From Pusillimonas sp. TS35 (GTDB taxonomy: Bacteria > Pseudomonadota > Gammaproteobacteria > Burkholderiales > Burkholderiaceae_B): 64,000 nucleotides of DNA. The stretch is taken from assembly GCF_009857885.1 (NCBI RefSeq), contig NZ_WWER01000001.1:248001-312000 (forward strand), written 5' to 3'. Positions 1 through 64,000 of the stretch are shown piece by piece (within the stretch, counting starts at the first letter, position 1; every line of letters begins with the position of its first letter). The notes beneath the pieces are model-generated. The model saw only the letters and a program-made list of their open reading frames with translations, did no database searches and was not told the origin of the DNA. The position numbers and the translations under genes are program-made.

Positions 1-603
1 AGCCTGGCGCCTTCCGGCCAAGGCAGGCCGCAATCCGCTTTAACTTACGAAACCAACCGGAGACTCATGATTTGTTTCCGCTTTTCCCTTTACCCCATTC
101 TGATGTGTGCGTTGGCAATTTCGGCGCGCTGCTGTGGCCGTTGAGAGAGGCACCACAGCTGGTCAACACGCCGTTCGGTTGAGTGCCCGATATGCCGAAA
201 AGATTAATATTTCCTTTCAAAATATTTGAAAGAAATGATTACTGAATATATTAAAAATGATATTTATATATCTTTGTGTATCGGAAATAAGAAAGCTTAT
301 AGTGTTTGCCCGAATGAACTAAGTTGTCAGCGGGCAACAAGGAAATAATGAGTCACAATTAATCTGATGGTGCAAAGGTTTGGTTTGGCGGCTGAGGCGG
401 CCGCAAATACAGGCGCCCCATCTATATCTATATATGTCACAAGGCAAGGTTGATGTCCCCTGGCGGGGAGGATGTCAAATCCCCCGGCGGTAGGCTCGCC
501 CAAACATACACTGGCGTTTTCGCCGCGCCGCCTCAGGCACTGCTGCCCGTATGGCTGACGCTGTAGCGGTTCAACGTTCATGTTCAACGTTCATGTTCAA
601 CGT
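1..603. other. gene-poor stretch with AT-rich block
   Basis: I see no convincing gene here. A 25-codon frame starts at 67 behind a GGAG and ends at 144 (a hydrophobic peptide rich in Cys), but it is too short to call. Positions about 190-320 are strikingly AT-rich against the GC-rich surroundings. They contain an 8-bp inverted repeat, ctttcaaa-ata-tttgaaag, at 214-232. Two repeat features listed separately (452-478 and 569-606) lie downstream. Confidence 0.5.
452..478 (+). repeat. IS605-type right-end remnant
   Basis: A small GC hairpin is followed by ggggaggatgtcaa, the same 14 bases that end the IS605-like element at 6225-6238. In the IS200/IS605 family the right end is a hairpin followed by a cleavage tetranucleotide (TCAA in IS608), and both copies fit that plan. 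No transposase coding sequence lies beside this copy, so it looks like a solo end or a scar of an earlier insertion. Confidence 0.4.
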
Positions 604-606
604 TCA
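569..606. repeat. 13-bp tandem repeat, about three units
   Basis: The unit gttcaacgttcat occurs at 569-581 and 582-594, with a twelve-base third copy at 595-606. The last copy supplies the stop codon of the minus-strand aldo/keto reductase gene (604-606), so a change in copy number could move the end of that protein. Confidence 0.7.
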
Positions 607-1551
607 CCACGTGCTGGCTTGCTCAAGCCGCGCAATGTCCTTGGTTGACAGCGCGAGTTCCGTCGCGCGGATGAGGCTGTCCAACTGATCCAGCGTGGTT
701 GCGCTGGCTATGGGGGCGGTGACACCTTCGCGGGCGATGAGCCAGGCGATAGCAACCTCTCCGGGCCGGGCGTTGTGGGTGGCGGCAACCTCATCCAGCG
801 CCGCAAGAATGCCAAACCCGCGCTCATTCATGTAACCACGCGCACCGCCGCCACGCGGGCTTTTGCCCAGATCATCCTCGCTGCGGTATTTGCCGGTTAG
901 AAAACCCCGGGCCAGGCCGTAATAGGGGGTGACGCCAATCTGCTCGGCCATTGCGAGGTCGCGCAGCGCACCCTCGTACGTGGCGCGGTCGTACAGGTTG
1001 TATTGCGGTTCAAGTACTTCGTAGCGGGGCAGACCGGCCTTTCGGGCTGCCTCGAGCGCCGCCGCAAGTTGCTCGGCGGAGTGATTGGAGGCGCCGATGG
1101 TGCGCACCTTGCCGGCTTTGATCAGCCGGTCGTACGCACCCAGTGTTTCTTCCAAGGGCGCCTCGGCGTCGAAGATATGCGAAAAATACACGTCAATATG
1201 ATCGGTTCGCAGCCGACGCAGCGAGTTCTCCACCTCCTTTTCTATCCATGCCGCGGAGAGCCCCTTACCATCGGGCATCTCCATGCCCACCTTGGTGATT
1301 ATCACCATTTGCGAGCGATTGCCGCGCATAGCCAACCATTCGCCAATTATCGTCTCCGACTCGCCCCCTTTGTTGCCCGATACCCAGGTCGAATACATAT
1401 CGGCGGTGTCAATGGCCTGGAAACCGGCGTCCGCAAAGCGATCCAGCAATTCGAATGAACGTTTCTTGTCTGCCGTCCAGCCAAAAACATTGGCACCCAG
1501 AACGAGCGGTGAGATTGAAATACCCGACTTGCCCAATTCCCTCTTTGTCAT
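604..1551 (-). CDS. aldo/keto reductase
   Basis: A 315-residue TIM-barrel NADPH-dependent oxidoreductase of the aldo/keto reductase family, soluble, with unknown carbonyl substrate. The N-terminus MTKRELGKSG followed by ISPLVLGANVFGW and the FQAIDTADMYS stretch (catalytic Asp/Tyr region) are typical. Later come VIITKVGMEM (Lys), HIDVYFSHIFD (His region) and the GASNHSAEQL loop. The start at 1551 was chosen over a longer frame because AAAGGA lies just upstream and family members begin here. The cupin gene lies 99 nt upstream on the same strand, so the two may be co-transcribed. The C-terminus runs into a 13-bp tandem repeat. Confidence 0.9.
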   Translation of the reverse strand: MTKRELGKSGISISPLVLGANVFGWTADKKRSFELLDRFADAGFQAIDTADMYSTWVSGNKGGESETIIGEWLAMRGNRSQMVIITKVGMEMPDGKGLSAAWIEKEVENSLRRLRTDHIDVYFSHIFDAEAPLEETLGAYDRLIKAGKVRTIGASNHSAEQLAAALEAARKAGLPRYEVLEPQYNLYDRATYEGALRDLAMAEQIGVTPYYGLARGFLTGKYRSEDDLGKSPRGGGARGYMNERGFGILAALDEVAATHNARPGEVAIAWLIAREGVTAPIASATTLDQLDSLIRATELALSTKDIARLEQASTW

Positions 1552-1650
1552 ACGGCGTTCCTTTATTGCGCTTGTGGTTTGGGTCGGGTGTGTATGCGCT
1601 AACCCGATACCCAAGCCGCTACTGGTTTTTGCGATGTTGATTGCTTGATT

Positions 1651-2208
1651 TCAGCTTGCGCGCGTTACCGCATTGAAACGCGCTTCGGCTTCGCGGAAAA
1701 GTGTTTTGGCCGTTTCGAAATTCCAGGGGCCTTCGGTGAGAGTTTCAGGATCCCATTGGTGTCTTGGTCTCATTGGATGGAAGAAATCGCCGCCATAAAC
1801 ATGTATTGCGCAGGTCATTTTGCCGATCGGGTTTACCACTGAGTGAATGGTGTCCTGGCCCAACGCAGCGATGTCTCCCGCGCCCAGCGAGCGCGCGCTC
1901 GCGGCTTCGATGCCGGCCGGCGACCGGCGCCAGAAAATATTGTCTTCGCGGCCTGCATAAATGCCCACCACCGAAAACATCTGGTGGTCGTGCGGCATGA
2001 GGCTCATACAGGGCGCCCACACGAACTTGATAATCGTAAGATCCGGCGCGTTGTGCAGCGCCGTAATGCCCGCATGCTCAGGCTCGCCGAGCCCCGCCAT
2101 CACCGCAGCCGGGTCCGACACTGCCCGCGCCACAATCTCGCGTATCGCGGCCTGCCCCTCGGGTACCGCGTGGATACAGTCTTGGATAAAGCGTTGCTGG
2201 TCAAACAT
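1651..2208 (-). CDS. cupin / cysteine dioxygenase-like protein
   Basis: A 185-residue protein resembling the cysteine dioxygenase-like cupins (double-stranded beta-helix metal enzymes). The segment MPHDHQMFSVVGIYAGRED around residues 92-110 carries the two metal-ligand histidines (HDH) and a downstream Glu. A second cupin motif lies near TIHSVVNP and CAIHVYGGDFF. The ribosome binding site GGGGGGAAG sits six bases before the ATG. No substrate can be named: true cysteine dioxygenases share this fold, but many relatives have other roles. It precedes the aldo/keto reductase on the same strand. Confidence 0.75.
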   Translation of the reverse strand: MFDQQRFIQDCIHAVPEGQAAIREIVARAVSDPAAVMAGLGEPEHAGITALHNAPDLTIIKFVWAPCMSLMPHDHQMFSVVGIYAGREDNIFWRRSPAGIEAASARSLGAGDIAALGQDTIHSVVNPIGKMTCAIHVYGGDFFHPMRPRHQWDPETLTEGPWNFETAKTLFREAEARFNAVTRAS

Positions 2209-2378
2209 GATGCTTCCCCCCGCAAACTCCGGCTTGAGGAACCGGCGCCCAACGCACCATCAATCAATATAGTCTCGCCGTGGAGGCGTTGACAATAGCG
2301 CGTCACAGGGAGTGGCAGAGAGAAGCAAAAATCCCTGTAAAATGGCTCCCCTTCCTATTTATCGACGGTATACCGCCC

Positions 2379-2885
2379 ATGAGGCACCTGGAAAAAGCAT
2401 TCGAACGCACCCTTTTCACCAGCCGTTGGCTGATGGGGCCGGTTTACCTTGGGCTGGCGTTTGCGCTCGTGATTTTGCTGGTGAAGTTTGCCAAAGAAAT
2501 CTGGTACCTCTTCGCGGACATCATGAGTGCCAGCGGTGGCGAGCTGATCATTGGCGTGTTGTCGCTGGTGGACATCGCACTGATCATGAATCTGCTGATC
2601 ATCATCATATTCAGCGGTTACGAAAACTTTGTGTCCAAGATGGACGAGCTGCACAACCACCAGGATCGTCCTGAGTGGATGGGGCACATTGGCTTCTCTG
2701 ACCTCAAGCTCAAGCTCATCGGGTCGATTGTTGCGATTTCAGGGATCGAGCTGTTGAAAGCCTTCATGAACGTAGGCAACCTGTCAGATCGGCACCTGGC
2801 CTGGATGGTGGGCATCCACGTCACCTTCTTGTTTTCGGGTTTGTTCTACGCGGCCATGGATCGTATTGCCGACAAGGGGCACTGA
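2379..2885 (+). CDS. yqhA: UPF0114 membrane protein, YqhA family
   Basis: A 168-residue inner-membrane protein matching the length of E. coli YqhA (about 164). It begins MRHLEKAFERTLFTSRW and has at least three hydrophobic spans (about residues 16-40, 60-85 and 130-160). The family has no established function. The start at 2379 was preferred over an upstream in-frame ATG at 2280 because family members begin with this amphipathic arginine-rich segment; no strong ribosome binding site is visible. It is transcribed away from the cupin gene. Confidence 0.8.
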   Translation: MRHLEKAFERTLFTSRWLMGPVYLGLAFALVILLVKFAKEIWYLFADIMSASGGELIIGVLSLVDIALIMNLLIIIIFSGYENFVSKMDELHNHQDRPEWMGHIGFSDLKLKLIGSIVAISGIELLKAFMNVGNLSDRHLAWMVGIHVTFLFSGLFYAAMDRIADKGH

Positions 2886-3035
2886 GGCTGTCGGGTGGCA
2901 CAGCACCACTGGCCGCTATGTCATCGGCCGCGGCGTTGGCTTCCGTCGATATCAGTTATCTGGTTTTCCTTCGCCTGGGCAGCATGCGGTAGGGCCCGCG
3001 CGCCGACTACTTGCACGCGTCGTTTACGTGCATGG

Positions 3036-3989
3036 TCAATATGCCGTATTGCTTCGCGACGCCCATAGGTGGGCCGCCATGAGCGCTCGCCACGGTGAAA
3101 ATTCCATTAACCACGCCTGGGCCTGCTTCTCGTTCAGCTTGTCGGGGCGGGCCAGCAAGGCTTCTATTGCTCGGCGAACCGCCACGTCGCCGTGCAGGGA
3201 GCCGTCCAGCCATCCGAAGCCGCGCAGCAATGTGTAATTGACCGTCCAGGGGCCGATGCCCCGGATGGCCAGCAGGCGTTCGCGGATGTCGTCCATGGCG
3301 GGCGCTTGTTGCAGCCAGCGTTCGAACGGTAACTGCTCATCGGCGATCAGTGATGCCAAGTGCAGCAGCGCATTGGCTTTGCTGGTGGAAAAACCCGTCT
3401 GGCGCAAGGTGTCGGCCCCCAACTGGACGATGTTCTTTGGCCCAGGGTGGCACAACAAGCCGCTTGAATGTTTTATGTTTGCCGCTTGCATCAACCTGCG
3501 TCGTATCGATACTGCGGCGCCCACGCTGATCTGCTGGCCCATAATCGCCCACGCCAGCGCCTCGAAGGGCGTTGCGGCTGCTGGTACTCGAAGGCCGGCC
3601 TGCTGGCTGACCATCTGGCCCACCACAGGATGCGTGCGGAACCTCTGTTCGAAGACTTCGATATCCTGCGACAGCCCGAGCATGCGCCGCAGCATGCTTT
3701 CGAGCCGTTTTTCGCTATGGACGGAGCGCGGCGCAGGGGCATCCAACAGCAGCGCTGCGTGCACCTGTTCCCGTTGGAACCGGATGCGAAGACATGCGGG
3801 TCTGTCGTCCCAAAGTAAACCTTTTTCCAGTACAGCGCCGCTGACGCGCTCCGCAATCTCTTGCGCATCGCGTCGATGGAAGTCAAGGGCGTCGCCAGCG
3901 CGAAAACCTGGCGGCAGTGGCACGACGCAGGTGATACCCTGCCCAGCGGGTGGGGAGGAACGGCCTGCAGCGTTCAAGTGCGGCATCAC
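3036..3989 (-). CDS. alkA: DNA-3-methyladenine glycosylase II (AlkA-like)
   Basis: Base-excision repair glycosylase of the helix-hairpin-helix superfamily, which removes alkylated purines. The 317 residues comprise an AlkA-type N-terminal domain (about 1-120) and a catalytic domain. The stretch FEALAWAIMGQQISVGAA is characteristic. The hairpin motif LLAIRGIGPWTVNYTLLR (around residue 245) is followed by GDVAVRRA, whose Asp matches the catalytic aspartate of AlkA. No Ada domains are fused. No good ribosome binding site precedes the ATG at 3989, so the exact start is uncertain. Confidence 0.85.
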   Translation of the reverse strand: MMPHLNAAGRSSPPAGQGITCVVPLPPGFRAGDALDFHRRDAQEIAERVSGAVLEKGLLWDDRPACLRIRFQREQVHAALLLDAPAPRSVHSEKRLESMLRRMLGLSQDIEVFEQRFRTHPVVGQMVSQQAGLRVPAAATPFEALAWAIMGQQISVGAAVSIRRRLMQAANIKHSSGLLCHPGPKNIVQLGADTLRQTGFSTSKANALLHLASLIADEQLPFERWLQQAPAMDDIRERLLAIRGIGPWTVNYTLLRGFGWLDGSLHGDVAVRRAIEALLARPDKLNEKQAQAWLMEFSPWRALMAAHLWASRSNTAY

Positions 3990-4145
3990 GCCACCCCACG
4001 GCCGCTTCGGTGTGAGCCCGTTGCTGGTGGCATCGCCATGAGGTTCACCATACGGGTGTGCCGGCTGCGAGCAGAGCGCATTGCCTGCCGGGCCACGCTG
4101 CCCGTAAGCCGGGCACGATACCTTCGCGGCTGCGCGGGGCGATGT

Positions 4146-4772
4146 TCAGGATTGTTGCCGCGCAAACGCCCACCAGCTTTGCACGCAGGGCCGGGCTGAT
4201 TGATGTTCGACATAACGTTGCACTTTGCGGGGTACCGGGTCGCCATTGGCACACAGCCGGCTGAGCATCACTGAAAAATCGACGTCGGCGATTGACCATT
4301 CGCCAAACAAATGGTCGCTGTTCTCGTCGATCAAGGTGTCGGCGACGGCGAGGAGTTTGTCGGCGGCCTGCTGTGCCGCGGCGCTTAATGCCTGCGGGCG
4401 CTTGAGGCCGTAGATCACACTGGTTGGCCGCTCGGCGCGCAGTGCGGCAAGATCGCTGCGCACCCAGGCCTGCAGCTGCCGCGCGCGTGCCCGCAGGCGA
4501 ATATCTTCCGGAAAGACCGCTGGAAACTCCGGAGGTGTATAGGCGTCTTCCAAATACTCAATAATGGCCGAAGACTCCGACAATGAAAAATCGTCGACAG
4601 CAAGCGTGGGAATACGGGACGTCAGCGAAAGCTGGCGATACGCTTGTCCGCGGTTTTCTCCCGCGGACAGATCGATCGTTCTGAGTTCGAATGGCAGACC
4701 TTTTTCGCATAGCGCGGCATAAACCGACAGCGCATAAGGGCTGGAGTACTCGCGATTGGTATACAGAATCAT
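4146..4772 (-). CDS. yfcF: glutathione S-transferase, YfcF-like
   Basis: A 208-residue soluble glutathione transferase. It follows E. coli YfcF closely: the N-terminal thioredoxin-like domain begins MILYTNREYSSPYALS, and the glutathione-binding motif DFSLSESSAIIEYLED is almost the YfcF sequence. It continues through RARARQLQAWVRSDL and FGEWSIADVDFSVMLSRL (N-capping box and Asp of the C-terminal domain). YfcF has glutathione-dependent peroxidase and transferase activity. The start at 4772 is placed by family alignment; upstream in-frame sequence lacks family features. Confidence 0.88.
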   Translation of the reverse strand: MILYTNREYSSPYALSVYAALCEKGLPFELRTIDLSAGENRGQAYRQLSLTSRIPTLAVDDFSLSESSAIIEYLEDAYTPPEFPAVFPEDIRLRARARQLQAWVRSDLAALRAERPTSVIYGLKRPQALSAAAQQAADKLLAVADTLIDENSDHLFGEWSIADVDFSVMLSRLCANGDPVPRKVQRYVEHQSARPCVQSWWAFARQQS

Positions 4773-5190
4773 GTCGGTGTCCAGGGGGATATCAGTGAGC
4801 AATACGTCGAATACCTTTAATAGTAGAGCAAGTCCAGCGCGCGTGTCGCGGTTGCCGCCGGTCTCACCTCGAATTTGAACCGTATTATCGTGCCGCTTCT
4901 CGGGGGAATTGTCCGAACGGAAAAATCCGATCCATAGGCGGCCCCATCCTAGTGTGCCGTACGCTCCGCGCAACTGCGGGCATCGGCACAGGCTGGCCGG
5001 GGTTATCGGGGTTGCCCGCTAAGGCCGGGCCATCATGGAGACCGAGTGGGGGTTTTGTTGACCGCTTGGTGTCGCTGTCCATCGGAGCTCATCCGGACTG
5101 AAATCTCGCATTGATTGATCAGGTGCGCGGCAAACCTCCCCCTTCAGGGCGGGGAAGGGTAGCGCGGACGGCGAGCCGTCCTTTGGGTGG

Positions 5191-5500
5191 TCAGTGCGGC
5201 GTCCGCTGCTGTTCGATGTACTGGCGGATGACATCGATGGGCGCACCGCCACAGCTACCGGCAAAATAGGACGGCGACCATAACGCGCCGCCCCACAGCT
5301 TCTGGCGAATGCTGGGGTGGTTTTTCTTGCGGATCATTCGGCTGGATACGCCCTTCAAGCTGTTGACCAACGCCGAAACAGAAACCTTGGGAGGGTAGTT
5401 CACCAGCAGGTGAACATGGTCATCCTCGCCATCGAACTCAGATAGCTGCGACTCGAAGTCGGCGCAGACGCTGGCGAAGATGCCGCGCAGGTCGTCCAGT
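5191..5500 (-). pseudogene. tnpA (Y1 HUH transposase), 5' truncated
   Basis: About 103 C-terminal residues of an IS200/IS605 TnpA single-strand transposase remain. The HUH metal-binding motif is intact (EDDHVHLLVNYPP), followed by SLKGVSSRMIRKKN, and the catalytic tyrosine region VIRQYIEQQ is present near the C-terminus. Roughly the first 45 residues are missing: sequence homologous to TnpA stops at LDDLRGIFAS, exactly where tnpB-derived sequence begins on the other strand. The upstream minus-strand frame is antisense to tnpB, so no normal TnpA can be made. Confidence 0.85.
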
Positions 5501-6195
5501 ACATGGGCATTGCCCGCTTGGCCACGATGAGCGACGGCAGCTATCTGGCGCCGCTGTCCAGCTTCAAGAAGCACGAAGCCCGTCTGCGCCGTGCGCAGCA
5601 GGCGATGAGCCGCAAGACCAAATTCAGCAGCAACTGGAAGAAGGCGAAAGCTAAAGTACAACGCATCCATACCCGCATCGGCAACTGCCGCCGCGACTAC
5701 CTGCACAAGGCCACGACCACGATCAGCCAAAACCACGCGATGGTGTGTATCGAGGACTTGCAGGTGAGGAATATGTCCCAGTCCGCGGCAGGCAACACCG
5801 AGCGGCCGGGTAAAAACGTGAAGGCCAAATCCGGCCTGAACAAAGCCATCCTCGATCAAGGCTGGTTCGAGTTCCGCAGGCAGCTTGAGTACAAGCTGGC
5901 GTGGGCGGGCGGTTGGCTCATTGCCGTGCCGCCACACAACACCAGCCGGACATGCCCAGCCTGCGGCCATGTCCACGCGGACAACCGCAAGACGCAGGCG
6001 CGGTTTGCGTGCGTGCGGTGCGGCTACGAGGAAAACGCCGATGTGGTCGGCGCGATGAATATTCTGGCGCGGGGACACCGCGTTGCAGCCTGTGGAGAGG
6101 ACGTCAGCCGTGCAAGGCCCGCAAGGGCCAAGCGTGCAGCCTCTGCGAAGCAGGAACCCACCGAAGCGACGCACAGCAGCCTTGCGCCGCTGTGA
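5501..6195 (+). pseudogene. tnpB (RuvC-like RNA-guided nuclease), 5' truncated
   Basis: The C-terminal 230 or so residues of a TnpB/OrfB protein of about 400. The fragment starts at MGIARLATMSDG, where intact proteins have an Asp just before this motif; that first RuvC Asp is gone. The RuvC-II Glu (MVCIEDLQV) remains, as do the zinc ribbon (CPACGH and CVRCGYEEN) and the final RuvC Asp ([10 protein letters not shown]). The N-terminal DNA/RNA-binding half is lost. It should be inactive as a nuclease. Confidence 0.85.
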
Positions 6196-6217
6196 GCGCC
6201 GTAGGAATCCCCTTTCT

Positions 6218-6667
6218 TTAGGGAGGGGAGGATGTCAACGACAGCGTAAGCTGATACGTGTCCGCGGTTGCTGATCGCATCAACTGGCCAACAACGATTT
6301 CGTAGGTTTTTTTCTGAGTCTTGAATTCGTACTTGTCACGCGCGTCCACCACGCCTGGTATGGAAAACATCGTGTTCCGATCCGTGGACGTGATGGCGAC
6401 GCGTACGATTTGACCCTTGCGTGTCGAGAAGCGAAAGCATGCAGTTGCATCGGGATCAACCGAACCGGAAACGATTGCCGACGAAGCACCCGTCTTGAAT
6501 TGAATGACTTTACAGGGTGCATCCGCCCACGCTGGCTGGCCGAGTGTTGAGGACGTAAATACGGCAACCATAATGGCCAGCGCGCGCGGGAGGGTTGCGC
6601 CGAATGCGGGTACTCGTGCATTACAAGTAGATCGGTGCGAAGGCGAGGGGGATTCGCGTTCAAACAT
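6218..6667 (-). CDS. secreted protein of unknown function, 3' end in IS
   Basis: A 149-residue protein that I do not recognise. A stretch around residues 28-50 (ALAIMVAVF then QPAWADA) looks like a signal peptide with cleavage after ADA. The mature part is about 100 residues, beta-rich, with two cysteines. A good ribosome binding site (AGAAGG) precedes the ATG. The last four or so codons (TSSPP) and the stop lie within the right end of the IS605 remnant, so the natural C-terminus has been replaced. It is 65 nt downstream of another secreted protein gene and is probably in an operon with it. Confidence 0.6.
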
Positions 6668-6732
6668 AAAGGCACCTTCTGGAGCAGTGATTTTTCATGA
6701 GTGGCGGCAACGAAGTTTGTCTTGCTTTTCGT

Positions 6733-7395
6733 TTATTTGCCTGGCACAGGCCACCACCAAGCGACCGACGAGGCTTTGGATTCGGCAATTTCTTTGCAGT
6801 AGTCCGTCCCCGCAAACTTGCCTTCCGCGTTTTGCACCCGCACATTCCGCCATACAGCCGTAATATGCATGTGCCGGTTTGTCTCTTTGACTGCGTAGCT
6901 GGCGTCCTCCCGCTCCGCGTACGCTTTGATAGGTGGCCCGGATATTTTTCCATTATCAATTGGCCAGGCGCAGATCATTGCATAACGGGGCAGGTCTTCA
7001 ATTTCAATGGGCAGTTTCACCGGGCGTAGCGCTCTGTGGGTCTGGGCAAACTGGATCGACGGTAGATACTCCACATATTGCAGTAGCCTGATGTCGCCGG
7101 AATCGAACCAGCCAAACGCTGCTGTGCCGCCCGCCGGTGCGTTCTGATCGGGCACCACAATATGTGATGACAGCGAAAAAGTATCGGTAGTTGGAACGGA
7201 GCGATGCTTCGTTTTCCAGTACGACACCAGAAGATGCATTTGCGCTCGCGGCTGATATACGGCGTGAGGAGAGTCACGCGCCGGTTCAGCACCGTATGCA
7301 GATGTGCCAAGCATGATTGCCGTGCAAAATAAGACGCCCCGAAGCGGATAGCGTCTTGTGTGGCCGGTTGCGTTGAAGCTCCGCATTGCGTGCAT
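6733..7395 (-). CDS. secreted protein of unknown function
   Basis: A 220-residue protein that I do not recognise. The start at 7395 has a very strong ribosome binding site (AAGGAGGTG) six bases upstream and gives a signal peptide: a basic N-terminus, the hydrophobic run GVLFCTAIMLGTSAYG, and a likely cleavage at YGA. The mature region contains MHLLVSYWKTKHRS, GGTAAFGWFD and MHITAVWRNVRVQN, and ends VAWWWPVPGK. Transcription appears to continue into the next secreted protein gene, 65 nt away. Confidence 0.6.
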   Translation of the reverse strand: MHAMRSFNATGHTRRYPLRGVLFCTAIMLGTSAYGAEPARDSPHAVYQPRAQMHLLVSYWKTKHRSVPTTDTFSLSSHIVVPDQNAPAGGTAAFGWFDSGDIRLLQYVEYLPSIQFAQTHRALRPVKLPIEIEDLPRYAMICAWPIDNGKISGPPIKAYAEREDASYAVKETNRHMHITAVWRNVRVQNAEGKFAGTDYCKEIAESKASSVAWWWPVPGK

Positions 7396-8306
7396 GGCCG
7401 CACCTCCTTGTCTCAGGCCCATGAGGGTGTCAGTCAGTCACATGACCAGGGTGTCGCGAAGCCATTTGTGAGCTGGTGCTGACGAGCATTATTTCTTCCT
7501 CGTACTGGTCTGGCGGGCGCCGCCGAAACGATGGACGCAGCCCTGTGCGCGCTCTGGCCCGAACTCCCCGCGCCGGGACTACGCGGCGGCAGCCGCGTAG
7601 CGGGAGGAACATTGTTGCCGCCGCCCACGGAGGCATATGCTTTGTCGCCTGTGGCCAACGCACCGCAGGAGTTGACATACCAGATCACCGCTTTGCATAG
7701 GCACGAGGCTGGTCGTGTATTTGTTGGCTGCGTGCACCAAGTATTTTTCATACCGTTCCGTTCTCCGGATGAAGCACTTCGCGACGGCGAAGGAGGGGAG
7801 CTTTGTCAATATAGTCGTGAGCCTGATCGCTGACCATCGGCTTAATGGGTGAAGCCGCCCATTCGCAAGATTGACCCGCCGCCGTCCTGCTGCTAGTGCA
7901 CAGGCGCCCGATCGCGGCGTGGGTTTCAAGCGCCCGTTGTCGGGAAGCAATTGGTCGGCATTGCGTGGCAGACGAGAGGGCTTCAGGCCACCCAGGGCGC
8001 GTTCCTGGATCTTGTGGCCCAGTCGGCTCTCCAGCCACGTCCGATGATGATTGCCGGAGCGCATAAAAATGCTCATCCCGCAGCGCCCAGAGGTTTTCGG
8101 TGAGCAGGTCGGAAGTATAAGGTGGGTTCGTTTGTAGTATGGCCAGTATTCCAAGGAGAGAACACTTGCTATGCTATGGTTGACCGTTACGTACAGTAAC
8201 GGGTTTGGGCGTGCTACGGGAGACTGCTGCGGCTCCTCTCCTCACGCCGTCTGGCGGTGATCGCCAGTAGCGTCCTGGGGCCTTTCAAGTAGTGGGAAGA
8301 TGCATC
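7396..8306. other. gene-poor stretch upstream of NYN gene
   Basis: Several overlapping frames occur on both strands (for example 7579-8154 minus), but none shows a recognisable domain, a plausible ribosome binding site or stable codon bias, and they may be degraded sequence. A clean inverted repeat, ccgttac-gtaca-gtaacgg, lies at 8184-8202, and a smaller one (ctggcg/cgccag) at 8251-8267. Both lie upstream of the NYN gene and could be operator sites. Confidence 0.4.
8184..8202. promoter_or_regulatory. operator-like inverted repeat
   Basis: A perfect 7-bp inverted repeat with a 5-nt spacer (ccgttac-gtaca-gtaacgg), about 105 nt upstream of the NYN gene start. The geometry suits a dimeric helix-turn-helix repressor. 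No regulator gene is adjacent. Confidence 0.35.
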
Positions 8307-9089
8307 ATGGCTGATACAACCTCGAAACTCAATGTCGCGCTGTTTATCGATGCCGACAATGCGCCTTATGGCAAGCTTGAAAGCGTTTTGGCAGAATTGG
8401 CTTCGTTTGGCGCGGTGTCAATCCGTAGGGCCTATGGCAATTGGAGAAAGCCGCATCTGGATGCGTGGACGCAGGGGTTGCATGAACATGCGATTCAACC
8501 TGTACAGCAGTTCGATCTGATCAAAGGAAAGAATGCTACTGATATGGCAATGGCAGTTGATGCAATGGATGTATTGTTCAACAAGCCTGTAGACGTATTT
8601 TGCATTGTTTCTTCTGATTGTGACTTCACCCCCTTGGTTATGCGCTTGCGCGCTGAGGGCAAACAGGTTTTCGGTTTTGGTGAACGCAAGACACCAGAAC
8701 CATTCGTGAATGCCTGTTCAAGATTCGTCTATTTGGATCCGCCAATTACTGCTGGTCAGGCCGAGATGCTGCAGCCTGCTCAAGATGGGATGCCAGAGGA
8801 AAAAGCGGCCTCCCATACCGGGGAAACGAAGCGTCCGGGGAATGCACTGAAGGGCGACACAAAGTTAATGAATTTGTTGCGCAACGCCGTGGCGTCGGCG
8901 GAAAACGAAGATGGGTGGGCTTCGCTTAGTGTGGTTGGGAGCCGCATTGGCAATCAGGCGTCTTTCGATTCGCGTAATTATGGCTACACTAGGCTCAGCG
9001 ACCTCTTTGCTGCCATTGACCTGTTCGAGATGAAGAAAGTCGGCAATCATCCTCTGGTGAAGTATAAGCGCCGAGCGAACGGGGGATGA
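8307..9089 (+). CDS. NYN domain protein (putative RNase) with OST-HTH-like tail
   Basis: A 260-residue protein with an N-terminal NYN (LabA/PIN-like) domain: NVALFIDADNAPYGKLE carries the first acidic residues, KNATDMAMAVDAMDVLF the second, and FCIVSSDCDFTPLVMRLR the third. These acidic residues form the metal site of NYN ribonucleases. After a linker, residues of about 185-255 (LMNLLRNAVASAENEDGW then YGYTRLSDLFAAIDLFE) resemble an OST-HTH/LOTUS RNA-binding domain. The ATG at 8307 follows GGGAAG. It stands alone. RNase activity is inferred from the family. Confidence 0.85.
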   Translation: MADTTSKLNVALFIDADNAPYGKLESVLAELASFGAVSIRRAYGNWRKPHLDAWTQGLHEHAIQPVQQFDLIKGKNATDMAMAVDAMDVLFNKPVDVFCIVSSDCDFTPLVMRLRAEGKQVFGFGERKTPEPFVNACSRFVYLDPPITAGQAEMLQPAQDGMPEEKAASHTGETKRPGNALKGDTKLMNLLRNAVASAENEDGWASLSVVGSRIGNQASFDSRNYGYTRLSDLFAAIDLFEMKKVGNHPLVKYKRRANGG

Positions 9090-9706
9090 TCATTGCTACT
9101 TTGTTTAATGATTCCTGAATTTTTCCGGTCGCTTTCCCATTTTTCCATCTGATTTTTCACGCTGGCGGTTCCGCCATTTCGAAAAACATCAAGGTCAACA
9201 CCGGATCTCGATCCGTGTGGCTGCGCCATTGGTAATTCAGGAAGCCGTTGTCCCAATGAATCAAAATTACGCGCTGGTGTATGTTGAAAGAGTGCGATCA
9301 GCTCTACAGGGATGCGCCGAGCAGGGTTCCCGACACACGCGACGACAATCAGCCTATGCAATCCCACCCAAACCACGCGTCAACTGGCGTTCCACAAACA
9401 AAAACGCCTGACCGATCATGAAGGGTCAGGCGAAATTGAATGGTGGAACGAGGAGGATTGAACTCCCGACCTTCGCATTGCGAACGCATGAACCCCACTT
9501 CTATCTGAATTGCTATAGTCTATGCGTATCAACGGTTTAGGTGCGTATGTGGTACTGGCGTGGTGAACTCCAATAGCAAGCTTGGGGCGTCCATGTACGA
9601 GGGGATACCCACTAGTAGGTCCGATGTGTCAAGATCGTCTGCTTGTGGTGGTCTTGTGGGCAATCTGGAAAGTTACGGCCGATAGCGCAAGGCGGGAACG
9701 AAGCAC
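9090..9706. other. gene-poor stretch with tRNA remnant
   Basis: No credible gene is seen. The notable content is a copy (9363-9487) of the 3' half of the tRNA-Ala locus found at 10982-11107, with its terminator-like hairpin. The rest (9488-9706) has no recognisable feature. Confidence 0.5.
9363..9487 (-). repeat. partial duplicate of the tRNA-Ala(CGC) locus
   Basis: This 125-bp segment is a diverged direct copy of 10982-11107, 1619 bp away. It includes the sequence downstream of the tRNA, the hairpin gcctgacc/ggtcaggc, and then, at 9441-9487 on the minus strand, the tRNA from its CCA end back through the anticodon loop. One base is lost and one changed in the acceptor/T-arm region. The match stops at the anticodon stem; the 5' half of the tRNA is absent, so this is not a functional tRNA. 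Confidence 0.8.
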
Positions 9707-9710
9707 TTCT

Positions 9711-10607
9711 TCACGACAGCTCCAGTTCTTCGATCAAGGCGGCCAGCTTCTGCCGCCCAGCGTCGTCCACGGCCTTGATCGGCAGGGGTAAGCTGGGGCT
9801 GTTGACCAGTCCCAGTATCTCTGCCGCCGCCGCTGTGGTGCGTAGACTCCCACCGTATTGGCGGAAAAGTGCCCAAAGGGGTGCCAGGCGTTCAGAAAGT
9901 AGTGTTGCGTCCTTGGTGTTTCCTGCTTGAGCGGCGCGCACGATGTTGAGCGCAGTCTTGGGAAACAGCCCACCGATTACCGAATACCAGGCCTCACAAC
10001 CAGCATTCAGGCCTGTGCTGGCGAAAGCATCGCCGCTGACGCCAATCGTCACATGAGCGGGAATCAGCGCGCGCAAACGCTCAACCCTCGCGCGTGCAGC
10101 GTCAGGATCGGCTGGAACACCCGGAATTTTTATCGAAGCAACGTTGGGAAGCTGCGCAATCCGGCCGTGCAGTTCGTCACTGAACTCGAAATGCGTGGTG
10201 GAGGGGTTGTCATACACCACAAGCGGCACCGACAAGTGGCGCGTCACTGCATCGTAGAGGCCGAACACTTCTTCATCCGACAACTTCTGGTACGACACCG
10301 GTGCTAGCAAAACGCCATCCGCGCCGGATTTCTGCGCATCATCAGCCATTGCCAGCACATCGCGCGTACGTAATGCACCGATGCCGATGATGATCGGGAC
10401 ATCGCCTGCATGCTCGACTGCGATCCGTGCAACATGCAGTCGTTCCTTCAAGGTTAGATAGGCGTAGTTACCTGTCGAACCCAGTGCGCCGATGGAATCG
10501 ACCCCTGCTGCGACGAGGCGCTCGATCAGTCGGATGAACGAGGCCTCATCAATGCTGGCCTCGTTCATTGGAGTCAGGGGAAAAGCACTTAAGCCGGATA
10601 GAAACAT
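9711..10607 (-). CDS. DapA-like class I aldolase/lyase (DHDPS family)
   Basis: A TIM-barrel enzyme of about 298 residues from the dihydrodipicolinate synthase/N-acetylneuraminate lyase family. Visible motifs are IGALGSTGNYAYL (equivalent of the GTTGE substrate loop), VVYDNPSTT (catalytic Tyr) and NVASIKIPG with the Schiff-base lysine around residue 155. It is probably not the lysine-pathway DapA, because the loop differs. A sugar-acid or related substrate is likely but cannot be named. The ribosome binding site AAAGGA lies within an upstream in-frame codon run, so translation probably starts at one of two tandem ATGs (10610 or 10607). Confidence 0.8.
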   Translation of the reverse strand: MFLSGLSAFPLTPMNEASIDEASFIRLIERLVAAGVDSIGALGSTGNYAYLTLKERLHVARIAVEHAGDVPIIIGIGALRTRDVLAMADDAQKSGADGVLLAPVSYQKLSDEEVFGLYDAVTRHLSVPLVVYDNPSTTHFEFSDELHGRIAQLPNVASIKIPGVPADPDAARARVERLRALIPAHVTIGVSGDAFASTGLNAGCEAWYSVIGGLFPKTALNIVRAAQAGNTKDATLLSERLAPLWALFRQYGGSLRTTAAAAEILGLVNSPSLPLPIKAVDDAGRQKLAALIEELELS

Positions 10608-10981
10608 CATTGATCCTTTCATGTAGAAAACCTCTTCGTCTGGTCAGTACAGCGGAGATGCCAGCGGATGCGGATGTGTTGTCACGGACGCATTTCTTCG
10701 GATAGTCGTGCCCCTTGAAGGCCGCATCAGTCCGCTTCGCTATCACCAGAAGGCGGCCAGTCGTGGAAGTCAGGTGTATCTCGCGCACTGAAGATGGCTT
10801 CTCCGGCGACGACGACGGCCGCACCTTCCTCGATGGCGCTCGTAGTCGCCAGACATGTCCATCTACATGATCATAAAGCGCAACTCCATACGGGGCTTCT
10901 TGACGCAGGCGGTTGCGCAGCTCGCGTAGGAACGCGAAGCAACGACGCACGCGCCAAATGGGGTAGAGCCGAGCCTGCAAG
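10608..10981. other. intergenic stretch, possible gene remnant
   Basis: No intact gene is seen. On the minus strand a short frame ending at about 10727 reads AIEEGAAVVVAGEAIFSARD, which resembles the C-terminal beta/alpha unit of ribulose-phosphate-binding barrel enzymes. A stop precedes it by about ten codons, so at best it is a relic. Confidence 0.3.
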
Positions 10982-12923
<1,942 letters not shown>

Positions 12924-12966
12924 GCATTCGTGCGGGCGGGCGTTGCCCCGCCCAAGTGCGACAGGC

Positions 12967-13008
12967 AAAAAGCTCGGCCGATCTTTACAGATCGGCCGAG
13001 CTTTTTTT
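12967..13008. terminator. bidirectional terminator between argG and argF
   Basis: A perfect 14-bp stem, agctcggccgatct/agatcggccgagct, has a TTAC loop, an A-run on the left and a T7-run on the right. It can terminate argG on the plus strand and, through the A-run, the convergent argF transcript. Confidence 0.92.
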
Positions 13009-13150
13009 GGGGGTTATGTGCCTGGCGCGCTACACGGCTGCCCAGCCATCAAAAGCATGCGCATTGGCAGCGCAGCGCTGCGGCCGGTAATTGTGTTGGC
13101 AAAGCGCCCCGGGCTGCTTGTGTGCGAGGCCCGGATGATTGATCGTGGGA

Positions 13151-14092
13151 TCAGCTTGCAACCTGCCCCAGCAGCAGGAACTCCATCAGCGCCTTTTGTA
13201 CGTGCAGACGGTTCTCGGCCTCGTCCCATACCACGCTTTGCGGGCCGTCGATGACGTCGCCGGTAACTTCTTCGCCGCGATGCGCTGGCAGGCAATGCAT
13301 GAAGACGGCATCTGGTGCGGCAACGGCCATCATGTCAGCGTCGACGCACCAGTCGGCGAATGCCTTTCGGCGTTCTTCGTTTTCGGCCTCGTAGCCCATG
13401 CTGGTCCAGACGTCTGTGGTGACTAAATGCGCCCCTTTGCAGGCCTGCATTGGGTCGGAGAACTCTTGCAGCGTATCAGCCGACGGCTGGCCGATGCGGT
13501 CGCGTTCGAGGCGGTAGCCGCTGGGTGCGGACACATGCAGCCTGAAGCCGAGCAACTCGGCAGCCTGCAGCCAGGTATAGGCCATGTTGTTGGCGTCGCC
13601 GATCCAGGCCACCGTTTTACCCTGTATGGGACCGCGGTGTTCGATGAATGTGAAGATGTCGGCCAGGATCTGGCAGGGGTGGAATTCGTTGGTGAGACCA
13701 TTGATGACCGGCACACGCGAATGCGAGGCAAAGCGCTCGATGCGGGTTTGCTCGAATGTACGGATCATGACCAGGTCGACCATGCGCGAAATTACGCGCG
13801 CGGTGTCTTCGATGGGCTCGCTGCGGCCTAGTTGGGAATCGCCGGTGGTGAGGTGAATGACGGCGCCGCCCAGTTGATACATGCCAGCTTCGAACGATAC
13901 GCGGGTGCGGGTGCTGGCCTTTTCAAACACCATGGCCAGGTTGCGGTCGTGCAGGGTGTGATGCGGCTCGTAGCGCTTGAACTTGTTTTTAATGAGCCGG
14001 GCGCGATCCAGTACATACTGGATTTCATCCCTGGTGAGGTCGCGAAATTGCAGGAAATGCCGCAGGGGGCCCGTTTGCGTCGAGGCGGACAT
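13151..14092 (-). CDS. argF: ornithine carbamoyltransferase
   Basis: Makes citrulline from ornithine and carbamoyl phosphate, the step before ArgG. The 313 residues have the usual length. The carbamoyl-phosphate motif FEKASTRTRVSFE is near residue 50, HPCQILAD (around 132) and the ornithine/cysteine motif MHCLPAHRGEEV (around 267) are intact. The start MSASTQTGPL at 14092 has AAGGG upstream. It converges on argG with a shared terminator between them. Confidence 0.97.
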   Translation of the reverse strand: MSASTQTGPLRHFLQFRDLTRDEIQYVLDRARLIKNKFKRYEPHHTLHDRNLAMVFEKASTRTRVSFEAGMYQLGGAVIHLTTGDSQLGRSEPIEDTARVISRMVDLVMIRTFEQTRIERFASHSRVPVINGLTNEFHPCQILADIFTFIEHRGPIQGKTVAWIGDANNMAYTWLQAAELLGFRLHVSAPSGYRLERDRIGQPSADTLQEFSDPMQACKGAHLVTTDVWTSMGYEAENEERRKAFADWCVDADMMAVAAPDAVFMHCLPAHRGEEVTGDVIDGPQSVVWDEAENRLHVQKALMEFLLLGQVAS

Positions 14093-14254
14093 AATAACCC
14101 TTGGGTAAAAGAACAATCTTACCTTGTCGGCTCCACACTGGCAAAGTTCGCGTTCCCGTATTCTGCACATTCAGGGGCGATCGGATACAATGCGGGCCGC
14201 AGCGATTGTTTTGGCGTGCCCCGGTTTATGGCGGTAAACACTCCGCGAATCTTT

Positions 14255-14563
14255 ATGACACAACGTGTGCAGCAATTGGTTATTCATGGCATGACGCTCG
14301 AAGGTCAGCGTTTTCGTCCCAGCGACTGGGCCGAACGTCTGGCGGGGGTCATGTCCCAGTTCCGGCCCTCCGGCTCAGTGGGCAGCCCTCTCACCTATTC
14401 GCCTTATGTCGTGCCCGTCGTGATCGACGGCATCCGCTGCGTGGTCGTCGACCATCGCCTGCGCGAACTCGAGCCCCTGGCCTGGAAGTTCGTTTGCGGC
14501 TTCGCCGACGATAACCACTTACGAACGTCAGAGCAGTCTGTCGAGACACCGCCCCGCTCTTAG
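14255..14563 (+). CDS. DUF3579 family protein
   Basis: A protein of about 102 residues from a small betaproteobacterial family of unknown function. The core reads VIHGMTLEGQRFRPSDWAERLAG and YVVPVVIDGIRCVVVDHRL. Family members begin near MTQRVQQLVIHG, which favours the ATG at 14255; an in-frame ATG at 14228 is also possible and neither has a clear ribosome binding site. It is divergent from argF. A terminator overlaps its last codons. Confidence 0.75.
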   Translation: MTQRVQQLVIHGMTLEGQRFRPSDWAERLAGVMSQFRPSGSVGSPLTYSPYVVPVVIDGIRCVVVDHRLRELEPLAWKFVCGFADDNHLRTSEQSVETPPRS

Positions 14564-14579
14564 GGGCTTTTTTATTTTT
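14551..14579 (+). terminator. rho-independent terminator after DUF3579 gene
   Basis: The stem gcccc/ggggc is followed by ttttttattttt. The stem overlaps the stop codon of the preceding gene. Confidence 0.8.
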
Positions 14580-14672
14580 GAGCCTAAAGTAGTATCCCCG
14601 TCGCGTCCAGCATCGCTGGCACAGCGCTTGCTGCCCCTTTGTCATCGCAACAGATCAGTGGGGAGGCCAGCA

Positions 14673-15200
14673 GTGTGGCAAAAACTATTCGGCGAGACGG
14701 CTACCACTAAAATCGGCGCTATCTTCCAGTCTGAACAGACAGCGCTTGATGCGGCCGCATCCATCAAGGCTGATGCAGGCTTGCAACCCGATCAGGTGCG
14801 TATTGTCCACCCGTTCGAAGGCGGCTACGACCGCAAGCTTGAACCCGAGGTTCGCGGGGTTGCACGTACCGCCGTGCGATCGCACCTGATACTGGGTGCC
14901 GCCGGCCTGCTGGTTGGCTTGGCTGCGTGTGCGGTGTTGTTTATGGCGGGGGTGGCTGCCATTGTTTCGTCACCCATGTTCAGCTTGGGCGCATTCCTGT
15001 TCTTTGGCGCCATTGGCGGCTTGCTGCTGGGCGGGCTGGTCACCGCCCGGCCTGATCACCAATGGGTGATCCAGCGTGTACAGGATGCCGCCAAGACTGG
15101 GCAGTGGGCGCTGGTCATCCACCCGCGCAACCCGACGCAGTGCGATGCAGTGCTGCGGGTTTTGTCTGAGCTCGACGTGGCGCCGATACGCAGCATCTAG
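14673..15200 (+). CDS. membrane protein of unknown function
   Basis: A 175-residue protein starting with GTG at 14673 behind an excellent GGGGAGG. The N-terminal 70 residues (TKIGAIFQSEQTALDAAASI, then QVRIVHPFEGGYDRK) resemble a soluble alpha/beta sensor-like domain. Two membrane spans follow (about 82-108 and 114-135, the second glycine-rich, FFGAIGGLLLGGLV), and then a short cytoplasmic tail, WALVIHPRNPTQCDAVLRVL. It is similar in layout to stress-associated glycine-zipper proteins, but I cannot assign a function. It converges on the symporter gene with a 6-nt gap. Confidence 0.65.
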   Translation: MWQKLFGETATTKIGAIFQSEQTALDAAASIKADAGLQPDQVRIVHPFEGGYDRKLEPEVRGVARTAVRSHLILGAAGLLVGLAACAVLFMAGVAAIVSSPMFSLGAFLFFGAIGGLLLGGLVTARPDHQWVIQRVQDAAKTGQWALVIHPRNPTQCDAVLRVLSELDVAPIRSI

Positions 15201-15206
15201 GCAGGT

Positions 15207-16571
15207 TCAGAACAAGCCCAGCGCCCGCGCCATGATCACCAGAATGAGCACAGGCGACACGTACTTGAGGATGACAAAGGCCGTCATGCCCAGCCCGCGA
15301 TTGGTGAGTGCGCCGTGATTGGACAGGGCTTCGCGGAATTTGCCGGCGCCCCAGACCCAGCCAATAAACACCGCGACCAGTATGCCACCCAGGGGCAGCA
15401 CAATATTGGATGATACGTAATCGTAGAAATCGAACAGGCTCAGGCCGCCAAGTGTGACGCCGGCCAATACATTCTGGCTGAGCGCACCCGTTGCGCTGGG
15501 CAGGGCGAGCGCGGCAATAGTCAACCCCGTTGCGCGGCGGCGCGAGATGGCAAACCGCTCACTTAATATCGCCACCGGCACTTCAACGAGCGACAGCAGC
15601 GCACCCGTGGCCGCCACCGCGGTAAGAACAAAAAATATCGCCATCAGCGCCTGACCCAGCGGGATCTGTGCAAACACAGCGGGAAGGGTAATGAACACCA
15701 AAGAGGGCCCCGCCTCGGGGGCGAAGCCAAAGGTAAATACCGCCGGAAAGATCGCGATGCCCGCCAGCATGGACACGCATAGATCGGCGCACATAACGCG
15801 TACTGCTGTGGCGGGTATATTCTGGCCGCCCCCAAAATAGCTGCCGTAGGTGATCATGGTGCCCATCCCCAGCGACAGCTTGAAGAAGGCCAGCCCCATA
15901 GCCGTAAGCACCGCACCGGTGCTCAGTTTGCTCAATTCGGGCATGAACATGAAGGCCAGGCCCTCACCGGCTTTGTCCAGCGTGAGGCTTACCCCGCACA
16001 GTACAAGCAAGAGCAGGAACAGAAGCGGCATCAGGCGCTTGGTGACCGCTTCGATGCCTTTGGCCACTCCCAGCGCCAGAATGACGCCGATCATGGCCAA
16101 CACTAGCCATTGCCACAGCAGCGATTGCCATGGGTCGCGGATAAGCGCCTCGAAAGCGGCGGCTGTTACTTGCGGATTGCTGCTGAGCAGGCCGCCACCC
16201 GCCGACTTTGCGATATAGGCAAACACCCAGGCGGCGACTTCGGAGTAAAACGACACAATCAGCATACTGCCCGCCATGCCCAGCACGCCCACCAGCCACC
16301 ACGGGCCCGGCTTGGGCGCAAGCCGCTGCATCGCAGTCACCGGATTGGCATGCGCCTCCCGGCCAATTGCCAGCTCCGCCATCATCACCGGCAGGCCGAT
16401 CAGCAACGTGGCGGCCAGGTACAGCACCAGGAAACCCGCGCCGCCGTTGGCGCCGGTGAGATACGGAACTTTCCAGATATTGCCCAGTCCAACCGCAGAA
16501 CCGAGTGTGGCCGCCAATACGCCGAAACCGGAACTGAAGCCATCGCGTTTGGGGGCGGAAGTTGTTGTCAT
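15207..16571 (-). CDS. sodium-dependent transporter, NSS/SNF family
   Basis: A 454-residue inner-membrane Na+-coupled amino-acid transporter of the neurotransmitter:sodium symporter (LeuT/MhsT) family, with 11-12 hydrophobic spans. The unwound TM1 motif LGSAVGLGNIWKVPYL is near residues 24-39; GAGFLVLYLAATLLIGLPVMMAE is the TM2 signature. TM6 (AFFKLSLGMGTMITYGSYF) is also recognisable. The substrate is probably a hydrophobic or aromatic amino acid, by family only. There are about 215 nt between its start and ssrA. Confidence 0.88.
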   Translation of the reverse strand: MTTTSAPKRDGFSSGFGVLAATLGSAVGLGNIWKVPYLTGANGGAGFLVLYLAATLLIGLPVMMAELAIGREAHANPVTAMQRLAPKPGPWWLVGVLGMAGSMLIVSFYSEVAAWVFAYIAKSAGGGLLSSNPQVTAAAFEALIRDPWQSLLWQWLVLAMIGVILALGVAKGIEAVTKRLMPLLFLLLLVLCGVSLTLDKAGEGLAFMFMPELSKLSTGAVLTAMGLAFFKLSLGMGTMITYGSYFGGGQNIPATAVRVMCADLCVSMLAGIAIFPAVFTFGFAPEAGPSLVFITLPAVFAQIPLGQALMAIFFVLTAVAATGALLSLVEVPVAILSERFAISRRRATGLTIAALALPSATGALSQNVLAGVTLGGLSLFDFYDYVSSNIVLPLGGILVAVFIGWVWGAGKFREALSNHGALTNRGLGMTAFVILKYVSPVLILVIMARALGLF

Positions 16572-16771
16572 GATCTGTGCGGGCGTTTAAGCGCTGTCTG
16601 GGGCAATTGGCCAATTTTAATGTGCAGCGTTAATGTGCCGCGCGCCCCGCGTTCTGTTGCACATTTATGCTGCGTTTAGTCGCAGGCCCAGGCCTGTGTT
16701 CCCGGTGTTGTCATTCAGGCTTTGTCATCCTGCAACGCCATTCAACAGTTTCATAATCCGAAAAATTGCTG

Positions 16772-16777
16772 TATAAT
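16772..16777 (+). promoter_or_regulatory. ssrA promoter -10 element
   Basis: TATAAT lies 10 nt before the first base of mature tmRNA, fitting a sigma-70 promoter. No good -35 hexamer is visible at the usual spacing. Confidence 0.6.
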
Positions 16778-16787
16778 TTCATTATCT

Positions 16788-17152
16788 GGGGTCGATCCGG
16801 CTTCGACGTGGGTTTGAACCAGAGCAGGGCATGTCGAGCACCAGTAAGCTCGTAAATCCACTGGAAAACCATAAACGCCAACGACGAGCGTTTCGCTCTG
16901 GCCGCTTAAGCGGTGAGCCGCTGCACTGATTTGTCTTTGGGTCAGGTAGGGTAAAACTTACAGCAGCGTCATTTACAAAGAATCGGGTCTGGCCAGGTCA
17001 CTGGGCCAGCTCTTAAATCCAAAGTGAATCGCCAAGGCAGGGCCAGTCGGCCGGCATGCGCCAAGGTTAAAACTTAAAATAGTCCGACTAAACATGTAGA
17101 ACTGCCTGCAGATGGCTTGCGGACGCGGGTTCAATTCCCGCCGACTCCACCA
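16788..17152 (+). ncRNA. ssrA: tmRNA (trans-translation RNA)
   Basis: A 365-nt tmRNA that rescues stalled ribosomes. The 5' end GGGGTCGATCCGGCTTCGAC pairs with the 3' end CGACTCC before ACCA. The tag reading frame gives ANDERFALAA followed by TAA at about 16878-16910, a tag typical of Bordetella and relatives. The T arm is GGTTCAATTCCC. The 3' end is the attachment site for the integrated elements downstream. A minus-strand frame over the 3' end is an artefact. Confidence 0.97.
17129..17152 (+). repeat. attL: ssrA 3' end (att core)
   Basis: The 24 nt from the T arm to CCA (gttcaattcccgccgac then tccacca) recur with one base missing at 28022-28044. This is the standard position for integration by P4-type integrases into tRNA/tmRNA genes: the element carries a copy of the 3' end, so the tmRNA stays whole. 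Confidence 0.85.
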
Positions 17153-17263
17153 TATCACCTAGGTAAAAACCTTCCAAGACCCGCATGAACACTAGTTCTG
17201 CGGGTTTTTTCTTGCTAGTTTCATCCAATCTGATCCATTAAAAACCATCTAGATTTCGGGTAC
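17150..17263 (+). repeat. ssrA-downstream repeat, left copy
   Basis: The sequence after tmRNA, including its terminator, recurs with moderate divergence at 31425-31535: both read ccatat, then ggtaaaa, cccgcatga, cactag, tgcgggtttttt, tttcatccaat and ccattaaaaacca in the same order. The two copies enclose the whole 14.2-kb island stack. Confidence 0.75.
17179..17210 (+). terminator. terminator downstream of ssrA
   Basis: The stem acccgca/tgcgggt with a 13-nt loop is followed by tttttt. It stops ssrA transcription before the integrase gene. Confidence 0.75.
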
Positions 17264-17316
17264 TTTTTGGGGTACTTTGGGCATATCGCCATGTTCCCTG
17301 AAAAAAGTACCCTGAT

Positions 17317-18585
17317 ATGAAGCTCACTGATCTGGATTGCAAGAACGCCAAGCCGCGCGAGAAAAGTTACAAACTGAGCGACGGCAACGGCCTGTATCTG
17401 GAAGTGCGTCCCAACGGCGGGCGATACTTTCGCTGGCGCTATCGGTATGCCGACAAGGATAAGGATTTAACTATCGGCGCTTATCCCAAGATAACGTTAG
17501 CCAAAGCTCGCCGCGCCATAGTTACTGCTCAAGACACCCTGGCCGAAGGCATCGATCCGGGAGCCAAGAAGCAGGTAGACAAGCTCACCATGAAGCTGAT
17601 GGCGAACACTACGTTCGAGGGAATCGCCCGCGAGTGGCTTCAAAAGATGCAAAACCGATGGGTGGCAACGCACCACGACCGCATCGAGCGGCGCTTGGAA
17701 CGCGATATATTCCCCTGGATGGGCAGGCGTCCCATTGCCGACATATCCACCCCGGAAGTGCTGGCGGTACTGCAAAAGATCGAGGCGCGGGGGGCGCTTG
17801 AGACCGCCAAGCGGGCAAAACAGAATTGCTCACAAGTATTTTGCTATGCCGTGGAGACGGGCAGGGCTGAGAAAGACCCTACGGCCTTGTTCAGTAGCGC
17901 GGCGCTGGCGCAACCGGAAAAGCGCAACCATGCCGCCATCACAGACGCGGCGGGCATTGGCGGCCTGATTCGCTCGATACGGGGCTATGAGGGCACTCCA
18001 ATTACTCGGGCGGCGCTGCAATTGGCTCCGCTGGTAATGTTGCGCCCTGGTGAACTGCGGCAGGCAGAATGGGCAGAATTTGACTTCGATGGCGGCGTGG
18101 AGACTCACGGCAAACCTGTCTGGCGCATTCCCGCCGAGCGTATGAAGCTGCCGAAAGAGGACAAGCAGCATAGCGAATTTCACTTTGTGCCACTCTCCCG
18201 GCAGGCAGCGGCCATCCTGAAAGACTTGCACAAAATCACCGGCACCGGGCGCTATGTGTTTCCCTCGCCGCGCACGTCCAAGCGTCCCATGTCAGATAAC
18301 GGCGTCCTGTCGGCGCTGCGGCGCATGGGCTACGGCAAGGACGAAATGAGCGGGCATGGTTTCCGGGCGATGGCGCGTACCGCCATCGAGGAACAGTTGC
18401 ATATTGATCCCAAGTACGTCGAATTGCAGCTTGGGCATGCCGTCAAGGATGCCAACGGGCGGGCCTACAACCGCACCAAGTTTATCAAGGAGCGCATCGA
18501 TATGATGCAGAAATGGGCCGACTATCTGGATAAGCTGGCAGATGGCAAGGACAACGTGACACCGATTCGCAGTACCGCCGCCTGA
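17317..18585 (+). CDS. int: tyrosine integrase, P4 type (DUF4102)
   Basis: A 422-residue site-specific recombinase. The N-terminal DUF4102 arm-binding domain (about 1-90) contains YKLSDGNGLYLEVRPNG and LTIGAYPKITLAKAR. A SAM-like core-binding domain spans about 105-190. The catalytic domain holds Arg (MLRPGELRQAEW, about 241), HxxR (GHGFRAMART, about 346), His (LQLGHAV, about 373) and Tyr (RAYNRTKF, about 385). The gene lies 165 nt after the ssrA 3' end and reads away from it, the normal layout for an integrase using that site. Confidence 0.95.
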   Translation: MKLTDLDCKNAKPREKSYKLSDGNGLYLEVRPNGGRYFRWRYRYADKDKDLTIGAYPKITLAKARRAIVTAQDTLAEGIDPGAKKQVDKLTMKLMANTTFEGIAREWLQKMQNRWVATHHDRIERRLERDIFPWMGRRPIADISTPEVLAVLQKIEARGALETAKRAKQNCSQVFCYAVETGRAEKDPTALFSSAALAQPEKRNHAAITDAAGIGGLIRSIRGYEGTPITRAALQLAPLVMLRPGELRQAEWAEFDFDGGVETHGKPVWRIPAERMKLPKEDKQHSEFHFVPLSRQAAAILKDLHKITGTGRYVFPSPRTSKRPMSDNGVLSALRRMGYGKDEMSGHGFRAMARTAIEEQLHIDPKYVELQLGHAVKDANGRAYNRTKFIKERIDMMQKWADYLDKLADGKDNVTPIRSTAA

Positions 18586-18667
18586 CGGATTCAGGCAAAG
18601 ACGGGCCGAACGGTAGTATCAGTACCGAACGACCCTGACCATCATTCACTGACTAGGAGTAATAACG

Positions 18668-18904
18668 ATGGCTAACGAAAATCTTACTATAGATGTCCGT
18701 GTTTCCATGGCGGACCTGGAGCGGAAAGCATGGGCTATCAGCAACGTTCTTCAAACTCTTTATGCCGCGTTGCCTGATGACGCGGCGGATAGTGCAGTAC
18801 CTACTCGGTGTCTAATTTCAACCTTGTTTGATATGGCCGAAGAACTGGCTACAAATTTAGGTGATTTTGAGAGCACACACCGCATTGCAATAAAGGGGGC
18901 GTGA
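18668..18904 (+). CDS. small satellite protein, unknown
   Basis: A 78-residue acidic, helical protein behind a good ribosome binding site (taggagtaataacg). Content such as DLERKAWAISNVLQTLYAAL and LISTLFDMAEELATNLGDF suggests a helical bundle. It overlaps the next gene's upstream region and the two are transcribed together. I do not recognise a domain. The next protein has a similar layout and may be a distant relative. Confidence 0.6.
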   Translation: MANENLTIDVRVSMADLERKAWAISNVLQTLYAALPDDAADSAVPTRCLISTLFDMAEELATNLGDFESTHRIAIKGA

Positions 18905-18906
18905 CC

Positions 18907-19149
18907 ATGACTATCAGAACAATAACCGTCCCGACTGTCACGATTCTGGAAGAGCAGCACGACGCCTTCGAATTGCTGCGTCAAAAGGCTAATCAGCTGG
19001 ACGCGCTCACAACCTTATGCGCTTCCGGTATTGATAGCCTTGATGGTTCGTATCACGAATACGCTTTAGCCGGAATTGCTGATATGGCTTTCCAAGTGCG
19101 GCAGTTGGCAGAGGCAATCAACAATTCGCAGCCCAAAGAGGCCGCCTAA
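18907..19149 (+). CDS. small satellite protein, unknown
   Basis: An 80-residue protein. The ATG at 18907 lies eight bases after AAGGGGG; a GTG at 18901 is in frame but too close to that site. The sequence (VPTVTILEEQHDAFELLRQKA, ending in ADMAFQVRQLAEAINNSQ) is helical and has no domain I can name. It directly follows the previous small gene. Confidence 0.6.
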   Translation: MTIRTITVPTVTILEEQHDAFELLRQKANQLDALTTLCASGIDSLDGSYHEYALAGIADMAFQVRQLAEAINNSQPKEAA

Positions 19150-19157
19150 CCCTTTAC

Positions 19158-19213
19158 GCCAGCACCTACCGCGACGGCGGGAAAAGGCGCAAGCCCAGCG
19201 GTCTGGTGCTGGC
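19158..19213 (+). promoter_or_regulatory. stem-loop between small satellite genes
   Basis: The 9-bp arms gccagcacc and ggtgctggc are separated by 38 nt between two genes. No T-run follows, so it is not a classical terminator; it may be an RNA structure or a protein site. Confidence 0.3.
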
Positions 19214-19247
19214 ACCTTATTGATCTGGACTGTGTGAGGACAGCACG

Positions 19248-19754
19248 ATGCAAGACGACCATATTGAGCGATACGGAGATCCGATGTCGTTTGATTATGA
19301 GGGCTTCTTTGAAAATGAACCGGGGCCGCTCGATGACGGCGTAGACGAGATTCAGCTACGGCAACTCGGTTATTTTTGCCGGGAAGTCTTCGCCGGGAGA
19401 ACCCCGCCTGATTGGCTCCTGAAACGCCTTGCGTATCGAATTTACCCTGTCGTTATGGGCGGCGAATGGGAAGACGCCTTTCATCTTCCGTGGACAAAGT
19501 GGGAGACAAAATATAGCCGCCGTGGCGATCGAGCGATTCGGATTTATTTTCATGTAGAGTGGTTTCGCGTTAACAAACCTGAACGCAATATCACTGATGT
19601 GATTCAAGAGTTTGCCGACGAATACTATGTTTCCTACGAGACGGCGCGTGCTGATTATTACTCAATTCGCAATGCGGTAGAAAAGAAGATCGACGTACCT
19701 ACATGGGTATATAAAAAAGGGCTTTATAAAAATAGTTTCTTGTTTTCAGAATAA
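19248..19754 (+). CDS. satellite protein of unknown function
   Basis: A 168-residue acidic protein behind GAGGA. A C-terminal stretch (ITDVIQEFADEYYVSYETA followed by RADYYSIRNAV) has the look of a helix-turn-helix for a non-repetitive target. The start (FDYEGFFENEPGPLDDGVDE) is highly acidic. I know of no function. It sits between the integrase end and the AlpA-like regulator, where satellites often carry accessory or interference genes. Confidence 0.55.
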   Translation: MQDDHIERYGDPMSFDYEGFFENEPGPLDDGVDEIQLRQLGYFCREVFAGRTPPDWLLKRLAYRIYPVVMGGEWEDAFHLPWTKWETKYSRRGDRAIRIYFHVEWFRVNKPERNITDVIQEFADEYYVSYETARADYYSIRNAVEKKIDVPTWVYKKGLYKNSFLFSE

Positions 19755-19786
19755 ATAATTAGATTTAAGCAAAGCCGCTGAAAAAC

Positions 19787-19833
19787 CATCATTAAGCCTG
19801 ATTTCCAATTAATCACAAAAAGGCTTAATGATG
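19787..19833 (+). promoter_or_regulatory. inverted repeat over the alpA start codon
   Basis: A perfect 13-bp inverted repeat: catcattaagcct at 19787-19799 and aggcttaatgatg at 19821-19833, with a 21-nt spacer. The right arm contains the AGG of the ribosome binding site and both possible start codons of the alpA-like gene. In RNA it would form a hairpin hiding translation initiation; in DNA it would be a good operator. Confidence 0.7.
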
Positions 19834-20025
19834 ACCCAGACCATACTTTTAGATATCAATGCTGTGAAGCGTCAGACCGGCTTTCGCAGCACGCAGACCG
19901 TCTACACCAAAATGAACGAGGACGACTTCCCCCGTCCTATTTCCGTAGGCGTGCGTACCAAGCGCTGGATCGCTGCTGAGGTCGAAGCCTGGATTCAGGC
20001 CAAGATCGAAGCCAGCCGCAAGTAA
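19828..20025 (+). CDS. alpA: AlpA-family transcriptional regulator/excisionase
   Basis: A 65-residue winged helix-turn-helix protein of the AlpA/MerR-like group. VKRQTGFRSTQTVYTKMNE is the HTH, followed by DFPRPISVGVRTKRWIAAEVEAWI, the signature wing and tail. In P4-like satellites and PICIs, AlpA activates the integrase or early genes. Two adjacent ATGs (19828, 19831) are possible; the second is better spaced from the AGG. Both lie in the right arm of a 13-bp inverted repeat. Confidence 0.9.
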   Translation: MMTQTILLDINAVKRQTGFRSTQTVYTKMNEDDFPRPISVGVRTKRWIAAEVEAWIQAKIEASRK

Positions 20026-20035
20026 GGGGGCTGGC

Positions 20036-20254
20036 ATGAATATCACCAAGAAAGCCGCCATCCTGGGCGTGCTGCGCAAGCGCTCGCTCAATCGCTTTGA
20101 AGCCGAAGTCTACGGCGATCACTGTCTCCATAGCACCATTGCCGAACTGCGCAAGGACGGGCATAACATCTTCGGACAGACCGAAGTCGTCCCGACACGC
20201 TTTGGCAAGACCACCCGCGTCAAGCGTTATTTTTTGCTGCGGGGCCAGCCATGA
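20036..20254 (+). CDS. small winged-HTH protein
   Basis: A 72-residue protein behind AAGGGGGC. KKAAILGVLRKRSLNRFEAE and STIAELRKDGHNIFGQTEVV look like a winged helix-turn-helix of the type found beside replication genes in satellites and prophages. Its stop overlaps the primase start by four bases (ATGA), so the two are translationally coupled. The role is inferred: regulation or replication accessory. Confidence 0.7.
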   Translation: MNITKKAAILGVLRKRSLNRFEAEVYGDHCLHSTIAELRKDGHNIFGQTEVVPTRFGKTTRVKRYFLLRGQP

Positions 20255-21348
20255 TCCGCTTCGATCATATCCCGGTCGAATTGACCGACCGCCCGCGCTG
20301 GCTGCTGTGGCGGCATGAGCGTAGCCGCAAGGTTCCCTACAGGGCCGGTATGCCGACGATCAAGGCGTCCAGCACCAACCCTGATACCTGGGATACCTTC
20401 GGCGCTGTGCGGGCCGCCTACGAGCCTGTACGCGATGCTGGCGTGGGCTTCGCGCTGACCGCTGCCGATGGCTTGGCAGTGGTCGATATCGACGGCAATA
20501 CCAGCCAACAGGCAATTGACTTGTTGCGCGGCGTCGGATGTCGGTACATAGAAACCAGCCCGTCCGGGAATGGCCTCCATGGATGGGGGCTGTACTCGGG
20601 CACGCTGGCGCGCAAGGTGGGCCAGTACGAGGACTTGAGCATTGAGGTGTACCAGACTGGCCGCTATATGTCCGTCACGGGGGCCGTCATCGATGCCGGA
20701 GCCTTCGGGAATTTGCATGCGCTGGACGACCTTTCCGGTTTTTTGAGGCCAGCACCTACACAAGAGACACAAGAATCACAAGAAACTCAGGAATCACAAG
20801 ATACACATGTCATTCCTTGTGTCTCTTGTGTAGGTACTGCAAACCTGCGGGAATTCATCCCGAAAACCACGGGCGGCCGCAATAAAAACCTGTTTGCCCT
20901 GGCGCGGTATTTGAAGGGCACCGTGCCTGACGCAACCCGCGATCAACTGCGGGCGATTATTCGGGACTGGCACCGGCTGGCGCTGCCGACCATCGGAACG
21001 GCTGACTTTGATGTTTCGTGGGGCGACTTCATGCGCGGCTGGGAAGCTGTGCGCAGCCCGCATGGCGCTGTCCTGAATGACTTGCTCGATGGCGTAGACG
21101 ATGATGCCCTGCCCGACGGCCTGCCGGATTATGGGCCGGCTGCCATGCGCCTTGTCCGAATCTGCCGCCGCCTTCAAAAGCATGCTGGTTCTGAGCCGTT
21201 TTACATTGGCGCTCGCACTGCTGGCGAATTGCTCAGCATCCATTTCACCGACGCCGCATGCCTGCTGCGGGCACTGGTGGCCGATGGCGTCATTGAACTG
21301 GTCAAGCGTGGCGCAGGCAAGCAAGCCAGCCTGTACCGGCTCTTGTAA
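20251..21348 (+). CDS. primase/replication protein (AEP-type)
   Basis: A 365-residue protein. The N-terminal half has the layout of archaeo-eukaryotic primase-polymerases of mobile elements: PRWLLWRHERSRKVPYRAG, DTWDTFGAVRAAYE, GVGFALTAADGLAVVDID (metal-binding DID), YIETSPSGNGLHGWG and LSIEVYQTGRYMSVTG. After a linker at about residues 168-188 rich in Gln, Glu, Ser and Thr comes a helical domain (FIPKTTGGRNKNLFALARYL) and a C-terminal winged-helix-like tail. No helicase is fused, so host helicase use is likely. The linker DNA forms a large inverted repeat. Confidence 0.8.
   Translation: MIRFDHIPVELTDRPRWLLWRHERSRKVPYRAGMPTIKASSTNPDTWDTFGAVRAAYEPVRDAGVGFALTAADGLAVVDIDGNTSQQAIDLLRGVGCRYIETSPSGNGLHGWGLYSGTLARKVGQYEDLSIEVYQTGRYMSVTGAVIDAGAFGNLHALDDLSGFLRPAPTQETQESQETQESQDTHVIPCVSCVGTANLREFIPKTTGGRNKNLFALARYLKGTVPDATRDQLRAIIRDWHRLALPTIGTADFDVSWGDFMRGWEAVRSPHGAVLNDLLDGVDDDALPDGLPDYGPAAMRLVRICRRLQKHAGSEPFYIGARTAGELLSIHFTDAACLLRALVADGVIELVKRGAGKQASLYRLL
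20754..20835 (+). repeat. inverted repeat with ACAAGA iterons inside primase gene
   Basis: Perfect 20-bp arms lie at 20754-20773 and 20816-20835, separated by 42 nt. ACAAGA occurs four times on the plus strand across the left arm and spacer, and twice more on the minus strand in the right arm. It falls in the low-complexity linker of the primase, which can tolerate such sequence. A replication origin is a reasonable guess. Confidence 0.6.
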
Positions 21349-21360
21349 TGGGAAAGGGAA

Positions 21361-21676
21361 CAATGGTGCAACGTTGCACCATTGGACACCCCAAGGAAAC
21401 GTTACTGAAACGTTCCAGTGGCGGCGCTATCTGTCAACGGCTGACGCGTGAAAGAGGCGTGAAAGAGGCGTGGAATCGGATTCCACTCGGTTCTCCCGCG
21501 TGCGCGAGGACACCGCGCTGTCGGCTTAGAGTTCCCGGCGGGAACGCTAGGTTCTCCCGCGTGCGCGAGGACACCGCTGGCTAATTGGTCAACGTTGACC
21601 GATTCATCTGATGCCAACATGACACTAGTGTCAAAACGACACATGTCCGAATCTCGGACTAGTCCGAATCTTGGAC
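21361..21676. repeat. dense array of unlike palindromes and direct repeats
   Basis: The non-coding gap between primase and capsid holds many palindromes: a perfect 24-bp one (21361-21384), tggaatc-g-gattcca (21471-21485), gttcccg-g-cgggaac (21531-21545), ggtcaacgttgacc (21587-21600), tgacactagtgtca (21620-21633), gtccga-atc-tcggac (21646-21660) and tcggactagtccga (21654-21667). It also holds a 28-bp direct repeat (21489-21516 and 21550-21577), an 11-bp tandem pair (21446-21467) and a 16-bp tandem near-repeat (21645-21676). The gap 21349-21756 has no gene. Confidence 0.75.
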
Positions 21677-21756
21677 AGGGCGTGAAAACAACTTTCCATT
21701 AAGACATACGCGGTATTTATAGAACTGCAATTGCAAACTTCTATGGATATCCAAAC

Positions 21757-22989
21757 ATGACACTCTCCGAAATCCGCGAATCCCGCGCAGGCAAGGTAGC
21801 CGAAATGCGCGCCATGCTGGCCAAAGCCGACACCGAAAAGCGCAGCCTGAACGACGGCGAGAAAACCGCCTTCGACAAGCTGAAAGCCGAAGTCACCGAC
21901 CTTGAAGGCCAGGAACAGCGCCAGCAATTCATTGACGACATGGAGCGCCGCGCAGTGGGCGAGCCTGTGGGCGACAAGTCCTTCTCCCAGCTTGAACAGC
22001 GCGTCAGTGTGCTGGACGTGATCCGGGCGCAGATGGAAGGCCGTGCTGTCTCTGGCGCTGCTGCCGAGTACACGGCCGAAACTGAACGCCGTACAGGGCG
22101 CAAGGCTCAAGGCGCATTCGTGCCCCTGTCGGCCATCGAACAGCGCGTCACGACCACCACCACGGCGGGCGAGATTGTCCCGACGATCCACCGTCCCGAC
22201 CAGTACATTGAACCGTTCCGCAATTCCCTGCTGGCGCGCCGCCTGGGCGTGCGTGTCCTGTCGGGCCTGACGGGCAATCTGTCTATCCCCAAACACGGCA
22301 CCGGGACTACTGTCGGATGGGTGGCCGAGAATACCGCGCTGACCCCTTCGGACATGACCTTCGATAGCGTCACCCTGGCGCCCAAGCACGCGGGCGGCCT
22401 GACGGAAATGAGCCGTCAGCTTATCCAGCAAAGCTCCCCTGACATTGAACAACTGGTTCGCGCTGATCTGTCGGCCATGCTGGCTCAAGCCATCGATTCG
22501 GCCCTGATCCTGGGCGGGGGCACCAACGAACCGAAGGGCGTTCTGTCCACGGTCGGCATTCAGACCGCCTCGCTGGCAACGCTCAATTGGGCTGCCGTGC
22601 TGGAAATGATCGAACTGGCCGAACTGGCGAACGCACCCGTTACAAGCTGGCTGACCAGCCCGAAGGTCAAGACCAAGCTGGCCTCGACGCTCAAGAGCAC
22701 CACCGCCGGCAGTCAATACCTGCTGGAAGGCGGCTCGATGGCTGACCGCGCCGTCTACAGCACCAACCAAGTCCCGGAAAAGACCGGCGTGCCGAATACG
22801 GGCCGCATCATCCTGGGCGACTGGACGCAGGTACTGCTGGGCATCTGGTCGGAAGTCGATATCCTGGTCAACCCGTTTGCTGAGACTGCCTACAACAAGG
22901 GCAATGTCCTGGTGCGGGCCATGTCCACGGTTGACGCAGCGGTACGGCACCCGAAAGCCTTCGTGGTTGCCGACGATGTGACTCTGTAA
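21757..22989 (+). CDS. major capsid protein, HK97 family
   Basis: A 410-residue coat protein. Residues of about 1-110 form the helical delta (scaffold) domain (MTLSEIRESRAGKVAEMRAM, then KTAFDKLKAEVTDLEGQEQR) removed by the protease. The HK97 coat fold follows: TAGEIVPTIHRPDQYIEPFR, LTGNLSIPKHGTG, WVAENTALTPSDMTFDSV, QSSPDIEQLVRADLSAMLAQ, GGTNEPKGVLST and INPFAETAYNKG-like C-terminus. The order capsid then protease then portal is the reverse of HK97 phage and matches cf-PICI modules. It has its own promoter region in the palindrome-rich gap. Confidence 0.95.
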   Translation: MTLSEIRESRAGKVAEMRAMLAKADTEKRSLNDGEKTAFDKLKAEVTDLEGQEQRQQFIDDMERRAVGEPVGDKSFSQLEQRVSVLDVIRAQMEGRAVSGAAAEYTAETERRTGRKAQGAFVPLSAIEQRVTTTTTAGEIVPTIHRPDQYIEPFRNSLLARRLGVRVLSGLTGNLSIPKHGTGTTVGWVAENTALTPSDMTFDSVTLAPKHAGGLTEMSRQLIQQSSPDIEQLVRADLSAMLAQAIDSALILGGGTNEPKGVLSTVGIQTASLATLNWAAVLEMIELAELANAPVTSWLTSPKVKTKLASTLKSTTAGSQYLLEGGSMADRAVYSTNQVPEKTGVPNTGRIILGDWTQVLLGIWSEVDILVNPFAETAYNKGNVLVRAMSTVDAAVRHPKAFVVADDVTL

Positions 22990-23002
22990 GAAGGTGGCGC
23001 GT

Positions 23003-23539
23003 ATGGCTGATCTGGAAATCCGAACCAGTGGCGCTGTACGCGCCGCTGCTGGCCGCCTGGAAGGGTATGCGGCGGTCTTCAATGCCGAGACTCACCTGCC
23101 GGGCTTTTACGAAGTCATCCGGGCCGGGGCTTTCACAAAAAGCCTCGCTGCCGGGAACAACGTGCGGGCGCTGTACCACCACCGCGACAGCGAACTACTC
23201 GCCTCGACGCGCTCCGGCACTCTCACCTTGAAGGAAGACCATCATGGGCTTGCTTTCTCGCTTTCGATCCCGGATACGAGCTATGGCCGCGATCTGGCGG
23301 TTCTGGTGGAGCGTGGAGACGTAGCGGGAATGTCCTTCGGCTTTCGCGTGCGTGAAGGCGGCGACGTCTGGACGGAACGCAGCGGCGGCGAATGGCTGCG
23401 TGAACTGCTGGACGTGGAACTGTCGGAAATCACCGTCACCGGCGATCCGGCCTATCAGGACACGACTGTAGCGCTTCGCAGCATGCCAAGTGTCATTGAG
23501 CGCAGCGACTGGCGCGGGCTGTGGGTGCAAACATGCTGA
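23003..23539 (+). CDS. prohead protease, HK97 family (U35)
   Basis: A protein of about 178 residues that cleaves the capsid delta domain during head maturation. It begins MADLEIRTSG with GRLEGYAAVFNAETHLPGFY. The catalytic His is in RALYHHRDSELLAST and the catalytic Ser in VAGMSFGFRV. DPAYQDTTVALRS near the end is the usual C-terminal motif. The ATG at 23003 has AAGGTGG eight bases upstream; a GTG at 22994 is also in frame. The 3' end overlaps the portal gene. Confidence 0.92.
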   Translation: MADLEIRTSGAVRAAAGRLEGYAAVFNAETHLPGFYEVIRAGAFTKSLAAGNNVRALYHHRDSELLASTRSGTLTLKEDHHGLAFSLSIPDTSYGRDLAVLVERGDVAGMSFGFRVREGGDVWTERSGGEWLRELLDVELSEITVTGDPAYQDTTVALRSMPSVIERSDWRGLWVQTC

Positions 23540-24681
23540 GCAAGATTCTCTCCCACTTCGGCTACGAGAAACGCGTCAATGGCGATCCCTACTGGGAGAA
23601 CTTCGGCGCGATCCGCACCGGCCCTGTGAACGCCACGACCGCGCAGTCTGTCAGTGCCGTCTACGCTTGCGTATCGGCCATCAGTGAGACGATTGCAAGC
23701 CTTCCCTTGCACCTGTACGAGCGCGGCCAGGAACGCACCAAAGCGGTCAAGCACCCCTTGTATACGGTACTCCACGATATCAGCAACCAGCACCAAACCG
23801 CTTTGGAGTTTCGTGAGTGGATGACTGCAAGCGTGCTGGTGCGCGGCAATGCCTTTGCCAAGATCGAGCGCGGATGGGACGGGCAGGTTAGGAGCCTCAC
23901 CCCGATACACCCCGACCGCGTGAGCCTGTACCGCACGACCAACAGCGTCATCTACGAATACACCGACCATGCCGGCAAGGTAGAGAAGCTGCTGGCCGAT
24001 GAAGTATTCCATCTGAAGCACCGGGCGGGCGATGAAGTCCTGCTTGGCGTGTCTCCGATCACCGCGAGTCGGGAGACGATCGAGCTATCCATCAGTGAGC
24101 GAAACCACGGCAACGCCACGTTTACGAACGGGGCCAGGCTGTCGGGGATACTGAAGTTTCCGCAACTGCTCAAGGCCGAACAGAAGGCCGCGCTCAAGAC
24201 CTCATGGGACAGCCAGCACTCGGGCGGGGCGAACGCAGGCAAGACCGCCATTCTTGACCAGGGCGTCGAGTACCAGACCGTGAGCATGACGCTTGAAGAT
24301 GCGGAATGGATTGCAGCACGCAAGTTCAGTGTTGAGGAAGTGGCGCGCCTCTTTCGTGTGCCGCCGACCATCATTGGCGACCTCACGCATGGCAACTTCT
24401 CCAACTCGGTCGAGATGACGCGCATGTTCGTTACGCTCACGCTGCGCCGGCACCTGCTGATGTGGGAGCAAGCCATCAGTAAACAACTGCTCACCACGGC
24501 GGGCCGCGCCAAGTACAAGCCTGAACACTCGGTTGAAGGGCTGCTGCGTGGCGATGCGAAGAACCGCGCCGACTTCTATAAGTCTGGCATCGAGGCGGGC
24601 TGGCTGCTGCCGTCTGAGGCGCGCCGCCTTGAGAACCTGCCGGCCATTGAGGGGATCGACAATGATCGACCCGAACAATAA
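23533..24681 (+). CDS. phage portal protein, HBE/HK97 type
   Basis: A protein of about 382 residues forming the dodecameric ring at the head vertex. Typical segments are TAQSVSAVYACVSAISETIASLPL, FREWMTASVLVRGNAFAKIE, VFHLKHRAGDEVLLGVSPI, the membrane-like helix region AARKFSVEEVARLFRVPP and FSNSVEMTRMFVTLTLRRHL. The start is ATG 23533 (GTG 23521 is in frame). It overlaps the protease gene by seven bases and the HNH gene by twenty, indicating tight translational coupling. Confidence 0.93.
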   Translation: MLSKILSHFGYEKRVNGDPYWENFGAIRTGPVNATTAQSVSAVYACVSAISETIASLPLHLYERGQERTKAVKHPLYTVLHDISNQHQTALEFREWMTASVLVRGNAFAKIERGWDGQVRSLTPIHPDRVSLYRTTNSVIYEYTDHAGKVEKLLADEVFHLKHRAGDEVLLGVSPITASRETIELSISERNHGNATFTNGARLSGILKFPQLLKAEQKAALKTSWDSQHSGGANAGKTAILDQGVEYQTVSMTLEDAEWIAARKFSVEEVARLFRVPPTIIGDLTHGNFSNSVEMTRMFVTLTLRRHLLMWEQAISKQLLTTAGRAKYKPEHSVEGLLRGDAKNRADFYKSGIEAGWLLPSEARRLENLPAIEGIDNDRPEQ

Positions 24682-25120
24682 ATACCTGCGGGCCATGCTG
24701 CCGCCGCCCAAGGCCAACCGCACCGGGCGCGATGCCGATCCACGGCGCACGATCCCGCTGAACTCTGCGCAGTGGCAGAACCTGCGGGCAACCGTCATCA
24801 ATGAAGAACCGCTGTGCCGGTACTGCTCCGCGCAAGGCTGGATTGTGTCGGCAACGGACGTGGACCATATCAGCGGCGATCCATCGGATAACAGGCGCGA
24901 GAACCTGCAAAGCCTGTGCCATGAGTGTCACTCGAAGAAGACCGCCGCCGACCACGGCAAGGCTGTCTCATGGGGCTGCGATGTGAACGGCATGCCGCTT
25001 GACCCGGCGCATCCGTGGAACAAGGAAAAATCGCTAGGAAGAAATGGGGACAGACCGCCCGGTTCCTCTCTGTTTAATCCTAAGTCCTACAATCAAGATA
25101 CGGAGGTTGATAGAAAATGA
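24662..25120 (+). CDS. HNH endonuclease
   Basis: A 152-residue HNH nuclease. CRYCSAQG and CHECHSKK form the zinc-binding CxxC pair around TDVDHISGDPSDNRRENLQSL, which supplies the HNH catalytic His and Asn. In many cos-type phages and cf-PICIs an HNH protein next to terminase is required for DNA cleavage and packaging. The start at 24662 has GAGGGG eight bases upstream and overlaps portal. The stop overlaps the small terminase start (ATGA). Confidence 0.92.
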   Translation: MIDPNNKYLRAMLPPPKANRTGRDADPRRTIPLNSAQWQNLRATVINEEPLCRYCSAQGWIVSATDVDHISGDPSDNRRENLQSLCHECHSKKTAADHGKAVSWGCDVNGMPLDPAHPWNKEKSLGRNGDRPPGSSLFNPKSYNQDTEVDRK

Positions 25121-25578
25121 CTATCAAGGTATCCGAACGCCGCCCGCGCTCCGATAGCGCCAAAGCTGCCGTACAGGCCGCCCAAAACGCCGCTATGGGG
25201 CCGCTACAGCCGCCCGCATGTGTGACCCTACGTCCCGGCGACAAACCCTTCTGGGACGCGATTACGAAGGCCAGGGCGCGTCATACGTGGAATGAAGGCG
25301 ACCTGATCACCGCTGCGAACCTTGCCCGCACGCAGGCCGACATTGAGGCGCTGCAAAAGCTGGTGGACGCCGAGGGCTACATTGTCGAGGGCAAGATCAA
25401 CCCGGCTGCGCAGATGGTGGAGACGCTGACCAAGCGTGTAGCGTCCCTGTCGCGCATCTTGCACGTTCATGCTGAGGCCACATTGGGCCGCGCAAGGGAT
25501 AACGGCAAGACCCTGGGCATACAGGAGCCTGCCGCCGAAGATGACGACCTGATCCCGACCTTGCGGGCCGTGAAATGA
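25117..25578 (+). CDS. terS: terminase small subunit, P27 family
   Basis: A 153-residue DNA-recognition subunit of the packaging motor. CVTLRPGDKPFWDAITKAR, EGDLITAANLARTQADIEAL, YIVEGKINPAAQMVETLTKR and ILHVHAEATLGRARD are typical of P27-type small terminases. It is coupled by ATGA overlaps to the HNH gene before it and the large terminase after it. It would recognise the satellite's own cos site, which I could not locate. Confidence 0.9.
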   Translation: MTIKVSERRPRSDSAKAAVQAAQNAAMGPLQPPACVTLRPGDKPFWDAITKARARHTWNEGDLITAANLARTQADIEALQKLVDAEGYIVEGKINPAAQMVETLTKRVASLSRILHVHAEATLGRARDNGKTLGIQEPAAEDDDLIPTLRAVK

Positions 25579-27071
25579 CACGCGCCGAGAAAGTCATCCA
25601 GTTTATCGAGCGCTACTGCGTGACGCCTGACGGCGCTCATGTGGGGCAGCCGCTGGTGCTGGCCGACTTTCAAAAGTGCTTCATCCGCGACGTGTACGAC
25701 AACCCTGCCGGTACGCGGCGGGCCTACTGCTCAGTTTCCCGCAAGAACGGCAAGAGCGGCCTGATTGCTGGCCTGCTGCTGGCGCACCTTGTCGGCCCGG
25801 AAGCCAAGCTGAACAGCCAATTGGTATCGGGGGCCATGAGCCGCGATCAGGCCGCGCTGGTGTTCAATCTGGCGTCCAAGATGGTACAGCTTTCCCCGAA
25901 GCTTTCCTCGATAGTTCGCATTGTCCCGTCCGGTAAAAGGCTGCTGGGCTTGCCGATGAACACCGAATACAAAGCGCTGGCAGCTGACGGCAAGACCGCG
26001 CACGGGCTTTCCCCTGTGCTGGCCATCCTCGACGAAGTGGGCCAGATACGCGGGCCTCAGTCTGACTTCGTGGACGCCATCGTGACCAGTCAAGGGGCGC
26101 ACGAATCACCGCTGCTGATCGTCATATCGACGCAGGCCGCAAGCGATGCCGACCTGCTCTCAGTGTGGCTGGACGACGCCAAGACCAGCGGCGACCCGAA
26201 GATCGTGTCCCATGTCTACGAAGCACCTGCCGACTGTGAATTGATGGACGAAGCCGCCTGGAAAGCAGCCAACCCGGCATTGGGCCTGTTTCGTTCCTAT
26301 GAAGACCTTGCCGAACAGATGAAGCAGGCGCAGCGCATGCCGTCGATGGAGAACAGCGCAAGGAATCTGCTGCTCAATCAGCGGGTATCGACGGAATCGC
26401 CATTCGTGTCGCCGGATGTGTGGAAGGCTTGCGGGGTGCAACCTCAATTTGAGGGTGGGCAAATGTGGGCTGGCCTCGATTTGTCCGCCCGCACCGACCT
26501 GACCGCCCTGGTGCTGATCGGCAAGGTAGATGGCATCTGGCAGGTTCAACCGCACTTCTGGACGCCAGAGCAAGGCTTGGTGGAACGCGCACGGCGCGAC
26601 CGGGCACCGTATGACCTGTGGGTACGGCAAGGCTATTTGCGCACGACTCCGGGGGCTACCGTCGATTATGAGCATGTCGCCGCCGACATTGCCGCGATCC
26701 TGTCGGACGTGGATATCCAGCTTATCGCTTTTGACCGCTGGCGCATCGACGTTCTGATCCGCGAGTTCGAACGCCTGGGCGTGTCCCTGCCGCTGGTTCC
26801 TCATGGCCAGGGCTACAAGGATATGTCACCGGCGCTGGACACCTTAGAAGCGGAACTGCTCAATGGGCGCATTGCCCACGGCAATCACCCGGTACTGTCC
26901 ATGTGCGCGGCCAACGCCACGACGACGAAAGACCCGGCAGGCAATCGCAAATTGGACAAGAGCCGCCAGACAGGCCGCATCGATGGCATGCAAGCGCTGG
27001 CCATGGCTTTTGGCGTGTCCACCGGCGAGACGGAGGCGCACTTCGATGCGTATGAATTTAGTTTTGTGTAA
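25575..27071 (+). CDS. terL: terminase large subunit
   Basis: A 498-residue packaging ATPase and nuclease. The Walker A variant SVSRKNGKSGLIAGLLL lies near residue 55, Walker B AILDEVGQ near 152, and the coupling segment LLIVISTQAA near 175. The nuclease domain begins MWAGLDLSARTDLTALVLIG (about 297, first catalytic Asp) and contains IQLIAFDRWRID (second Asp). Length and motifs look complete. It starts inside the small terminase gene by four bases. A 240-nt non-coding gap with two palindromes follows. Confidence 0.95.
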   Translation: MTRAEKVIQFIERYCVTPDGAHVGQPLVLADFQKCFIRDVYDNPAGTRRAYCSVSRKNGKSGLIAGLLLAHLVGPEAKLNSQLVSGAMSRDQAALVFNLASKMVQLSPKLSSIVRIVPSGKRLLGLPMNTEYKALAADGKTAHGLSPVLAILDEVGQIRGPQSDFVDAIVTSQGAHESPLLIVISTQAASDADLLSVWLDDAKTSGDPKIVSHVYEAPADCELMDEAAWKAANPALGLFRSYEDLAEQMKQAQRMPSMENSARNLLLNQRVSTESPFVSPDVWKACGVQPQFEGGQMWAGLDLSARTDLTALVLIGKVDGIWQVQPHFWTPEQGLVERARRDRAPYDLWVRQGYLRTTPGATVDYEHVAADIAAILSDVDIQLIAFDRWRIDVLIREFERLGVSLPLVPHGQGYKDMSPALDTLEAELLNGRIAHGNHPVLSMCAANATTTKDPAGNRKLDKSRQTGRIDGMQALAMAFGVSTGETEAHFDAYEFSFV

Positions 27072-27311
27072 TCCCCGCAGGGGGCTTGGCCGGGCTGGAC
27101 GGTTCGCGTTACGCGAGATTTCCAGACGTGGATTAGTCGGCGAGTGCCACGAATCAGCAAAACCCCGACAGGCGGCGCAGCGTGCTCCATTTCTTGCCAT
27201 GCCGTGCGCTGGCAGGTTTCCTAGCGCTGGTGGCCGCCAACTACTACCAAGGGTCAGATTTCAAATCCATGTGGGTGCGCGTTTGAAACGCGACCCTTCA
27301 AGAGGAATGAC
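27072..27311. other. gap with palindromes inside the head operon
   Basis: This is the only break in an otherwise overlapping head operon. It contains tcgcg-tta-cgcga (27104-27116) and cgcgttt-g-aaacgcg (27278-27292), the latter extended by gggt/accc. I found no gene in it. A cos site, a processing site or a lost small gene are possibilities. Confidence 0.4.
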
Positions 27312-27638
27312 ATGCAAGCAGGCCATCTAACCGAACGGATCACGATAGAACAGCTTGTCGAAGGTGTAGACCCCATTGGGCAGCCTGTCAGCCAGTGGCA
27401 GCACTACCTCGATGCCTGGGCCGATATTGCGCACCTGTCGGGGCTGGAAACCATCCGGGCCGATGCGCAAGTGTCGCAGGTAAAGACCAGCATCCGTATC
27501 CGCCGCCGCCCTGGGCGCAACGTGAAGGCGTCCATGCGCGTGACGCACGGCACGACCGTCTACAGCATTCAGGCCGTACTGCCTAACCGGCGATCAAACT
27601 ATCTCGACCTTATTTGCACCACGGAGAACCCGCAATGA
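27312..27638 (+). CDS. head-tail adaptor (head closure) protein
   Basis: A 108-residue protein of the phage head-tail joining family (SPP1 gp16/HK97 gp7-like). It begins MQAGHLTERITIEQLVEG and contains WQHYLDAWADIAHLSGLE, IRIRRRPGRNVKASMRV and GTTVYSIQAVLPNRRSNYLDLIC, the pattern of the small beta-barrel adaptor. The ribosome binding site is AGAGGAA. It overlaps the connector gene by an ATGA. In a cf-PICI this protein completes the head so that a helper tail can dock. Confidence 0.85.
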   Translation: MQAGHLTERITIEQLVEGVDPIGQPVSQWQHYLDAWADIAHLSGLETIRADAQVSQVKTSIRIRRRPGRNVKASMRVTHGTTVYSIQAVLPNRRSNYLDLICTTENPQ

Positions 27639-27916
27639 TTACCCTCACCGACGCAAAGCTGCATCTTCGTGTGGATGGCACCGACGAAGACCTGCTGATC
27701 CAATCCATGATCGACGCCTCGACCGTGGCCGCTGCCGACTACCTGAACATGCCGATTGCTGACTTGCTGGCCGACATTCCGACGCCGGTACAGGCTGCAA
27801 TCCTGCTGCAAGTGGGCGACCTGTACGCCAACCGCGAGCGCCAGTCCGAGAAGCCGTATTTCGGCAACGCGACCTATGAACGGCTGCTCAATCCGTATCG
27901 GGTAATGGCGATGTGA
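27635..27916 (+). CDS. head-tail connector, gp6-like
   Basis: A 93-residue helical connector of the HK97 gp6 family. MITLTDAKLHLRVDGTDEDL followed by LIQSMIDASTVAAADYL and PTPVQAAILLQVGDLYANRE is the family signature, ending near YERLLNPYRVMAM. It is the last gene of the element: 105 nt later comes the attR repeat. No tail gene follows, which is the key point for the satellite interpretation. Confidence 0.9.
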   Translation: MITLTDAKLHLRVDGTDEDLLIQSMIDASTVAAADYLNMPIADLLADIPTPVQAAILLQVGDLYANRERQSEKPYFGNATYERLLNPYRVMAM

Positions 27917-28021
27917 TTCCCTCTTTTCCAATCTCTACCAGAGCGGGAAACGGGAACATAACAGGGTACTCGACAGGCATGTGTGGCGTAGAATCAACGT
28001 TTATGCGGCTTTCGCGCAACA

Positions 28022-28044
28022 GTTCAATTCCCGCCGACCCACCA
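28022..28044 (+). repeat. attR: copy of the ssrA 3' end
   Basis: gttcaattcccgccgac then ccacca: identical to the ssrA 3' end at 17129-17152 except for one missing T. It marks the right end of the satellite. Confidence 0.85.
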
Positions 28045-28050
28045 ATACTG

Positions 28051-28084
28051 AAACCCCAACCGTTCTCGGTTGGGGTTTTTTATT
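28051..28084 (+). terminator. terminator-like hairpin, also a repeat
   Basis: The arms aaccccaaccg/cggttggggtt with loop TTCT are followed by tttttatt. The same block, from ccaccaatactg onward, recurs at 30558-30598 with small changes, so this hairpin travels with the attachment-site repeat. Confidence 0.75.
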
Positions 28085-28332
28085 GCCTGATCGCGCCGCC
28101 TCCCGCGTGTTGTTGGGGCTTCCTGCGGAAGCCTGCGGACTTCGCCGGTCCGCTCTCGACCCGTTTCTGGGCATTTTCCACTCTCTCCGGGCCATTCCTC
28201 GCTCCGACCTCGCTCCCTGAAACTAGCCCGAAGTCCGCAAAGGCCGAAATTCAGACCTATACAGATCAAAGAGTTACGCGCGGACGAATCAAGCGGTTGG
28301 ATTGCGGCATTGGTGGCAAAAGAAACAAAGAC

Positions 28333-28380
28333 TGTTGTATTTCGTCGGTACTTATTGACTACTACCGACAAAATACAACA
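28333..28380. promoter_or_regulatory. AbiEi operator-like inverted repeat
   Basis: Two 18-bp arms, tgttgtatttcgtcggta (28333-28350) and its complement with one mismatch (28363-28380), end 10 nt before the abiEi start. AbiEi proteins repress their own operon by binding inverted repeats in its promoter, so this is the expected site. Confidence 0.75.
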
Positions 28381-28390
28381 TCATGGCGAT

Positions 28391-28990
28391 ATGGAAAGCT
28401 CTCACCAGACTATTCTGGATCTCGCTGCCCAACGTGGCCTTATACGCCCGCGCGATCTCAATAAACGCGGGCTGCCGACTGTCGCCCTGACGCGGCTAGT
28501 GCGCCAAGGGCTACTGCAGCGGGTGGGGCGTGGTCTGTACGCGATTCCGAACCGGCCCGTCTCGGAACACGGTGCGCTCGCCGAGTTAGCCCGAACGCAT
28601 CCGCAAGCCATCATTTGCCTGCTATCAGCTCTGCGGCTACATGAACTCACCACGCAGTCGCCTTTCGAGGTCTGGCTGGCGATTCCAAATAAGGCGCGTG
28701 CACCGAAGATGGACCACCCACCGCTACGCATAGTCCGTTTCTCTGGCGCCGCACTGACGGAGGGGATCGAGGAGCGCGTCATAGATGGTGTGCTGGTTCG
28801 CGTGACCAACGTCGATCGGACGGTGGCCGATTGCTTCAAATTCCGCAAGAAGATCGGCCTTGATGTCGCTCTGGAGGCGCTACAAGAAGGCTGGCGCGCC
28901 AAGCGCTTAAGTATGAACGAACTCTGGCGCTATGCCACCCTGTGCCGCGTGGCCAATGTGATGCGCCCATATATGGAAAGCCTGTCATGA
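28391..28990 (+). CDS. abiEi: AbiEi-family antitoxin (type IV TA)
   Basis: A 199-residue antitoxin and autorepressor of the AbiE abortive-infection system. The N-terminal winged HTH covers about residues 5-55 (LDLAAQRGLIRPRDLNKRG, then LVRQGLLQRVGRGLYAIP). The C-terminal antitoxin domain contains HPQAIICLLSALRLHELTTQ and NVDRTVADCFKFRKKIGLD. The start at 28391 directly follows the large inverted repeat. The toxin gene abiEii should overlap the 3' end; only a 29-codon frame is there. It lies just right of the satellite attR. Confidence 0.9.
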   Translation: MESSHQTILDLAAQRGLIRPRDLNKRGLPTVALTRLVRQGLLQRVGRGLYAIPNRPVSEHGALAELARTHPQAIICLLSALRLHELTTQSPFEVWLAIPNKARAPKMDHPPLRIVRFSGAALTEGIEERVIDGVLVRVTNVDRTVADCFKFRKKIGLDVALEALQEGWRAKRLSMNELWRYATLCRVANVMRPYMESLS

Positions 28991-29076
28991 ATCAATTCAA
29001 TGTGGCGATCAGACCGTCGGCCACTTGCTGGATGCGAACGGCCCGCAGTGACGAAGCTTCGCGCAGGAGTCCATGA
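28987..29076 (+). pseudogene. possible remnant of abiEii start
   Basis: A 29-codon frame begins with an ATGA overlap at the end of abiEi, exactly where abiEii normally starts, and reads MNQFNVAIRPSATCW. The NVA motif is weakly like AbiEii N-termini (often NVAASVR). It then stops. This is weak evidence, but position and overlap support a truncated toxin gene. Confidence 0.3.
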
Positions 29077-29121
29077 AGGCGCTGTTCCGCCGCCAAGCCA
29101 AGGCAATTCCCGAAGATCGGC

Positions 29122-30255
29122 CTACCCTGGTGAGTCGTTCAGCTCGTAGCTGGTGCTGCGTCCACCTGCATCTGATTTCCGCAGGACGCCACGGGCCAGC
29201 AGTTCAGTGATGTCTCGCAGCGCGGTGTCCGGCGAACACTTGGCGATCGCCGCCCATTTGCTGCTGGTGAGCTTGCCTTCGAAGCCATCAAGTAGCCGAT
29301 TGACCAGCTTCACCTGTCGCTTGTTCAGCGGCGCTGAACTGGGTGCAGCCCAGCGCTGCCAGAACCGCGTCTTGGCCAGTACGGCGTCGAGCGTGTGCTG
29401 TGCCTGATCGACGGCCCGATGCAGGGTTTCAAGAAACCAGGCAAGCCACTCGGTGACATCGAGTGATTGCTTCTGGGTGCGTTCCAGGATGTCATAGTAG
29501 GCCTTGCACTCCTGCTGGATCTGCGCCGACAGGCTGTAGAAGCGCTGGGGGCTGCCATCAGCGCGGGCCAGGAACAGGTCGCCGACGGCGCGTGCGATGC
29601 GGCCGTTGCCGTCGTCGAACGGGTGCAGGGTGACGAACCACAAGTGCGCAAGCCCGGCCTTGATCAGCGGCGGCTCGTTTGACGCGCGGTTGGCCCAGTT
29701 GATAAAGCAGTCGGTCTCGGATTGAAGTCGATCGGCCGGCGGCGCTTCGAAATGCACGCGTTGGCGCCCCAGCGGGCCAGAGACCACCTGCATCGGACCG
29801 GTGGCATCGTCACGCCAGCCGCCCACATTGATCCGGACAAGGCCCGAGTAGCCGGTGGGGAAGAGCGCAGCGTGCCAGCCAAACAACCGTTCCCGCGACA
29901 CCGACGCATGGCAGTTGGCGGTCGCGTCGAGCACCATCTCGACCACGCCTTCGACGTGACGGTCCACCGGGGCCAGGGCACCGATGTCGACGCCGAGGCG
30001 GCGGGCGATGGAGGAGCGCACAGACTCGACGTTGAGCTGTTCGCCCTCGATCTCGCTGGTCTTGATGACGTCCTCGGTCAGCGCCGACAGGCTGGCCTGG
30101 TCGCGCAGAGCCATTCCGACATCGGCCAGTCGTCCCATCAACAGACCCTGGGCGCGGCTGACGTCGGCCAACGTCTGGGCCAGGGCAGCCAGGTCGTAGC
30201 GCCAACTTGGCCAGTCGCTGGCCTGCCAGATGTAGGCGTAATCTCCGCTTTTCAT
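29122..30255 (-). CDS. Fic family protein (DUF4172-Fic)
   Basis: A 377-residue putative AMP-transferase. The N-terminal DUF4172-like region (about 1-60) is followed by an inhibitory-helix motif TSEIEG (matching [S/T]xxxE[G/N], about residue 65) that keeps Fic enzymes off. The Fic core has LHPFDDGNGRIARAVGD around residue 209, with catalytic His and phosphate loop intact. A C-terminal winged-helix-like domain follows (LNKRQVKLVNRLLDGFEGKL, then AIAKCSPDTALRDITELLARG). The start MKSGDYAYIW is assigned at 30255; its codon lies in the loop of a 10-bp palindrome. Confidence 0.9.
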   Translation of the reverse strand: MKSGDYAYIWQASDWPSWRYDLAALAQTLADVSRAQGLLMGRLADVGMALRDQASLSALTEDVIKTSEIEGEQLNVESVRSSIARRLGVDIGALAPVDRHVEGVVEMVLDATANCHASVSRERLFGWHAALFPTGYSGLVRINVGGWRDDATGPMQVVSGPLGRQRVHFEAPPADRLQSETDCFINWANRASNEPPLIKAGLAHLWFVTLHPFDDGNGRIARAVGDLFLARADGSPQRFYSLSAQIQQECKAYYDILERTQKQSLDVTEWLAWFLETLHRAVDQAQHTLDAVLAKTRFWQRWAAPSSAPLNKRQVKLVNRLLDGFEGKLTSSKWAAIAKCSPDTALRDITELLARGVLRKSDAGGRSTSYELNDSPG

Positions 30256-30265
30256 GCGGAGATTA
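30239..30265. promoter_or_regulatory. palindrome containing the fic start codon
   Basis: The arms taatctccgc and gcggagatta (10 bp, perfect) flank a 7-nt loop that contains the ATG of the fic gene on the minus strand. A bound repressor or an RNA hairpin here would block initiation. Its spacing equals that of the second palindrome at 30296-30316. Confidence 0.65.
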
Positions 30266-30295
30266 TGGGCCATATTCTCCGCAAGCGCAAGATAT

Positions 30296-30316
30296 TCGCC
30301 GCACATCATGCGGCGA
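30296..30316. promoter_or_regulatory. second fic operator-like palindrome
   Basis: tcgccgc-acatcat-gcggcga: 7-bp arms with the same 7-nt spacing as the start-codon palindrome. Additional half-sites resembling GCGGMGA lie between and beyond the two (near 30277-30285 and 30329-30337), suggesting cooperative binding, perhaps by the HTH tail of Fic itself. Confidence 0.55.
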
Positions 30317-30346
30317 TCGACCGGCCTATTCGCCGCAGCGCTGCCG

Positions 30347-30368
30347 TTGCGGACACGGGTTCGATTCC
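30347..30368 (+). repeat. degenerate ssrA T-arm-like site
   Basis: ttgcggacacgggttcgattcc differs from the ssrA sequence at 17117-17138 at two positions. It may be a decayed attachment site of the fic-bearing segment. Confidence 0.45.
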
Positions 30369-30486
30369 GCAAAGGGGAATGAACTGACCGCATCCTCGGC
30401 AGAGTTGGGCTGCCGACATTGGCAGCCAGTCCGGCGACAAAACCGCTTGAACGTCTGCGCCCTGGAAGGGGATTCCGTTGTTTCCG

Positions 30487-30598
30487 CAGGAGTTCGCGCC
30501 AGCCCGCAGGGCTTGTATTGCGTACATTCAACGCGGTTTGGCACCGGTTACTATCCCACCACCAATACTGAAACCCCAACCACTCTCGGTTGGGGTTT
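30487..30598 (+). repeat. island-boundary repeat
   Basis: The left part (30487-30556, around gcccgcagggcttgtattgc) recurs at 31352-31425, and the right part (from caccaatactg) recurs at 28041-28080 with its hairpin. The join ggttactatcccaccacca resembles a decayed ssrA T arm and CCA end. It appears to be a composite junction between two integrated segments. Confidence 0.6.
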
Positions 30599-30649
30599 GT
30601 TCTTATGTGCTCCCGCCAGGCCCCGCGAACATGCGCGGAACGCGCCAGC

Positions 30650-30847
30650 ACACCAAAAGACATCTGGGTCGTCTGGGCTTTGTCTGCAATTTACGACTTG
30701 CCGCTGGGCAACACACTGACCTTCAAGGGCGGCACATCGCTGACCAAGGTGTACAAGGTCGTTGAACGCTTCTCTGAAGACATCGATCTGACTTACGACA
30801 TCCGCGAGCTGGTGCCGGAGCCTGTCCAGATTCCCGGAACGCGGCAG
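30650..30847 (+). pseudogene. abiEii toxin fragment (nucleotidyltransferase)
   Basis: About 66 residues from the core of an AbiEii-type nucleotidyltransferase toxin: PKDIWVVWALSAIYDLP, then LTFKGGTSLTKVYKVVERF and SEDIDLTYDIREL. The GGTSL and SEDID motifs form the NTase active site. Both ends are missing: no start is seen before it, and the sequence loses similarity after about 30847. It is 1.7 kb from abiEi, in a different segment of the island stack, so it is not simply that antitoxin's partner. Confidence 0.75.
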
Positions 30848-30987
30848 CTAACCGTTGCTCCGAATCTCAGCCAATGTCTACTTTACAGGGGGCTTACGGT
30901 AAGACGGGCTTTATTCATGGATTTAGCCTATGCTGATAAGCAGGCGACTGCAAATGTGCTTTCGCCGAATGACACTGAGGTATTGAA

Positions 30988-31152
30988 ATGGATAAGAAAG
31001 ACAAAGCCCCCGAGAAAGCGAAGTCAGTAGCCGCGACACCAGCTCTGAAACCGGCTCGCTGGCCCGGACAGGGGACGAGTGGTGGTATTAAGAGCGCGAG
31101 GTCAGGGCACGACCGAAAGACGACAGGGCGGGGCGCCGCGCGCGGCAGGTGA
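30988..31152 (+). CDS. possible small basic protein
   Basis: A 54-codon frame behind a GAGG, reading MDKKDKAPEKAKSVAATPAL and ending in an arginine/glycine-rich tail. It has no similarity that I recognise and could be chance in degraded DNA. The rest of 30848-31350 has no visible gene. Confidence 0.2.
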   Translation: MDKKDKAPEKAKSVAATPALKPARWPGQGTSGGIKSARSGHDRKTTGRGAARGR

Positions 31153-31351
31153 GCCTCGCGGCTCATAGATGCTTTATCCATTGCTTGGGCTGATCTGGGC
31201 TTCACCATCGGCTCAAACGCTGCAACCTGACCGCCCAGCACCCGGACGACTTCATCTACTGGATCTGCACGCCGCCCGAGTGTGCGAGGCGGTTGCCAGC
31301 CATCGCCGATTGCTGAAGAACTCGCCCAAGACTGTTTTCGATTGAGTTCGC

Positions 31352-31425
31352 AATGGTTCGCAGCAGCCCGCAGGGCTTGTATTGCGTACATCCAACGCGG
31401 TTTTGCACCGGTTACTATCCCACAC
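31352..31425 (+). repeat. island-boundary repeat, second copy
   Basis: Diverged copy of 30487-30554 (shared cagcccgcagggcttgtat and caccggttactatccca). It abuts the sequence that matches the region downstream of ssrA, so it marks the right edge of the island stack. Confidence 0.65.
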
Positions 31426-31535
31426 CATATTATCTGGGGTAAAAGCCTTCAAAAACCCGCATGAGCACTAGCTATGCGGGTTTTTTATTGCCAATTTCAT
31501 CCAATCCAATCCATTAAAAACCAGCTAGGTTTCGG
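31425..31535 (+). repeat. ssrA-downstream repeat, right copy
   Basis: Diverged copy of 17150-17263, including the hairpin aaacccgcat/atgcgggttt (31453-31483) that terminates ssrA. It is either the original chromosomal sequence after ssrA, displaced by insertions, or the left flank of a further element that has lost its integrase. Confidence 0.75.
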
Positions 31536-31559
31536 GGTCGGAATGCTCGGGAAGGCGCG

Positions 31560-32339
31560 CTATCGCTCGAGCCCCTGTACGATACATTTCGCCAGTTTCA
31601 GCAACGGGCGATGCAGTCTTTGCTCTACATCCATCATGGCTTCGCGACCTGACACGCTGACATTCAGTACGTGAACCGGATAATCGTCGAATACAAGCGG
31701 TGTAGCCAATGCCGATACCTCGGGTTGCCACGATGCCGCGCAGTAGCCTTGAGCGGCCACATTCTTCACTGCTTCCTTGATTTCCGCTTCGAGCTTCTTC
31801 CATTCACCGGCACGTCGGGCGCGCAGATGCGACATGATTTCTTCACGCTCCGCATTCGGTACTGCTGCAAGGTATGCCCGGCCAAGCGATGTGAGTTCGA
31901 TGGGCACCCGCAGCCCCGCGACCACGTTGCGCAGCGACACCTTGCGGTTGTACCTGACGGATTCCAGGTAAATCATTTCATCGCGATCCCGGGTCGCCAG
32001 GCCGACATTAATACGGAGTTCTTCGGCGGTAGCGCGCATGAGTGGTGCGGCAATCCGTAACAAAGGCGACCCTGCCCGCATAGCCTGTCCAAAACTGAGG
32101 AGCGGAGCAGCCAGGCGGTAAGCGCGCTCGATACGATCGTAATCGAGCATGCCCGCGCGAACGAGCGTCTGCGTAAGCCGGCTGACGGTGGCAGTGGAGA
32201 GGCCCGTACGATCGGCAAGCTCGCTGTTTCCCAGCAGGCCCGCGCCAGGACGAAACGCACGCAGTATTTCGATTCCGCGCAGCAACGAACGGTTCTGGGC
32301 GGGCATTGTCAGCCGCAGCGACTCTTCTTTCCTGGCCAT
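31560..32339 (-). CDS. IclR-family transcriptional regulator
   Basis: A 259-residue regulator. The N-terminal winged HTH contains SLLRGIEILRAF, LGNSELADRTGLSTATVSRL and GMLDYDRIERAYRLA. The C-terminal effector-binding domain includes GLATRDRDEMIYLESVRYN, VPIELTSLGRAYLAA and GYCAASWQPEVSALATPL. The start at 32339 has AAGGAGG five bases upstream. It is divergent from the Bug receptor gene with a palindrome between them, so it probably controls that catabolic locus in response to its substrate. Confidence 0.92.
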   Translation of the reverse strand: MARKEESLRLTMPAQNRSLLRGIEILRAFRPGAGLLGNSELADRTGLSTATVSRLTQTLVRAGMLDYDRIERAYRLAAPLLSFGQAMRAGSPLLRIAAPLMRATAEELRINVGLATRDRDEMIYLESVRYNRKVSLRNVVAGLRVPIELTSLGRAYLAAVPNAEREEIMSHLRARRAGEWKKLEAEIKEAVKNVAAQGYCAASWQPEVSALATPLVFDDYPVHVLNVSVSGREAMMDVEQRLHRPLLKLAKCIVQGLER

Positions 32340-32365
32340 AACGTCCTCCTTTTCCATCAGGTTTT

Positions 32366-32386
32366 CAATTTCACAGAGTGAAATTG
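32366..32386. promoter_or_regulatory. probable IclR operator
   Basis: caatttcac-aga-gtgaaattg: perfect 9-bp arms with a 3-nt centre, 27 nt upstream of the iclR-type gene and 108 nt upstream of the receptor gene. Size and placement suit an IclR-family dimer site. Confidence 0.65.
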
Positions 32387-32493
32387 CGATGCGCTCATGC
32401 CGTAGTTTAGCTTCTACACTGAACTGACTTGATTTCGGGTCGGTGCATGCTTGCCAGGCCGAGACACCATAACTATTACCAAGGAGAAAAAAC

Positions 32494-33483
32494 GTGAGAA
32501 CGAGATTTATTTCAGTCATAGGCCGCCTTGTAATCATGGCGTTTGCGACGGCAGCATGTGCCGCGGGGGCGACGCCCGCATCCGCGGCCTTTCCCGAGCA
32601 TCCGGTTCGCATAGTCGTTCCTTTCGCACCCGGCGGAGGGACGGATCTTATCTCCCGCCTCCTGGGAGATGGCATGTCCAAGGCGCTTGGCCAGCCAGTG
32701 ATCGTCGAGAACAAGCCGGGTGCTGGAACAACGATTGGATCGGAGGAGGTGGCGCGCAGCAAGCCTGATGGCTACACCCTGCTGATGGCCACCTTCGCTC
32801 ATGCAATCAACCCTAGCTTGCGCACTAACCTGCCCTACGATACGAACAAGGCATTCGCGCCGGTGATTCTGGTGGGGCATTCGCCCAGCGTGCTAGTGGT
32901 CCGTCCGGATAGCCCCTTCAAGTCTGTTCGAGATCTGCTTGATGCGGCTAAGAAGGCGCCTGGAACCGTTACGTATGCGTCTCAGGGCGTAGGAACTTCG
33001 GCGCACCTTGCAGGCGAACTGCTTGAGAAGCTCGGCAAGGTAGACATGTCACATGTTCCTTATCGCGGCGCTGGCCCGGCGCTCAATGATTTGCTCGGCG
33101 GCCATGTCGACATGATGTTTGGCACAGCGGCAGCGGTTGGATCAGCGCTCCAGGCAGGTACCTTGCGTGCCCTGGCAGTCACAACAGCCCAGCGATCGCC
33201 CGCCCTTGCTGATATACCCACCATTGCCGAAGAGGGCCTTGCTGGATATGTGTTGGACAGCTGGTATGGCCTGTATGCGCCTGCCGGTACGCCGTCGGAA
33301 GTGATCGCTCGCCTGAACAAGGCGGCGACCGAAGCGGCTCAGGCCGATGCATTTATCAGCAAGGTACAGCATGAAGGGTTGATGGTGACCCCGGGCACCC
33401 CTGAAGAGCTGGATAAGTACGTGAAGAGCGAACAGCGCCGATGGGCTGACATCGTCGCTTCAAGCAACATTTCCTCTAATTGA
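32494..33483 (+). CDS. Bug-family (TctC) substrate-binding protein
   Basis: A 329-residue periplasmic binding protein of tripartite tricarboxylate-type uptake, of which Bordetella relatives have very many. A signal peptide ends near ASAAFPEHP. Mature motifs are FPEHPVRIVVPFAPGGGTD, VVENKPGAGTTIGSEEVA-like IVENKPGAGTT, YASQGVGTSAHLAGE, VPYRGAGPALNDLLGGHVD and ADIPTIAEEGLAGY. It starts with GTG behind AAGGAG. No TctA/TctB genes are nearby, so it must share a membrane pair or act as a sensor. The ligand is probably a carboxylic acid used by the next genes. Confidence 0.92.
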   Translation: MRTRFISVIGRLVIMAFATAACAAGATPASAAFPEHPVRIVVPFAPGGGTDLISRLLGDGMSKALGQPVIVENKPGAGTTIGSEEVARSKPDGYTLLMATFAHAINPSLRTNLPYDTNKAFAPVILVGHSPSVLVVRPDSPFKSVRDLLDAAKKAPGTVTYASQGVGTSAHLAGELLEKLGKVDMSHVPYRGAGPALNDLLGGHVDMMFGTAAAVGSALQAGTLRALAVTTAQRSPALADIPTIAEEGLAGYVLDSWYGLYAPAGTPSEVIARLNKAATEAAQADAFISKVQHEGLMVTPGTPEELDKYVKSEQRRWADIVASSNISSN

Positions 33484-33516
33484 TCCAAACAGACGCCGCA
33501 AAAAGCGGGAAATTTC

Positions 33517-34332
33517 ATGACTGAAGAACTAATCAAGCTGGATATACAGTCCGGCATCGCGACCATTTATTTGAACCGGCCTGGGAAACGCAATGCTTTC
33601 AGCGATGATATGCGCGCTCAATACATTGCAGTTCTTCAGGAAGTTACTACCAACCGTGCGGTTCGGGCTGTTGTCTTGACGGGCAACGGCAAGGGGTTTT
33701 GTGCGGGCGGCGATGTCGCTGGAATGGAAAAGCGCATGCAAGCCGACCCCGGCGACGTCGGCTTCAATGGATGGACGCGCCAGCAGTACGTCCATCAATG
33801 TGTTTCGCTGCTGCATTCCATGCCGAAACCAACAATTGCGGCTGTCAACGGCGCTGCCTCGGGCCTCGGGGCGGATACAGCCATCAGCTGTGATTTTGTG
33901 CTGGCCAGCGAGGCTGCTTCGTTTACCTGGTCCTACATCAATCGGGGCCTGATTCCAGATGGAGGCGGTCTTTACTTCCTGCCGCGCCGCGTAGGCTTGG
34001 CCAAGGCAAAAGATCTCATTTTCAGTGGACGAAAAGTAGATGCCGCCGAAGCCTTGCAGCTCGGGATTGCAGATAGAGTGGTCGGGCACGATGGCTTGCT
34101 GTCGGCCGCATGGCGCTGGGCGGAGGATCTAAGTAGCGGCTCGGCCACTGCGCTGGCCTTGGGCAAGACAATCCTGAACCAGACATTTGAATTGAGCGCC
34201 AACCAGGTGTTTGCACAAGGCAGCCAGGCGCAGGCGGTTTGCTATACGACGCGAGAGCACAAACAAGCGGTACAGGCGTTCCTGAAACAGAGAGATGAGC
34301 GCCGCGCAGCGGTGGCCGAAGAGAAGGCTTGA
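33517..34332 (+). CDS. enoyl-CoA hydratase/isomerase (crotonase)
   Basis: A 271-residue crotonase-fold enzyme acting on a CoA thioester. IYLNRPGKRNAFSDDM starts the fold; GNGKGFCAGGDVAGM and AAVNGAASGLGADTAISCDF form the oxyanion hole. The two catalytic glutamates of classical enoyl-CoA hydratase are not conserved: an Asp replaces the first (GADTA) and Tyr the second (WSYINRG). An Asp in IPDGGGLYFLPRR matches the acid of PaaG-type isomerases, so an isomerase or atypical hydratase is more likely. It lies 33 nt after the receptor gene. Confidence 0.88.
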   Translation: MTEELIKLDIQSGIATIYLNRPGKRNAFSDDMRAQYIAVLQEVTTNRAVRAVVLTGNGKGFCAGGDVAGMEKRMQADPGDVGFNGWTRQQYVHQCVSLLHSMPKPTIAAVNGAASGLGADTAISCDFVLASEAASFTWSYINRGLIPDGGGLYFLPRRVGLAKAKDLIFSGRKVDAAEALQLGIADRVVGHDGLLSAAWRWAEDLSSGSATALALGKTILNQTFELSANQVFAQGSQAQAVCYTTREHKQAVQAFLKQRDERRAAVAEEKA

Positions 34333-34337
34333 CGAAT

Positions 34338-36464
34338 ATGGATGCGATTTCACACTTGATCAGCCCTCGCAGCGTCGCGATCATCGGCGCATCCGGTGAT
34401 CCGGCAAAAACATCGGGCAGGCCCGTCACCTATCTGCGCAAGCATGGCTTTGGTGGTGCGATTTACCCAGTCAATCCGAAGGTCGACACAATTGACGGCC
34501 TAAAGTGCTACCCCGACGTTGCCTCGTTACCCGAAACGCCTGATGTCGGCATTGTGCTGCTGGGAGCACACCGCGCGCACCATGCTGTACGGGAGCTGTC
34601 CCGGCGCGGAACCCCTGCGGCAATTGTATTGGCCAGTGGCTATACAGAGGCGGGGATAGCAGGGGCCCTGCGCCAGCGAGAGCTTTTGGAAGCGGCGGGC
34701 AACATGCGCATCCTGGGGCCGAATACAATCGGATTGGTCAATCTGACACAAGGTATTCCGTTGTCAGCCAGCAGTGCCCTGGAAATGGATCATTTTCCTG
34801 TGGGTACGATCGGCATTGTGTCGCAAAGCGGCGGCATTATCGGTTCATTGCTATCGCGGGCGGCCACACGCGGCATCGGGCTGTCGAAACTCGTTGCTAC
34901 GAGCAATGAAGCCGATCTGGATTTGGCGGACTTTATAAGCTACTTGGCGGATGATGCGACAACTAATGTTATCGCTCTCTATGTGGAAACGATCCGGAAT
35001 CCAGCAAAGTTCAGGGCCGCAGCACTGAAAGCCGCCAATGTGGGTAAGCCTGTGGTTGCCTTCAAAGTTGGACGAACCGAGTCGGGTGCACGGGCAGCGG
35101 TATCCCACACTGGGGCTATGGCGGGCACTGACAAGGCGTATGATGCGTTGTTCAAGCAGACCGGTGTCATCCGCGCCGAACGATTCAGCGATCTACTGGA
35201 TATGCCGGCGGCGCTTTCAACAAACCGCACGCTGCACGGCAGACGCGTCGCCATTCTTACATCTACGGGCGGAGCCGGTACGCTGGTATCGGACGCGCTC
35301 GGCCTCAAGGGTTTCGAAACGCCTGCACCCGATGCCAAAACAGCTGGCCGGTTGCGCGCACTCCAGACGGGTGACCACGCTGCGCTGGATCGCAACCCCA
35401 TCGACGTGACGCTCGCGGGCTTGCAGCCGGATCTCCTGCGGGGCGCAATTCGTGCGCTCTTGGAGAGCGACAGTTATGATGCTGTTGCGGTCATTGTTGG
35501 CTCATCCAGCCTCGCCGCGCCTGAGCTGATGGCAGGCGCTATCCGCGATTGCCTGCCCGAAAGCACCAAACCTGTCATTGCGTATGTAAGCCCTCATGCT
35601 CCCCACATCATCGCACTCTTGAACCAGCAAGGCGTTCCGGCGTTTACGGAACCAGAAAGCTGCGCGGTTGCACTCGATGCCATGCTGAGAGCGGCGAGCG
35701 GCGTGAAGGCCTGGCGGTTGCCTTCTCTGTCTCCAACTGTGAATGTCCCAACGTTTTCTGACGGCTCGCTTGACGAGTCCGAGGCTAAGCAGTTGTTTGC
35801 CTGCTTCGGCATTCCGTCGGTACGAGAAGTGATTGCGCGCGATGCGGTAACGGCAAAAGCGGCAGCCAGTACGCTGGGCCCTAAGGTTGTCCTCAAGCTT
35901 CTGTCGCGCGACATTGCACACAAGAGCGACGTGGGCGGTGTTGCGCTGGGTGTAACCGCCGATCAGATGGTTGAGCATGTGCAAAGAATGCGAGAAACAG
36001 TATTGGCCTGCACCGGCAACGCACCCGAACGGTATCTCGTACAGGAGATGGTTAGCGGCGGCGTTGAACTTATACTCGGCTTGCATCGGGATCCGGTAGG
36101 GGACGCAATTTTGCTCGGCATGGGCGGCGTTACCGCCGAACTGTTCAACGACACTACGATGCGCTTGCTGCCTGAGAAAGGTGGATTGACCCGCGAGGAA
36201 GCCATCCACATGATGCGCGAACTGAAGGCATGGCCGCTGCTCAATGGCTATCGCGGCCGTCCAAGGGCCGATACGGAAGCTCTTACGGACGCGATCGTGG
36301 CATTTTCGCATATGGTCTCCCAGATGGGAGAGTGTTTGCGTGAAGCGGAAATCAATCCGCTGTTCGTTCTCCCCGATGGCCAGGGGGTAAAGGCTGCGGA
36401 CGGTATTGCGATAATTGGGCAGTCGCGGGCATTGATCGACGAGCGTTCCCATGTATGTGAGTGA
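34338..36464 (+). CDS. acyl-CoA synthetase (ADP-forming)
   Basis: A 708-residue ADP-forming acyl-CoA ligase (acetyl-CoA synthetase ACD type, alpha-beta fusion). The N-terminal CoA-binding domain has PRSVAIIGASGDPAKTSGRP. The ligase-CoA domain has GTIGIVSQSGGIIGSLLSRA and the phospho-histidine in AVSHTGAMAGTDKAY (about residue 255). The C-terminal ATP-grasp domain (from about 480) includes GPKVVLKLLSRDIAHKSDVGGV and EINPLFVLP. The ATG at 34338 is six bases past the previous stop. It probably activates the acid imported by the locus to its CoA ester. The substrate is unknown. Confidence 0.92.
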   Translation: MDAISHLISPRSVAIIGASGDPAKTSGRPVTYLRKHGFGGAIYPVNPKVDTIDGLKCYPDVASLPETPDVGIVLLGAHRAHHAVRELSRRGTPAAIVLASGYTEAGIAGALRQRELLEAAGNMRILGPNTIGLVNLTQGIPLSASSALEMDHFPVGTIGIVSQSGGIIGSLLSRAATRGIGLSKLVATSNEADLDLADFISYLADDATTNVIALYVETIRNPAKFRAAALKAANVGKPVVAFKVGRTESGARAAVSHTGAMAGTDKAYDALFKQTGVIRAERFSDLLDMPAALSTNRTLHGRRVAILTSTGGAGTLVSDALGLKGFETPAPDAKTAGRLRALQTGDHAALDRNPIDVTLAGLQPDLLRGAIRALLESDSYDAVAVIVGSSSLAAPELMAGAIRDCLPESTKPVIAYVSPHAPHIIALLNQQGVPAFTEPESCAVALDAMLRAASGVKAWRLPSLSPTVNVPTFSDGSLDESEAKQLFACFGIPSVREVIARDAVTAKAAASTLGPKVVLKLLSRDIAHKSDVGGVALGVTADQMVEHVQRMRETVLACTGNAPERYLVQEMVSGGVELILGLHRDPVGDAILLGMGGVTAELFNDTTMRLLPEKGGLTREEAIHMMRELKAWPLLNGYRGRPRADTEALTDAIVAFSHMVSQMGECLREAEINPLFVLPDGQGVKAADGIAIIGQSRALIDERSHVCE

Positions 36465-37785
36465 ACAGCTTGCGCGGGGCGCGACCGTCCTGCTGGCCAG
36501 GCCTTTGCCTGATTGGGTGATGCATCATGCCAAGCGAGCTGTCATCGACTGGTATGCCTCTGTGCTTCCCGGTACCCGGAACGAGGCGATAAGGTTGCTC
36601 GAACTGGCGGTCGCCGATGATCTGGATCATGGCCGCGCGCACCTTGTTCTTGGTCGGCGAGCCACGACGCGGGCTGCGGCATTGTTGAATGGTGCCGCCG
36701 CACACGCAGCGGAACTAGATGATAGCTTCCGCGATGCCATGTATCACCCAGGTGCCGCTACCATTGCCGCTGCGCTGGCCGCAGCGCAAGAAGCTGGCAT
36801 ATCCGGACGGGCGTTTCTTCGCAGTGTGGTTATCGGTTACGAGTTATCAACGCGGATAGGAATGGCAATGGGGCGCGCCCATTACCGCTTCTGGCATAGC
36901 ACGGGGACAATCGGCGCGTTTGGCGCGGCGGCGGCGGCCGCCGCCGCATACCAGTTGGACACAAAATCGTTTGCGCATGCGTTAGCCACGGTTGCTACAT
37001 TTTCCGCCGGGCTGCAGCAAGCCTTTCGCATGGACTCGATGTCCAAACCCTTGCACGCGGGGCGTGCGGCGGAGGCAGGCATTCTCGCCGCGCAGCTTGC
37101 CCGGCGCGGTGTAACCGGATCGCTGGACATCATGGAGGGAGAAACGGGGCTGGGGCGGGCCATGAGTGACGGCCCCTCGTGGTCTGGTATCGCTGAGACG
37201 CTGGGAGAAGATTTTCACATTGCACGTCTCACAGTCAAGAATCATGTGGGCTGCGGACACGTATTCCCGGCAGTGGACGGAGCGTTGGCGTTGAAACGGC
37301 AGTATGATGTCGCGCCCGCCGACATCCGGCAAATCAATATCGCCACTTACCAGCCCGCACTGGCTATTGCCTGCCATGAGAAGCCGGCAACAGCCAACGA
37401 AGCGCGTTTCAGCATGAAATATATGGTGGCCACCGCACTTATACACGGTGATGTTCGCCTGAGCGCCTACTCCGATGCACGGCTGTCGTGCCCCGCGACG
37501 CGGCAGTTGATGGGCCGTATTACGGCAGCGATTGATCCGGAGATCGACCGCAAGTTTCCTTGCGAGCGTGCCGCACGGATTGTCTTTACGCTGACGAACG
37601 GTCGTTGCCTGTCCCACCATCAGCCTGCTCGCAAAGGGGATCCCGAATTTCCGTTGAGCGACACTGAATTGGAAGCCAAATTCGGGGAGCTGGTTGGAGG
37701 CGTTGTTGGCGATGAGAGGGCGCATCGATTGTTACAAACACTCTGGGAGATGCAGGCGCATCAGATGGTGGCTTGGTCAGTGTGA
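36451..37785 (+). CDS. MmgE/PrpD family protein
   Basis: A 444-residue member of the MmgE/PrpD family (2-methylcitrate dehydratase, cis-aconitate decarboxylase and relatives). Recognisable segments are VIDWYASVLPGTRNEAI, NGAAAHAAELDDSF, MYHPGAATIAAALAAAQEAG, STGTIGAFGAAAAAAAAYQLD, SMSKPLHAGRAAEAGILAA and VKNHVGCGHVFPAVDGAL. The helical dehydratase core looks complete. Its start overlaps the ligase gene by 14 bases. Context suggests a dehydratase or decarboxylase on a small di- or tricarboxylic acid, not the methylcitrate cycle, as prpB and prpC are absent. Confidence 0.88.
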   Translation: MYVSEQLARGATVLLARPLPDWVMHHAKRAVIDWYASVLPGTRNEAIRLLELAVADDLDHGRAHLVLGRRATTRAAALLNGAAAHAAELDDSFRDAMYHPGAATIAAALAAAQEAGISGRAFLRSVVIGYELSTRIGMAMGRAHYRFWHSTGTIGAFGAAAAAAAAYQLDTKSFAHALATVATFSAGLQQAFRMDSMSKPLHAGRAAEAGILAAQLARRGVTGSLDIMEGETGLGRAMSDGPSWSGIAETLGEDFHIARLTVKNHVGCGHVFPAVDGALALKRQYDVAPADIRQINIATYQPALAIACHEKPATANEARFSMKYMVATALIHGDVRLSAYSDARLSCPATRQLMGRITAAIDPEIDRKFPCERAARIVFTLTNGRCLSHHQPARKGDPEFPLSDTELEAKFGELVGGVVGDERAHRLLQTLWEMQAHQMVAWSV

Positions 37786-38067
37786 TGGCATCGTCTTCCT
37801 CTACTTTCTCGTCGAAGCTAATACGTTGACGTTGCAGCAGTTGATCAGGCTATGGATTTCGCCGCGCGCCCCCTTGTCAGGATGACGTGCGTATCAAACT
37901 ATTTTGCGATTCTCCGCCGGGCGCAGTATGCTGGGCTTGAGGGTTCTGAACTCTGGCCGTAACGGTTTGTCCAAGTGCTAGAGTTGGATAACGAGGGTGA
38001 GCCGCCACCATTCCATCTGTATATGGCCGATGCTGGCAGGCAGCCTGGCTTCATACTGGAGGAAGCC
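37786..38067 (+). other. promoter region of the prkA operon
   Basis: 282 nt with no gene that I can support. An in-frame extension of PrkA back to 37975 exists but has no ribosome binding site and no family similarity. Confidence 0.4.
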
Positions 38068-40014
38068 GTGATCGATCGCAAGCAAGAAGCCGAACGGCAA
38101 CGTTCTGAGTTTGTCGAATCGCTGGCAGACTATTCGCGCAAGCAGCAGGCGCAGCGATGGGAAGGCAGCTTCAACGACTATCTACGCGACATCGTCGCCG
38201 GCAACCCGGCGCGTGCCGCCCGTTCCAGCCATCAGTACATCTGGGACATGATCTGCTGGCGCGGCCTAGAGGCCCAGAAGCAAGGCCCTACGCGCTACAA
38301 ATTGTTCGAAGATGATCTGTTCGGCATCGACCAGGCACTGGAGCGCGTCGCCAATTACTTCAAGGCCGCCAGCGAAGGCTCTGAGGTCGGGCGGCGTTTG
38401 TTGCTTCTGTTGGGGCCTCCGTCAGGCGGCAAATCCAGCTTGGTTACTTTGCTCAAGCGTGGGCTCGAGGCCTACAGCCGTACCGACGAGGGCGCGTTGT
38501 ATGCCATCCAGGAAAGCCCCATCCAGGAATCGCCGCTGCTGCTTATCCCGCACGGCAAACAGGCTGACTTCAAAGAGTCCTACGGCGTCGACATCCGGGG
38601 CGAGCTCTCGCCCTTCACCCGCGCGCTGCTGGATGACAAGTACGGCGGAGACTTTGCGCGCGTGCCGGTGCATCGCATCTTTATCGATGAAGCGGCGCGT
38701 AAAGCGGTGGGTACTTATGCGCCGCATGATCCCACCACTGCGGATATCGCCGACCTGGTCGGCTCGGTCGATCTGTCGAAGGTGGCCGAATACGGTGATG
38801 AGGGCGATCCGCGCGCCTGGTCGTGGTCTGGCGCCGTGTACGCTGGCAACCGCGGGCTGTTGGAAATGATCGAAATCCTGAAGGTCAAGCGCGAGTTCCT
38901 GTATTTGTTGCTGACGCTGACGCAGGAACAGGTGGTGAAGGTATCTCGGTTCCCGCTCATCTATATCGACGAGACTATTGTCGCGCATACCAATATGGCC
39001 GAGTTTCGTCGCTTTCTGCTGGAAAAGGAGAACGAGGCGCTGCTGGATCGGATGGTGATTGTGCAGGTGCCCTATACCCTGTGCTACACCGATGAGGCGC
39101 GCATCTATCATAAGCTTACGTCGTCAACACCGTCGTTCCGGCGGGTTCACCTGGATCCGCACGCGTTGCGGGTGGCGGCGGTCTTTGCAATCTTGACGCG
39201 GCTGAAACCTTCCGAGCGCGCAGACCTGGACCTGAGCAAGAAGCTGCGCATTCACGCGCACGAAGCGGTGGAGGGGGTTTCCGACGCGGAAGCAGAGCGC
39301 ATCATCCGCGAGCAGCCCGACGAGGGTATGGATGGTGTGTCGCCGCGCTTTATCGTGAATGCGCTTGCGGGCGCGATCAGCCAATCTGAAAGCAAGAGTC
39401 TGACTGCGATGGAAGTAATGCTGGCGCTCAAGGATGCGATTGAGTCGGATGCGCGCATGGATGCCAAAGTCAAGAAGCAGTGGACTGATTTTCTAGTGAC
39501 CACGCGCAAGGAGTTCTATAACCGCTGGGTCAAGGAGGACGTGCACAAAGCCATGTTTGTGTCCTTCCAGGACGAGGCACAGGAGCTGCTGGACAAGTAC
39601 CTCGATGAAGTCGAGGCCGTACTCGAAAGCCGCAAGGTCGAAGACCCCATCACGGGTGAGGAGCGCGATGCGGATGAGCGCTTCCTGCGCAGCGTGGAAA
39701 CCAAGATCAGTATTTCCGATTCGGGCAAGACATCCTTCCGCCAGGAAATCGTGCGCAAGGCTTTGGGTGCCTATAAGCGCGGCGCCAAGTTTACGCTGGC
39801 CGAGCATGCGCGCCTGCGCGAGGCGATCGAGCAGTATCTGTTCGAGGAGCGGCGCGATGTGCTGCGCCTGGTCACTTCAAGGACGCGCGCCGATGCCGAG
39901 GCCATGAAGAAAATCTCAGCTGTTGAAGAGCGCCTGGTCAACGATTATGGCTACGACGCGCACAGTGCACACGAGGCGCTCAATTATGTAACCACGCTGC
40001 TGGCGCAGGAGTAG
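38068..40014 (+). CDS. prkA: PrkA-type serine protein kinase (YeaG)
   Basis: A 648-residue AAA+ protein, close to E. coli YeaG (644). The GTG start at 38068 follows GGAGGAAGCC, a strong site. Walker A GPPSGGKSSLVTLL lies near residue 115; the PrkA signature runs through ESPLLLIPHGKQAD, FTRALLDDKYGGD, AWSWSGAVYAGNRGLLEMIE and FPLIYIDETIVAHTNMAEF. A C-terminal PrkA kinase-like domain spans about 400-640. YeaG responds to nitrogen starvation and stress. It is the first gene of a conserved trio with yeaH and spoVR/ycgB. Confidence 0.94.
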   Translation: MIDRKQEAERQRSEFVESLADYSRKQQAQRWEGSFNDYLRDIVAGNPARAARSSHQYIWDMICWRGLEAQKQGPTRYKLFEDDLFGIDQALERVANYFKAASEGSEVGRRLLLLLGPPSGGKSSLVTLLKRGLEAYSRTDEGALYAIQESPIQESPLLLIPHGKQADFKESYGVDIRGELSPFTRALLDDKYGGDFARVPVHRIFIDEAARKAVGTYAPHDPTTADIADLVGSVDLSKVAEYGDEGDPRAWSWSGAVYAGNRGLLEMIEILKVKREFLYLLLTLTQEQVVKVSRFPLIYIDETIVAHTNMAEFRRFLLEKENEALLDRMVIVQVPYTLCYTDEARIYHKLTSSTPSFRRVHLDPHALRVAAVFAILTRLKPSERADLDLSKKLRIHAHEAVEGVSDAEAERIIREQPDEGMDGVSPRFIVNALAGAISQSESKSLTAMEVMLALKDAIESDARMDAKVKKQWTDFLVTTRKEFYNRWVKEDVHKAMFVSFQDEAQELLDKYLDEVEAVLESRKVEDPITGEERDADERFLRSVETKISISDSGKTSFRQEIVRKALGAYKRGAKFTLAEHARLREAIEQYLFEERRDVLRLVTSRTRADAEAMKKISAVEERLVNDYGYDAHSAHEALNYVTTLLAQE

Positions 40015-40036
40015 CCAGCGCATATGGGGCGCCGCC

Positions 40037-41227
40037 ATGACTACGCCAGTTATTCGGAAGCTTTCCAACCTGGCGCAAGCGCACCGCTGGTACGACTTGT
40101 TCTCGCGCGGTGCCCGCGATTGGCTCAGGCACAATGAAAAGGTTCGCGACGCGGTGCGCGAGCAACTCCCTGAGTTGATTGCAGGGGCGGATATCCTGAG
40201 CCGTCCGTCCAGCCATACCGTGCAGGTGCCCATTCGTTTTCTGGAGCATTATCGCTTTCGTCTGAATTCGCCCAGTGAGCAATCGGGTGTGGGCCAGGGG
40301 GGCGGCCAGCCGCACGATGTCTATCGGCAAGGGCAGGGCGACGAGGGAGGCCAGGCCGGCGCAGGGGGCAGTGGCGGCGGCGAGCTGCGCTTCCTGCTGG
40401 AACTGCGGCTCGAGGACATCGTGGACTGGATCTGGGATGAGCTGCATCTGCCCGACCTTAAGCCGCGGGCCAGCGATGCGCTCAAAGACGAGGAACTGGT
40501 GCGCGAAGGCTGGAGCCGGCATGGCCCGCACGCACGCCTTGATCGACGCCTGACCATGAAAGAGGCGATCAAGCGCCGGCATGCACAGCCTGCGGGGGCG
40601 CCGCCGTTTTCCGATGACGACTTGAGGTTCAGGCAGCTGGCGCGCCGGCAGCGTCCCGCGACCGATGCGGTGGTGGCGCTGGTTCTGGATGTCTCCGGCT
40701 CAATGGATGCGGAACGGCGCAAGCTGGCCAAATCGTTTTTCTTTTGGGTGGTGCAAGGTTTGCGGCGGCAGTACGGCAGTGCGCTGGAGATCGTCTTTAT
40801 TGCTCATACCGATCAGGCCTGGGAATTCACCGAAGAAGAGTTTTTCCAGGTGACTGCGACGGGTGGAACGATTGCGTCGAGCGCCTTCAGCCTAGCCCTG
40901 GATATATTCGCCAAACGCTATCCCACGCGGTGCTATAACCATTATCTGTTTTATGCTTCCGACGGCGAGAATTTTGCCGACGATCAGGAACTGGCTGGCA
41001 GCCTGCTGCGCAAACTGGGCGATATCGTCAATTTCATGGGGTTTGTGGAGACGCCGCAGAACCCGCATGAATCGGGGGTTTCGGCAACGGGCCGGCTGTT
41101 CCGCTCGATGGAGTCGCGCGATTATCCGGCGGGCACATACACCATGCACGATCGTGGCGACGTGTGGGAAGCGGTGCGTCGCTTTTTCCAGCGTGAGGCC
41201 AAGGCCTACGCGGACGGAGGAGGCTGA
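40037..41227 (+). CDS. yeaH: YeaH/YhbH family protein (DUF444)
   Basis: A 396-residue partner of PrkA. A glycine-rich linker (about 80-115, with GQGDEGGQAGAGGSGGG) precedes FLLELRLEDIVDWIWDELHLPDL. A von Willebrand A-like domain follows, with metal-site motif ALVLDVSGSMD near residue 217 and FYASDGENFADD further on. DUF444 proteins act with PrkA and SpoVR in stress and stationary-phase survival. It starts 22 nt after prkA. Confidence 0.93.
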   Translation: MTTPVIRKLSNLAQAHRWYDLFSRGARDWLRHNEKVRDAVREQLPELIAGADILSRPSSHTVQVPIRFLEHYRFRLNSPSEQSGVGQGGGQPHDVYRQGQGDEGGQAGAGGSGGGELRFLLELRLEDIVDWIWDELHLPDLKPRASDALKDEELVREGWSRHGPHARLDRRLTMKEAIKRRHAQPAGAPPFSDDDLRFRQLARRQRPATDAVVALVLDVSGSMDAERRKLAKSFFFWVVQGLRRQYGSALEIVFIAHTDQAWEFTEEEFFQVTATGGTIASSAFSLALDIFAKRYPTRCYNHYLFYASDGENFADDQELAGSLLRKLGDIVNFMGFVETPQNPHESGVSATGRLFRSMESRDYPAGTYTMHDRGDVWEAVRRFFQREAKAYADGGG

Positions 41228-41228
41228 G

Positions 41229-42620
41229 ATGCAGGTTGCCTATGCGCGAGGCCTGGACCAATTGACGCGCTATATGCCGAAGCTTGAAGCCTTGGCTGTG
41301 CGCAACAGGCTGGATTTTGATCCGGTTGATTTCGAGCTTGTGCCGAACACGTTCATGATGGAGGTTGCCGTCTATGGCCTGCCCATTCGAATGCCACATT
41401 GGTCCTTCGGCGTGCGCTACATCCATCAGCATGTGCAGCACCGCATGGGCGGTTCGCATATCTTTGAGGTTGTGTTTCCGGGCAACCCCAACCGCGCCTA
41501 TCTGGTCACCGATAACGGGTTGGCGCAGAATACGCTGGTGACTGCGCACGTGCTCGGGCACGCGGATTTCTCCAAGAACAACGCGCTGTTTGCACGTATC
41601 CAGCAGCAGGTGGGGTATCACATCGTGACCGAGGCGGCCGAGCGTGCGCGCAGCATACAGGCCGCGATCGAAGAACACGGCCGGCGGCGCGTGGAACAGG
41701 TGCTTGATGCGGCGCTTGCGCTGGAGCAGCATATCGATGTAGACCAGCCTATTCATCGGCCGGACTACGAACCATATATATTGCCCAACCCGGCCTTGAA
41801 GCCTACCGGGTTTCGCGCGCGCTACGCGGCATTGCCGGGCGAGACGGAAAGCCCCGTCAGACAGCGCCAGCGGGCGCCCATCCCGCCGCACCCCGAGTCG
41901 GACCTGTTGTGGTTCATTGCCCGCTATGCGCCCGATATGGAAGGCTGGGAGCGTGACATCTTTCTGGCTGTTCGCGAAGAGTCGTTTTACTTTTATCCTG
42001 TGTTCGCGTGCCAGATCATGAACGAAGGGTGGGCCAGCTACTGGCATGCGCGTCTGCTGCGCGAAGCCGATTTCCTGCCGAATGATCTGTATCTGGATGC
42101 CATCAAGTCCCACTCGGATGTCATCCGGCCCTTCGCGACCGGCAAGGATATTGCCCTGGATCTGAATCCCTATCACGTCGGCTTTTCCATGTGGGAACAC
42201 ATCATCGAAAACGAAGGCCTGGAAGCCGCGCTGAAGATTCGCGCCGAAGAGGATGACTTCAGCTTTATCCGCAACCATCTGAACGAGGCGCTTGTCGAGC
42301 AGCTGCAATTGCTGAATTACCGCCAGGTCCGTGATTCCATGTCGGGGTCGCGCGTCGAAATCGAAGATGTGGACATCGACGTCATGCGGGAACGGTTGAT
42401 CGCGCCCAAGTTCAACTTCGGCGCGCCGCATGTGCAGGCGGTTAGCTTAAGCAACGACGGGAGCCTGATGCTGCGGCAGGACCACGTTGCCGACGGTCGC
42501 GGCCTGGACCTGGATCGTGCGCAGAAAGTGCTGGAATACATCGCGCTGGTGTGGCGCCGCCAAGTGGCCCTGGAAACGATAGACGAGAACGGAAACGCGA
42601 AGACGCTGACCGTTGGTTGA
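41229..42620 (+). CDS. ycgB: SpoVR family protein (YcgB)
   Basis: A 463-residue SpoVR-like protein. The ATG at 41229 overlaps the yeaH stop region and has GGAGGAGG upstream. Typical segments are PHWSFGVRYIHQHVQHRMGG, EVVFPGNPNRAYLVTDN, AHVLGHADFSKNN, DLLWFIARYAPDMEGWERDIF, CQIMNEGWASYWHARLL and LDLNPYHVGFSMWEHI. The histidines in the HVLGH and NEGWASYWH motifs suggest a metal site. The function is not settled; it always travels with PrkA and YeaH. Confidence 0.94.
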   Translation: MQVAYARGLDQLTRYMPKLEALAVRNRLDFDPVDFELVPNTFMMEVAVYGLPIRMPHWSFGVRYIHQHVQHRMGGSHIFEVVFPGNPNRAYLVTDNGLAQNTLVTAHVLGHADFSKNNALFARIQQQVGYHIVTEAAERARSIQAAIEEHGRRRVEQVLDAALALEQHIDVDQPIHRPDYEPYILPNPALKPTGFRARYAALPGETESPVRQRQRAPIPPHPESDLLWFIARYAPDMEGWERDIFLAVREESFYFYPVFACQIMNEGWASYWHARLLREADFLPNDLYLDAIKSHSDVIRPFATGKDIALDLNPYHVGFSMWEHIIENEGLEAALKIRAEEDDFSFIRNHLNEALVEQLQLLNYRQVRDSMSGSRVEIEDVDIDVMRERLIAPKFNFGAPHVQAVSLSNDGSLMLRQDHVADGRGLDLDRAQKVLEYIALVWRRQVALETIDENGNAKTLTVG

Positions 42621-42774
42621 GCGGCATGTACGTGCGTGTTGCGCGTTGCGTGCGCATTCATCAACGCGGTCTGTATGGGCGTTGTTGAGCCGGAAGCGTT
42701 CGGTACAGCGCGCAACCGGCCTTGACGGCCTGTGTGCGCGCATTCCGAAGTAGTCTTGTCCGTGCGTTCGGTCT

Positions 42775-43905
42775 TCAGCCGTACACGGGCTCTCCCAGAT
42801 TGAGCATCAAGCGATTGGCCCAGGCAAAAATGGCCACGGCGTGCAGGGCGTCCAGGATTTCGGTGTTGTTCAGGCCGGCGCTGCGCAAGGCTTGCAGAGG
42901 CGCTGCGCCGAAGCGGCTGGGGGCATCGGTGAGGGCGACGGCCGCCTGGATCAATGCGCGCTCGCGGGCATTGGTGCCGGCGCTGTGTGGGTCATCGAAG
43001 ATCTGCGCGATGACGTCATTGCGCTTGGCCAACTGTTCAAAGCGCTGGGCATGGACCGAAGCGCAGTAGACGCAGCCGTTGATGCGCGAAACCACCGTGC
43101 TGACCAGTTCGCGCTCGGCGCGCGCAAGGCCTCCGGGCGCATACATGATCGCATTGAAGACCACTGAGCGTTCCTGCAGGATCTCAGGCTGATGGATCAG
43201 TGCAAGGTAATAGTCGCTGGTTTTGGCGGATGGGTGGCTGGCTTCCAGGACGCGCAACTGCTCGGGCGTGGCGGCGTCAAGCCGCACCACCGGCACCCAG
43301 GCCTTCCAGCCCAGTGTCTGGCTGGTGAAACCGTTAATGTTCAACTGCTCGCCGGGTTTAGGCAGGTGATGTGGATGCACAAAGGCTTCATCGCCCGACG
43401 CCAGAGGCGCAGGGGCAAGCAGGTCGTCGCCCAGCGCGGTCAGGGCCTGCAGGCTGGCGACGATGCGCACCTGAAAGGTGAGAAAGGCGATCAACTGTGC
43501 CAGCGTAATGATATCGGCGGGGGCGACGCCTGCGGCGCCCAGTGCATCGATGCTGGCCTGGTCGCCATCCACCGGGTTTTGTGTCAGCAGCGTGGCAAAG
43601 CGCTGCAGGGCGGCTTCGCGCGCTGGCCGGGCGATGCGCTCGTCGATTCCGGCCAAGGCGTGCGTGTAATGGTGCTCAAGCAATGTGGCCCCCGAGAGCT
43701 GTGCCACAGTTTGCGCTACCCGCAGCCGTTCGCCCAAGCTCAGCCCAGGCAGGGCGGGGTCGAACAGGCAGCGGTAGCTGCCCGCGGTGGCAGCAACCAC
43801 TTTGTCGCGCTGGTGGCGGATGGCCTTGACGGCGGGATACTGCTCCAATTGAGTCAACTGGTCGATCAGATCAAGGGAATCATTCACTGGTGCGTTGGTG
43901 GTCAT
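42775..43905 (-). CDS. two-domain CMD/alkylhydroperoxidase-like protein
   Basis: A 376-residue fusion of two AhpD/CMD-like modules. The N-terminal half (about 1-180: GLSLGERLRVAQTVAQLSG, HYTHALAGIDERI) lacks the redox cysteines. The C-terminal half has SVVFNAIMYAPGGLARAERE and the active CxxC motif NGCVYCASVHAQRF near residue 278. The halves resemble the families I recall as CMD_Avi_7170 and perox_Avi_7169, usually separate genes beside a KPN_01854-type ABC transporter. It probably reduces peroxides or a reactive intermediate. The start at 43905 has TTTGAGG upstream. It is the last gene of the operon. Confidence 0.8.
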   Translation of the reverse strand: MTTNAPVNDSLDLIDQLTQLEQYPAVKAIRHQRDKVVAATAGSYRCLFDPALPGLSLGERLRVAQTVAQLSGATLLEHHYTHALAGIDERIARPAREAALQRFATLLTQNPVDGDQASIDALGAAGVAPADIITLAQLIAFLTFQVRIVASLQALTALGDDLLAPAPLASGDEAFVHPHHLPKPGEQLNINGFTSQTLGWKAWVPVVRLDAATPEQLRVLEASHPSAKTSDYYLALIHQPEILQERSVVFNAIMYAPGGLARAERELVSTVVSRINGCVYCASVHAQRFEQLAKRNDVIAQIFDDPHSAGTNARERALIQAAVALTDAPSRFGAAPLQALRSAGLNNTEILDALHAVAIFAWANRLMLNLGEPVYG

Positions 43906-43912
43906 GAATGCC

Positions 43913-45241
43913 TCAAAGCGTGGAGAAAGGAGATGAAGCCCGTGCCGCATGGGCGGCGCAGGCGCGTGCCAGAAATGCCTGTACCGCAGTCCAGGATTGC
44001 TCGTCGGCCTGGGCATTGATGGCCGGTGTGCCGCCCGACGTGCTGCGCCGGCCCGAAACGGGGTGCGCGTATTCCAACTGGGTTGTAGGTACGTAGGGGA
44101 AGACGATCGCGTGCCCGCCGCCCTCCCAGTCGTGGTGTTCAACGGGGTAGGGGTGTGAAAACTCGGACAACCTGTCCTTGATCATGCGGCTGTACAGCGA
44201 GGAGGGCCAGGAGCCGTCGTCGCTCCCTGAAAGCAGCATGACCGGGCCGTCGATACGTTCCACGCGAATGCGGGCACGCTCGACCGCGTCGGCGTCCTGA
44301 AGGCCTGTGAGGATGGCATGAGTATGGCGGCGGGGCTCGGGGCCGTGGTCCCAGGGTGCCCAGGTGGCCGTACGGTTGTTCTCCCAGAGGTGGGGCAGGG
44401 CCTGGCCGCGGAAGATCCAGGCTGGGCCGTCCCGGCCGGTGGCCGGGTTGCAGGCGTTCTGGGCGCAATGGACCACGGCGCCTGGCACGTAGCCGATAAC
44501 CGCCTTGACCATGTCCGGAAACAGCGAACCCAGCAGCAGCACCAACTCGCCGCCGCGAGACTGGCCGCTCAGGGCTACAAAACCATCGCGTGGCTGCAGC
44601 ATGCGGTGTATCCACTGCAGGGCGGTTTCGAAATACTCGAGATGAGTATCCGAGATATAGTCGGGCCGGCCAGGGCATTTGAAATAACCAACCGCCAGGG
44701 CCGCATAGCCGCGCGACGCATAGAGGGCGGCGCGCGGCTCGTTGATGCCGCCGCCGGAGCCGTTGAGCACCATGACCACTGGATGCGGGCCGGGCGTGGC
44801 TGGGGTGAACAAGGTAGCCGACAAACCTTCCTCGCGCACCTCGCGGCGGCGCACGCCCTCGGCGGCCAGCACTTGCACCAGCTCGGCATGGCAGATCGCC
44901 TGGCCGTCGATCAGCAGGCTGACCTCTGTGCGCAGGGGGGCGCTGGGTTCCGCTGCGAAGGTGTCGCGTGAGCTGCCCGATTCGCGCGGGCATTGCGACC
45001 AGATCAGCCCCATGGGCGATACGCCGCTGTAGCTGCCGCTGATGGGCGCGTCGCGGCCTAGGTCGACCGTGCCGGCGGCATCGGCGCTAAACTCGGCCGC
45101 CGACACCCACAGGACCCCCGGCCCGCGCACCGTGCGGGTCTGCAGACTGACGCGTTGGCCCGCACACAAACCGCGCACATGAATGCGGCGCGGCACATCG
45201 ATCAGCGCGGTGGCGGGTTGGATATCAAGCAGGATAGACAT
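43913..45241 (-). CDS. acyl-CoA thioesterase/BAAT-like hydrolase
   Basis: A 442-residue alpha/beta hydrolase of the bile-acid-CoA:amino acid N-acyltransferase/acyl-CoA thioester hydrolase group. The N-terminal beta-sandwich domain (about 1-120) has DVPRRIHVRGLCAGQRVSL and SGSYSGVSPMGLIWS. The catalytic domain has LNGSGGGINEPRAAL, nucleophile VALSGQSRGGELVLLLG (about 227), acid LLSGSDDGSWPS and histidine EGGGHAIVFPY. It normally acts on acyl-CoA or amide-type substrates. It starts 8 nt after the binding-protein gene and ends 7 nt before the CMD gene start. Confidence 0.85.
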   Translation of the reverse strand: MSILLDIQPATALIDVPRRIHVRGLCAGQRVSLQTRTVRGPGVLWVSAAEFSADAAGTVDLGRDAPISGSYSGVSPMGLIWSQCPRESGSSRDTFAAEPSAPLRTEVSLLIDGQAICHAELVQVLAAEGVRRREVREEGLSATLFTPATPGPHPVVMVLNGSGGGINEPRAALYASRGYAALAVGYFKCPGRPDYISDTHLEYFETALQWIHRMLQPRDGFVALSGQSRGGELVLLLGSLFPDMVKAVIGYVPGAVVHCAQNACNPATGRDGPAWIFRGQALPHLWENNRTATWAPWDHGPEPRRHTHAILTGLQDADAVERARIRVERIDGPVMLLSGSDDGSWPSSLYSRMIKDRLSEFSHPYPVEHHDWEGGGHAIVFPYVPTTQLEYAHPVSGRRSTSGGTPAINAQADEQSWTAVQAFLARACAAHAARASSPFSTL

Positions 45242-45249
45242 GGCCAGCC

Positions 45250-46824
45250 TTACTTGGACGCCACCGGCGTAACCTGCAGGGCCGAGGTGCGGTCGCTGAG
45301 GATGGGCACCACTTTCAGGTCTTTGCGTGAGGCCCAGATGTTCTTGTAGTGGAACAGGGGGATCTGGCCGACGTCGTCGGTCACGAGTTTGGCGGCCTGG
45401 TGGAAGATCGCTTCGCGTTTCGGTGCGTCAAATTCAACGGTGGCGGTATCCAGCGCCTTGTCCACGTCCACATTGCTGTAGCGGCCCCAGTTGTTGGCGC
45501 CGCGCCCGGCTTTGGCATCGTTGGTGGCCAGGGTCTGCAGCAGGCCGTAGCCGGCCTCGCCCGTTCCGTTGCCCCAGGCGATAACGCTGACGGCATATTC
45601 GTTCTTTGAGGCCCGGCCGGCATACACCGACCAAGGTACGACTTCCACATTGGTCTTGATGCCGATCCGCGCCCAGAACTGGGCGACGGCCTGAATCGTC
45701 TCGGGCGCTTGTGGATAGCGATCGCCCGGTACGTGCACGGTCAATTGAAAGCCTTCGGGAAAGCCTGCCTCGGCCAGCAGCTTCTTGGCCCCCGCGGCGT
45801 CGTAAGGGATGGCAGGGATATCGGGGTTGAAGCCGAAAGAGCCCTTGGGCATCCATTGGTTGGCTTCAGTCACGGTGCCTTGCAGTATGCGGTCGGTGAT
45901 CGCCTTGCGATTGATGGCCATGCTCAGCGCCCGGCGCACGCGCACGTCGCGCAGCGGGTTCTCGGCCAAGGGCTTGCCTGCGTTGTCGGTGATGAATTCA
46001 TTGCTGCCCTGGCGGAAGCTGGGCTGAATCAGCAGTGCACGCAGGCCGGGATATTCATAGACGGTCACCGAGGGCGTTTTCTTGAGCTTGGCCACGTCGG
46101 TCACAGCCACTTTATCGATCACATCCACGTCGCCCGACAGCAGCGCGGCGGTGCGTGCGGCCCCGTTATTGATGAAACGGAAGTTGACCTTGTCCCAGGG
46201 CAGTTGCGTGCCGTGATACTTGGGATTGCGCTCCATCAGCGTGCGGTCGCCGGGCGTGTAGGAGACGAACTTGTAGGGGCCGGTGCCGATGGTGGCCTTG
46301 CCGCTGTTGTAGTCTTCGGTTTTGGCCTGTTCGCCGATATGTTTGCTCACCACATAGATCGAGGCGATCTCCAGCGGCAGCATGGGGTTGGGCACTTTGG
46401 TTTTGATGATGACGGTGTGCGGATCCTGGGCCGTGGTCGAGGCCACGTTGCGCAGGGCGCCGCGGTACGAGGCGACCGAGCCAGGCACGCTGCCGGCGCG
46501 CGTGAAGGAGAAAACGATATCGTCAGCGGTGAACGGCGTACCATCCTGCCACGTGATGCCCTTGCGCAGCTTGAACTCCCAGGTTTTGTCGTCCAGCGTC
46601 TTCCAGCTCTCGGCCAAGCCCGGTTCCAACTTGCCGCCGTCGCGGGAGTTGACCAGCGAATCCCAGAAGTGCAGGGCCAGCGAACGGTCCCCCGCGTGGT
46701 TGTTCAACTGCGGATCCACCGATGAAACAGGGTCGGCGAAACCGATGGTGAGATCCTGGGCGACAGCACCGGAGGCGGCCAGCAGGGCGGCTGCGGCGAG
46801 TGCGGAAAGCGAGAGTGTGCGCAT
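45250..46824 (-). CDS. ABC transporter substrate-binding protein (family 5)
   Basis: A 524-residue periplasmic peptide/nickel-type binding protein. The signal peptide MRTLSLSALAAAALLAASG ends at AVA-QD. SSVDPQLNNHAGDRSLALHF, GLAESWKTLDDKTWEFKLRKGI, IGTGPYKFVSYTPGDRT and LLIQPSFRQGSNEFITDN are typical of the family; it resembles the subfamily I recall as SBP_KPN_01854. The ribosome binding site is AAGAAGG. It follows the transporter ATPase genes in the same operon. The ligand is unknown and could be a peptide or a sulfur/nitrogen compound. Confidence 0.9.
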   Translation of the reverse strand: MRTLSLSALAAAALLAASGAVAQDLTIGFADPVSSVDPQLNNHAGDRSLALHFWDSLVNSRDGGKLEPGLAESWKTLDDKTWEFKLRKGITWQDGTPFTADDIVFSFTRAGSVPGSVASYRGALRNVASTTAQDPHTVIIKTKVPNPMLPLEIASIYVVSKHIGEQAKTEDYNSGKATIGTGPYKFVSYTPGDRTLMERNPKYHGTQLPWDKVNFRFINNGAARTAALLSGDVDVIDKVAVTDVAKLKKTPSVTVYEYPGLRALLIQPSFRQGSNEFITDNAGKPLAENPLRDVRVRRALSMAINRKAITDRILQGTVTEANQWMPKGSFGFNPDIPAIPYDAAGAKKLLAEAGFPEGFQLTVHVPGDRYPQAPETIQAVAQFWARIGIKTNVEVVPWSVYAGRASKNEYAVSVIAWGNGTGEAGYGLLQTLATNDAKAGRGANNWGRYSNVDVDKALDTATVEFDAPKREAIFHQAAKLVTDDVGQIPLFHYKNIWASRKDLKVVPILSDRTSALQVTPVASK

Positions 46825-46846
46825 GGGGTAGCCTTCTTTGATGAGG

Positions 46847-47899
46847 TTAGGAAAGGACAGGGTTGGACGGCGTGATGCTGGGTTGCATATCGTTCAGATG
46901 ACAGGCACTGAGGTGATGGATGGGTATGCCCTTGAGCTGGGGCGCTTCGCGGCTGCAGCGGGGCATGGCATGGGGGCAGCGCGGATGAAAATGGCAGCCA
47001 GTAGGTGGTGCGATAGGGCTGGGAATCTCCCCGCGGATCGGCTGGAATGTTGCGCGGCGATTTTCGATGCGGGGTATCTCCGCCAGCAGCGCTTGGGTGT
47101 ATGGGTGCCGCGGGTTGGCGAACAGTTCATCGATCGGCGCGGTTTCCACGATGCGGCCCAGGTACATGACCGCTACGCGATCGCACAGATGGCGGATCAC
47201 ACTCAAGTCGTGGCTGATGAAGAGGTAGGACAAGTCCAGCTCATCGCGCAGATCCATGAACAGATTCAGAATCTGTGCCTGGATCGAGACATCCAGCGCG
47301 GCGACGGCTTCATCGCAGACGAGCAGCCGGGGCTGCACGGCCAGGGCGCGTGCGATACCGATGCGCTGGCGCTGCCCGCCGCTGAACTGATGCGGGTAGC
47401 GGAAACGCAGGCTCGGATCCAGGCCGGCGCGTTCGAGTTGGGTACAGACGTAGTCATCCTCGTTCGCGGCATCCACCAAGCCATGCAGTCGCGCCGCTTC
47501 TCCAACGATGCGGTTGATACGCAGCCGCGGGTTCAGACTGGACTGCGGATCCTGGAAGATCATCTGCACACCCAGGCGTGCCTGCAGCGCCTCGTTGGCA
47601 TTGTGCTGGCGACGCTGCTTGCCAAAGACCGTCACCTGGCCTTCGGACGGCGTCTGTAGCCCCGCCGCGATTCGGCCCAGGGTGGATTTGCCACAGCCCG
47701 ATTCACCGACCAGGCCCACCACTTCGCCGGGCATCACGTGCAGGTCCACGCCAGCCAGTGCATGGACGACCGGTTGACGGTTGCGCAGGCCCAGGCGCTG
47801 CATCAACCGGCCCCAGCGCCCGTTTGCCGGGGCTTGGCCGAAACGTTGGTGGATGCCCCGCAGATCCAGGAGGGCTTGCGTTGCGGTGGCGTGCGTCAT
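46847..47899 (-). CDS. peptide ABC transporter ATPase, DppF/OppF-like
   Basis: A 350-residue ATP-binding subunit. Walker A GLVGESGCGKSTLGRIAAGL, Q-loop MIFQDPQSSLNPR, signature FSGGQRQRIGIARAL and Walker B LLVCDEAVAALDVS are intact. The C-terminal oligopeptide motif (PTGCHFHPRCPHAMPRC) carries the iron-sulfur-type cysteines of this family. An unusual insert WGRLMQRLGLRNRQPVV follows the first strand. The ATG at 47899 overlaps the previous stop (ATGA). Confidence 0.93.
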   Translation of the reverse strand: MTHATATQALLDLRGIHQRFGQAPANGRWGRLMQRLGLRNRQPVVHALAGVDLHVMPGEVVGLVGESGCGKSTLGRIAAGLQTPSEGQVTVFGKQRRQHNANEALQARLGVQMIFQDPQSSLNPRLRINRIVGEAARLHGLVDAANEDDYVCTQLERAGLDPSLRFRYPHQFSGGQRQRIGIARALAVQPRLLVCDEAVAALDVSIQAQILNLFMDLRDELDLSYLFISHDLSVIRHLCDRVAVMYLGRIVETAPIDELFANPRHPYTQALLAEIPRIENRRATFQPIRGEIPSPIAPPTGCHFHPRCPHAMPRCSREAPQLKGIPIHHLSACHLNDMQPSITPSNPVLS

Positions 47900-48972
47900 G
47901 CTGCGCTCCGAGGTAATACGGCAGGGGCGCCGGGAAAATGGCAACGCACGCTGTGTGGGCTGCCGCCTTGCGGTGTGGTGTCGTCCACATAGGTGACGGG
48001 TGGGGTCTGCGCACAGGCCGGCTCGGCGCGTGGGCAGCGCGGCGCAAAGGCACAACCCCGGGGCAGTTCCAGCAGATTGGGAGCCATGCCGGGTATCTGG
48101 CGCAGGCGGCCGCGATGCGTGACGGCACTGGGCAGGCTCGCGATCAAGCCCTGGGTATAAGGGTGGCTGGGGTGATCCAGCACAGCGTCCACACTGCCGT
48201 GTTCGACAATCCGCCCCGCATACATGACCGCGATTTCGTCGGCCAGCCCCGCCACCACCGAGAGATCATGACTGATCCAGATCATTGATGTTCCGGTCTC
48301 ACGCACCAATTGCTGCATCTCGGACAGAATCTGCGCCTGTATGGTTACGTCCAGCGCCGTGGTTGGTTCATCGGCAATGATGAGCGTTGGTTCGTTGAGC
48401 AGTGCAATGGCAATGGCCACGCGCTGGCGCATGCCGCCGGACAACTGGTGTGGATAGGACCTGAGCCGCGCCTCGGGGCTGGGGATGCCCATGCGGGCCA
48501 GCGTACGCCGGCAATGCTCCAGCGCGTCGGCCTTGAGCATCTTGCGGTGGGCGCGGATAGCTTCGAGCATTTGCGCGTCGATACGCAGCACTGGGTTCAG
48601 CGTAGCCATGGGGTCCTGGAATATCATCGCTATGCGATTGCCGCGCAGGCTTCGCAGGGCGCGGCTGTCCAGCGCAGCCAAATCCTGGCCCTGGAACAAT
48701 ACCTGGCCGGCGGTGATCCGGCCCGGTGCATCGAGCAGCCCCATGATGGAGAACCCGGTGACCGATTTGCCCGAGCCAGACTCACCCACTAAGCCGAGCA
48801 CTTTGCCGCGCGCCAGGCGAAAGCTCACCCCGTTGACCACCGGGAGCCGGCCGGCGCGGGTTTCGAATACCGTATGCAGGTCGCGTACATCCAGGACTAG
48901 CTCACCGTCGGGCGGCGGCGCGGCGCTGGGCGCGCTTGCAGATTGATCGTATGACATGGGTAGGCGTCTCAT
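47896..48972 (-). CDS. peptide ABC transporter ATPase, DppD/OppD-like
   Basis: A 358-residue ATP-binding subunit. Walker [22 protein letters not shown]-loop [13 protein letters not shown], signature [15 protein letters not shown] and Walker [15 protein letters not shown] are intact, with the C-terminal motif [16 protein letters not shown]. The start at 48972 overlaps the DppC stop by ATGA; an in-frame ATG at 48957 lacks a ribosome binding site. Confidence 0.93.
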
Positions 48973-49898
48973 TTCTGCAGGCGGGGGTTAAGCACGTCGC
49001 GCAATTGGTCGCCGACCAGGTTGATGGCAACAATGGTGAGCAACAGTGCAGCGCCCGGATAGAAGCTGATCCAGTATTCGTTGGACAGCAGGAACTGGTA
49101 GCCATTGGAGATCAGCAGGCCCAGGGAAGGCTCCGTGATCGGCACGCCCAGCCCCAGAAACGACAGCGTGGCTTCCAGCGTGATGGCACGGGCCACCTGC
49201 AGTGCGGCAATCACCAGCAGCGGCGGCAGGCAGTTGGGCAGGATGTGACCAACGACGATGCGCCAGCGCGGTATGCCTTGGCCATAGGCCGCGTCCACGT
49301 ACTCCCTGCGTGTTTCCACCAACGCCTGGCCACGAGCCGTGCGGGCGTAGTAAGCCCATTCCACCAGCACCAGAGTCAGGATCACATTGCCAACCCCCTT
49401 GCCCATATATGCCAGGATCATCAAGGCCATCAGAATCGTTGGAAAGGACAGCAAGAGGTCGACGACGCGCATGATCGCCGCATCTATCCTGCCGCCGGCA
49501 TAGGCAGCGAGCAAGCCGACGAGGGTGCCGACAACGGCTGCGATAACGGCCGAGCCTACGCCCACCAGCAAGCTGATGCGCAGCCCATACACAATGGCTG
49601 AATAGAGGTCCCGGCCTTGCCCGTCGGTGCCCAGCCAGTAGGTATAGCCATGTTCCATGCTTTGCGAGCCGGGTGGCAGCCGGGCATCGAGCACGTCCAG
49701 CTGCAGCAGGTCGTACGGGTTCTGGGGGGTGATCCAGGGGGCGGTCAGGGCGGCCAGCACGATCAGCAGCAGGACGAGCAGGCCGAATACGGCCGGCCTC
49801 GCGCGCAGAAAGTCAGCCATCAGTTGGCGCCAGATCGAGGTGCCGCGCAGCGCTTGGCGCTTGTCCTTGGCGACCGTGGTTTGAAGTGCATGACTCAT
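48969..49898 (-). CDS. peptide ABC transporter permease, DppC-like
   Basis: A 309-residue inner-membrane permease with an N-terminal OppC-type extension (FLRARPAVFGLLVLLLIVL), then HWLGTD-like YWLGTDGQGRDLYSAIVYGLR and five further spans. The EAA loop that contacts the ATPase reads YVDAAYGQGIPRWRIVVGHILPN. Start 49898 overlaps the DppB stop by ATGA; a longer in-frame extension to 50342 is antisense noise. Confidence 0.93.
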   Translation of the reverse strand: MSHALQTTVAKDKRQALRGTSIWRQLMADFLRARPAVFGLLVLLLIVLAALTAPWITPQNPYDLLQLDVLDARLPPGSQSMEHGYTYWLGTDGQGRDLYSAIVYGLRISLLVGVGSAVIAAVVGTLVGLLAAYAGGRIDAAIMRVVDLLLSFPTILMALMILAYMGKGVGNVILTLVLVEWAYYARTARGQALVETRREYVDAAYGQGIPRWRIVVGHILPNCLPPLLVIAALQVARAITLEATLSFLGLGVPITEPSLGLLISNGYQFLLSNEYWISFYPGAALLLTIVAINLVGDQLRDVLNPRLQK

Positions 49899-50869
49899 TG
49901 CGCGGCCTCCAGACGGACCCGCGGGTCCAGCAGTTTGTACAGCAGGTCTACGATCAGGTTCAGCGTGACGAAGATCACCACCACCACCATCAGGTAGGCC
50001 ACGACCACCGGTCGGTCCAGTGCATTGATGCTGTCCAGGATGAGCTTGCCGGCGCCGGGCCAGGCAAAGATTGTTTCCGTTACGACGGCATAGGCGATCG
50101 TGGCGCCCAGTTCCAGGCCGAGCACGGTAACCAGCGGGATCAGGGTATTGCGCAGCACGTGCATGATCATGACCCGGGTCTCGGACAGGCCTTTGGCGCG
50201 GGCGAAACGGACGAAGTCCTGGGGCAGCACTTCGCGCACGCCGGCGCGCGTCAGGCGCAGCACCAGCGAGATCTTGAACAGCGCCAGGTTGAAGGCGGGC
50301 AGCAGCATATGATGCAGGCCGTCCAGAGTCAGGAAGGACCATTGCACGCCGAGCACGCTCACTGTTTCGCCGCGGCCGCTGGCTGGCATCCAGCCTAGTT
50401 GCACGCTGAAGATCATGATGAACATCAGGGCGACCCAGAAGGCCGGCAGTGAAAAGCCCAGTATGGAAGCGCTCATCAGCAGCCGGGACAGCGGGCTCTC
50501 AGGGCGCATGCCGGCATACAGGCCCAACGGGACGCCGATCAGGATGGCCAGTATCAGCGCGGCCACGGCCAGCTCCAGCGTGGCCGGCAGCCGGTCCAGA
50601 ATCAGGCCAATGGCGGGCTGGTTGTAGACGAAGCTTACGCCCAGGTCGCCGGATACGGCATTGCGCAGGAATTGCCAGTATTGCTGGACGAGCGGCTTGT
50701 CCAGGCCAAGATGCGCAATAGCAGCCAGGCGCTCCTCTTGGTTCAAGTCTTCGCCGATCAGAATGTCCACAGGGTTGCCAATTGCATGCAGGCCCACAAA
50801 CACAATCACCGTCATGGCCAGCACCACCAGCAAGGCCTGGCCTATGCGGCGCAGCAGCCAGCCTGTCAT
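49895..50869 (-). CDS. peptide ABC transporter permease, DppB-like
   Basis: A 324-residue permease with six spans. MTGWLLRRIGQALLVVLAMT is the typical OppB start; ASILGFSLPAFWVALMFIM and the EAA loop FVRFARAKGLSETRVMIMHVLRN are intact, followed by GATIAYAVVTETIFAWPGAG. It overlaps the monooxygenase stop by ATGA. Confidence 0.93.
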   Translation of the reverse strand: MTGWLLRRIGQALLVVLAMTVIVFVGLHAIGNPVDILIGEDLNQEERLAAIAHLGLDKPLVQQYWQFLRNAVSGDLGVSFVYNQPAIGLILDRLPATLELAVAALILAILIGVPLGLYAGMRPESPLSRLLMSASILGFSLPAFWVALMFIMIFSVQLGWMPASGRGETVSVLGVQWSFLTLDGLHHMLLPAFNLALFKISLVLRLTRAGVREVLPQDFVRFARAKGLSETRVMIMHVLRNTLIPLVTVLGLELGATIAYAVVTETIFAWPGAGKLILDSINALDRPVVVAYLMVVVVIFVTLNLIVDLLYKLLDPRVRLEAAQ

Positions 50870-52368
50870 GCCTGCTCCCCCTCATAGGGTGGCAGGGGCG
50901 AGCAAACCCACTCGTTGCCCTCCAGTTCAGGCTCGCTGTAGCGCTCCATGGCCGCATAGTGCAGGGCAATGTCTTCCTGGTACAGTGCACCGGCCAGCCC
51001 CTGCGCCAACTGGCGCGCGCCGTCGCTGATCTGGGGAATATCGCCGGACACCGTGCCCATGGAAAGCGCCGCAGGGTAACAGAAGCAGTGGATGCGTTCG
51101 AGGCCAGGGCAGCCGCCGGGCGTCTTTTCCTGGAACTCGAAAAGCGGACCCAAGTCAGGCGAGAGGTCCAGTTCGCTGTCTTCCATGCCGGCTGGCGGCG
51201 TGTAGCGGTCTTGCCAGAGGCGGACATGGGGCGCCAGCGGTGCGAACTCGGGGCGCAGCTGCCAGTCGGGCCGGAAGCCGGTGCAGAAGATCACGAAATC
51301 CGCCGCGATCGGCCCCTGCCGTGTATCGAGATGGAGCTTGCCGTCGCCGCGCTGGCGCGCCTGTTCGATGGCGCAGTCCAGATGGAAGTAGGCATTGGCG
51401 TGGCGTGAGACGCGCAGCGTGCTGCCCTGGGGTGGCGGCACCTGCTGGCGGTTGATGTAATTGCGGATCCGCCATTTCCATGCATCGGGAAGCTTCTGAA
51501 AACCATGCGCGGCACCGGGGCTGCCGGCACCCTTGCCTTTGTTGATCGTGGGGAGTTCAGGGCGGCGGATCAGCAGGTGCACGGCGGCTGCACCGTCTTC
51601 CAGTGCGGTGGCGGCGCTGTCCATCGCTGAGGCGCCGCCGCCTATTACGACAACATGCTTGCCGCGCAGCGCGGCGCCGTCCCAGAGATCCGACGAGTGC
51701 GCCCAGCGGTCGGCCGGCAGGCTGTGCGCCCAATCCGGCACCCAGGCGCCGCCGAGCCCGTCACGGCCAGTTGCCAGCACAATGTGACGGGCCAGCACCT
51801 GATAGGGGCGCTGCTGTTGGCTGTCATCCACCAGGTCCAACTGCGCCACGCCGTCGGCGCGGGGATGCACCGCCACGACACGCTGGCGGTTGTGCAGCAC
51901 CACGCCGGTGGCGCGGCGGTACCAGCGCAGGTAGTCCATCCACTGCAGGCGCGGGATTTTGTCCAGCGCGGCCCAGGCCTCGCCGCCCCACTGGGCCTCA
52001 AACCAGGCGCGGAATGTCAGCGAGGAAAACCCCAGGGCCGGGCCGGTCAGTTCCTTGGGTGAGCGCAGCGTTTCCATGCGGGCCGTGGTGGCCCAAGGAC
52101 CTTCAAAGGATTCTGGCGCCTGGTCGAAGATCTCGGCGCGCAGGCCCAGGTGAGCCAGTGCGGTGGACAGGGACAGGCCCGCCATACCGCCGCCGACCAC
52201 CGCTACGTCCAGTACGGGCTGCCCCCGATGCGTCAGCGCGGGCGTCCAGGGCTTGGCAGGCAGGGCGAGCAGTTGCAGGTCGCGTCGGTAGCGGGCCAGC
52301 AGTTGGTCCAGGCCTTCTTGGTCGGCGGGGGCTGCGGTGTGCGGGGGCAAAGTTGTCATCAATGTCAT
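50866..52368 (-). CDS. FAD/NAD(P)-dependent monooxygenase-like protein
   Basis: A 500-residue flavoprotein of the flavin-monooxygenase/lysine N-hydroxylase type. The FAD Rossmann motif VAVVGGGMAGLSLSTAL lies near residue 55 and the NADPH motif VVVIGGGASAMDSAATAL near 238. IVLATGRDGLGG and FVIFCTGFRPDW are the usual ATG and CTG-FRP motifs. It probably oxygenates or oxidises the compound imported by the downstream transporter. It begins 11 nt after the LysR gene and overlaps dppB-like by ATGA. An in-frame ATG at 52359 is possible. Confidence 0.88.
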   Translation of the reverse strand: MTLMTTLPPHTAAPADQEGLDQLLARYRRDLQLLALPAKPWTPALTHRGQPVLDVAVVGGGMAGLSLSTALAHLGLRAEIFDQAPESFEGPWATTARMETLRSPKELTGPALGFSSLTFRAWFEAQWGGEAWAALDKIPRLQWMDYLRWYRRATGVVLHNRQRVVAVHPRADGVAQLDLVDDSQQQRPYQVLARHIVLATGRDGLGGAWVPDWAHSLPADRWAHSSDLWDGAALRGKHVVVIGGGASAMDSAATALEDGAAAVHLLIRRPELPTINKGKGAGSPGAAHGFQKLPDAWKWRIRNYINRQQVPPPQGSTLRVSRHANAYFHLDCAIEQARQRGDGKLHLDTRQGPIAADFVIFCTGFRPDWQLRPEFAPLAPHVRLWQDRYTPPAGMEDSELDLSPDLGPLFEFQEKTPGGCPGLERIHCFCYPAALSMGTVSGDIPQISDGARQLAQGLAGALYQEDIALHYAAMERYSEPELEGNEWVCSPLPPYEGEQA

Positions 52369-52379
52369 CGTGTCGAGTT

Positions 52380-53345
52380 TCAGGGGCGGCGCGCGGTGCC
52401 GTCAGGCGTGGCGTGGGTCAACTGGCCCATGGCGCCAGGGGCCAGGATTTTGCAGCCGTTCACGCCGGCGGCGCTTGTGCGCAACGCATCGAGCAGGCCT
52501 TGGGTCTGCGGGGAAATGGTTTTACCCTGGGCCGTGAAGGCGCCAAAGTGAAAGGGGATCTCTACATCCAGCGGGCGATACACCAAACCTTCGAGCGGCG
52601 CGCCGCGCAAGGTCACCGGGTCGAGTATGGCCACGCCCAAGCCAGCGCGGACCAAAGCCTGCGCATTCATGGACGAGTTGGTTTCCACACCTATGGGGGT
52701 GTTGCCCGCCAGGCTTTGTTGCCAGGCGGCGTCTACCAGCTGCTTCAGGCGCATGGGGTTGTGCATGCCGATCAGGCGTTCGCCGGCCAGGTCGCGCAGG
52801 CGGATGCGCGGCGCGGCGGCCAGGCGATGATCGGCGGGCAACACGGCCAGGCAGGGAGCCTGCGCCACCCAGTGCAGTTGCAGCGCTTGGTGGTCCAGCG
52901 GCAGGCTGCACACGCCCACGTGGGCCAGGCCATGCAGCACGTCGTGCACGACCTTTTCGGGGCGCATGGAAAGTAGTTCAATCTTGCAGGTCGACAGTGC
53001 GCTGGCGCAGTTGGCCAGCGCGGTCGCCACCACGCCCAGTGACAACGCCTGCGTTGCCGCGATCAGCAAGGGTTGAGTTTCGGTGCACGGTGCCGATCGC
53101 GCCTGGTGCTCAATACGCCGCACGCTGCCCAGGATGCGTTCGGCTTCCTCGTACAGCGTGAACCCCAGCGGAGTGGGTGACACGCGTGGGCCATTGCGCT
53201 GCAGCAGCACGCCGCCCAGGCCTGCTTCCAGTTCCTGGATCTGACGACTAATGGCAGGTTGCGAGCGGTTTAGCATCCTGGCGGCACCCGTGATGCTTCC
53301 AATCGTCATGACCGCGACAAAGGCCTCCAATTGGCGAATTTCCAT
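52380..53345 (-). CDS. LysR-family transcriptional regulator
   Basis: A 321-residue regulator. The HTH (MEIRQLEAFVAVMTIGSITG, then ARMLNRSQPAISRQIQELE) occupies residues 1-60 and the effector-binding domain the rest (LIAATQALSLGVVATAL, then VCSLPLDHQALQLHWV). Start 53345 is the family start; an upstream ATG at 53360 is less likely. Unusually for LysR, it is not divergent but the first gene of the operon it presumably controls, 11 nt ahead of the monooxygenase gene. The AT-rich 53346-53557 region is the likely control region. Confidence 0.92.
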   Translation of the reverse strand: MEIRQLEAFVAVMTIGSITGAARMLNRSQPAISRQIQELEAGLGGVLLQRNGPRVSPTPLGFTLYEEAERILGSVRRIEHQARSAPCTETQPLLIAATQALSLGVVATALANCASALSTCKIELLSMRPEKVVHDVLHGLAHVGVCSLPLDHQALQLHWVAQAPCLAVLPADHRLAAAPRIRLRDLAGERLIGMHNPMRLKQLVDAAWQQSLAGNTPIGVETNSSMNAQALVRAGLGVAILDPVTLRGAPLEGLVYRPLDVEIPFHFGAFTAQGKTISPQTQGLLDALRTSAAGVNGCKILAPGAMGQLTHATPDGTARRP

Positions 53346-53557
53346 GGGTGCTCCAATCATGCAAGAAACGGATGATGACTTATCTTTTATGCTTTTAGTA
53401 AATAATAAATTTTAATTTGCTTATTTTGAAGCCTGGGCTTTCCCGATGCCCTGGGTGCGTCTTGCGTTGCGGCAAGGCCTGGCTGGCGAAACGCGGTGTC
53501 GAGAAGGTATATAGTCAGCAAGGGTGCGTATTTGCGCTGAATGCCCCGGGAGGCCTC

Positions 53558-55732
53558 GTGATCGAAAAACTCTTCACCGCGATTCTTCCGTCCATCGAGC
53601 ACTTCCATTTGCTCGGCTATTGGGTGGGTTTTCTTGCAGCGCTGCTGGAAACCGCCTTGGGGGTGGGCCTGTTGCTGCCTGGGTCCACACTGCTGTTGGT
53701 GCTGGGCGCCTTGTCGGCCGGCGGGTATCTGGATGTTGGCGATTTGGTGTGGTTCGCAGTGGCTGGTGCGGTGCTGGGCGATAACATAAATTACTGGCTG
53801 GGTCAGCGCTATGGTCAGAAATGGGCGTGCAGCGGGGTTTGGTTTTTGACACCTGGTCATTTCGAGAAGGCGCGCTGGTTCTTCGACAGGCACGGTGCGC
53901 GCAGCGTGTTTCTCGGCCGCTTCATTCCCAGCGTCAAAGAGATCGTCCCGTTTATTGCCGGCTCGGTAGGCATGCATTACCGCACGTTTCTAATCTGGAA
54001 CGTATTGGGCGCTATCGGCTGGGGGCTGCAATGGGTGGTTGGCGGCTACCTCTTCGGGCAGTCGCTCAAGCTGGCGGAAGCCTGGATGTCGCGCGCTGGC
54101 ATGTTGTTGGTGCTGGTGTTGGCGGTGTGGGTGCTGTTGTGGCTGGTGCAGCGCTTCGTCGAGCGCCAGGGTCGCGAGGTGTGGCGGGTTGTGGTGTCGT
54201 TGGGCCGTTCACTGCGGGCGGCGCTGAGCCACAATCCCTATGTGCGCCGGTGGGTGCGGCGCCATCCTCATACCGTGCGGTTCTTCGCGGCGCGCGTGGA
54301 CCGCTCGCACTTTTATGGTTTGCCACTGACGCTGCTTGCGCTGGCATTTATCTATGTGCTCGCGCTGTTTGGAGGTATTGTCGAAGATGTCGTCAATTCC
54401 GATCCCATCGTGGCGGTCGATCATGCCAGCGCCCAGTTGGTCGCCGCGTTCCGCGCGCCATCGGTCATTCCTCCTTTTGTCTGGATCGCCAATGTGGCGG
54501 CGATGCCGCTGGTTGGCGCTATGCTGGCTGTGGCATGCCTGCTGCTCTGGCTGCTTAACCGGGCCTATGCGGCGGCGGGCTTGCTGCTTTCCACGCTGGG
54601 CGGGGCGGCCTTCGTCACCTTGAGCAAATGGGCCTTTCATCGGCCCAGGCCGGTCGAAGCGGCGATACTTGAAACGTCCTACTCTTTTCCAAGTGGTCAC
54701 GCCACGTCGGTCGTTGCCTTCTACGGCTTTCTAGGCTACCTGATGATCCGCACCACCACCCGCTGGAATGTGCGGGTGCACTTGTTCTTTGTCGTGGCGG
54801 GGCTGGTACTGCTGATCGGCTTGAGCCGCATTCTTCTGGGGGTTCATTATCTCAGCGATGTCTGGGCGGGGTATCTGGTCGGGGTGCTATGGCTGATCGC
54901 GGGCATTAGCCTCAATGAGTGGCTGGCCGTCAGCGGCCGGCTCACGTGGGATGCGCCGACTGGGCCGCGCCGAAAAATTGCGGGGCTTACGCTGGCGGCG
55001 GTTTCTATCGCAGGGTTAATCGGGTATGCCGTCACTAACAAGCAGCCCGTACGAGTGCCGCCGCCGGAGCCCAGCATGCAACTTGTTCGTTCGTTGCCGG
55101 ATATTTTGCGGGCCGATGCGCTCTTGCAGACGACGACCTTGCTCGGTGTGCCTGGACAGCCGCTGGCGTTCGCCATCGTCGCGCCCGACAAGCATGCCCT
55201 GATCGTCGATCTGCGGCAGGCCGGCTGGCAGGCGGCGGATAAACCGTCCCTGCGCAACATGCTGCGCCTGATGGAAGAAGGCCTGGGCTACACCACCGCG
55301 CCGCTTGCGCCTGCCTTCTGGCGAGGCACGGTGAACGACCTGGCCTTCGAGCGACCAGTGCACGAGGCGCAGAGCAGGGCGTTGGCTACGGTGCGCCTTT
55401 GGTCCACGCCATACCGGGTCGGAAGCGATCAGGTATTCGTGGGTGTGGCGCGTGAGTATGCCGGTATTCGCTGGGGCATCGCACACACGATATCGCCCGA
55501 TGTGGACGCCGCAGCGGACAGTTTCATCACGTCCCTTCATGCATTGGGGCGGCCTGTTGCCGCTTGCCGGCAGGCACTGGTTGCGCCGATGATCGGCACC
55601 TACCTGATGGGCGACCGTTTCTTCACGCGCGGAGAAATCCGGCTGGTTGATCTGAATGCCGGTACAGGTACGGGGCGGCTGTGTGGGCCTGGCGGCGCCC
55701 AGCGCCCCTCAAGCGGAGCAGGTGCGCCGTGA
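53558..55732 (+). CDS. DedA-PAP2-LssY membrane fusion protein
   Basis: A 724-residue multi-domain inner-membrane protein starting with GTG behind GGGAGG. An N-terminal DedA/SNARE-associated domain (about 1-200) has GRFIPSVKEIVPFIAGSVG. A PAP2 phosphatase domain follows with all three motifs: KWAFHRPRP (about 356), SFPSGHATS (about 377) and SRILLGVHYLSD (about 421-433). A C-terminal LssY-like domain (about 510-700) has AFWRGTVNDLAFERP and STPYRVGSDQVFVG. It likely acts on undecaprenyl or phospholipid phosphates. It is divergent from the LysR operon. Confidence 0.88.
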   Translation: MIEKLFTAILPSIEHFHLLGYWVGFLAALLETALGVGLLLPGSTLLLVLGALSAGGYLDVGDLVWFAVAGAVLGDNINYWLGQRYGQKWACSGVWFLTPGHFEKARWFFDRHGARSVFLGRFIPSVKEIVPFIAGSVGMHYRTFLIWNVLGAIGWGLQWVVGGYLFGQSLKLAEAWMSRAGMLLVLVLAVWVLLWLVQRFVERQGREVWRVVVSLGRSLRAALSHNPYVRRWVRRHPHTVRFFAARVDRSHFYGLPLTLLALAFIYVLALFGGIVEDVVNSDPIVAVDHASAQLVAAFRAPSVIPPFVWIANVAAMPLVGAMLAVACLLLWLLNRAYAAAGLLLSTLGGAAFVTLSKWAFHRPRPVEAAILETSYSFPSGHATSVVAFYGFLGYLMIRTTTRWNVRVHLFFVVAGLVLLIGLSRILLGVHYLSDVWAGYLVGVLWLIAGISLNEWLAVSGRLTWDAPTGPRRKIAGLTLAAVSIAGLIGYAVTNKQPVRVPPPEPSMQLVRSLPDILRADALLQTTTLLGVPGQPLAFAIVAPDKHALIVDLRQAGWQAADKPSLRNMLRLMEEGLGYTTAPLAPAFWRGTVNDLAFERPVHEAQSRALATVRLWSTPYRVGSDQVFVGVAREYAGIRWGIAHTISPDVDAAADSFITSLHALGRPVAACRQALVAPMIGTYLMGDRFFTRGEIRLVDLNAGTGTGRLCGPGGAQRPSSGAGAP

Positions 55733-55749
55733 GAGCGAGTGCTGCCTGC

Positions 55750-56316
55750 TTAGCCGCGCCAGGTGCGTACGCGGCCAGTATCCACGTGTACGAAATTGCT
55801 TCCGGGGTAATAGCCTACGCCGCCGGCCTTGAGCGCCAGGGCGGCATCGCGCAGCTCGTCCAGCGGCACGCCGGGCAGCCGGATGTCGACCGCCTTGCCG
55901 TCCATATGCAGGCTGCGCCGGGCCACGCCGCCGCCGCGCGTGGTGCGCAGCCGCTCGTTGGTTTGCGGTGAACGGTAGCCCGAGATAATTTGATAGGGCG
56001 TGTGCACTTTCAGCGACGCACGAAGTGCGTACATGATGTCGTACAAGCCAGTGTCCATATTGCCGATGTGCCCCGAATAATGATCGCGCAGGAAGTGATC
56101 GAGATCGTTGAGCGCTTTGGGCACGTAGTCGGGGCCGACGGCGTAAATCAGCTCGATTTTTTCGTGGGTGTGGGTATGGTCCATCGCCAGGTTTCTGGAG
56201 GCGGACGAGATGGTTTGATAGGTGGCCCGGGCCACCGTGGGCATCGCGCCCAGAACGGCTACGCCCGAGGCGGCCGACAAAAAACGCCGGCGCGCGGCGC
56301 TGGGGGGAGTACGCAT
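55750..56316 (-). CDS. murein peptidase, YcbK/MepK-like (DUF882)
   Basis: A 188-residue exported metallopeptidase of the M15/DUF882 family. The N-terminus MRTPPSAARRRFLSAASG with a hydrophobic run to ARA looks like a Tat-type signal. Zinc and active-site motifs are YQIISGYRSPQTNERLR, RRSLHMDGKAVDIRLPG (His, Asp) and NFVHVDTGRVRTW (His). E. coli MepK cleaves 3-3 crosslinks made by L,D-transpeptidases, and here as in E. coli its gene follows the YcbB-like gene. Start 56316 is chosen by signal-peptide position; a longer frame overlaps ycbB. Confidence 0.9.
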   Translation of the reverse strand: MRTPPSAARRRFLSAASGVAVLGAMPTVARATYQTISSASRNLAMDHTHTHEKIELIYAVGPDYVPKALNDLDHFLRDHYSGHIGNMDTGLYDIMYALRASLKVHTPYQIISGYRSPQTNERLRTTRGGGVARRSLHMDGKAVDIRLPGVPLDELRDAALALKAGGVGYYPGSNFVHVDTGRVRTWRG

Positions 56317-56416
56317 TGGCAAATCCGAAAAGTTGGTGCGGACATGGCACCCGGGAGCCGGGTGCGGCCGCGAGCCCTGGGGATGTGGCGCACGTTGCTG
56401 TGCACAGGCGCATCCG

Positions 56417-58081
56417 TTAGCGGGCACGACCGACATCGCGCAACGCCTGCTCGAGACGCGCATCCTGCTGGTAGATGTCGGGTAAAAAGTACACTTTACC
56501 ACCATTCTTGACAATTGCTGTGCTGTAGGCGATCAGTACCGGTATTGGTTCGTCCAGTTTGATCGTGCGGGACTTGCCCGCCTGCATGGCCTGTTCGATG
56601 CGATCTACGGTCCATTCGGGGCTATTGTGCAGCACAAATAAGGCTAGCTGCACGGGTTGTTCAATGCGTATGCAGCCGTGGCTGAAGTCTCGCCGCACCT
56701 TCGAAAACAACTCTGGCGCCGGGGTGTGATGCAGGTAAATGTTCTGGTCGTTGGGGAAGATGAACTTAATGTCGCCCAGCGCGTTGCGCGGCCCCGGTCG
56801 CTGCCGGATGCGCCACTCGCCCCGCTGGGTGGCTTCAATGGCCGCGCTGCTCAGCGTGTTGACCACTTTGCCGTCGCGCGTCACAAATTCAAACCCTTGC
56901 TGCGTGAAATAGGCGGGGTTGCGGCGCAGCTTGGGCAGTGTTTCGCCGCGGGCGATCGATGGGGGTACATTCCAGTAGGGGCTGAACTCGATGAAACGCA
57001 TGTCATGTAAAAAAATCGGCGTTCGGGTATCCAGCGCACTCCCAACGATTACACGCATTTCCAGGTCCAGCTTCACCTTGCTGCCTTGCGTTTCATAGGC
57101 CCGCAGCACGAACTCGGGGATGTTGACGACGACCATGCGCGGGCCATGCAGCAGAGGAGTCCAGCGCAGACGCTCCAGGGTTAGCGCCATCTGCGTTACG
57201 CGTTGTGCCGGCGTGACGTTCAGTTGAGCCAGTGTGGTCGCGCCAATCACGCCATCGCTATCCAAACCATGGCGTTCCTGGAAGCGTCGTACGGCATCGA
57301 CCAACGCTCCCTCATACAGGGCGGGCACGGATGTGGATGCGGGTAGGTCTCCCAAGGCGGCAAGCCTTGCGGCCAGGGTAGGAAGGCCTGAGTACGCGTT
57401 ACCCGGCTTGAGCGAGCGCCCGGGTAGCGGAGGCAGCGCGGTCTGCCAGGCCGGCGCCGGGGCCATTGCCCGGTAGGCATTCATCGCCGTGCGCAGCGAC
57501 TCGTACATGGGTACTTTGGGCGCTGCGTCATCCAATGCCTGCCGCAAGCGGTTTGCCTGACGCGCGTTGGCGACCAGGCCTCGTGCGTCGAACGTGGAGA
57601 GCGGTGGCGCGTTGAAGCGATGCTGGAGCGCGTTTGGGCTTAGGCGACCCTGGCGCAGATCGCGCAGATAGTGGACGAGCGCTTCGTTAAGGGCGTTGTC
57701 CAGTCTCGCTGTAGCGGCTGCGTCGGCCGGCCTCTGTTCGGCCTGCTGGAAGGCCTGTGCCAACTCGGCAGCATGGTAATCCCGCGGGTTCAAGCCCTGC
57801 GATTCGGCGTCGGCAAGTGTCTTGAGGGCAAGTTGTGCATCGCTGCCCGGACGGCCGTTTTCGAACCAGGAGGGTATCGGCAGTTCGCGCAGTAACTCGC
57901 CTTCGAGGAGATCGGGATTGGAGATATTGATGCCCGGGATAATTTGTGGCGCTGCCACAGATGGACGCTGCGCGCCAGACGGAGCCGCAGGCGCCTGCGC
58001 GCCCGCGGACAGGGTACAGAGCGCCAGGGCGGCCCCACACAACACATTGCGACAGGCTGACTTCCAGTTTGAACGCATCAT
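56417..58081 (-). CDS. L,D-transpeptidase, YcbB/LdtD-like
   Basis: A 554-residue periplasmic enzyme that forms 3-3 crosslinks in peptidoglycan. A signal peptide ends near SAGAQA. A scaffold domain follows, then a peptidoglycan-binding domain (ALVDAVRRFQERHGLDSDGVIG, about 260-290) and the YkuD catalytic domain with IYLHHTPAPELF and RRDFSHGCIRIEQP, the HxxxSHGC motif with catalytic Cys near residue 470. It sits 100 nt upstream of the YcbK-like gene, matching the E. coli pairing. Confidence 0.94.
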   Translation of the reverse strand: MMRSNWKSACRNVLCGAALALCTLSAGAQAPAAPSGAQRPSVAAPQIIPGINISNPDLLEGELLRELPIPSWFENGRPGSDAQLALKTLADAESQGLNPRDYHAAELAQAFQQAEQRPADAAATARLDNALNEALVHYLRDLRQGRLSPNALQHRFNAPPLSTFDARGLVANARQANRLRQALDDAAPKVPMYESLRTAMNAYRAMAPAPAWQTALPPLPGRSLKPGNAYSGLPTLAARLAALGDLPASTSVPALYEGALVDAVRRFQERHGLDSDGVIGATTLAQLNVTPAQRVTQMALTLERLRWTPLLHGPRMVVVNIPEFVLRAYETQGSKVKLDLEMRVIVGSALDTRTPIFLHDMRFIEFSPYWNVPPSIARGETLPKLRRNPAYFTQQGFEFVTRDGKVVNTLSSAAIEATQRGEWRIRQRPGPRNALGDIKFIFPNDQNIYLHHTPAPELFSKVRRDFSHGCIRIEQPVQLALFVLHNSPEWTVDRIEQAMQAGKSRTIKLDEPIPVLIAYSTAIVKNGGKVYFLPDIYQQDARLEQALRDVGRAR

Positions 58082-58163
58082 AGGCCGGGTGCGAATGGCT
58101 AATGACCCATTGTCCCATAGCTGCGTTCAGTCTGCCCGGCGCGCTGGCTGTCTTCTGTGCTCG

Positions 58164-58715
58164 TCAACGCCGCCGGCCCAACAGCATGCGTGTCAGGGTG
58201 TTGTCCCCCAACAGGTAATGGTGATACAGCGCGGCCAGCGCGTGCAGGCCCACCAAGGCGTAGCCGAGGGAGGCAATCGATTCATGCACGTCTTTCAGGA
58301 TGTCGGCCAGCGATTCGTTGGGGTTGAGCACAATGGGCAGGGGCATGCCCCAGGCGGACACGGCGTGACCGTCCGCGTTCAATGTCAGCCAGCCGGTAAC
58401 CGGCAGGACGAGCAGCATCGCGTACAGCAGCGCGTGCAAAGCATAGGCCACGCTCTGCTGCCAGTGGGGCGGCGGAGGCTCAATCGCAGGGGCGCCCAGC
58501 AAGCTGCGCAGGGGCAGGCGGATCACCGTCAGCGCGAGGATCGTCGCGCCGATCGAATAATGCAGCGTCTTCATCCCTTCGCGGCCGGCGCTGCCTTTGG
58601 GGAAGATGTCCTTGAACTCCATCAGCGCATAAGCGCTCACGACGAGGATTACTGTGAGCCAATGCAAGGCGATGAGTAGACGGCTGTAGCGGGTAGATAT
58701 TGGGCTGGATGACAT
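58164..58715 (-). CDS. cytochrome b561
   Basis: A 183-residue four-helix di-heme membrane cytochrome. Heme-ligand histidines are in YSRLLIALHWLTV (about 18), GMKTLHYSIGA (about 52), the ESIASLGYALVGLHALAAL helix (about 158) and YHHYLLGDN. Cytochrome b561 shuttles electrons from quinol or superoxide. It is divergent from the MFS gene, with a 135-nt shared upstream region. Confidence 0.92.
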   Translation of the reverse strand: MSSSPISTRYSRLLIALHWLTVILVVSAYALMEFKDIFPKGSAGREGMKTLHYSIGATILALTVIRLPLRSLLGAPAIEPPPPHWQQSVAYALHALLYAMLLVLPVTGWLTLNADGHAVSAWGMPLPIVLNPNESLADILKDVHESIASLGYALVGLHALAALYHHYLLGDNTLTRMLLGRRR

Positions 58716-58850
58716 ATACGGTCTCCACGTGCTGAAAGCGCAACAGTTGATGGTTGCATCATCCCATTCGCTTCATGAATGCAGCATGAACGCTGCACAA
58801 TAGCGGAATTGGACAGTTGAATAGCCGTATACCTCTGAGTCCCGTCCATC

Positions 58851-60041
58851 ATGAATACAGCGCCGGCATCGAACAAAGGTATAACACCCGTCAAGGTTCC
58901 ACCGGGTGTCTGGATCTTGGGCTTCGTCAGTATGCTGATGGACATTTCCTCGGAGATGATCCACAGCCTGCTGCCGCTGTTCCTGGTGGGTACGCTTGGG
59001 GCAAGCGCCTTTGTGGTCGGCATGATCGAAGGCCTGGCCGAGGCGACGGCCCTGATCGTCAAGGTGTTTTCGGGCGTGCTCAGTGATTACATCGGCAAGC
59101 GCAAGGGTCTGGCGGTGTTCGGCTATGCGCTGGGCGCTGTCACTAAGCCGTTGTTCGCGCTGGCGCCCACAGCAGGCGTTGTGTTGACTGCGCGGCTGCT
59201 GGATCGGGTAGGCAAAGGTGTGCGGGGCGCGCCGCGCGATGCGATGGTGGCCGACCTCGCGCCGCCGGAAATCCGCGGCGCGGCGTTCGGCCTGCGCCAG
59301 TCACTCGATACAGTAGGGGCTTTCCTGGGTCCGCTGCTGGCGGTTGGTTTGATGCTGCTTTGGGCCAACGATTTCCGCGCTGTGTTCTGGGTGGCAGTCA
59401 TACCGGGCGTGCTGGCGGTGGCGCTGCTGGTCTTCGGAGTGCGTGAACCCGAGCGTCATGGCGGCGCAAAGCGCGGCAATCCGATCCGCCGCGAGAACCT
59501 GCGGCGCCTGAGCGGCGCCTATTGGTGGGTAGTGGGCGTCGGCGCCGCCTTTACCCTGGCGCGATTCAGCGAAGCCTTCCTGGTACTGCGCGCGCAGCAA
59601 AGCGGCGTGCCGGTGGCGCTGGTGCCGCTGGTGATGGTGGCCATGAATGTTGTGTATGCGGTGACGGCCTATCCGTTCGGCAGGCTGTCGGACCGCATGA
59701 GCCACCGGACACTGCTGGCGCTGGGCCTGGTGGTGCTGATTGCGTCTGATCTCGTGCTTGCGCTGGACAGGCATTGGCTGACGGTGCTGGGCGGCGTGGC
59801 CCTGTGGGGCGTGCATATGGGCATGACGCAAGGCTTGTTGGCAACCATGGTTGCCAACACGGCGCCCGCCGATCTGCGCGGCACGGCCTTCGGCCTGTTC
59901 AATCTGGTAAGCGGGCTTGCCATGCTGGTTGCCAGCGCTGTCGCGGGCCTGCTGTGGGACAAGCTGGGCGCGTCATTCACCTTTTACGCGGGCGCCGGTT
60001 TCAGCGTGCTGGCCCTGCTGGGTTTGCTTAGAAGGGTATAG
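58851..60041 (+). CDS. MFS transporter
   Basis: A 396-residue transporter with 12 predicted spans. The motif A equivalents are FSGVLSDYIGKRKGLAV (loop 2-3) and GRLSDRMSHRTLL (loop 8-9). DRVGKGVRGAPRDAMVADLAP is a signature of a subgroup of bacterial MFS exporters often annotated as drug or metal-related. The substrate is unknown. It is divergent from cytochrome b561. Confidence 0.9.
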   Translation: MNTAPASNKGITPVKVPPGVWILGFVSMLMDISSEMIHSLLPLFLVGTLGASAFVVGMIEGLAEATALIVKVFSGVLSDYIGKRKGLAVFGYALGAVTKPLFALAPTAGVVLTARLLDRVGKGVRGAPRDAMVADLAPPEIRGAAFGLRQSLDTVGAFLGPLLAVGLMLLWANDFRAVFWVAVIPGVLAVALLVFGVREPERHGGAKRGNPIRRENLRRLSGAYWWVVGVGAAFTLARFSEAFLVLRAQQSGVPVALVPLVMVAMNVVYAVTAYPFGRLSDRMSHRTLLALGLVVLIASDLVLALDRHWLTVLGGVALWGVHMGMTQGLLATMVANTAPADLRGTAFGLFNLVSGLAMLVASAVAGLLWDKLGASFTFYAGAGFSVLALLGLLRRV

Positions 60042-60107
60042 CCGGCAGATTCAACCACCGCAGATGCGTTGTGGCGCCGGCCAAACCTTACATACAGGTA
60101 TGCGCGG

Positions 60108-60335
60108 TCATTTCCAGTATCCGTTGGCGGCGGCAATGGTCTGAAAATTGATGGCCACGACCTGCGACGCGGCAATGAGGGCATCGGCATCCTCGCCGTA
60201 TTCGGGCCTCAGACGATCGCGTACCTCGGCCGAGGGCTGCGTGTATTTCACCGCCATGCGCGAGAGTTTGATGGCCAGCTCGTAGCCTTCCTGAGGTGTG
60301 GGGGTGTGAAGGGACGTAAGCCAGGTATCTGCCAT
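60108..60335 (-). CDS. small hypothetical protein
   Basis: A 75-residue helical protein, MADTWLTSLHTPTPQEGYEL followed by AVKYTQPSAEVRDRLRPEYG, with a strong AAGGAG ahead of its ATG. I recognise no domain. The clear ribosome binding site and clean frame make it a probable real gene. It is divergent from the HMA gene. Confidence 0.65.
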   Translation of the reverse strand: MADTWLTSLHTPTPQEGYELAIKLSRMAVKYTQPSAEVRDRLRPEYGEDADALIAASQVVAINFQTIAAANGYWK

Positions 60336-60565
60336 CTTGGGTCTCCTTGAGTGTTGAAGTTCTATGTCGGCGGGTCATTGTGACATACGCCCGTCTCACC
60401 GCTTCAATAACCCCAATGGCGTTGCCGTCATGGGCGGATTTGATTTATCTCATCGTTCCCGTATTGGGGTGTTGTGCTTGCATAAAGATATCTTTAATAT
60501 GTATCTTCAATTCATGGCGGCTGGGCGCCGCACCTTTCATGTTTGTCGATCAAAAGGAAATATAG

Positions 60566-60820
60566 ATGGAAACCGGAATGCTGAAACTGTCTGGCCTGAA
60601 GAACACCCAGTGCGCCGAGACGATTGCGCAGGCCATCAATGCGGTGGATGGCGTGAGTGACGTCAGGGTTTCGTTTGAAGCCAGCAGGGCAACGGTAACG
60701 TATGACGAGGGCAGGGTTTCCCTCGTCGGCCTGAAGCGCGTTGTAGAAGATGCAGGCTATCAGATCGCCAAGCCGGTGCACGGCGAAGATGGCGCCTGCT
60801 GCGGCGGCTGTGGCGGCTAA
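60566..60820 (+). CDS. HMA-like small protein with altered metal site
   Basis: An 84-residue protein with the beta-alpha-beta-beta-alpha-beta fold of heavy-metal-associated (CopZ/MerP) domains: MLKLSGLKNTQCAETIAQAI, VDGVSDVRVSFEASRATVTYD and GLKRVVEDAGYQI. The metal motif CxxC is altered: only the second Cys remains (NTQC). A cysteine-rich tail, GACCGGCGG, follows the domain and may bind metal instead. The ATG follows aaaaggaaa. Confidence 0.8.
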   Translation: METGMLKLSGLKNTQCAETIAQAINAVDGVSDVRVSFEASRATVTYDEGRVSLVGLKRVVEDAGYQIAKPVHGEDGACCGGCGG

Positions 60821-60850
60821 GCACTCGCGCAGTCGCAGTTTTCATCGGGG

Positions 60851-60879
60851 CGTGGCGCCCGCGCAATGCGGGCGCCACG
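60851..60879. other. strong GC hairpin without T-run
   Basis: Perfect 12-bp arms, cgtggcgcccgc/gcgggcgccacg, with a 5-nt loop, between the HMA gene and the DUF486 gene. No T-run follows, so it is not a standard terminator. Confidence 0.6.
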
Positions 60880-60931
60880 GTTACTGTTCCGGCGCAGTAA
60901 ACTTTTATGTTTTGCGCTGCCGGGACGTGTC

Positions 60932-61273
60932 ATGCATAAATTGCTGCCCATCGCTTTATTGTTCATGTCCAACGTGTTCATGACGATTGCGTGGTATGGG
61001 CACCTCAGGTTTCCCCACAGTTCCCTTGTCAAGATCGTGTTGATCAGTTGGTCAGTGGCGCTGCTCGAGTACTGCCTGGCCGTGCCGGCCAATCGCATTG
61101 GCCACACTGTGTATTCGGCCGCCGAACTCAAGACGATACAGGAAGTCATCACACTGATTGTGTTCGCCGGGTTCTCGGTGTGGTACCTGAAAGAGCCGCT
61201 AACCGTGAACCATCTGCTGGGGTTTGTGCTGATTTCTGCGGGCGCCTACTGCATTTTCAAAGGGCCGTTCTGA
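60932..61273 (+). CDS. DUF486/DMT-family membrane protein
   Basis: A 113-residue, four-span inner-membrane protein. LLFMSNVFMTIAWYGHLRFP, VALLEYCLAVPANRIGH, LKTIQEVITLIVFAGFSVWYLKE and LLGFVLISAGAYCIFK are diagnostic of DUF486, a small-drug-transporter-like family of unknown substrate. The start at 60932 matches family members; the ribosome binding site is weak. It converges on slyX. Confidence 0.88.
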   Translation: MHKLLPIALLFMSNVFMTIAWYGHLRFPHSSLVKIVLISWSVALLEYCLAVPANRIGHTVYSAAELKTIQEVITLIVFAGFSVWYLKEPLTVNHLLGFVLISAGAYCIFKGPF

Positions 61274-61314
61274 GCCGTCCGCGGGTCGTCGCATGGGCCT
61301 TGACGCTTAGCCGC

Positions 61315-61530
61315 TCAATAATGGGGTGGAAGCTCGTCGCGCGGGTTGCGGGGCAGGGCTGGGCCGTCTGGTACTTGCTCGCGCAACACATGTAGCTCGC
61401 GCGCCAGCCATTCAATCTGCTGTTGCTGCCTGAAAATAGTCTGGTTCAGTTGGTCGAGCAGGTCGTCTGCGTAGGCGGCCTTGACCTCCAGCTCGGTCAG
61501 GCGTTTTTCGATGCTTGTGGTGTTGTCCAT
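61315..61530 (-). CDS. slyX: SlyX family protein
   Basis: A 71-residue coiled-coil protein: IEKRLTELEVKAAYADDLLD, then LNQTIFRQQQQIEWLARELH and a proline-rich tail ending in LPPHY. The length and order are those of SlyX, whose function is not settled. It is preceded by the PAS gene on the same strand (21 nt gap), so the two are probably co-transcribed. Confidence 0.92.
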   Translation of the reverse strand: MDNTTSIEKRLTELEVKAAYADDLLDQLNQTIFRQQQQIEWLARELHVLREQVPDGPALPRNPRDELPPHY

Positions 61531-61551
61531 GGTCGGTGCGGATGGCGGGTT

Positions 61552-62013
61552 TCAGGATGTGCTGCGGGGGGCGGTGCTGGCCGCTGCGCCGGGCGTAGAC
61601 TGTAGCGCGGTGGCCGCGCGGGCCGCGCGTTCTCGTTCGACGCGTTCTGTAACGTCGCGTGCCATGGCGACAGACCCCACCGCGGCGCCGCTGGCGTCGC
61701 TTACCAGTGCGAACGTCATTTCCACATAAAGCTTACTGCCGTCTTTGCGCAGGCCTCGCGTTAGGGTAGGCTTGCCCTGCAGCTTCAGTGTGCCGCGCGC
61801 CATGGCTGCATCGAAGCCGGCCCAGTGCGCGGCGCGCAGATGCTCGGGGATGATGATGTCCAGGCTTTGCCCTAGGGCTTCGGCGGCGCTGAAACCGAAC
61901 AGCGCACGCGCTGCGCCGTTCCAACGGCGAATTACCCCTTTTGTATCCGCAAAAATCAGGGCATCGGAGGTTTGCTCGATGATCCATTCCGCGAGAGCAG
62001 GGGCGTTTGTCAT
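61552..62013 (-). CDS. single PAS domain protein
   Basis: A 153-residue cytosolic sensor with one PAS domain and no output domain: EWIIEQTSDALIFADTKGVI, IRRWNGAARALFGFSAAEALG and LRKDGSKLYVEMTFALVSD, ending MARDVTERVERERA. The tail is Ala/Thr/Ser-rich. It may act through a partner protein. slyX follows. Confidence 0.88.
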   Translation of the reverse strand: MTNAPALAEWIIEQTSDALIFADTKGVIRRWNGAARALFGFSAAEALGQSLDIIIPEHLRAAHWAGFDAAMARGTLKLQGKPTLTRGLRKDGSKLYVEMTFALVSDASGAAVGSVAMARDVTERVERERAARAATALQSTPGAAASTAPRSTS

Positions 62014-62232
62014 GATCAGGTCCGGGTGGTTGAGGGGCGCGCGAGCCGTGCAAAGCCAGTGTACGGCAACTCATCGCAGGGTGTGCGTATTCCCCCTTGG
62101 TGCACATCCCTCATCGCATTCGCATTCCGCGCATCGCTTGCATGCCAACAGAATCGGATGCATTCTGTCTTTTTTGTTTGTATGCATTGCGTTCCAGGTG
62201 GCGGGGCATGTGCCTGGCCTGCGGGAGGCCTT

Positions 62233-63393
62233 ATGCGCAGAAAATGGGTTTATGTCGCCCTGGGGGGCGTAATTGTGGTGCCACTGCTGGCGGCGCCTTT
62301 CATCCTGGCGCCCGGCCCAGTGGCCGCGGGCGCACCAGCGGCGGTGGCCGTGGGTGCGGTGGAGCAGGCCGCTCTGATCGAAGCCATGCGCCCCGTGCGG
62401 CGCGGGCGGCCTGTCATTGCACTTGTGGCCAACAACCAGGGCACAGAGGTGGCGGATTTTCTGGTGGCCTACGGTGTGCTGCGCCATGCCGATGTGGCCG
62501 ACGTCACCGTTGTTGCGCAGGATAGCAGCCCGGTACAGTTGTATCCGCCCAAGATCAGTATTGTGCCGCAGACGACGCTGGCCGCCTTCGATCAGCGCTA
62601 CCCCAACGGCGCCGATTACGTCGTTGTCCCGGCGATGGAGCCGCCAGACGGCGCCGGCTTGACGCGTTGGGTCAGCGAGCAATACCGCAAGGGGGCGCAC
62701 GTGGTGTCGATCTGCAATGGCTCGCGCACGCTGGCGGCTGCTGGCCTGCTTGATGGTCGGCGCGCCACCGCGCACTGGTACAGCAAGCGCGCATTGCGTG
62801 AAGAGCATCCCACGATGCGGTGGGTGTCTGACAGGCGCTATGTCACAGACGGCCGCATCACCACATCAACGGGCGTAACAGCGAATGTGCCGGTGATGAT
62901 GGCGTTGGTGGAGGCGATTGGCGGCCGTGAAACTGCTACGCGCGTCGCCCATGAGTTGGGCGTAGCACATTGGGATGCGCGGCACCGCTCATCGGCATTC
63001 GTGCTCACTGCGGAGCACAAGAAAACCTTCATTCGCAACACCTTGGCGTTCTGGCAGCACGAAACGGTGGGGGTGCCGCTGCAGGCAGGGGTGGATGAGG
63101 TCGCGCTAGGCCTTACGCTTGATGCCTATGGCCGTACCGCGTTGGGCAAGACGGTGGCGGTGGGCGTGGATGACGGCGCTGTGCGCAGCCGTCATGGCCT
63201 GACGATACAGCCCGCGCGCACGGACAGTGGAAAGGTGGACTACCTGTTGCCGCCTCCTAGTGATAAGGCGCCGGCGAGTGTGATGGCGGGCCTATTGCCC
63301 GATATCCAGGCCCGCTATGGGCCGCATACGGCGGGCATTGTGGCATTGACCATGGAATATCCGTGGCAGCGCAGTGCATCCATGACGCAATGA
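62233..63393 (+). CDS. DJ-1/PfpI (class I glutamine amidotransferase-like) protein
   Basis: A 386-residue protein with an N-terminal membrane anchor or signal (MRRKWVYVALGGVIVVPLLAAP). The DJ-1/PfpI domain covers about 60-230: VIALVANNQGTEVADFLVAYG (Glu of the triad region) and AHVVSICNGSRTLAAAGLLDG with the nucleophile Cys at the elbow. The C-terminal part resembles the rest of GlxA-like proteins but lacks an AraC DNA-binding domain. The ATG follows GGGAGG. The export of a DJ-1 domain is unusual but seen in related proteins. Enzyme activity is unknown. Confidence 0.85.
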   Translation: MRRKWVYVALGGVIVVPLLAAPFILAPGPVAAGAPAAVAVGAVEQAALIEAMRPVRRGRPVIALVANNQGTEVADFLVAYGVLRHADVADVTVVAQDSSPVQLYPPKISIVPQTTLAAFDQRYPNGADYVVVPAMEPPDGAGLTRWVSEQYRKGAHVVSICNGSRTLAAAGLLDGRRATAHWYSKRALREEHPTMRWVSDRRYVTDGRITTSTGVTANVPVMMALVEAIGGRETATRVAHELGVAHWDARHRSSAFVLTAEHKKTFIRNTLAFWQHETVGVPLQAGVDEVALGLTLDAYGRTALGKTVAVGVDDGAVRSRHGLTIQPARTDSGKVDYLLPPPSDKAPASVMAGLLPDIQARYGPHTAGIVALTMEYPWQRSASMTQ

Positions 63394-63492
63394 AGCGGCA
63401 AAGCGGTGAAGCGGTGAAGCCACATTACCGTCCGATTATTTCGACTCTCCGCAGCGCAACTGCTCCACGTCCACTGCCCATGTTCGGCACGG

Positions 63493-64000
63493 CTAAGGGG
63501 CGCCCAGCAGCGAAATAAACCGCTGCGCGCTGATCGGCAGGCGGTTGTTTTTTAGCGTGATAAGGGTGAGCTGGGTGTTGATACCCGGGTCTACCAGTGG
63601 CACTAGAATGGGCATGCCCGCTAACCCCAGTTGGCGGAAGCTGGCGGGCGCGAATGCCACACCCATGCCGCGTTGCACCATCAGCAGCATGGGCAGGGTC
63701 TCGACCCCCCAGTAAATGACATCGGGCGTGTAACCCGCCACTTGGCAGGCGGCGATCAGGCTGTCGGCAATGCCACGGCCAGGCGGGGTCGTGTGCATCA
63801 AGAATTTCTCTTCGCGCAGGTCTCCGATGCGGATGCCTGAGCACCCAGCCAGTGGGTGGCCATGCGGCAACGCCACGCACAGGGGCTCGTCTGTCAGTAT
63901 GCGCGTGTCCAGGTCGCTGGCTGCATAGAAGCTGCGGCAGATGGCAAAATCAAGCGCTCCGTCGCGCAAGCGCTGCATCAACGTGGCGGTTTCGCCTTCC
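63493..64000 (-). CDS. LysR-family regulator, C-terminal part (cut by window)
   Basis: The last 168 or so residues of a LysR substrate-binding domain. LRDGALDFAICRSFYAASDL, ILTDEPLCVALPHGHPLAG, LREEKFLMHTTPPGRGIADS and MLLMVQRGMGVAFAPASFRQ are typical. The frame stays open to 64000; the DNA-binding N-terminus lies beyond the window. It converges on the DJ-1 gene. Confidence 0.9.
   Translation of the reverse strand, partial: EGETATLMQRLRDGALDFAICRSFYAASDLDTRILTDEPLCVALPHGHPLAGCSGIRIGDLREEKFLMHTTPPGRGIADSLIAACQVAGYTPDVIYWGVETLPMLLMVQRGMGVAFAPASFRQLGLAGMPILVPLVDPGINTQLTLITLKNNRLPISAQRFISLLGAP

Follow-up and report, generated by a model that had tools for sequence, protein, structure and literature searches.

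A probable capsid-forming phage satellite of the cf-PICI type, with a variant layout, in ssrA of Pusillimonas sp. TS35

The ssrA (tmRNA) gene of Pusillimonas sp. TS35 is followed by a run of integration, head and packaging genes, which raises the question of whether this locus is a satellite that builds its own heads or part of another kind of phage-related element. In the window (the whole stretch of 64,000 nucleotides analysed), the island occupies positions 17129-28044, and its ends are defined by the following features:

16788..17152, + strand: ssrA (tmRNA), with the element integrated at its 3' end, on the attL side (ARAGORN; Rfam RF00023)
17129..17152, + strand: attL core inside the ssrA 3' end (17-bp exact repeat of 28022-28038; empty site in G003)
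28022..28044, + strand: attR (att repeat; empty-site comparison)

The att repeat is exact over 17 bp (17129-17145 and 28022-28038) and continues with CCACCA, attR being short of one T; the chance expectation for such repeat pairs is about 2e-4, assuming equal base frequencies. The site is empty in a genus-mate (G003), where the ssrA 3' end directly joins the sequence lying after attR in the window, and next past it is a Fic gene sharing 83% identity with the window Fic gene (29122-30663). As compared with this empty site, the insert is 10,893 bp in size. The exact repeat and the empty site corroborate the view of the first-pass annotation that repeats of the ssrA 3' end bound the element, and an integrase with an att-bounded chromosomal insertion, a cf-PICI feature, is present in the island.

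All the named genes of the island are on the + strand and have intact frames. The features between the att sites, apart from the RNA discussed below, are as follows:

17317..18585, + strand: tyrosine integrase, int (PF13356, PF22022, PF00589)
18668..18904, + strand: orfA, no assigned function (no match in Pfam, NCBIfam, PADLOC)
18901..19149, + strand: orfB, no assigned function (no match in Pfam, NCBIfam, PADLOC)
19159..19225, + strand: int-alpA structured RNA (RF02996; 39.6 bits, gathering score 35.8)
19248..19754, + strand: orfC, no assigned function (no match in Pfam, PHROGs, NCBIfam, PADLOC)
19828..20025, + strand: AlpA-like regulator, alpA (PF05930, E 2.4e-10)
20036..20254, + strand: winged-helix protein, wHTH (PF14090, E 1.4e-5)
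20251..21348, + strand: primase-like replication protein (PHROG primase, E 1e-25)
21757..22989, + strand: HK97-fold major capsid protein (PF05065, E 8e-39; TIGR01554)
23003..23539, + strand: S78 prohead protease (PF04586, E 2e-42; ATG at 23003)
23533..24681, + strand: portal protein (PF04860, E 2e-102; ATG at 23533)
24662..25120, + strand: HNH endonuclease (PF01844, E 8.5e-7; ATG at 24662)
25117..25578, + strand: terminase small subunit, TerS (phrog_5601, E 3e-42; Pfam below cut-off only)
25575..27071, + strand: terminase large subunit, TerL (PF03354, PF20441; 64% identity to HK97-group TerL; full-length alignment with PDB 6z6d, which we take to be the TerL of HK97, the motifs being likewise presumed)
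27312..27638, + strand: head closure protein (PF05521, E 4e-23; TIGR01563)
27635..27916, + strand: head-tail connector (PF05135, E 2e-11; TIGR01560; PDB 3jvo)

Profile matches (Pfam, PHROGs, NCBIfam) confirm each member of the unidirectional set of open frames, from int to the connector, that had been recognized from the letters, with the primase-like gene reaching only E 0.074, below the cut-off, against Pfam Prim-Pol. The cf-PICIs possess an AlpA or Stl-type regulator and a primase-type replication gene, both of which have counterparts here (AlpA, E 2e-10; PHROG primase, E 1e-25), and no Pfam hit in the island denotes an Stl-type repressor. PMC13230959 names Stl as regulator and gives, for TG54, a list of the element's own capsid, protease, portal, adaptor/closure, HNH and terminases, and all of these listed genes are found in the island. 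As first proposed, no tail or lysis gene is found in the island by profile search, orfA, orfB and orfC having no match in Pfam, NCBIfam and PADLOC, and orfC, the only one of the three tried in PHROGs, having none there; the tail module and the phage gene order that mark a prophage of the HK97 type are absent. The int-alpA RNA (RF02996) occurs in four relatives (L022, L025, L035 and L039) as well.

TerLs with at least 60% identity to that of the island fall into 30 non-identical versions in satellite order, with the portal upstream of TerL (window's included, near-copies counted apart), and 12 in phage order. Gene order is used to assign these groups because contig size alone fails to separate them, the IMG/VR contigs of satellite-order relatives being at most 13.9 kb and several phage-order contigs being fragments of 4-9 kb. 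On the TerL tree, in which many forks are weak, the satellite and phage labels require two changes. The named relatives are four from Comamonadaceae, two unplaced Proteobacteria MAGs and one Alcaligenaceae plasmid. The coding part of the element is already present as an IMG/VR contig. Six relatives (L024, L025, L017, L019, L022 and L101) were screened for terminal repeats. Diaphorobacter nitroreducens (L024) has a 15-bp repeat at tRNA-Ser with copies 10.9 kb apart, beside genes that, from their translations, are presumably lysC, tilS and accA, and a MAG (L025) has a 50-bp repeat at tRNA-Val with copies 10.8 kb apart; no terminal repeat is found in L017, L019 or L022, and L101 has only a 14-bp one. 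The contig of another relative (L023; 10,417 bp) has a repeat of 55 bp at its ends, as a circular molecule could give. By BLAST with the window proteins, closure and connector are not found in L025, nor closure in L017 and L019.

The island might be a decaying prophage remnant from which tail and lysis genes have been deleted, as its TerL is 64% identical to those of HK97-group phages (HK97, HK022 and mEp234) and 71.5% identical to the TerL of a Pusillimonas plasmid of 41 kb that resembles a phage. However, the frames are intact, both att ends and an empty site are present, and the portal-before-TerL order recurs with the 30 non-identical TerLs, whereas the phages examined run TerL-portal-protease-capsid. 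The first-pass annotation had held that close relatives within a full-length prophage would speak against a satellite; a search of 50,697 phage records gave only portal and capsid matches below 60% identity (best-ranked portal 40.7%; best-ranked capsid 38.5% over 66% of the capsid), and the related TerLs split by gene order. Decay of a prophage is thus considered very improbable. The HK97-group phages are themselves about 40 kb and have tails; in mEp234, the HNH, TerS, portal, protease and connector share 30-35% identity with those of the island.

It is even harder to see the island as a head cluster serving the host, either domesticated or akin to a gene transfer agent, a reading that draws on the distant similarity of capsid, portal and closure to proteins (Rcc numbers) of PDB 6tba, presumably the gene transfer agent of Rhodobacter capsulatus, but that accords poorly with the island's own int, AlpA and att sites, with the failure to find island genes in the 13-19 kb after ssrA of four genus-mates, and with the grouping of its TerL with HK97-group phages, one record of which notes cos ends. 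Finally, the satellite's terminase might fill heads supplied by a helper, leaving its own head genes idle, which would suit a terminase so close to HK97-group TerL; yet the genes for capsid, protease, portal and neck are all intact and recur across relatives, and this reading is scarcely credible.

The island is therefore identified, with high confidence, as a capsid-forming phage satellite of the cf-PICI type, because of its gene content, the exact insertion with an empty site, the portal-before-TerL order with 30 non-identical TerLs, the repeats in L024 and L025, the terminal repeat of L023, the full-length alignment of TerL to 6z6d and the likeness to vB_KppS-Ant. Counted against this assignment are the failure to find a resident helper, a cos site or a named Stl, as well as the gene gaps and missing repeats in relatives. 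The earlier description of an intact head-only cf-PICI-like satellite at ssrA is upheld by gene content, open frames, empty site, satellite-order relatives and the repeats in L024 and L025. Its suggested dependence on a co-resident siphophage or myophage is not: outside the island, the TS35 genome gives no match to TerL relatives or to PF05521, PF13550, PF04984, PF10145, PF03237 and PF06791. The helper is thus proposed to be an infecting phage.

The cycle would start with a signal from this tailed helper, upon which Int and AlpA would excise the element and the primase-like protein would help its replication. Capsid, protease and portal may form a head suited to about 10.9 kb, into which HNH, TerS and TerL would cut and pack the element's own DNA, while the closure protein and connector would seal the head and present an HK97-type neck for the helper tail. 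The particles would be freed by helper lysis, and Int would re-insert the DNA into ssrA of the next cell. With one mismatch allowed, the HK97-group cos word occurs in the window inside genes only, and no cos site was found; candidate places are the gap of 408 bases at 21349-21756, that of 240 bases following TerL and the joined ends.

The gap after TerL contains a second structured RNA:

27089..27173, + strand: Proteo-phage-1 RNA (RF03044), with a proposed pseudoknot between hairpin loop and 3' tail (58.4 bits, gathering score 42; covariation)

The pseudoknot (GUCGG/CCGAC pairing), not drawn in the structure line of RF03044 printed by cmscan and proposed here, is backed by covarying (paired) changes. 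The RNA is present in 21 of 29 satellite-order loci versus none of 12 phage-order loci, in only one of 11 distant-TerL loci, and on a few contigs of phage size. For model R1, 37 copies were used; 15 of the 21 satellite-order RNA loci belong to its set or share an identical TerL with one of its members, and six are outside (L041, L059, L061, L063, L067 and L075), L041 being a near-copy of a set member. Where nameable, the preceding gene serves head formation or packaging (TerL, portal, major head protein, TerS or closure), and in L035 the RNA is still in place although TerL is replaced (33%). A third helix after the pseudoknot gave no signal in a crude test (36 copies; mean 6.58 of 8 pairs versus 6.43 shuffled). 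Folding of the 240-base gap is not clearly better than shuffles (z -0.97), and no promoter-like site was found there. That this region is cos is disfavoured, as the cos words common to HK97, mEp234 and the Pusillimonas plasmid are absent there and the paired changes favour an RNA. Proteo-phage-1 may govern when, or in what proportion, the late head genes are expressed, or have a role in packaging, and this conserved RNA may help to make particles; as a tentative suggestion, head-encoding satellites and other small phage-like elements would use it as an RNA dedicated to particle making. It provides a testable handle on the control of particle making in such satellites. A literature search under 'Proteo-phage-1' found nothing, and no title among the matches listed names the window's lineage, neither being proof of absence from print.

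Three enterobacterial yardsticks, the E. coli PE15 element at fis (NZ_CP041628, L162), vB_KppS-Ant (LR881103, L154) and the Klebsiella plasmid record CP018459 (L155), are provisionally assigned here to the cf-PICIs by gene content. They share with the island an integrase, regulator, capsid, protease, portal, closure, connector, HNH, TerS and TerL and the lack of a full tail set, and a primase is annotated in L154 and L162, corresponding to the island's primase-like gene. vB_KppS-Ant, whose 16.5-kb record was deposited as an induced prophage, agrees with the island in its head and packaging genes and likewise lacks a complete set of tail genes. L154 and L155 possess TerLs 28% identical to the island's and, unlike the island, a gene with a tape-measure annotation; in L155 the portal match is broken into four pieces. 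The first-pass annotation had also ascribed to the island the cf-PICI gene set and capsid-first order, of which capsid-first holds, but the yardsticks place closure and connector before HNH-TerS-TerL, whereas in the island HNH-TerS-TerL lies between the portal and closure/connector. We know of no statement that gene order defines the cf-PICI family, and as the island departs from the enterobacterial layout, it is regarded as a layout variant.

The Acinetobacter schindleri plasmid pHZE33-1-1 (NZ_CP044475, L163) has the order capsid-protease-portal-HNH-(small gene)-TerL-connector-closure, which is that of most window relatives, and its capsid and TerL are 48% and 32% identical to those of the island; unlike in the island, the replication gene repM adjoins the capsid module and no integrase is annotated in that stretch. 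The Vibrio satellite-plasmids, termed cf-PISP (PMC13230959), are grouped with this module as a comparison system. The HNH-TerS-TerL placement sets the element apart from the yardsticks, and the pseudoknot and the link to satellite-order loci add to what the Rfam entry shows for the RNA. The element is compact (10.9 kb, as compared with a cf-PICI average of 14 kb; PMC10803314), its relatives include Comamonadaceae (Burkholderiales), and its packaging genes stand elsewhere than in the yardsticks, as they do in the Acinetobacter plasmid module, which agrees with the view that cf-PICI capsids arose in three separate radiations (PMC11389934).

The island at 17129–28044 contains 15 genes, all on the plus strand and none with a broken reading frame; they account for about 89% of the island when overlapping bases are counted twice. 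Matches in Pfam, PHROGs and NCBIfam identify an integrase, AlpA, a winged-helix protein and a primase-like protein, together with the head and packaging genes (HK97-type capsid, S78 protease, portal, HNH, TerS, TerL, head closure and connector), and three small proteins (orfA, orfB and orfC) have no match in the libraries tried. The features of the locus are:

16788–17152, ssrA
19159–19225, int-alpA RNA of a curated Rfam family, inside the island
27089–27173, Proteo-phage-1 RNA (RF03044) of a curated Rfam family, inside the island

The contig UViG_2891729039_000001 of IMG/VR (10,600 bp, the same length as 17317–27916) is the coding part of the same element, its genes being 100% identical by BLAST. 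The Rfam search found no C4 antisense RNA (RF01695) within the island; this RNA occurs in the control regions of four relatives (L017, 15603–15692; L019, 9553–9644; L070, 3679–3766; L104, 7694–7779), with isrK additionally in L019 and L104.

Part of the ssrA 3' end is repeated exactly, over 17 bp, at 28022–28038. Among four genus-mates whose ssrA site was examined, G003 has an empty site, where ssrA joins directly to the sequence found after attR in the window and then to a Fic gene sharing 83% identity with the one in the window, giving an insert of 10,893 bp. The gene set with intact frames at ssrA proposed by the first-pass annotation is borne out by the library matches, the repeat ends and this empty site, and the island, which looks complete, is very probably a cf-PICI-type (capsid-forming PICI) satellite. 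The sequence 3' of ssrA differs in the other three genus-mates, and ssrA is probably an insertion hot spot, as apparent integrase-coding sequence, judged from the bases alone, follows it in G002 and G004. Older insertions at ssrA are suggested by two duplicated stretches in the window: 31423–31536 repeats the ssrA-downstream flank (85% identical to 17148–17260), and the terminator that follows attR has a second copy near 30568. Beyond attR lie an AbiEi antitoxin gene (28310–28990), in a stretch missing from G003, the Fic gene (within 28045–31540) and a fragment (within 30590–31030) matching the N-terminal part of AbiEii.

The first-pass annotation had named the same genes in a full-length prophage as evidence against a satellite. 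The TerL is 64% identical to that of HK97/HK022, but among 50,697 phage records neither portal nor capsid has a match reaching 60% identity (best-ranked matches 40.7%, and 38.5% over 66% of the length, respectively), and only 50 bases of the DNA match any phage record by megablast. Portal position, before or after TerL, was used to sort 73 loci (63 from IMG/VR, two family genomes, six named contigs, a Pusillimonas plasmid and phage mEp234), the IMG/VR loci being collected via portal (23) or TerL (41), with one common to both. Left out of the counts were 11 rows that duplicated the TerL of another row, L026, L088, L093 and L096 (no portal match), L038 (no TerL), and two phage-order loci, L094 (TerL 57%) and L056 (TerL 34%). 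At TerL identities of at least 60%, 30 loci including the window's own (L034) have satellite order (portal upstream of TerL) versus 12 with phage order, and a further 13 loci with TerL below 45% have satellite or unclear order. IMG/VR contigs with satellite order and TerL of at least 60% measure at most 13.9 kb and phage-order contigs up to 45.7 kb; gene order is the better criterion, since several of the latter are 4–9 kb fragments. On a TerL tree of 56 rows, many of whose forks are weak, the satellite and phage labels need two changes versus 14 in shuffles, with which a single origin would be compatible. Terminal repeats, sought in six relatives, are clear in two: L024, from Diaphorobacter nitroreducens, has them at tRNA-Ser, 10.9 kb apart and beside genes that read as ordinary host genes, and L025 has them at tRNA-Val, 10.8 kb apart. 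L101 has a 14-bp repeat, and none was found in L017, L019 and L022. The 10,417-bp contig L023 is consistent with a circle because of its 55-bp terminal repeat.

In the window, Proteo-phage-1 starts 17 bases past the TerL stop; in most RNA-bearing relatives it begins 3–13 bases beyond the point where the TerL match ends. Across 37 aligned copies, 98.3% of the hairpin cells are paired, and four of five pairs show paired changes. For a proposed loop-to-tail pseudoknot (GUCGG/CCGAC) the figure is 98.9%, and two of five pairs show paired changes; this evidence consists of four cells in which both sides have changed, and in each of two copies one pair is broken. No shuffle out of 500 matched the combined measures. 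The curated Rfam score is exceeded in the window, in 6/8 relatives and in 6/10 further relatives, six of these ten having already shown the motif. A model built during this work detects the RNA in 21 of 29 satellite-order loci (TerL at least 60%, at least 150 bases after TerL, window's own included) versus 0 of 12 phage-order loci (Fisher p = 1.6e-5), a statistic that ignores kinship, most of the 21 having helped build the model. A general role in satellites is counted against by its presence in just one of the 11 sufficiently flanked loci whose TerL is below 45%, by its absence from both KppS-Ant and the Klebsiella plasmid when searched, and by its location past the neck genes, not directly 3' of TerL, in L063, L066 and L074.

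The exact motif occurs in 39 IMG/VR contigs, three of which (31–42 kb) may be phages. PHROGs named the gene preceding the RNA in six of ten contigs that lie outside the core group: major head protein (L103, L120), portal (L105), TerS (L115) and TerL (L110, and L113, where it shares 42% identity with the TerL of the window); the other four gave no usable match. Under stricter filters, 3/399 genomes drawn from the order, the window's own included, pass the Rfam cut-off. The motif-bearing contig L114 (9,839 bp, 47-bp terminal repeat) is probably circular, and contains a weak integrase match (25%) and a TerL-like gene that shares 82% identity with the one PHROGs names TerL in L110, with no further match to the window's genes.

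The satellite would make its own heads and package its own DNA, taking tails and lysis from a helper. An HK97-type siphophage tail would be the likeliest partner, because the closure protein has a match in PDB 2kz4 and the connector one in PDB 3jvo (HK97 gp6). The proposed dependence on a co-resident tailed phage finds no support in the genome itself, where searches for TerL relatives, PF05521, PF13550, PF04984, PF10145, PF03237 and PF06791 turned up no match beyond the island itself; every one of the six family searches gave matches in at least two of 14 control genomes, and a helper whose tail belongs to other families could escape detection. The failure to find a resident helper has a precedent: according to PMC11389934, the strain that harbours one E. 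coli cf-PICI is not the native home of the phages that mobilise it.

Five whole contigs of 9.9–10.4 kb (L045, L047, L049, L050 and L054) are probably circles, as they have terminal repeats of 77–141 bp. Their capsid-protease-portal-HNH-TerL-connector set is related to that of the window (capsid 46–49%), the window's integrase has no match in them, and L047, the only one searched for an initiator, encodes a Rep_3 plasmid initiator. The same set adjoins repM in an Acinetobacter schindleri plasmid. These look like satellite-plasmids outside Vibrio; PMC13230959, which used its own capsid and ParA as queries, found none beyond that genus.

The cf-PICI order claimed at first holds for the capsid-first arrangement and differs in where the neck genes lie. 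The window's order is capsid-protease-portal-HNH-TerS-TerL-closure-connector, whereas the E. coli element at fis, KppS-Ant and the Klebsiella plasmid (spanning the start of its circular record) all have capsid-protease-portal-closure-connector-HNH-TerS-TerL. A gene annotated as tape-measure protein is present in two of these cf-PICI-like records, L154 (2036–4333; deposited as phage vB_KppS-Ant) and L155 (2582–5989; deposited as a plasmid). Relatives in which neck genes were found have them after TerL, as in the window; most have the connector first, and L035 and L039 share the window's closure-connector order. The integrase of L035 is 88% identical to the window's, yet the TerL at the same place is only 33% identical, which suggests that the packaging genes have been exchanged. 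The Acinetobacter plasmid pHZE33-1-1 has the layout of the window, with HNH and TerL ahead of the neck genes.
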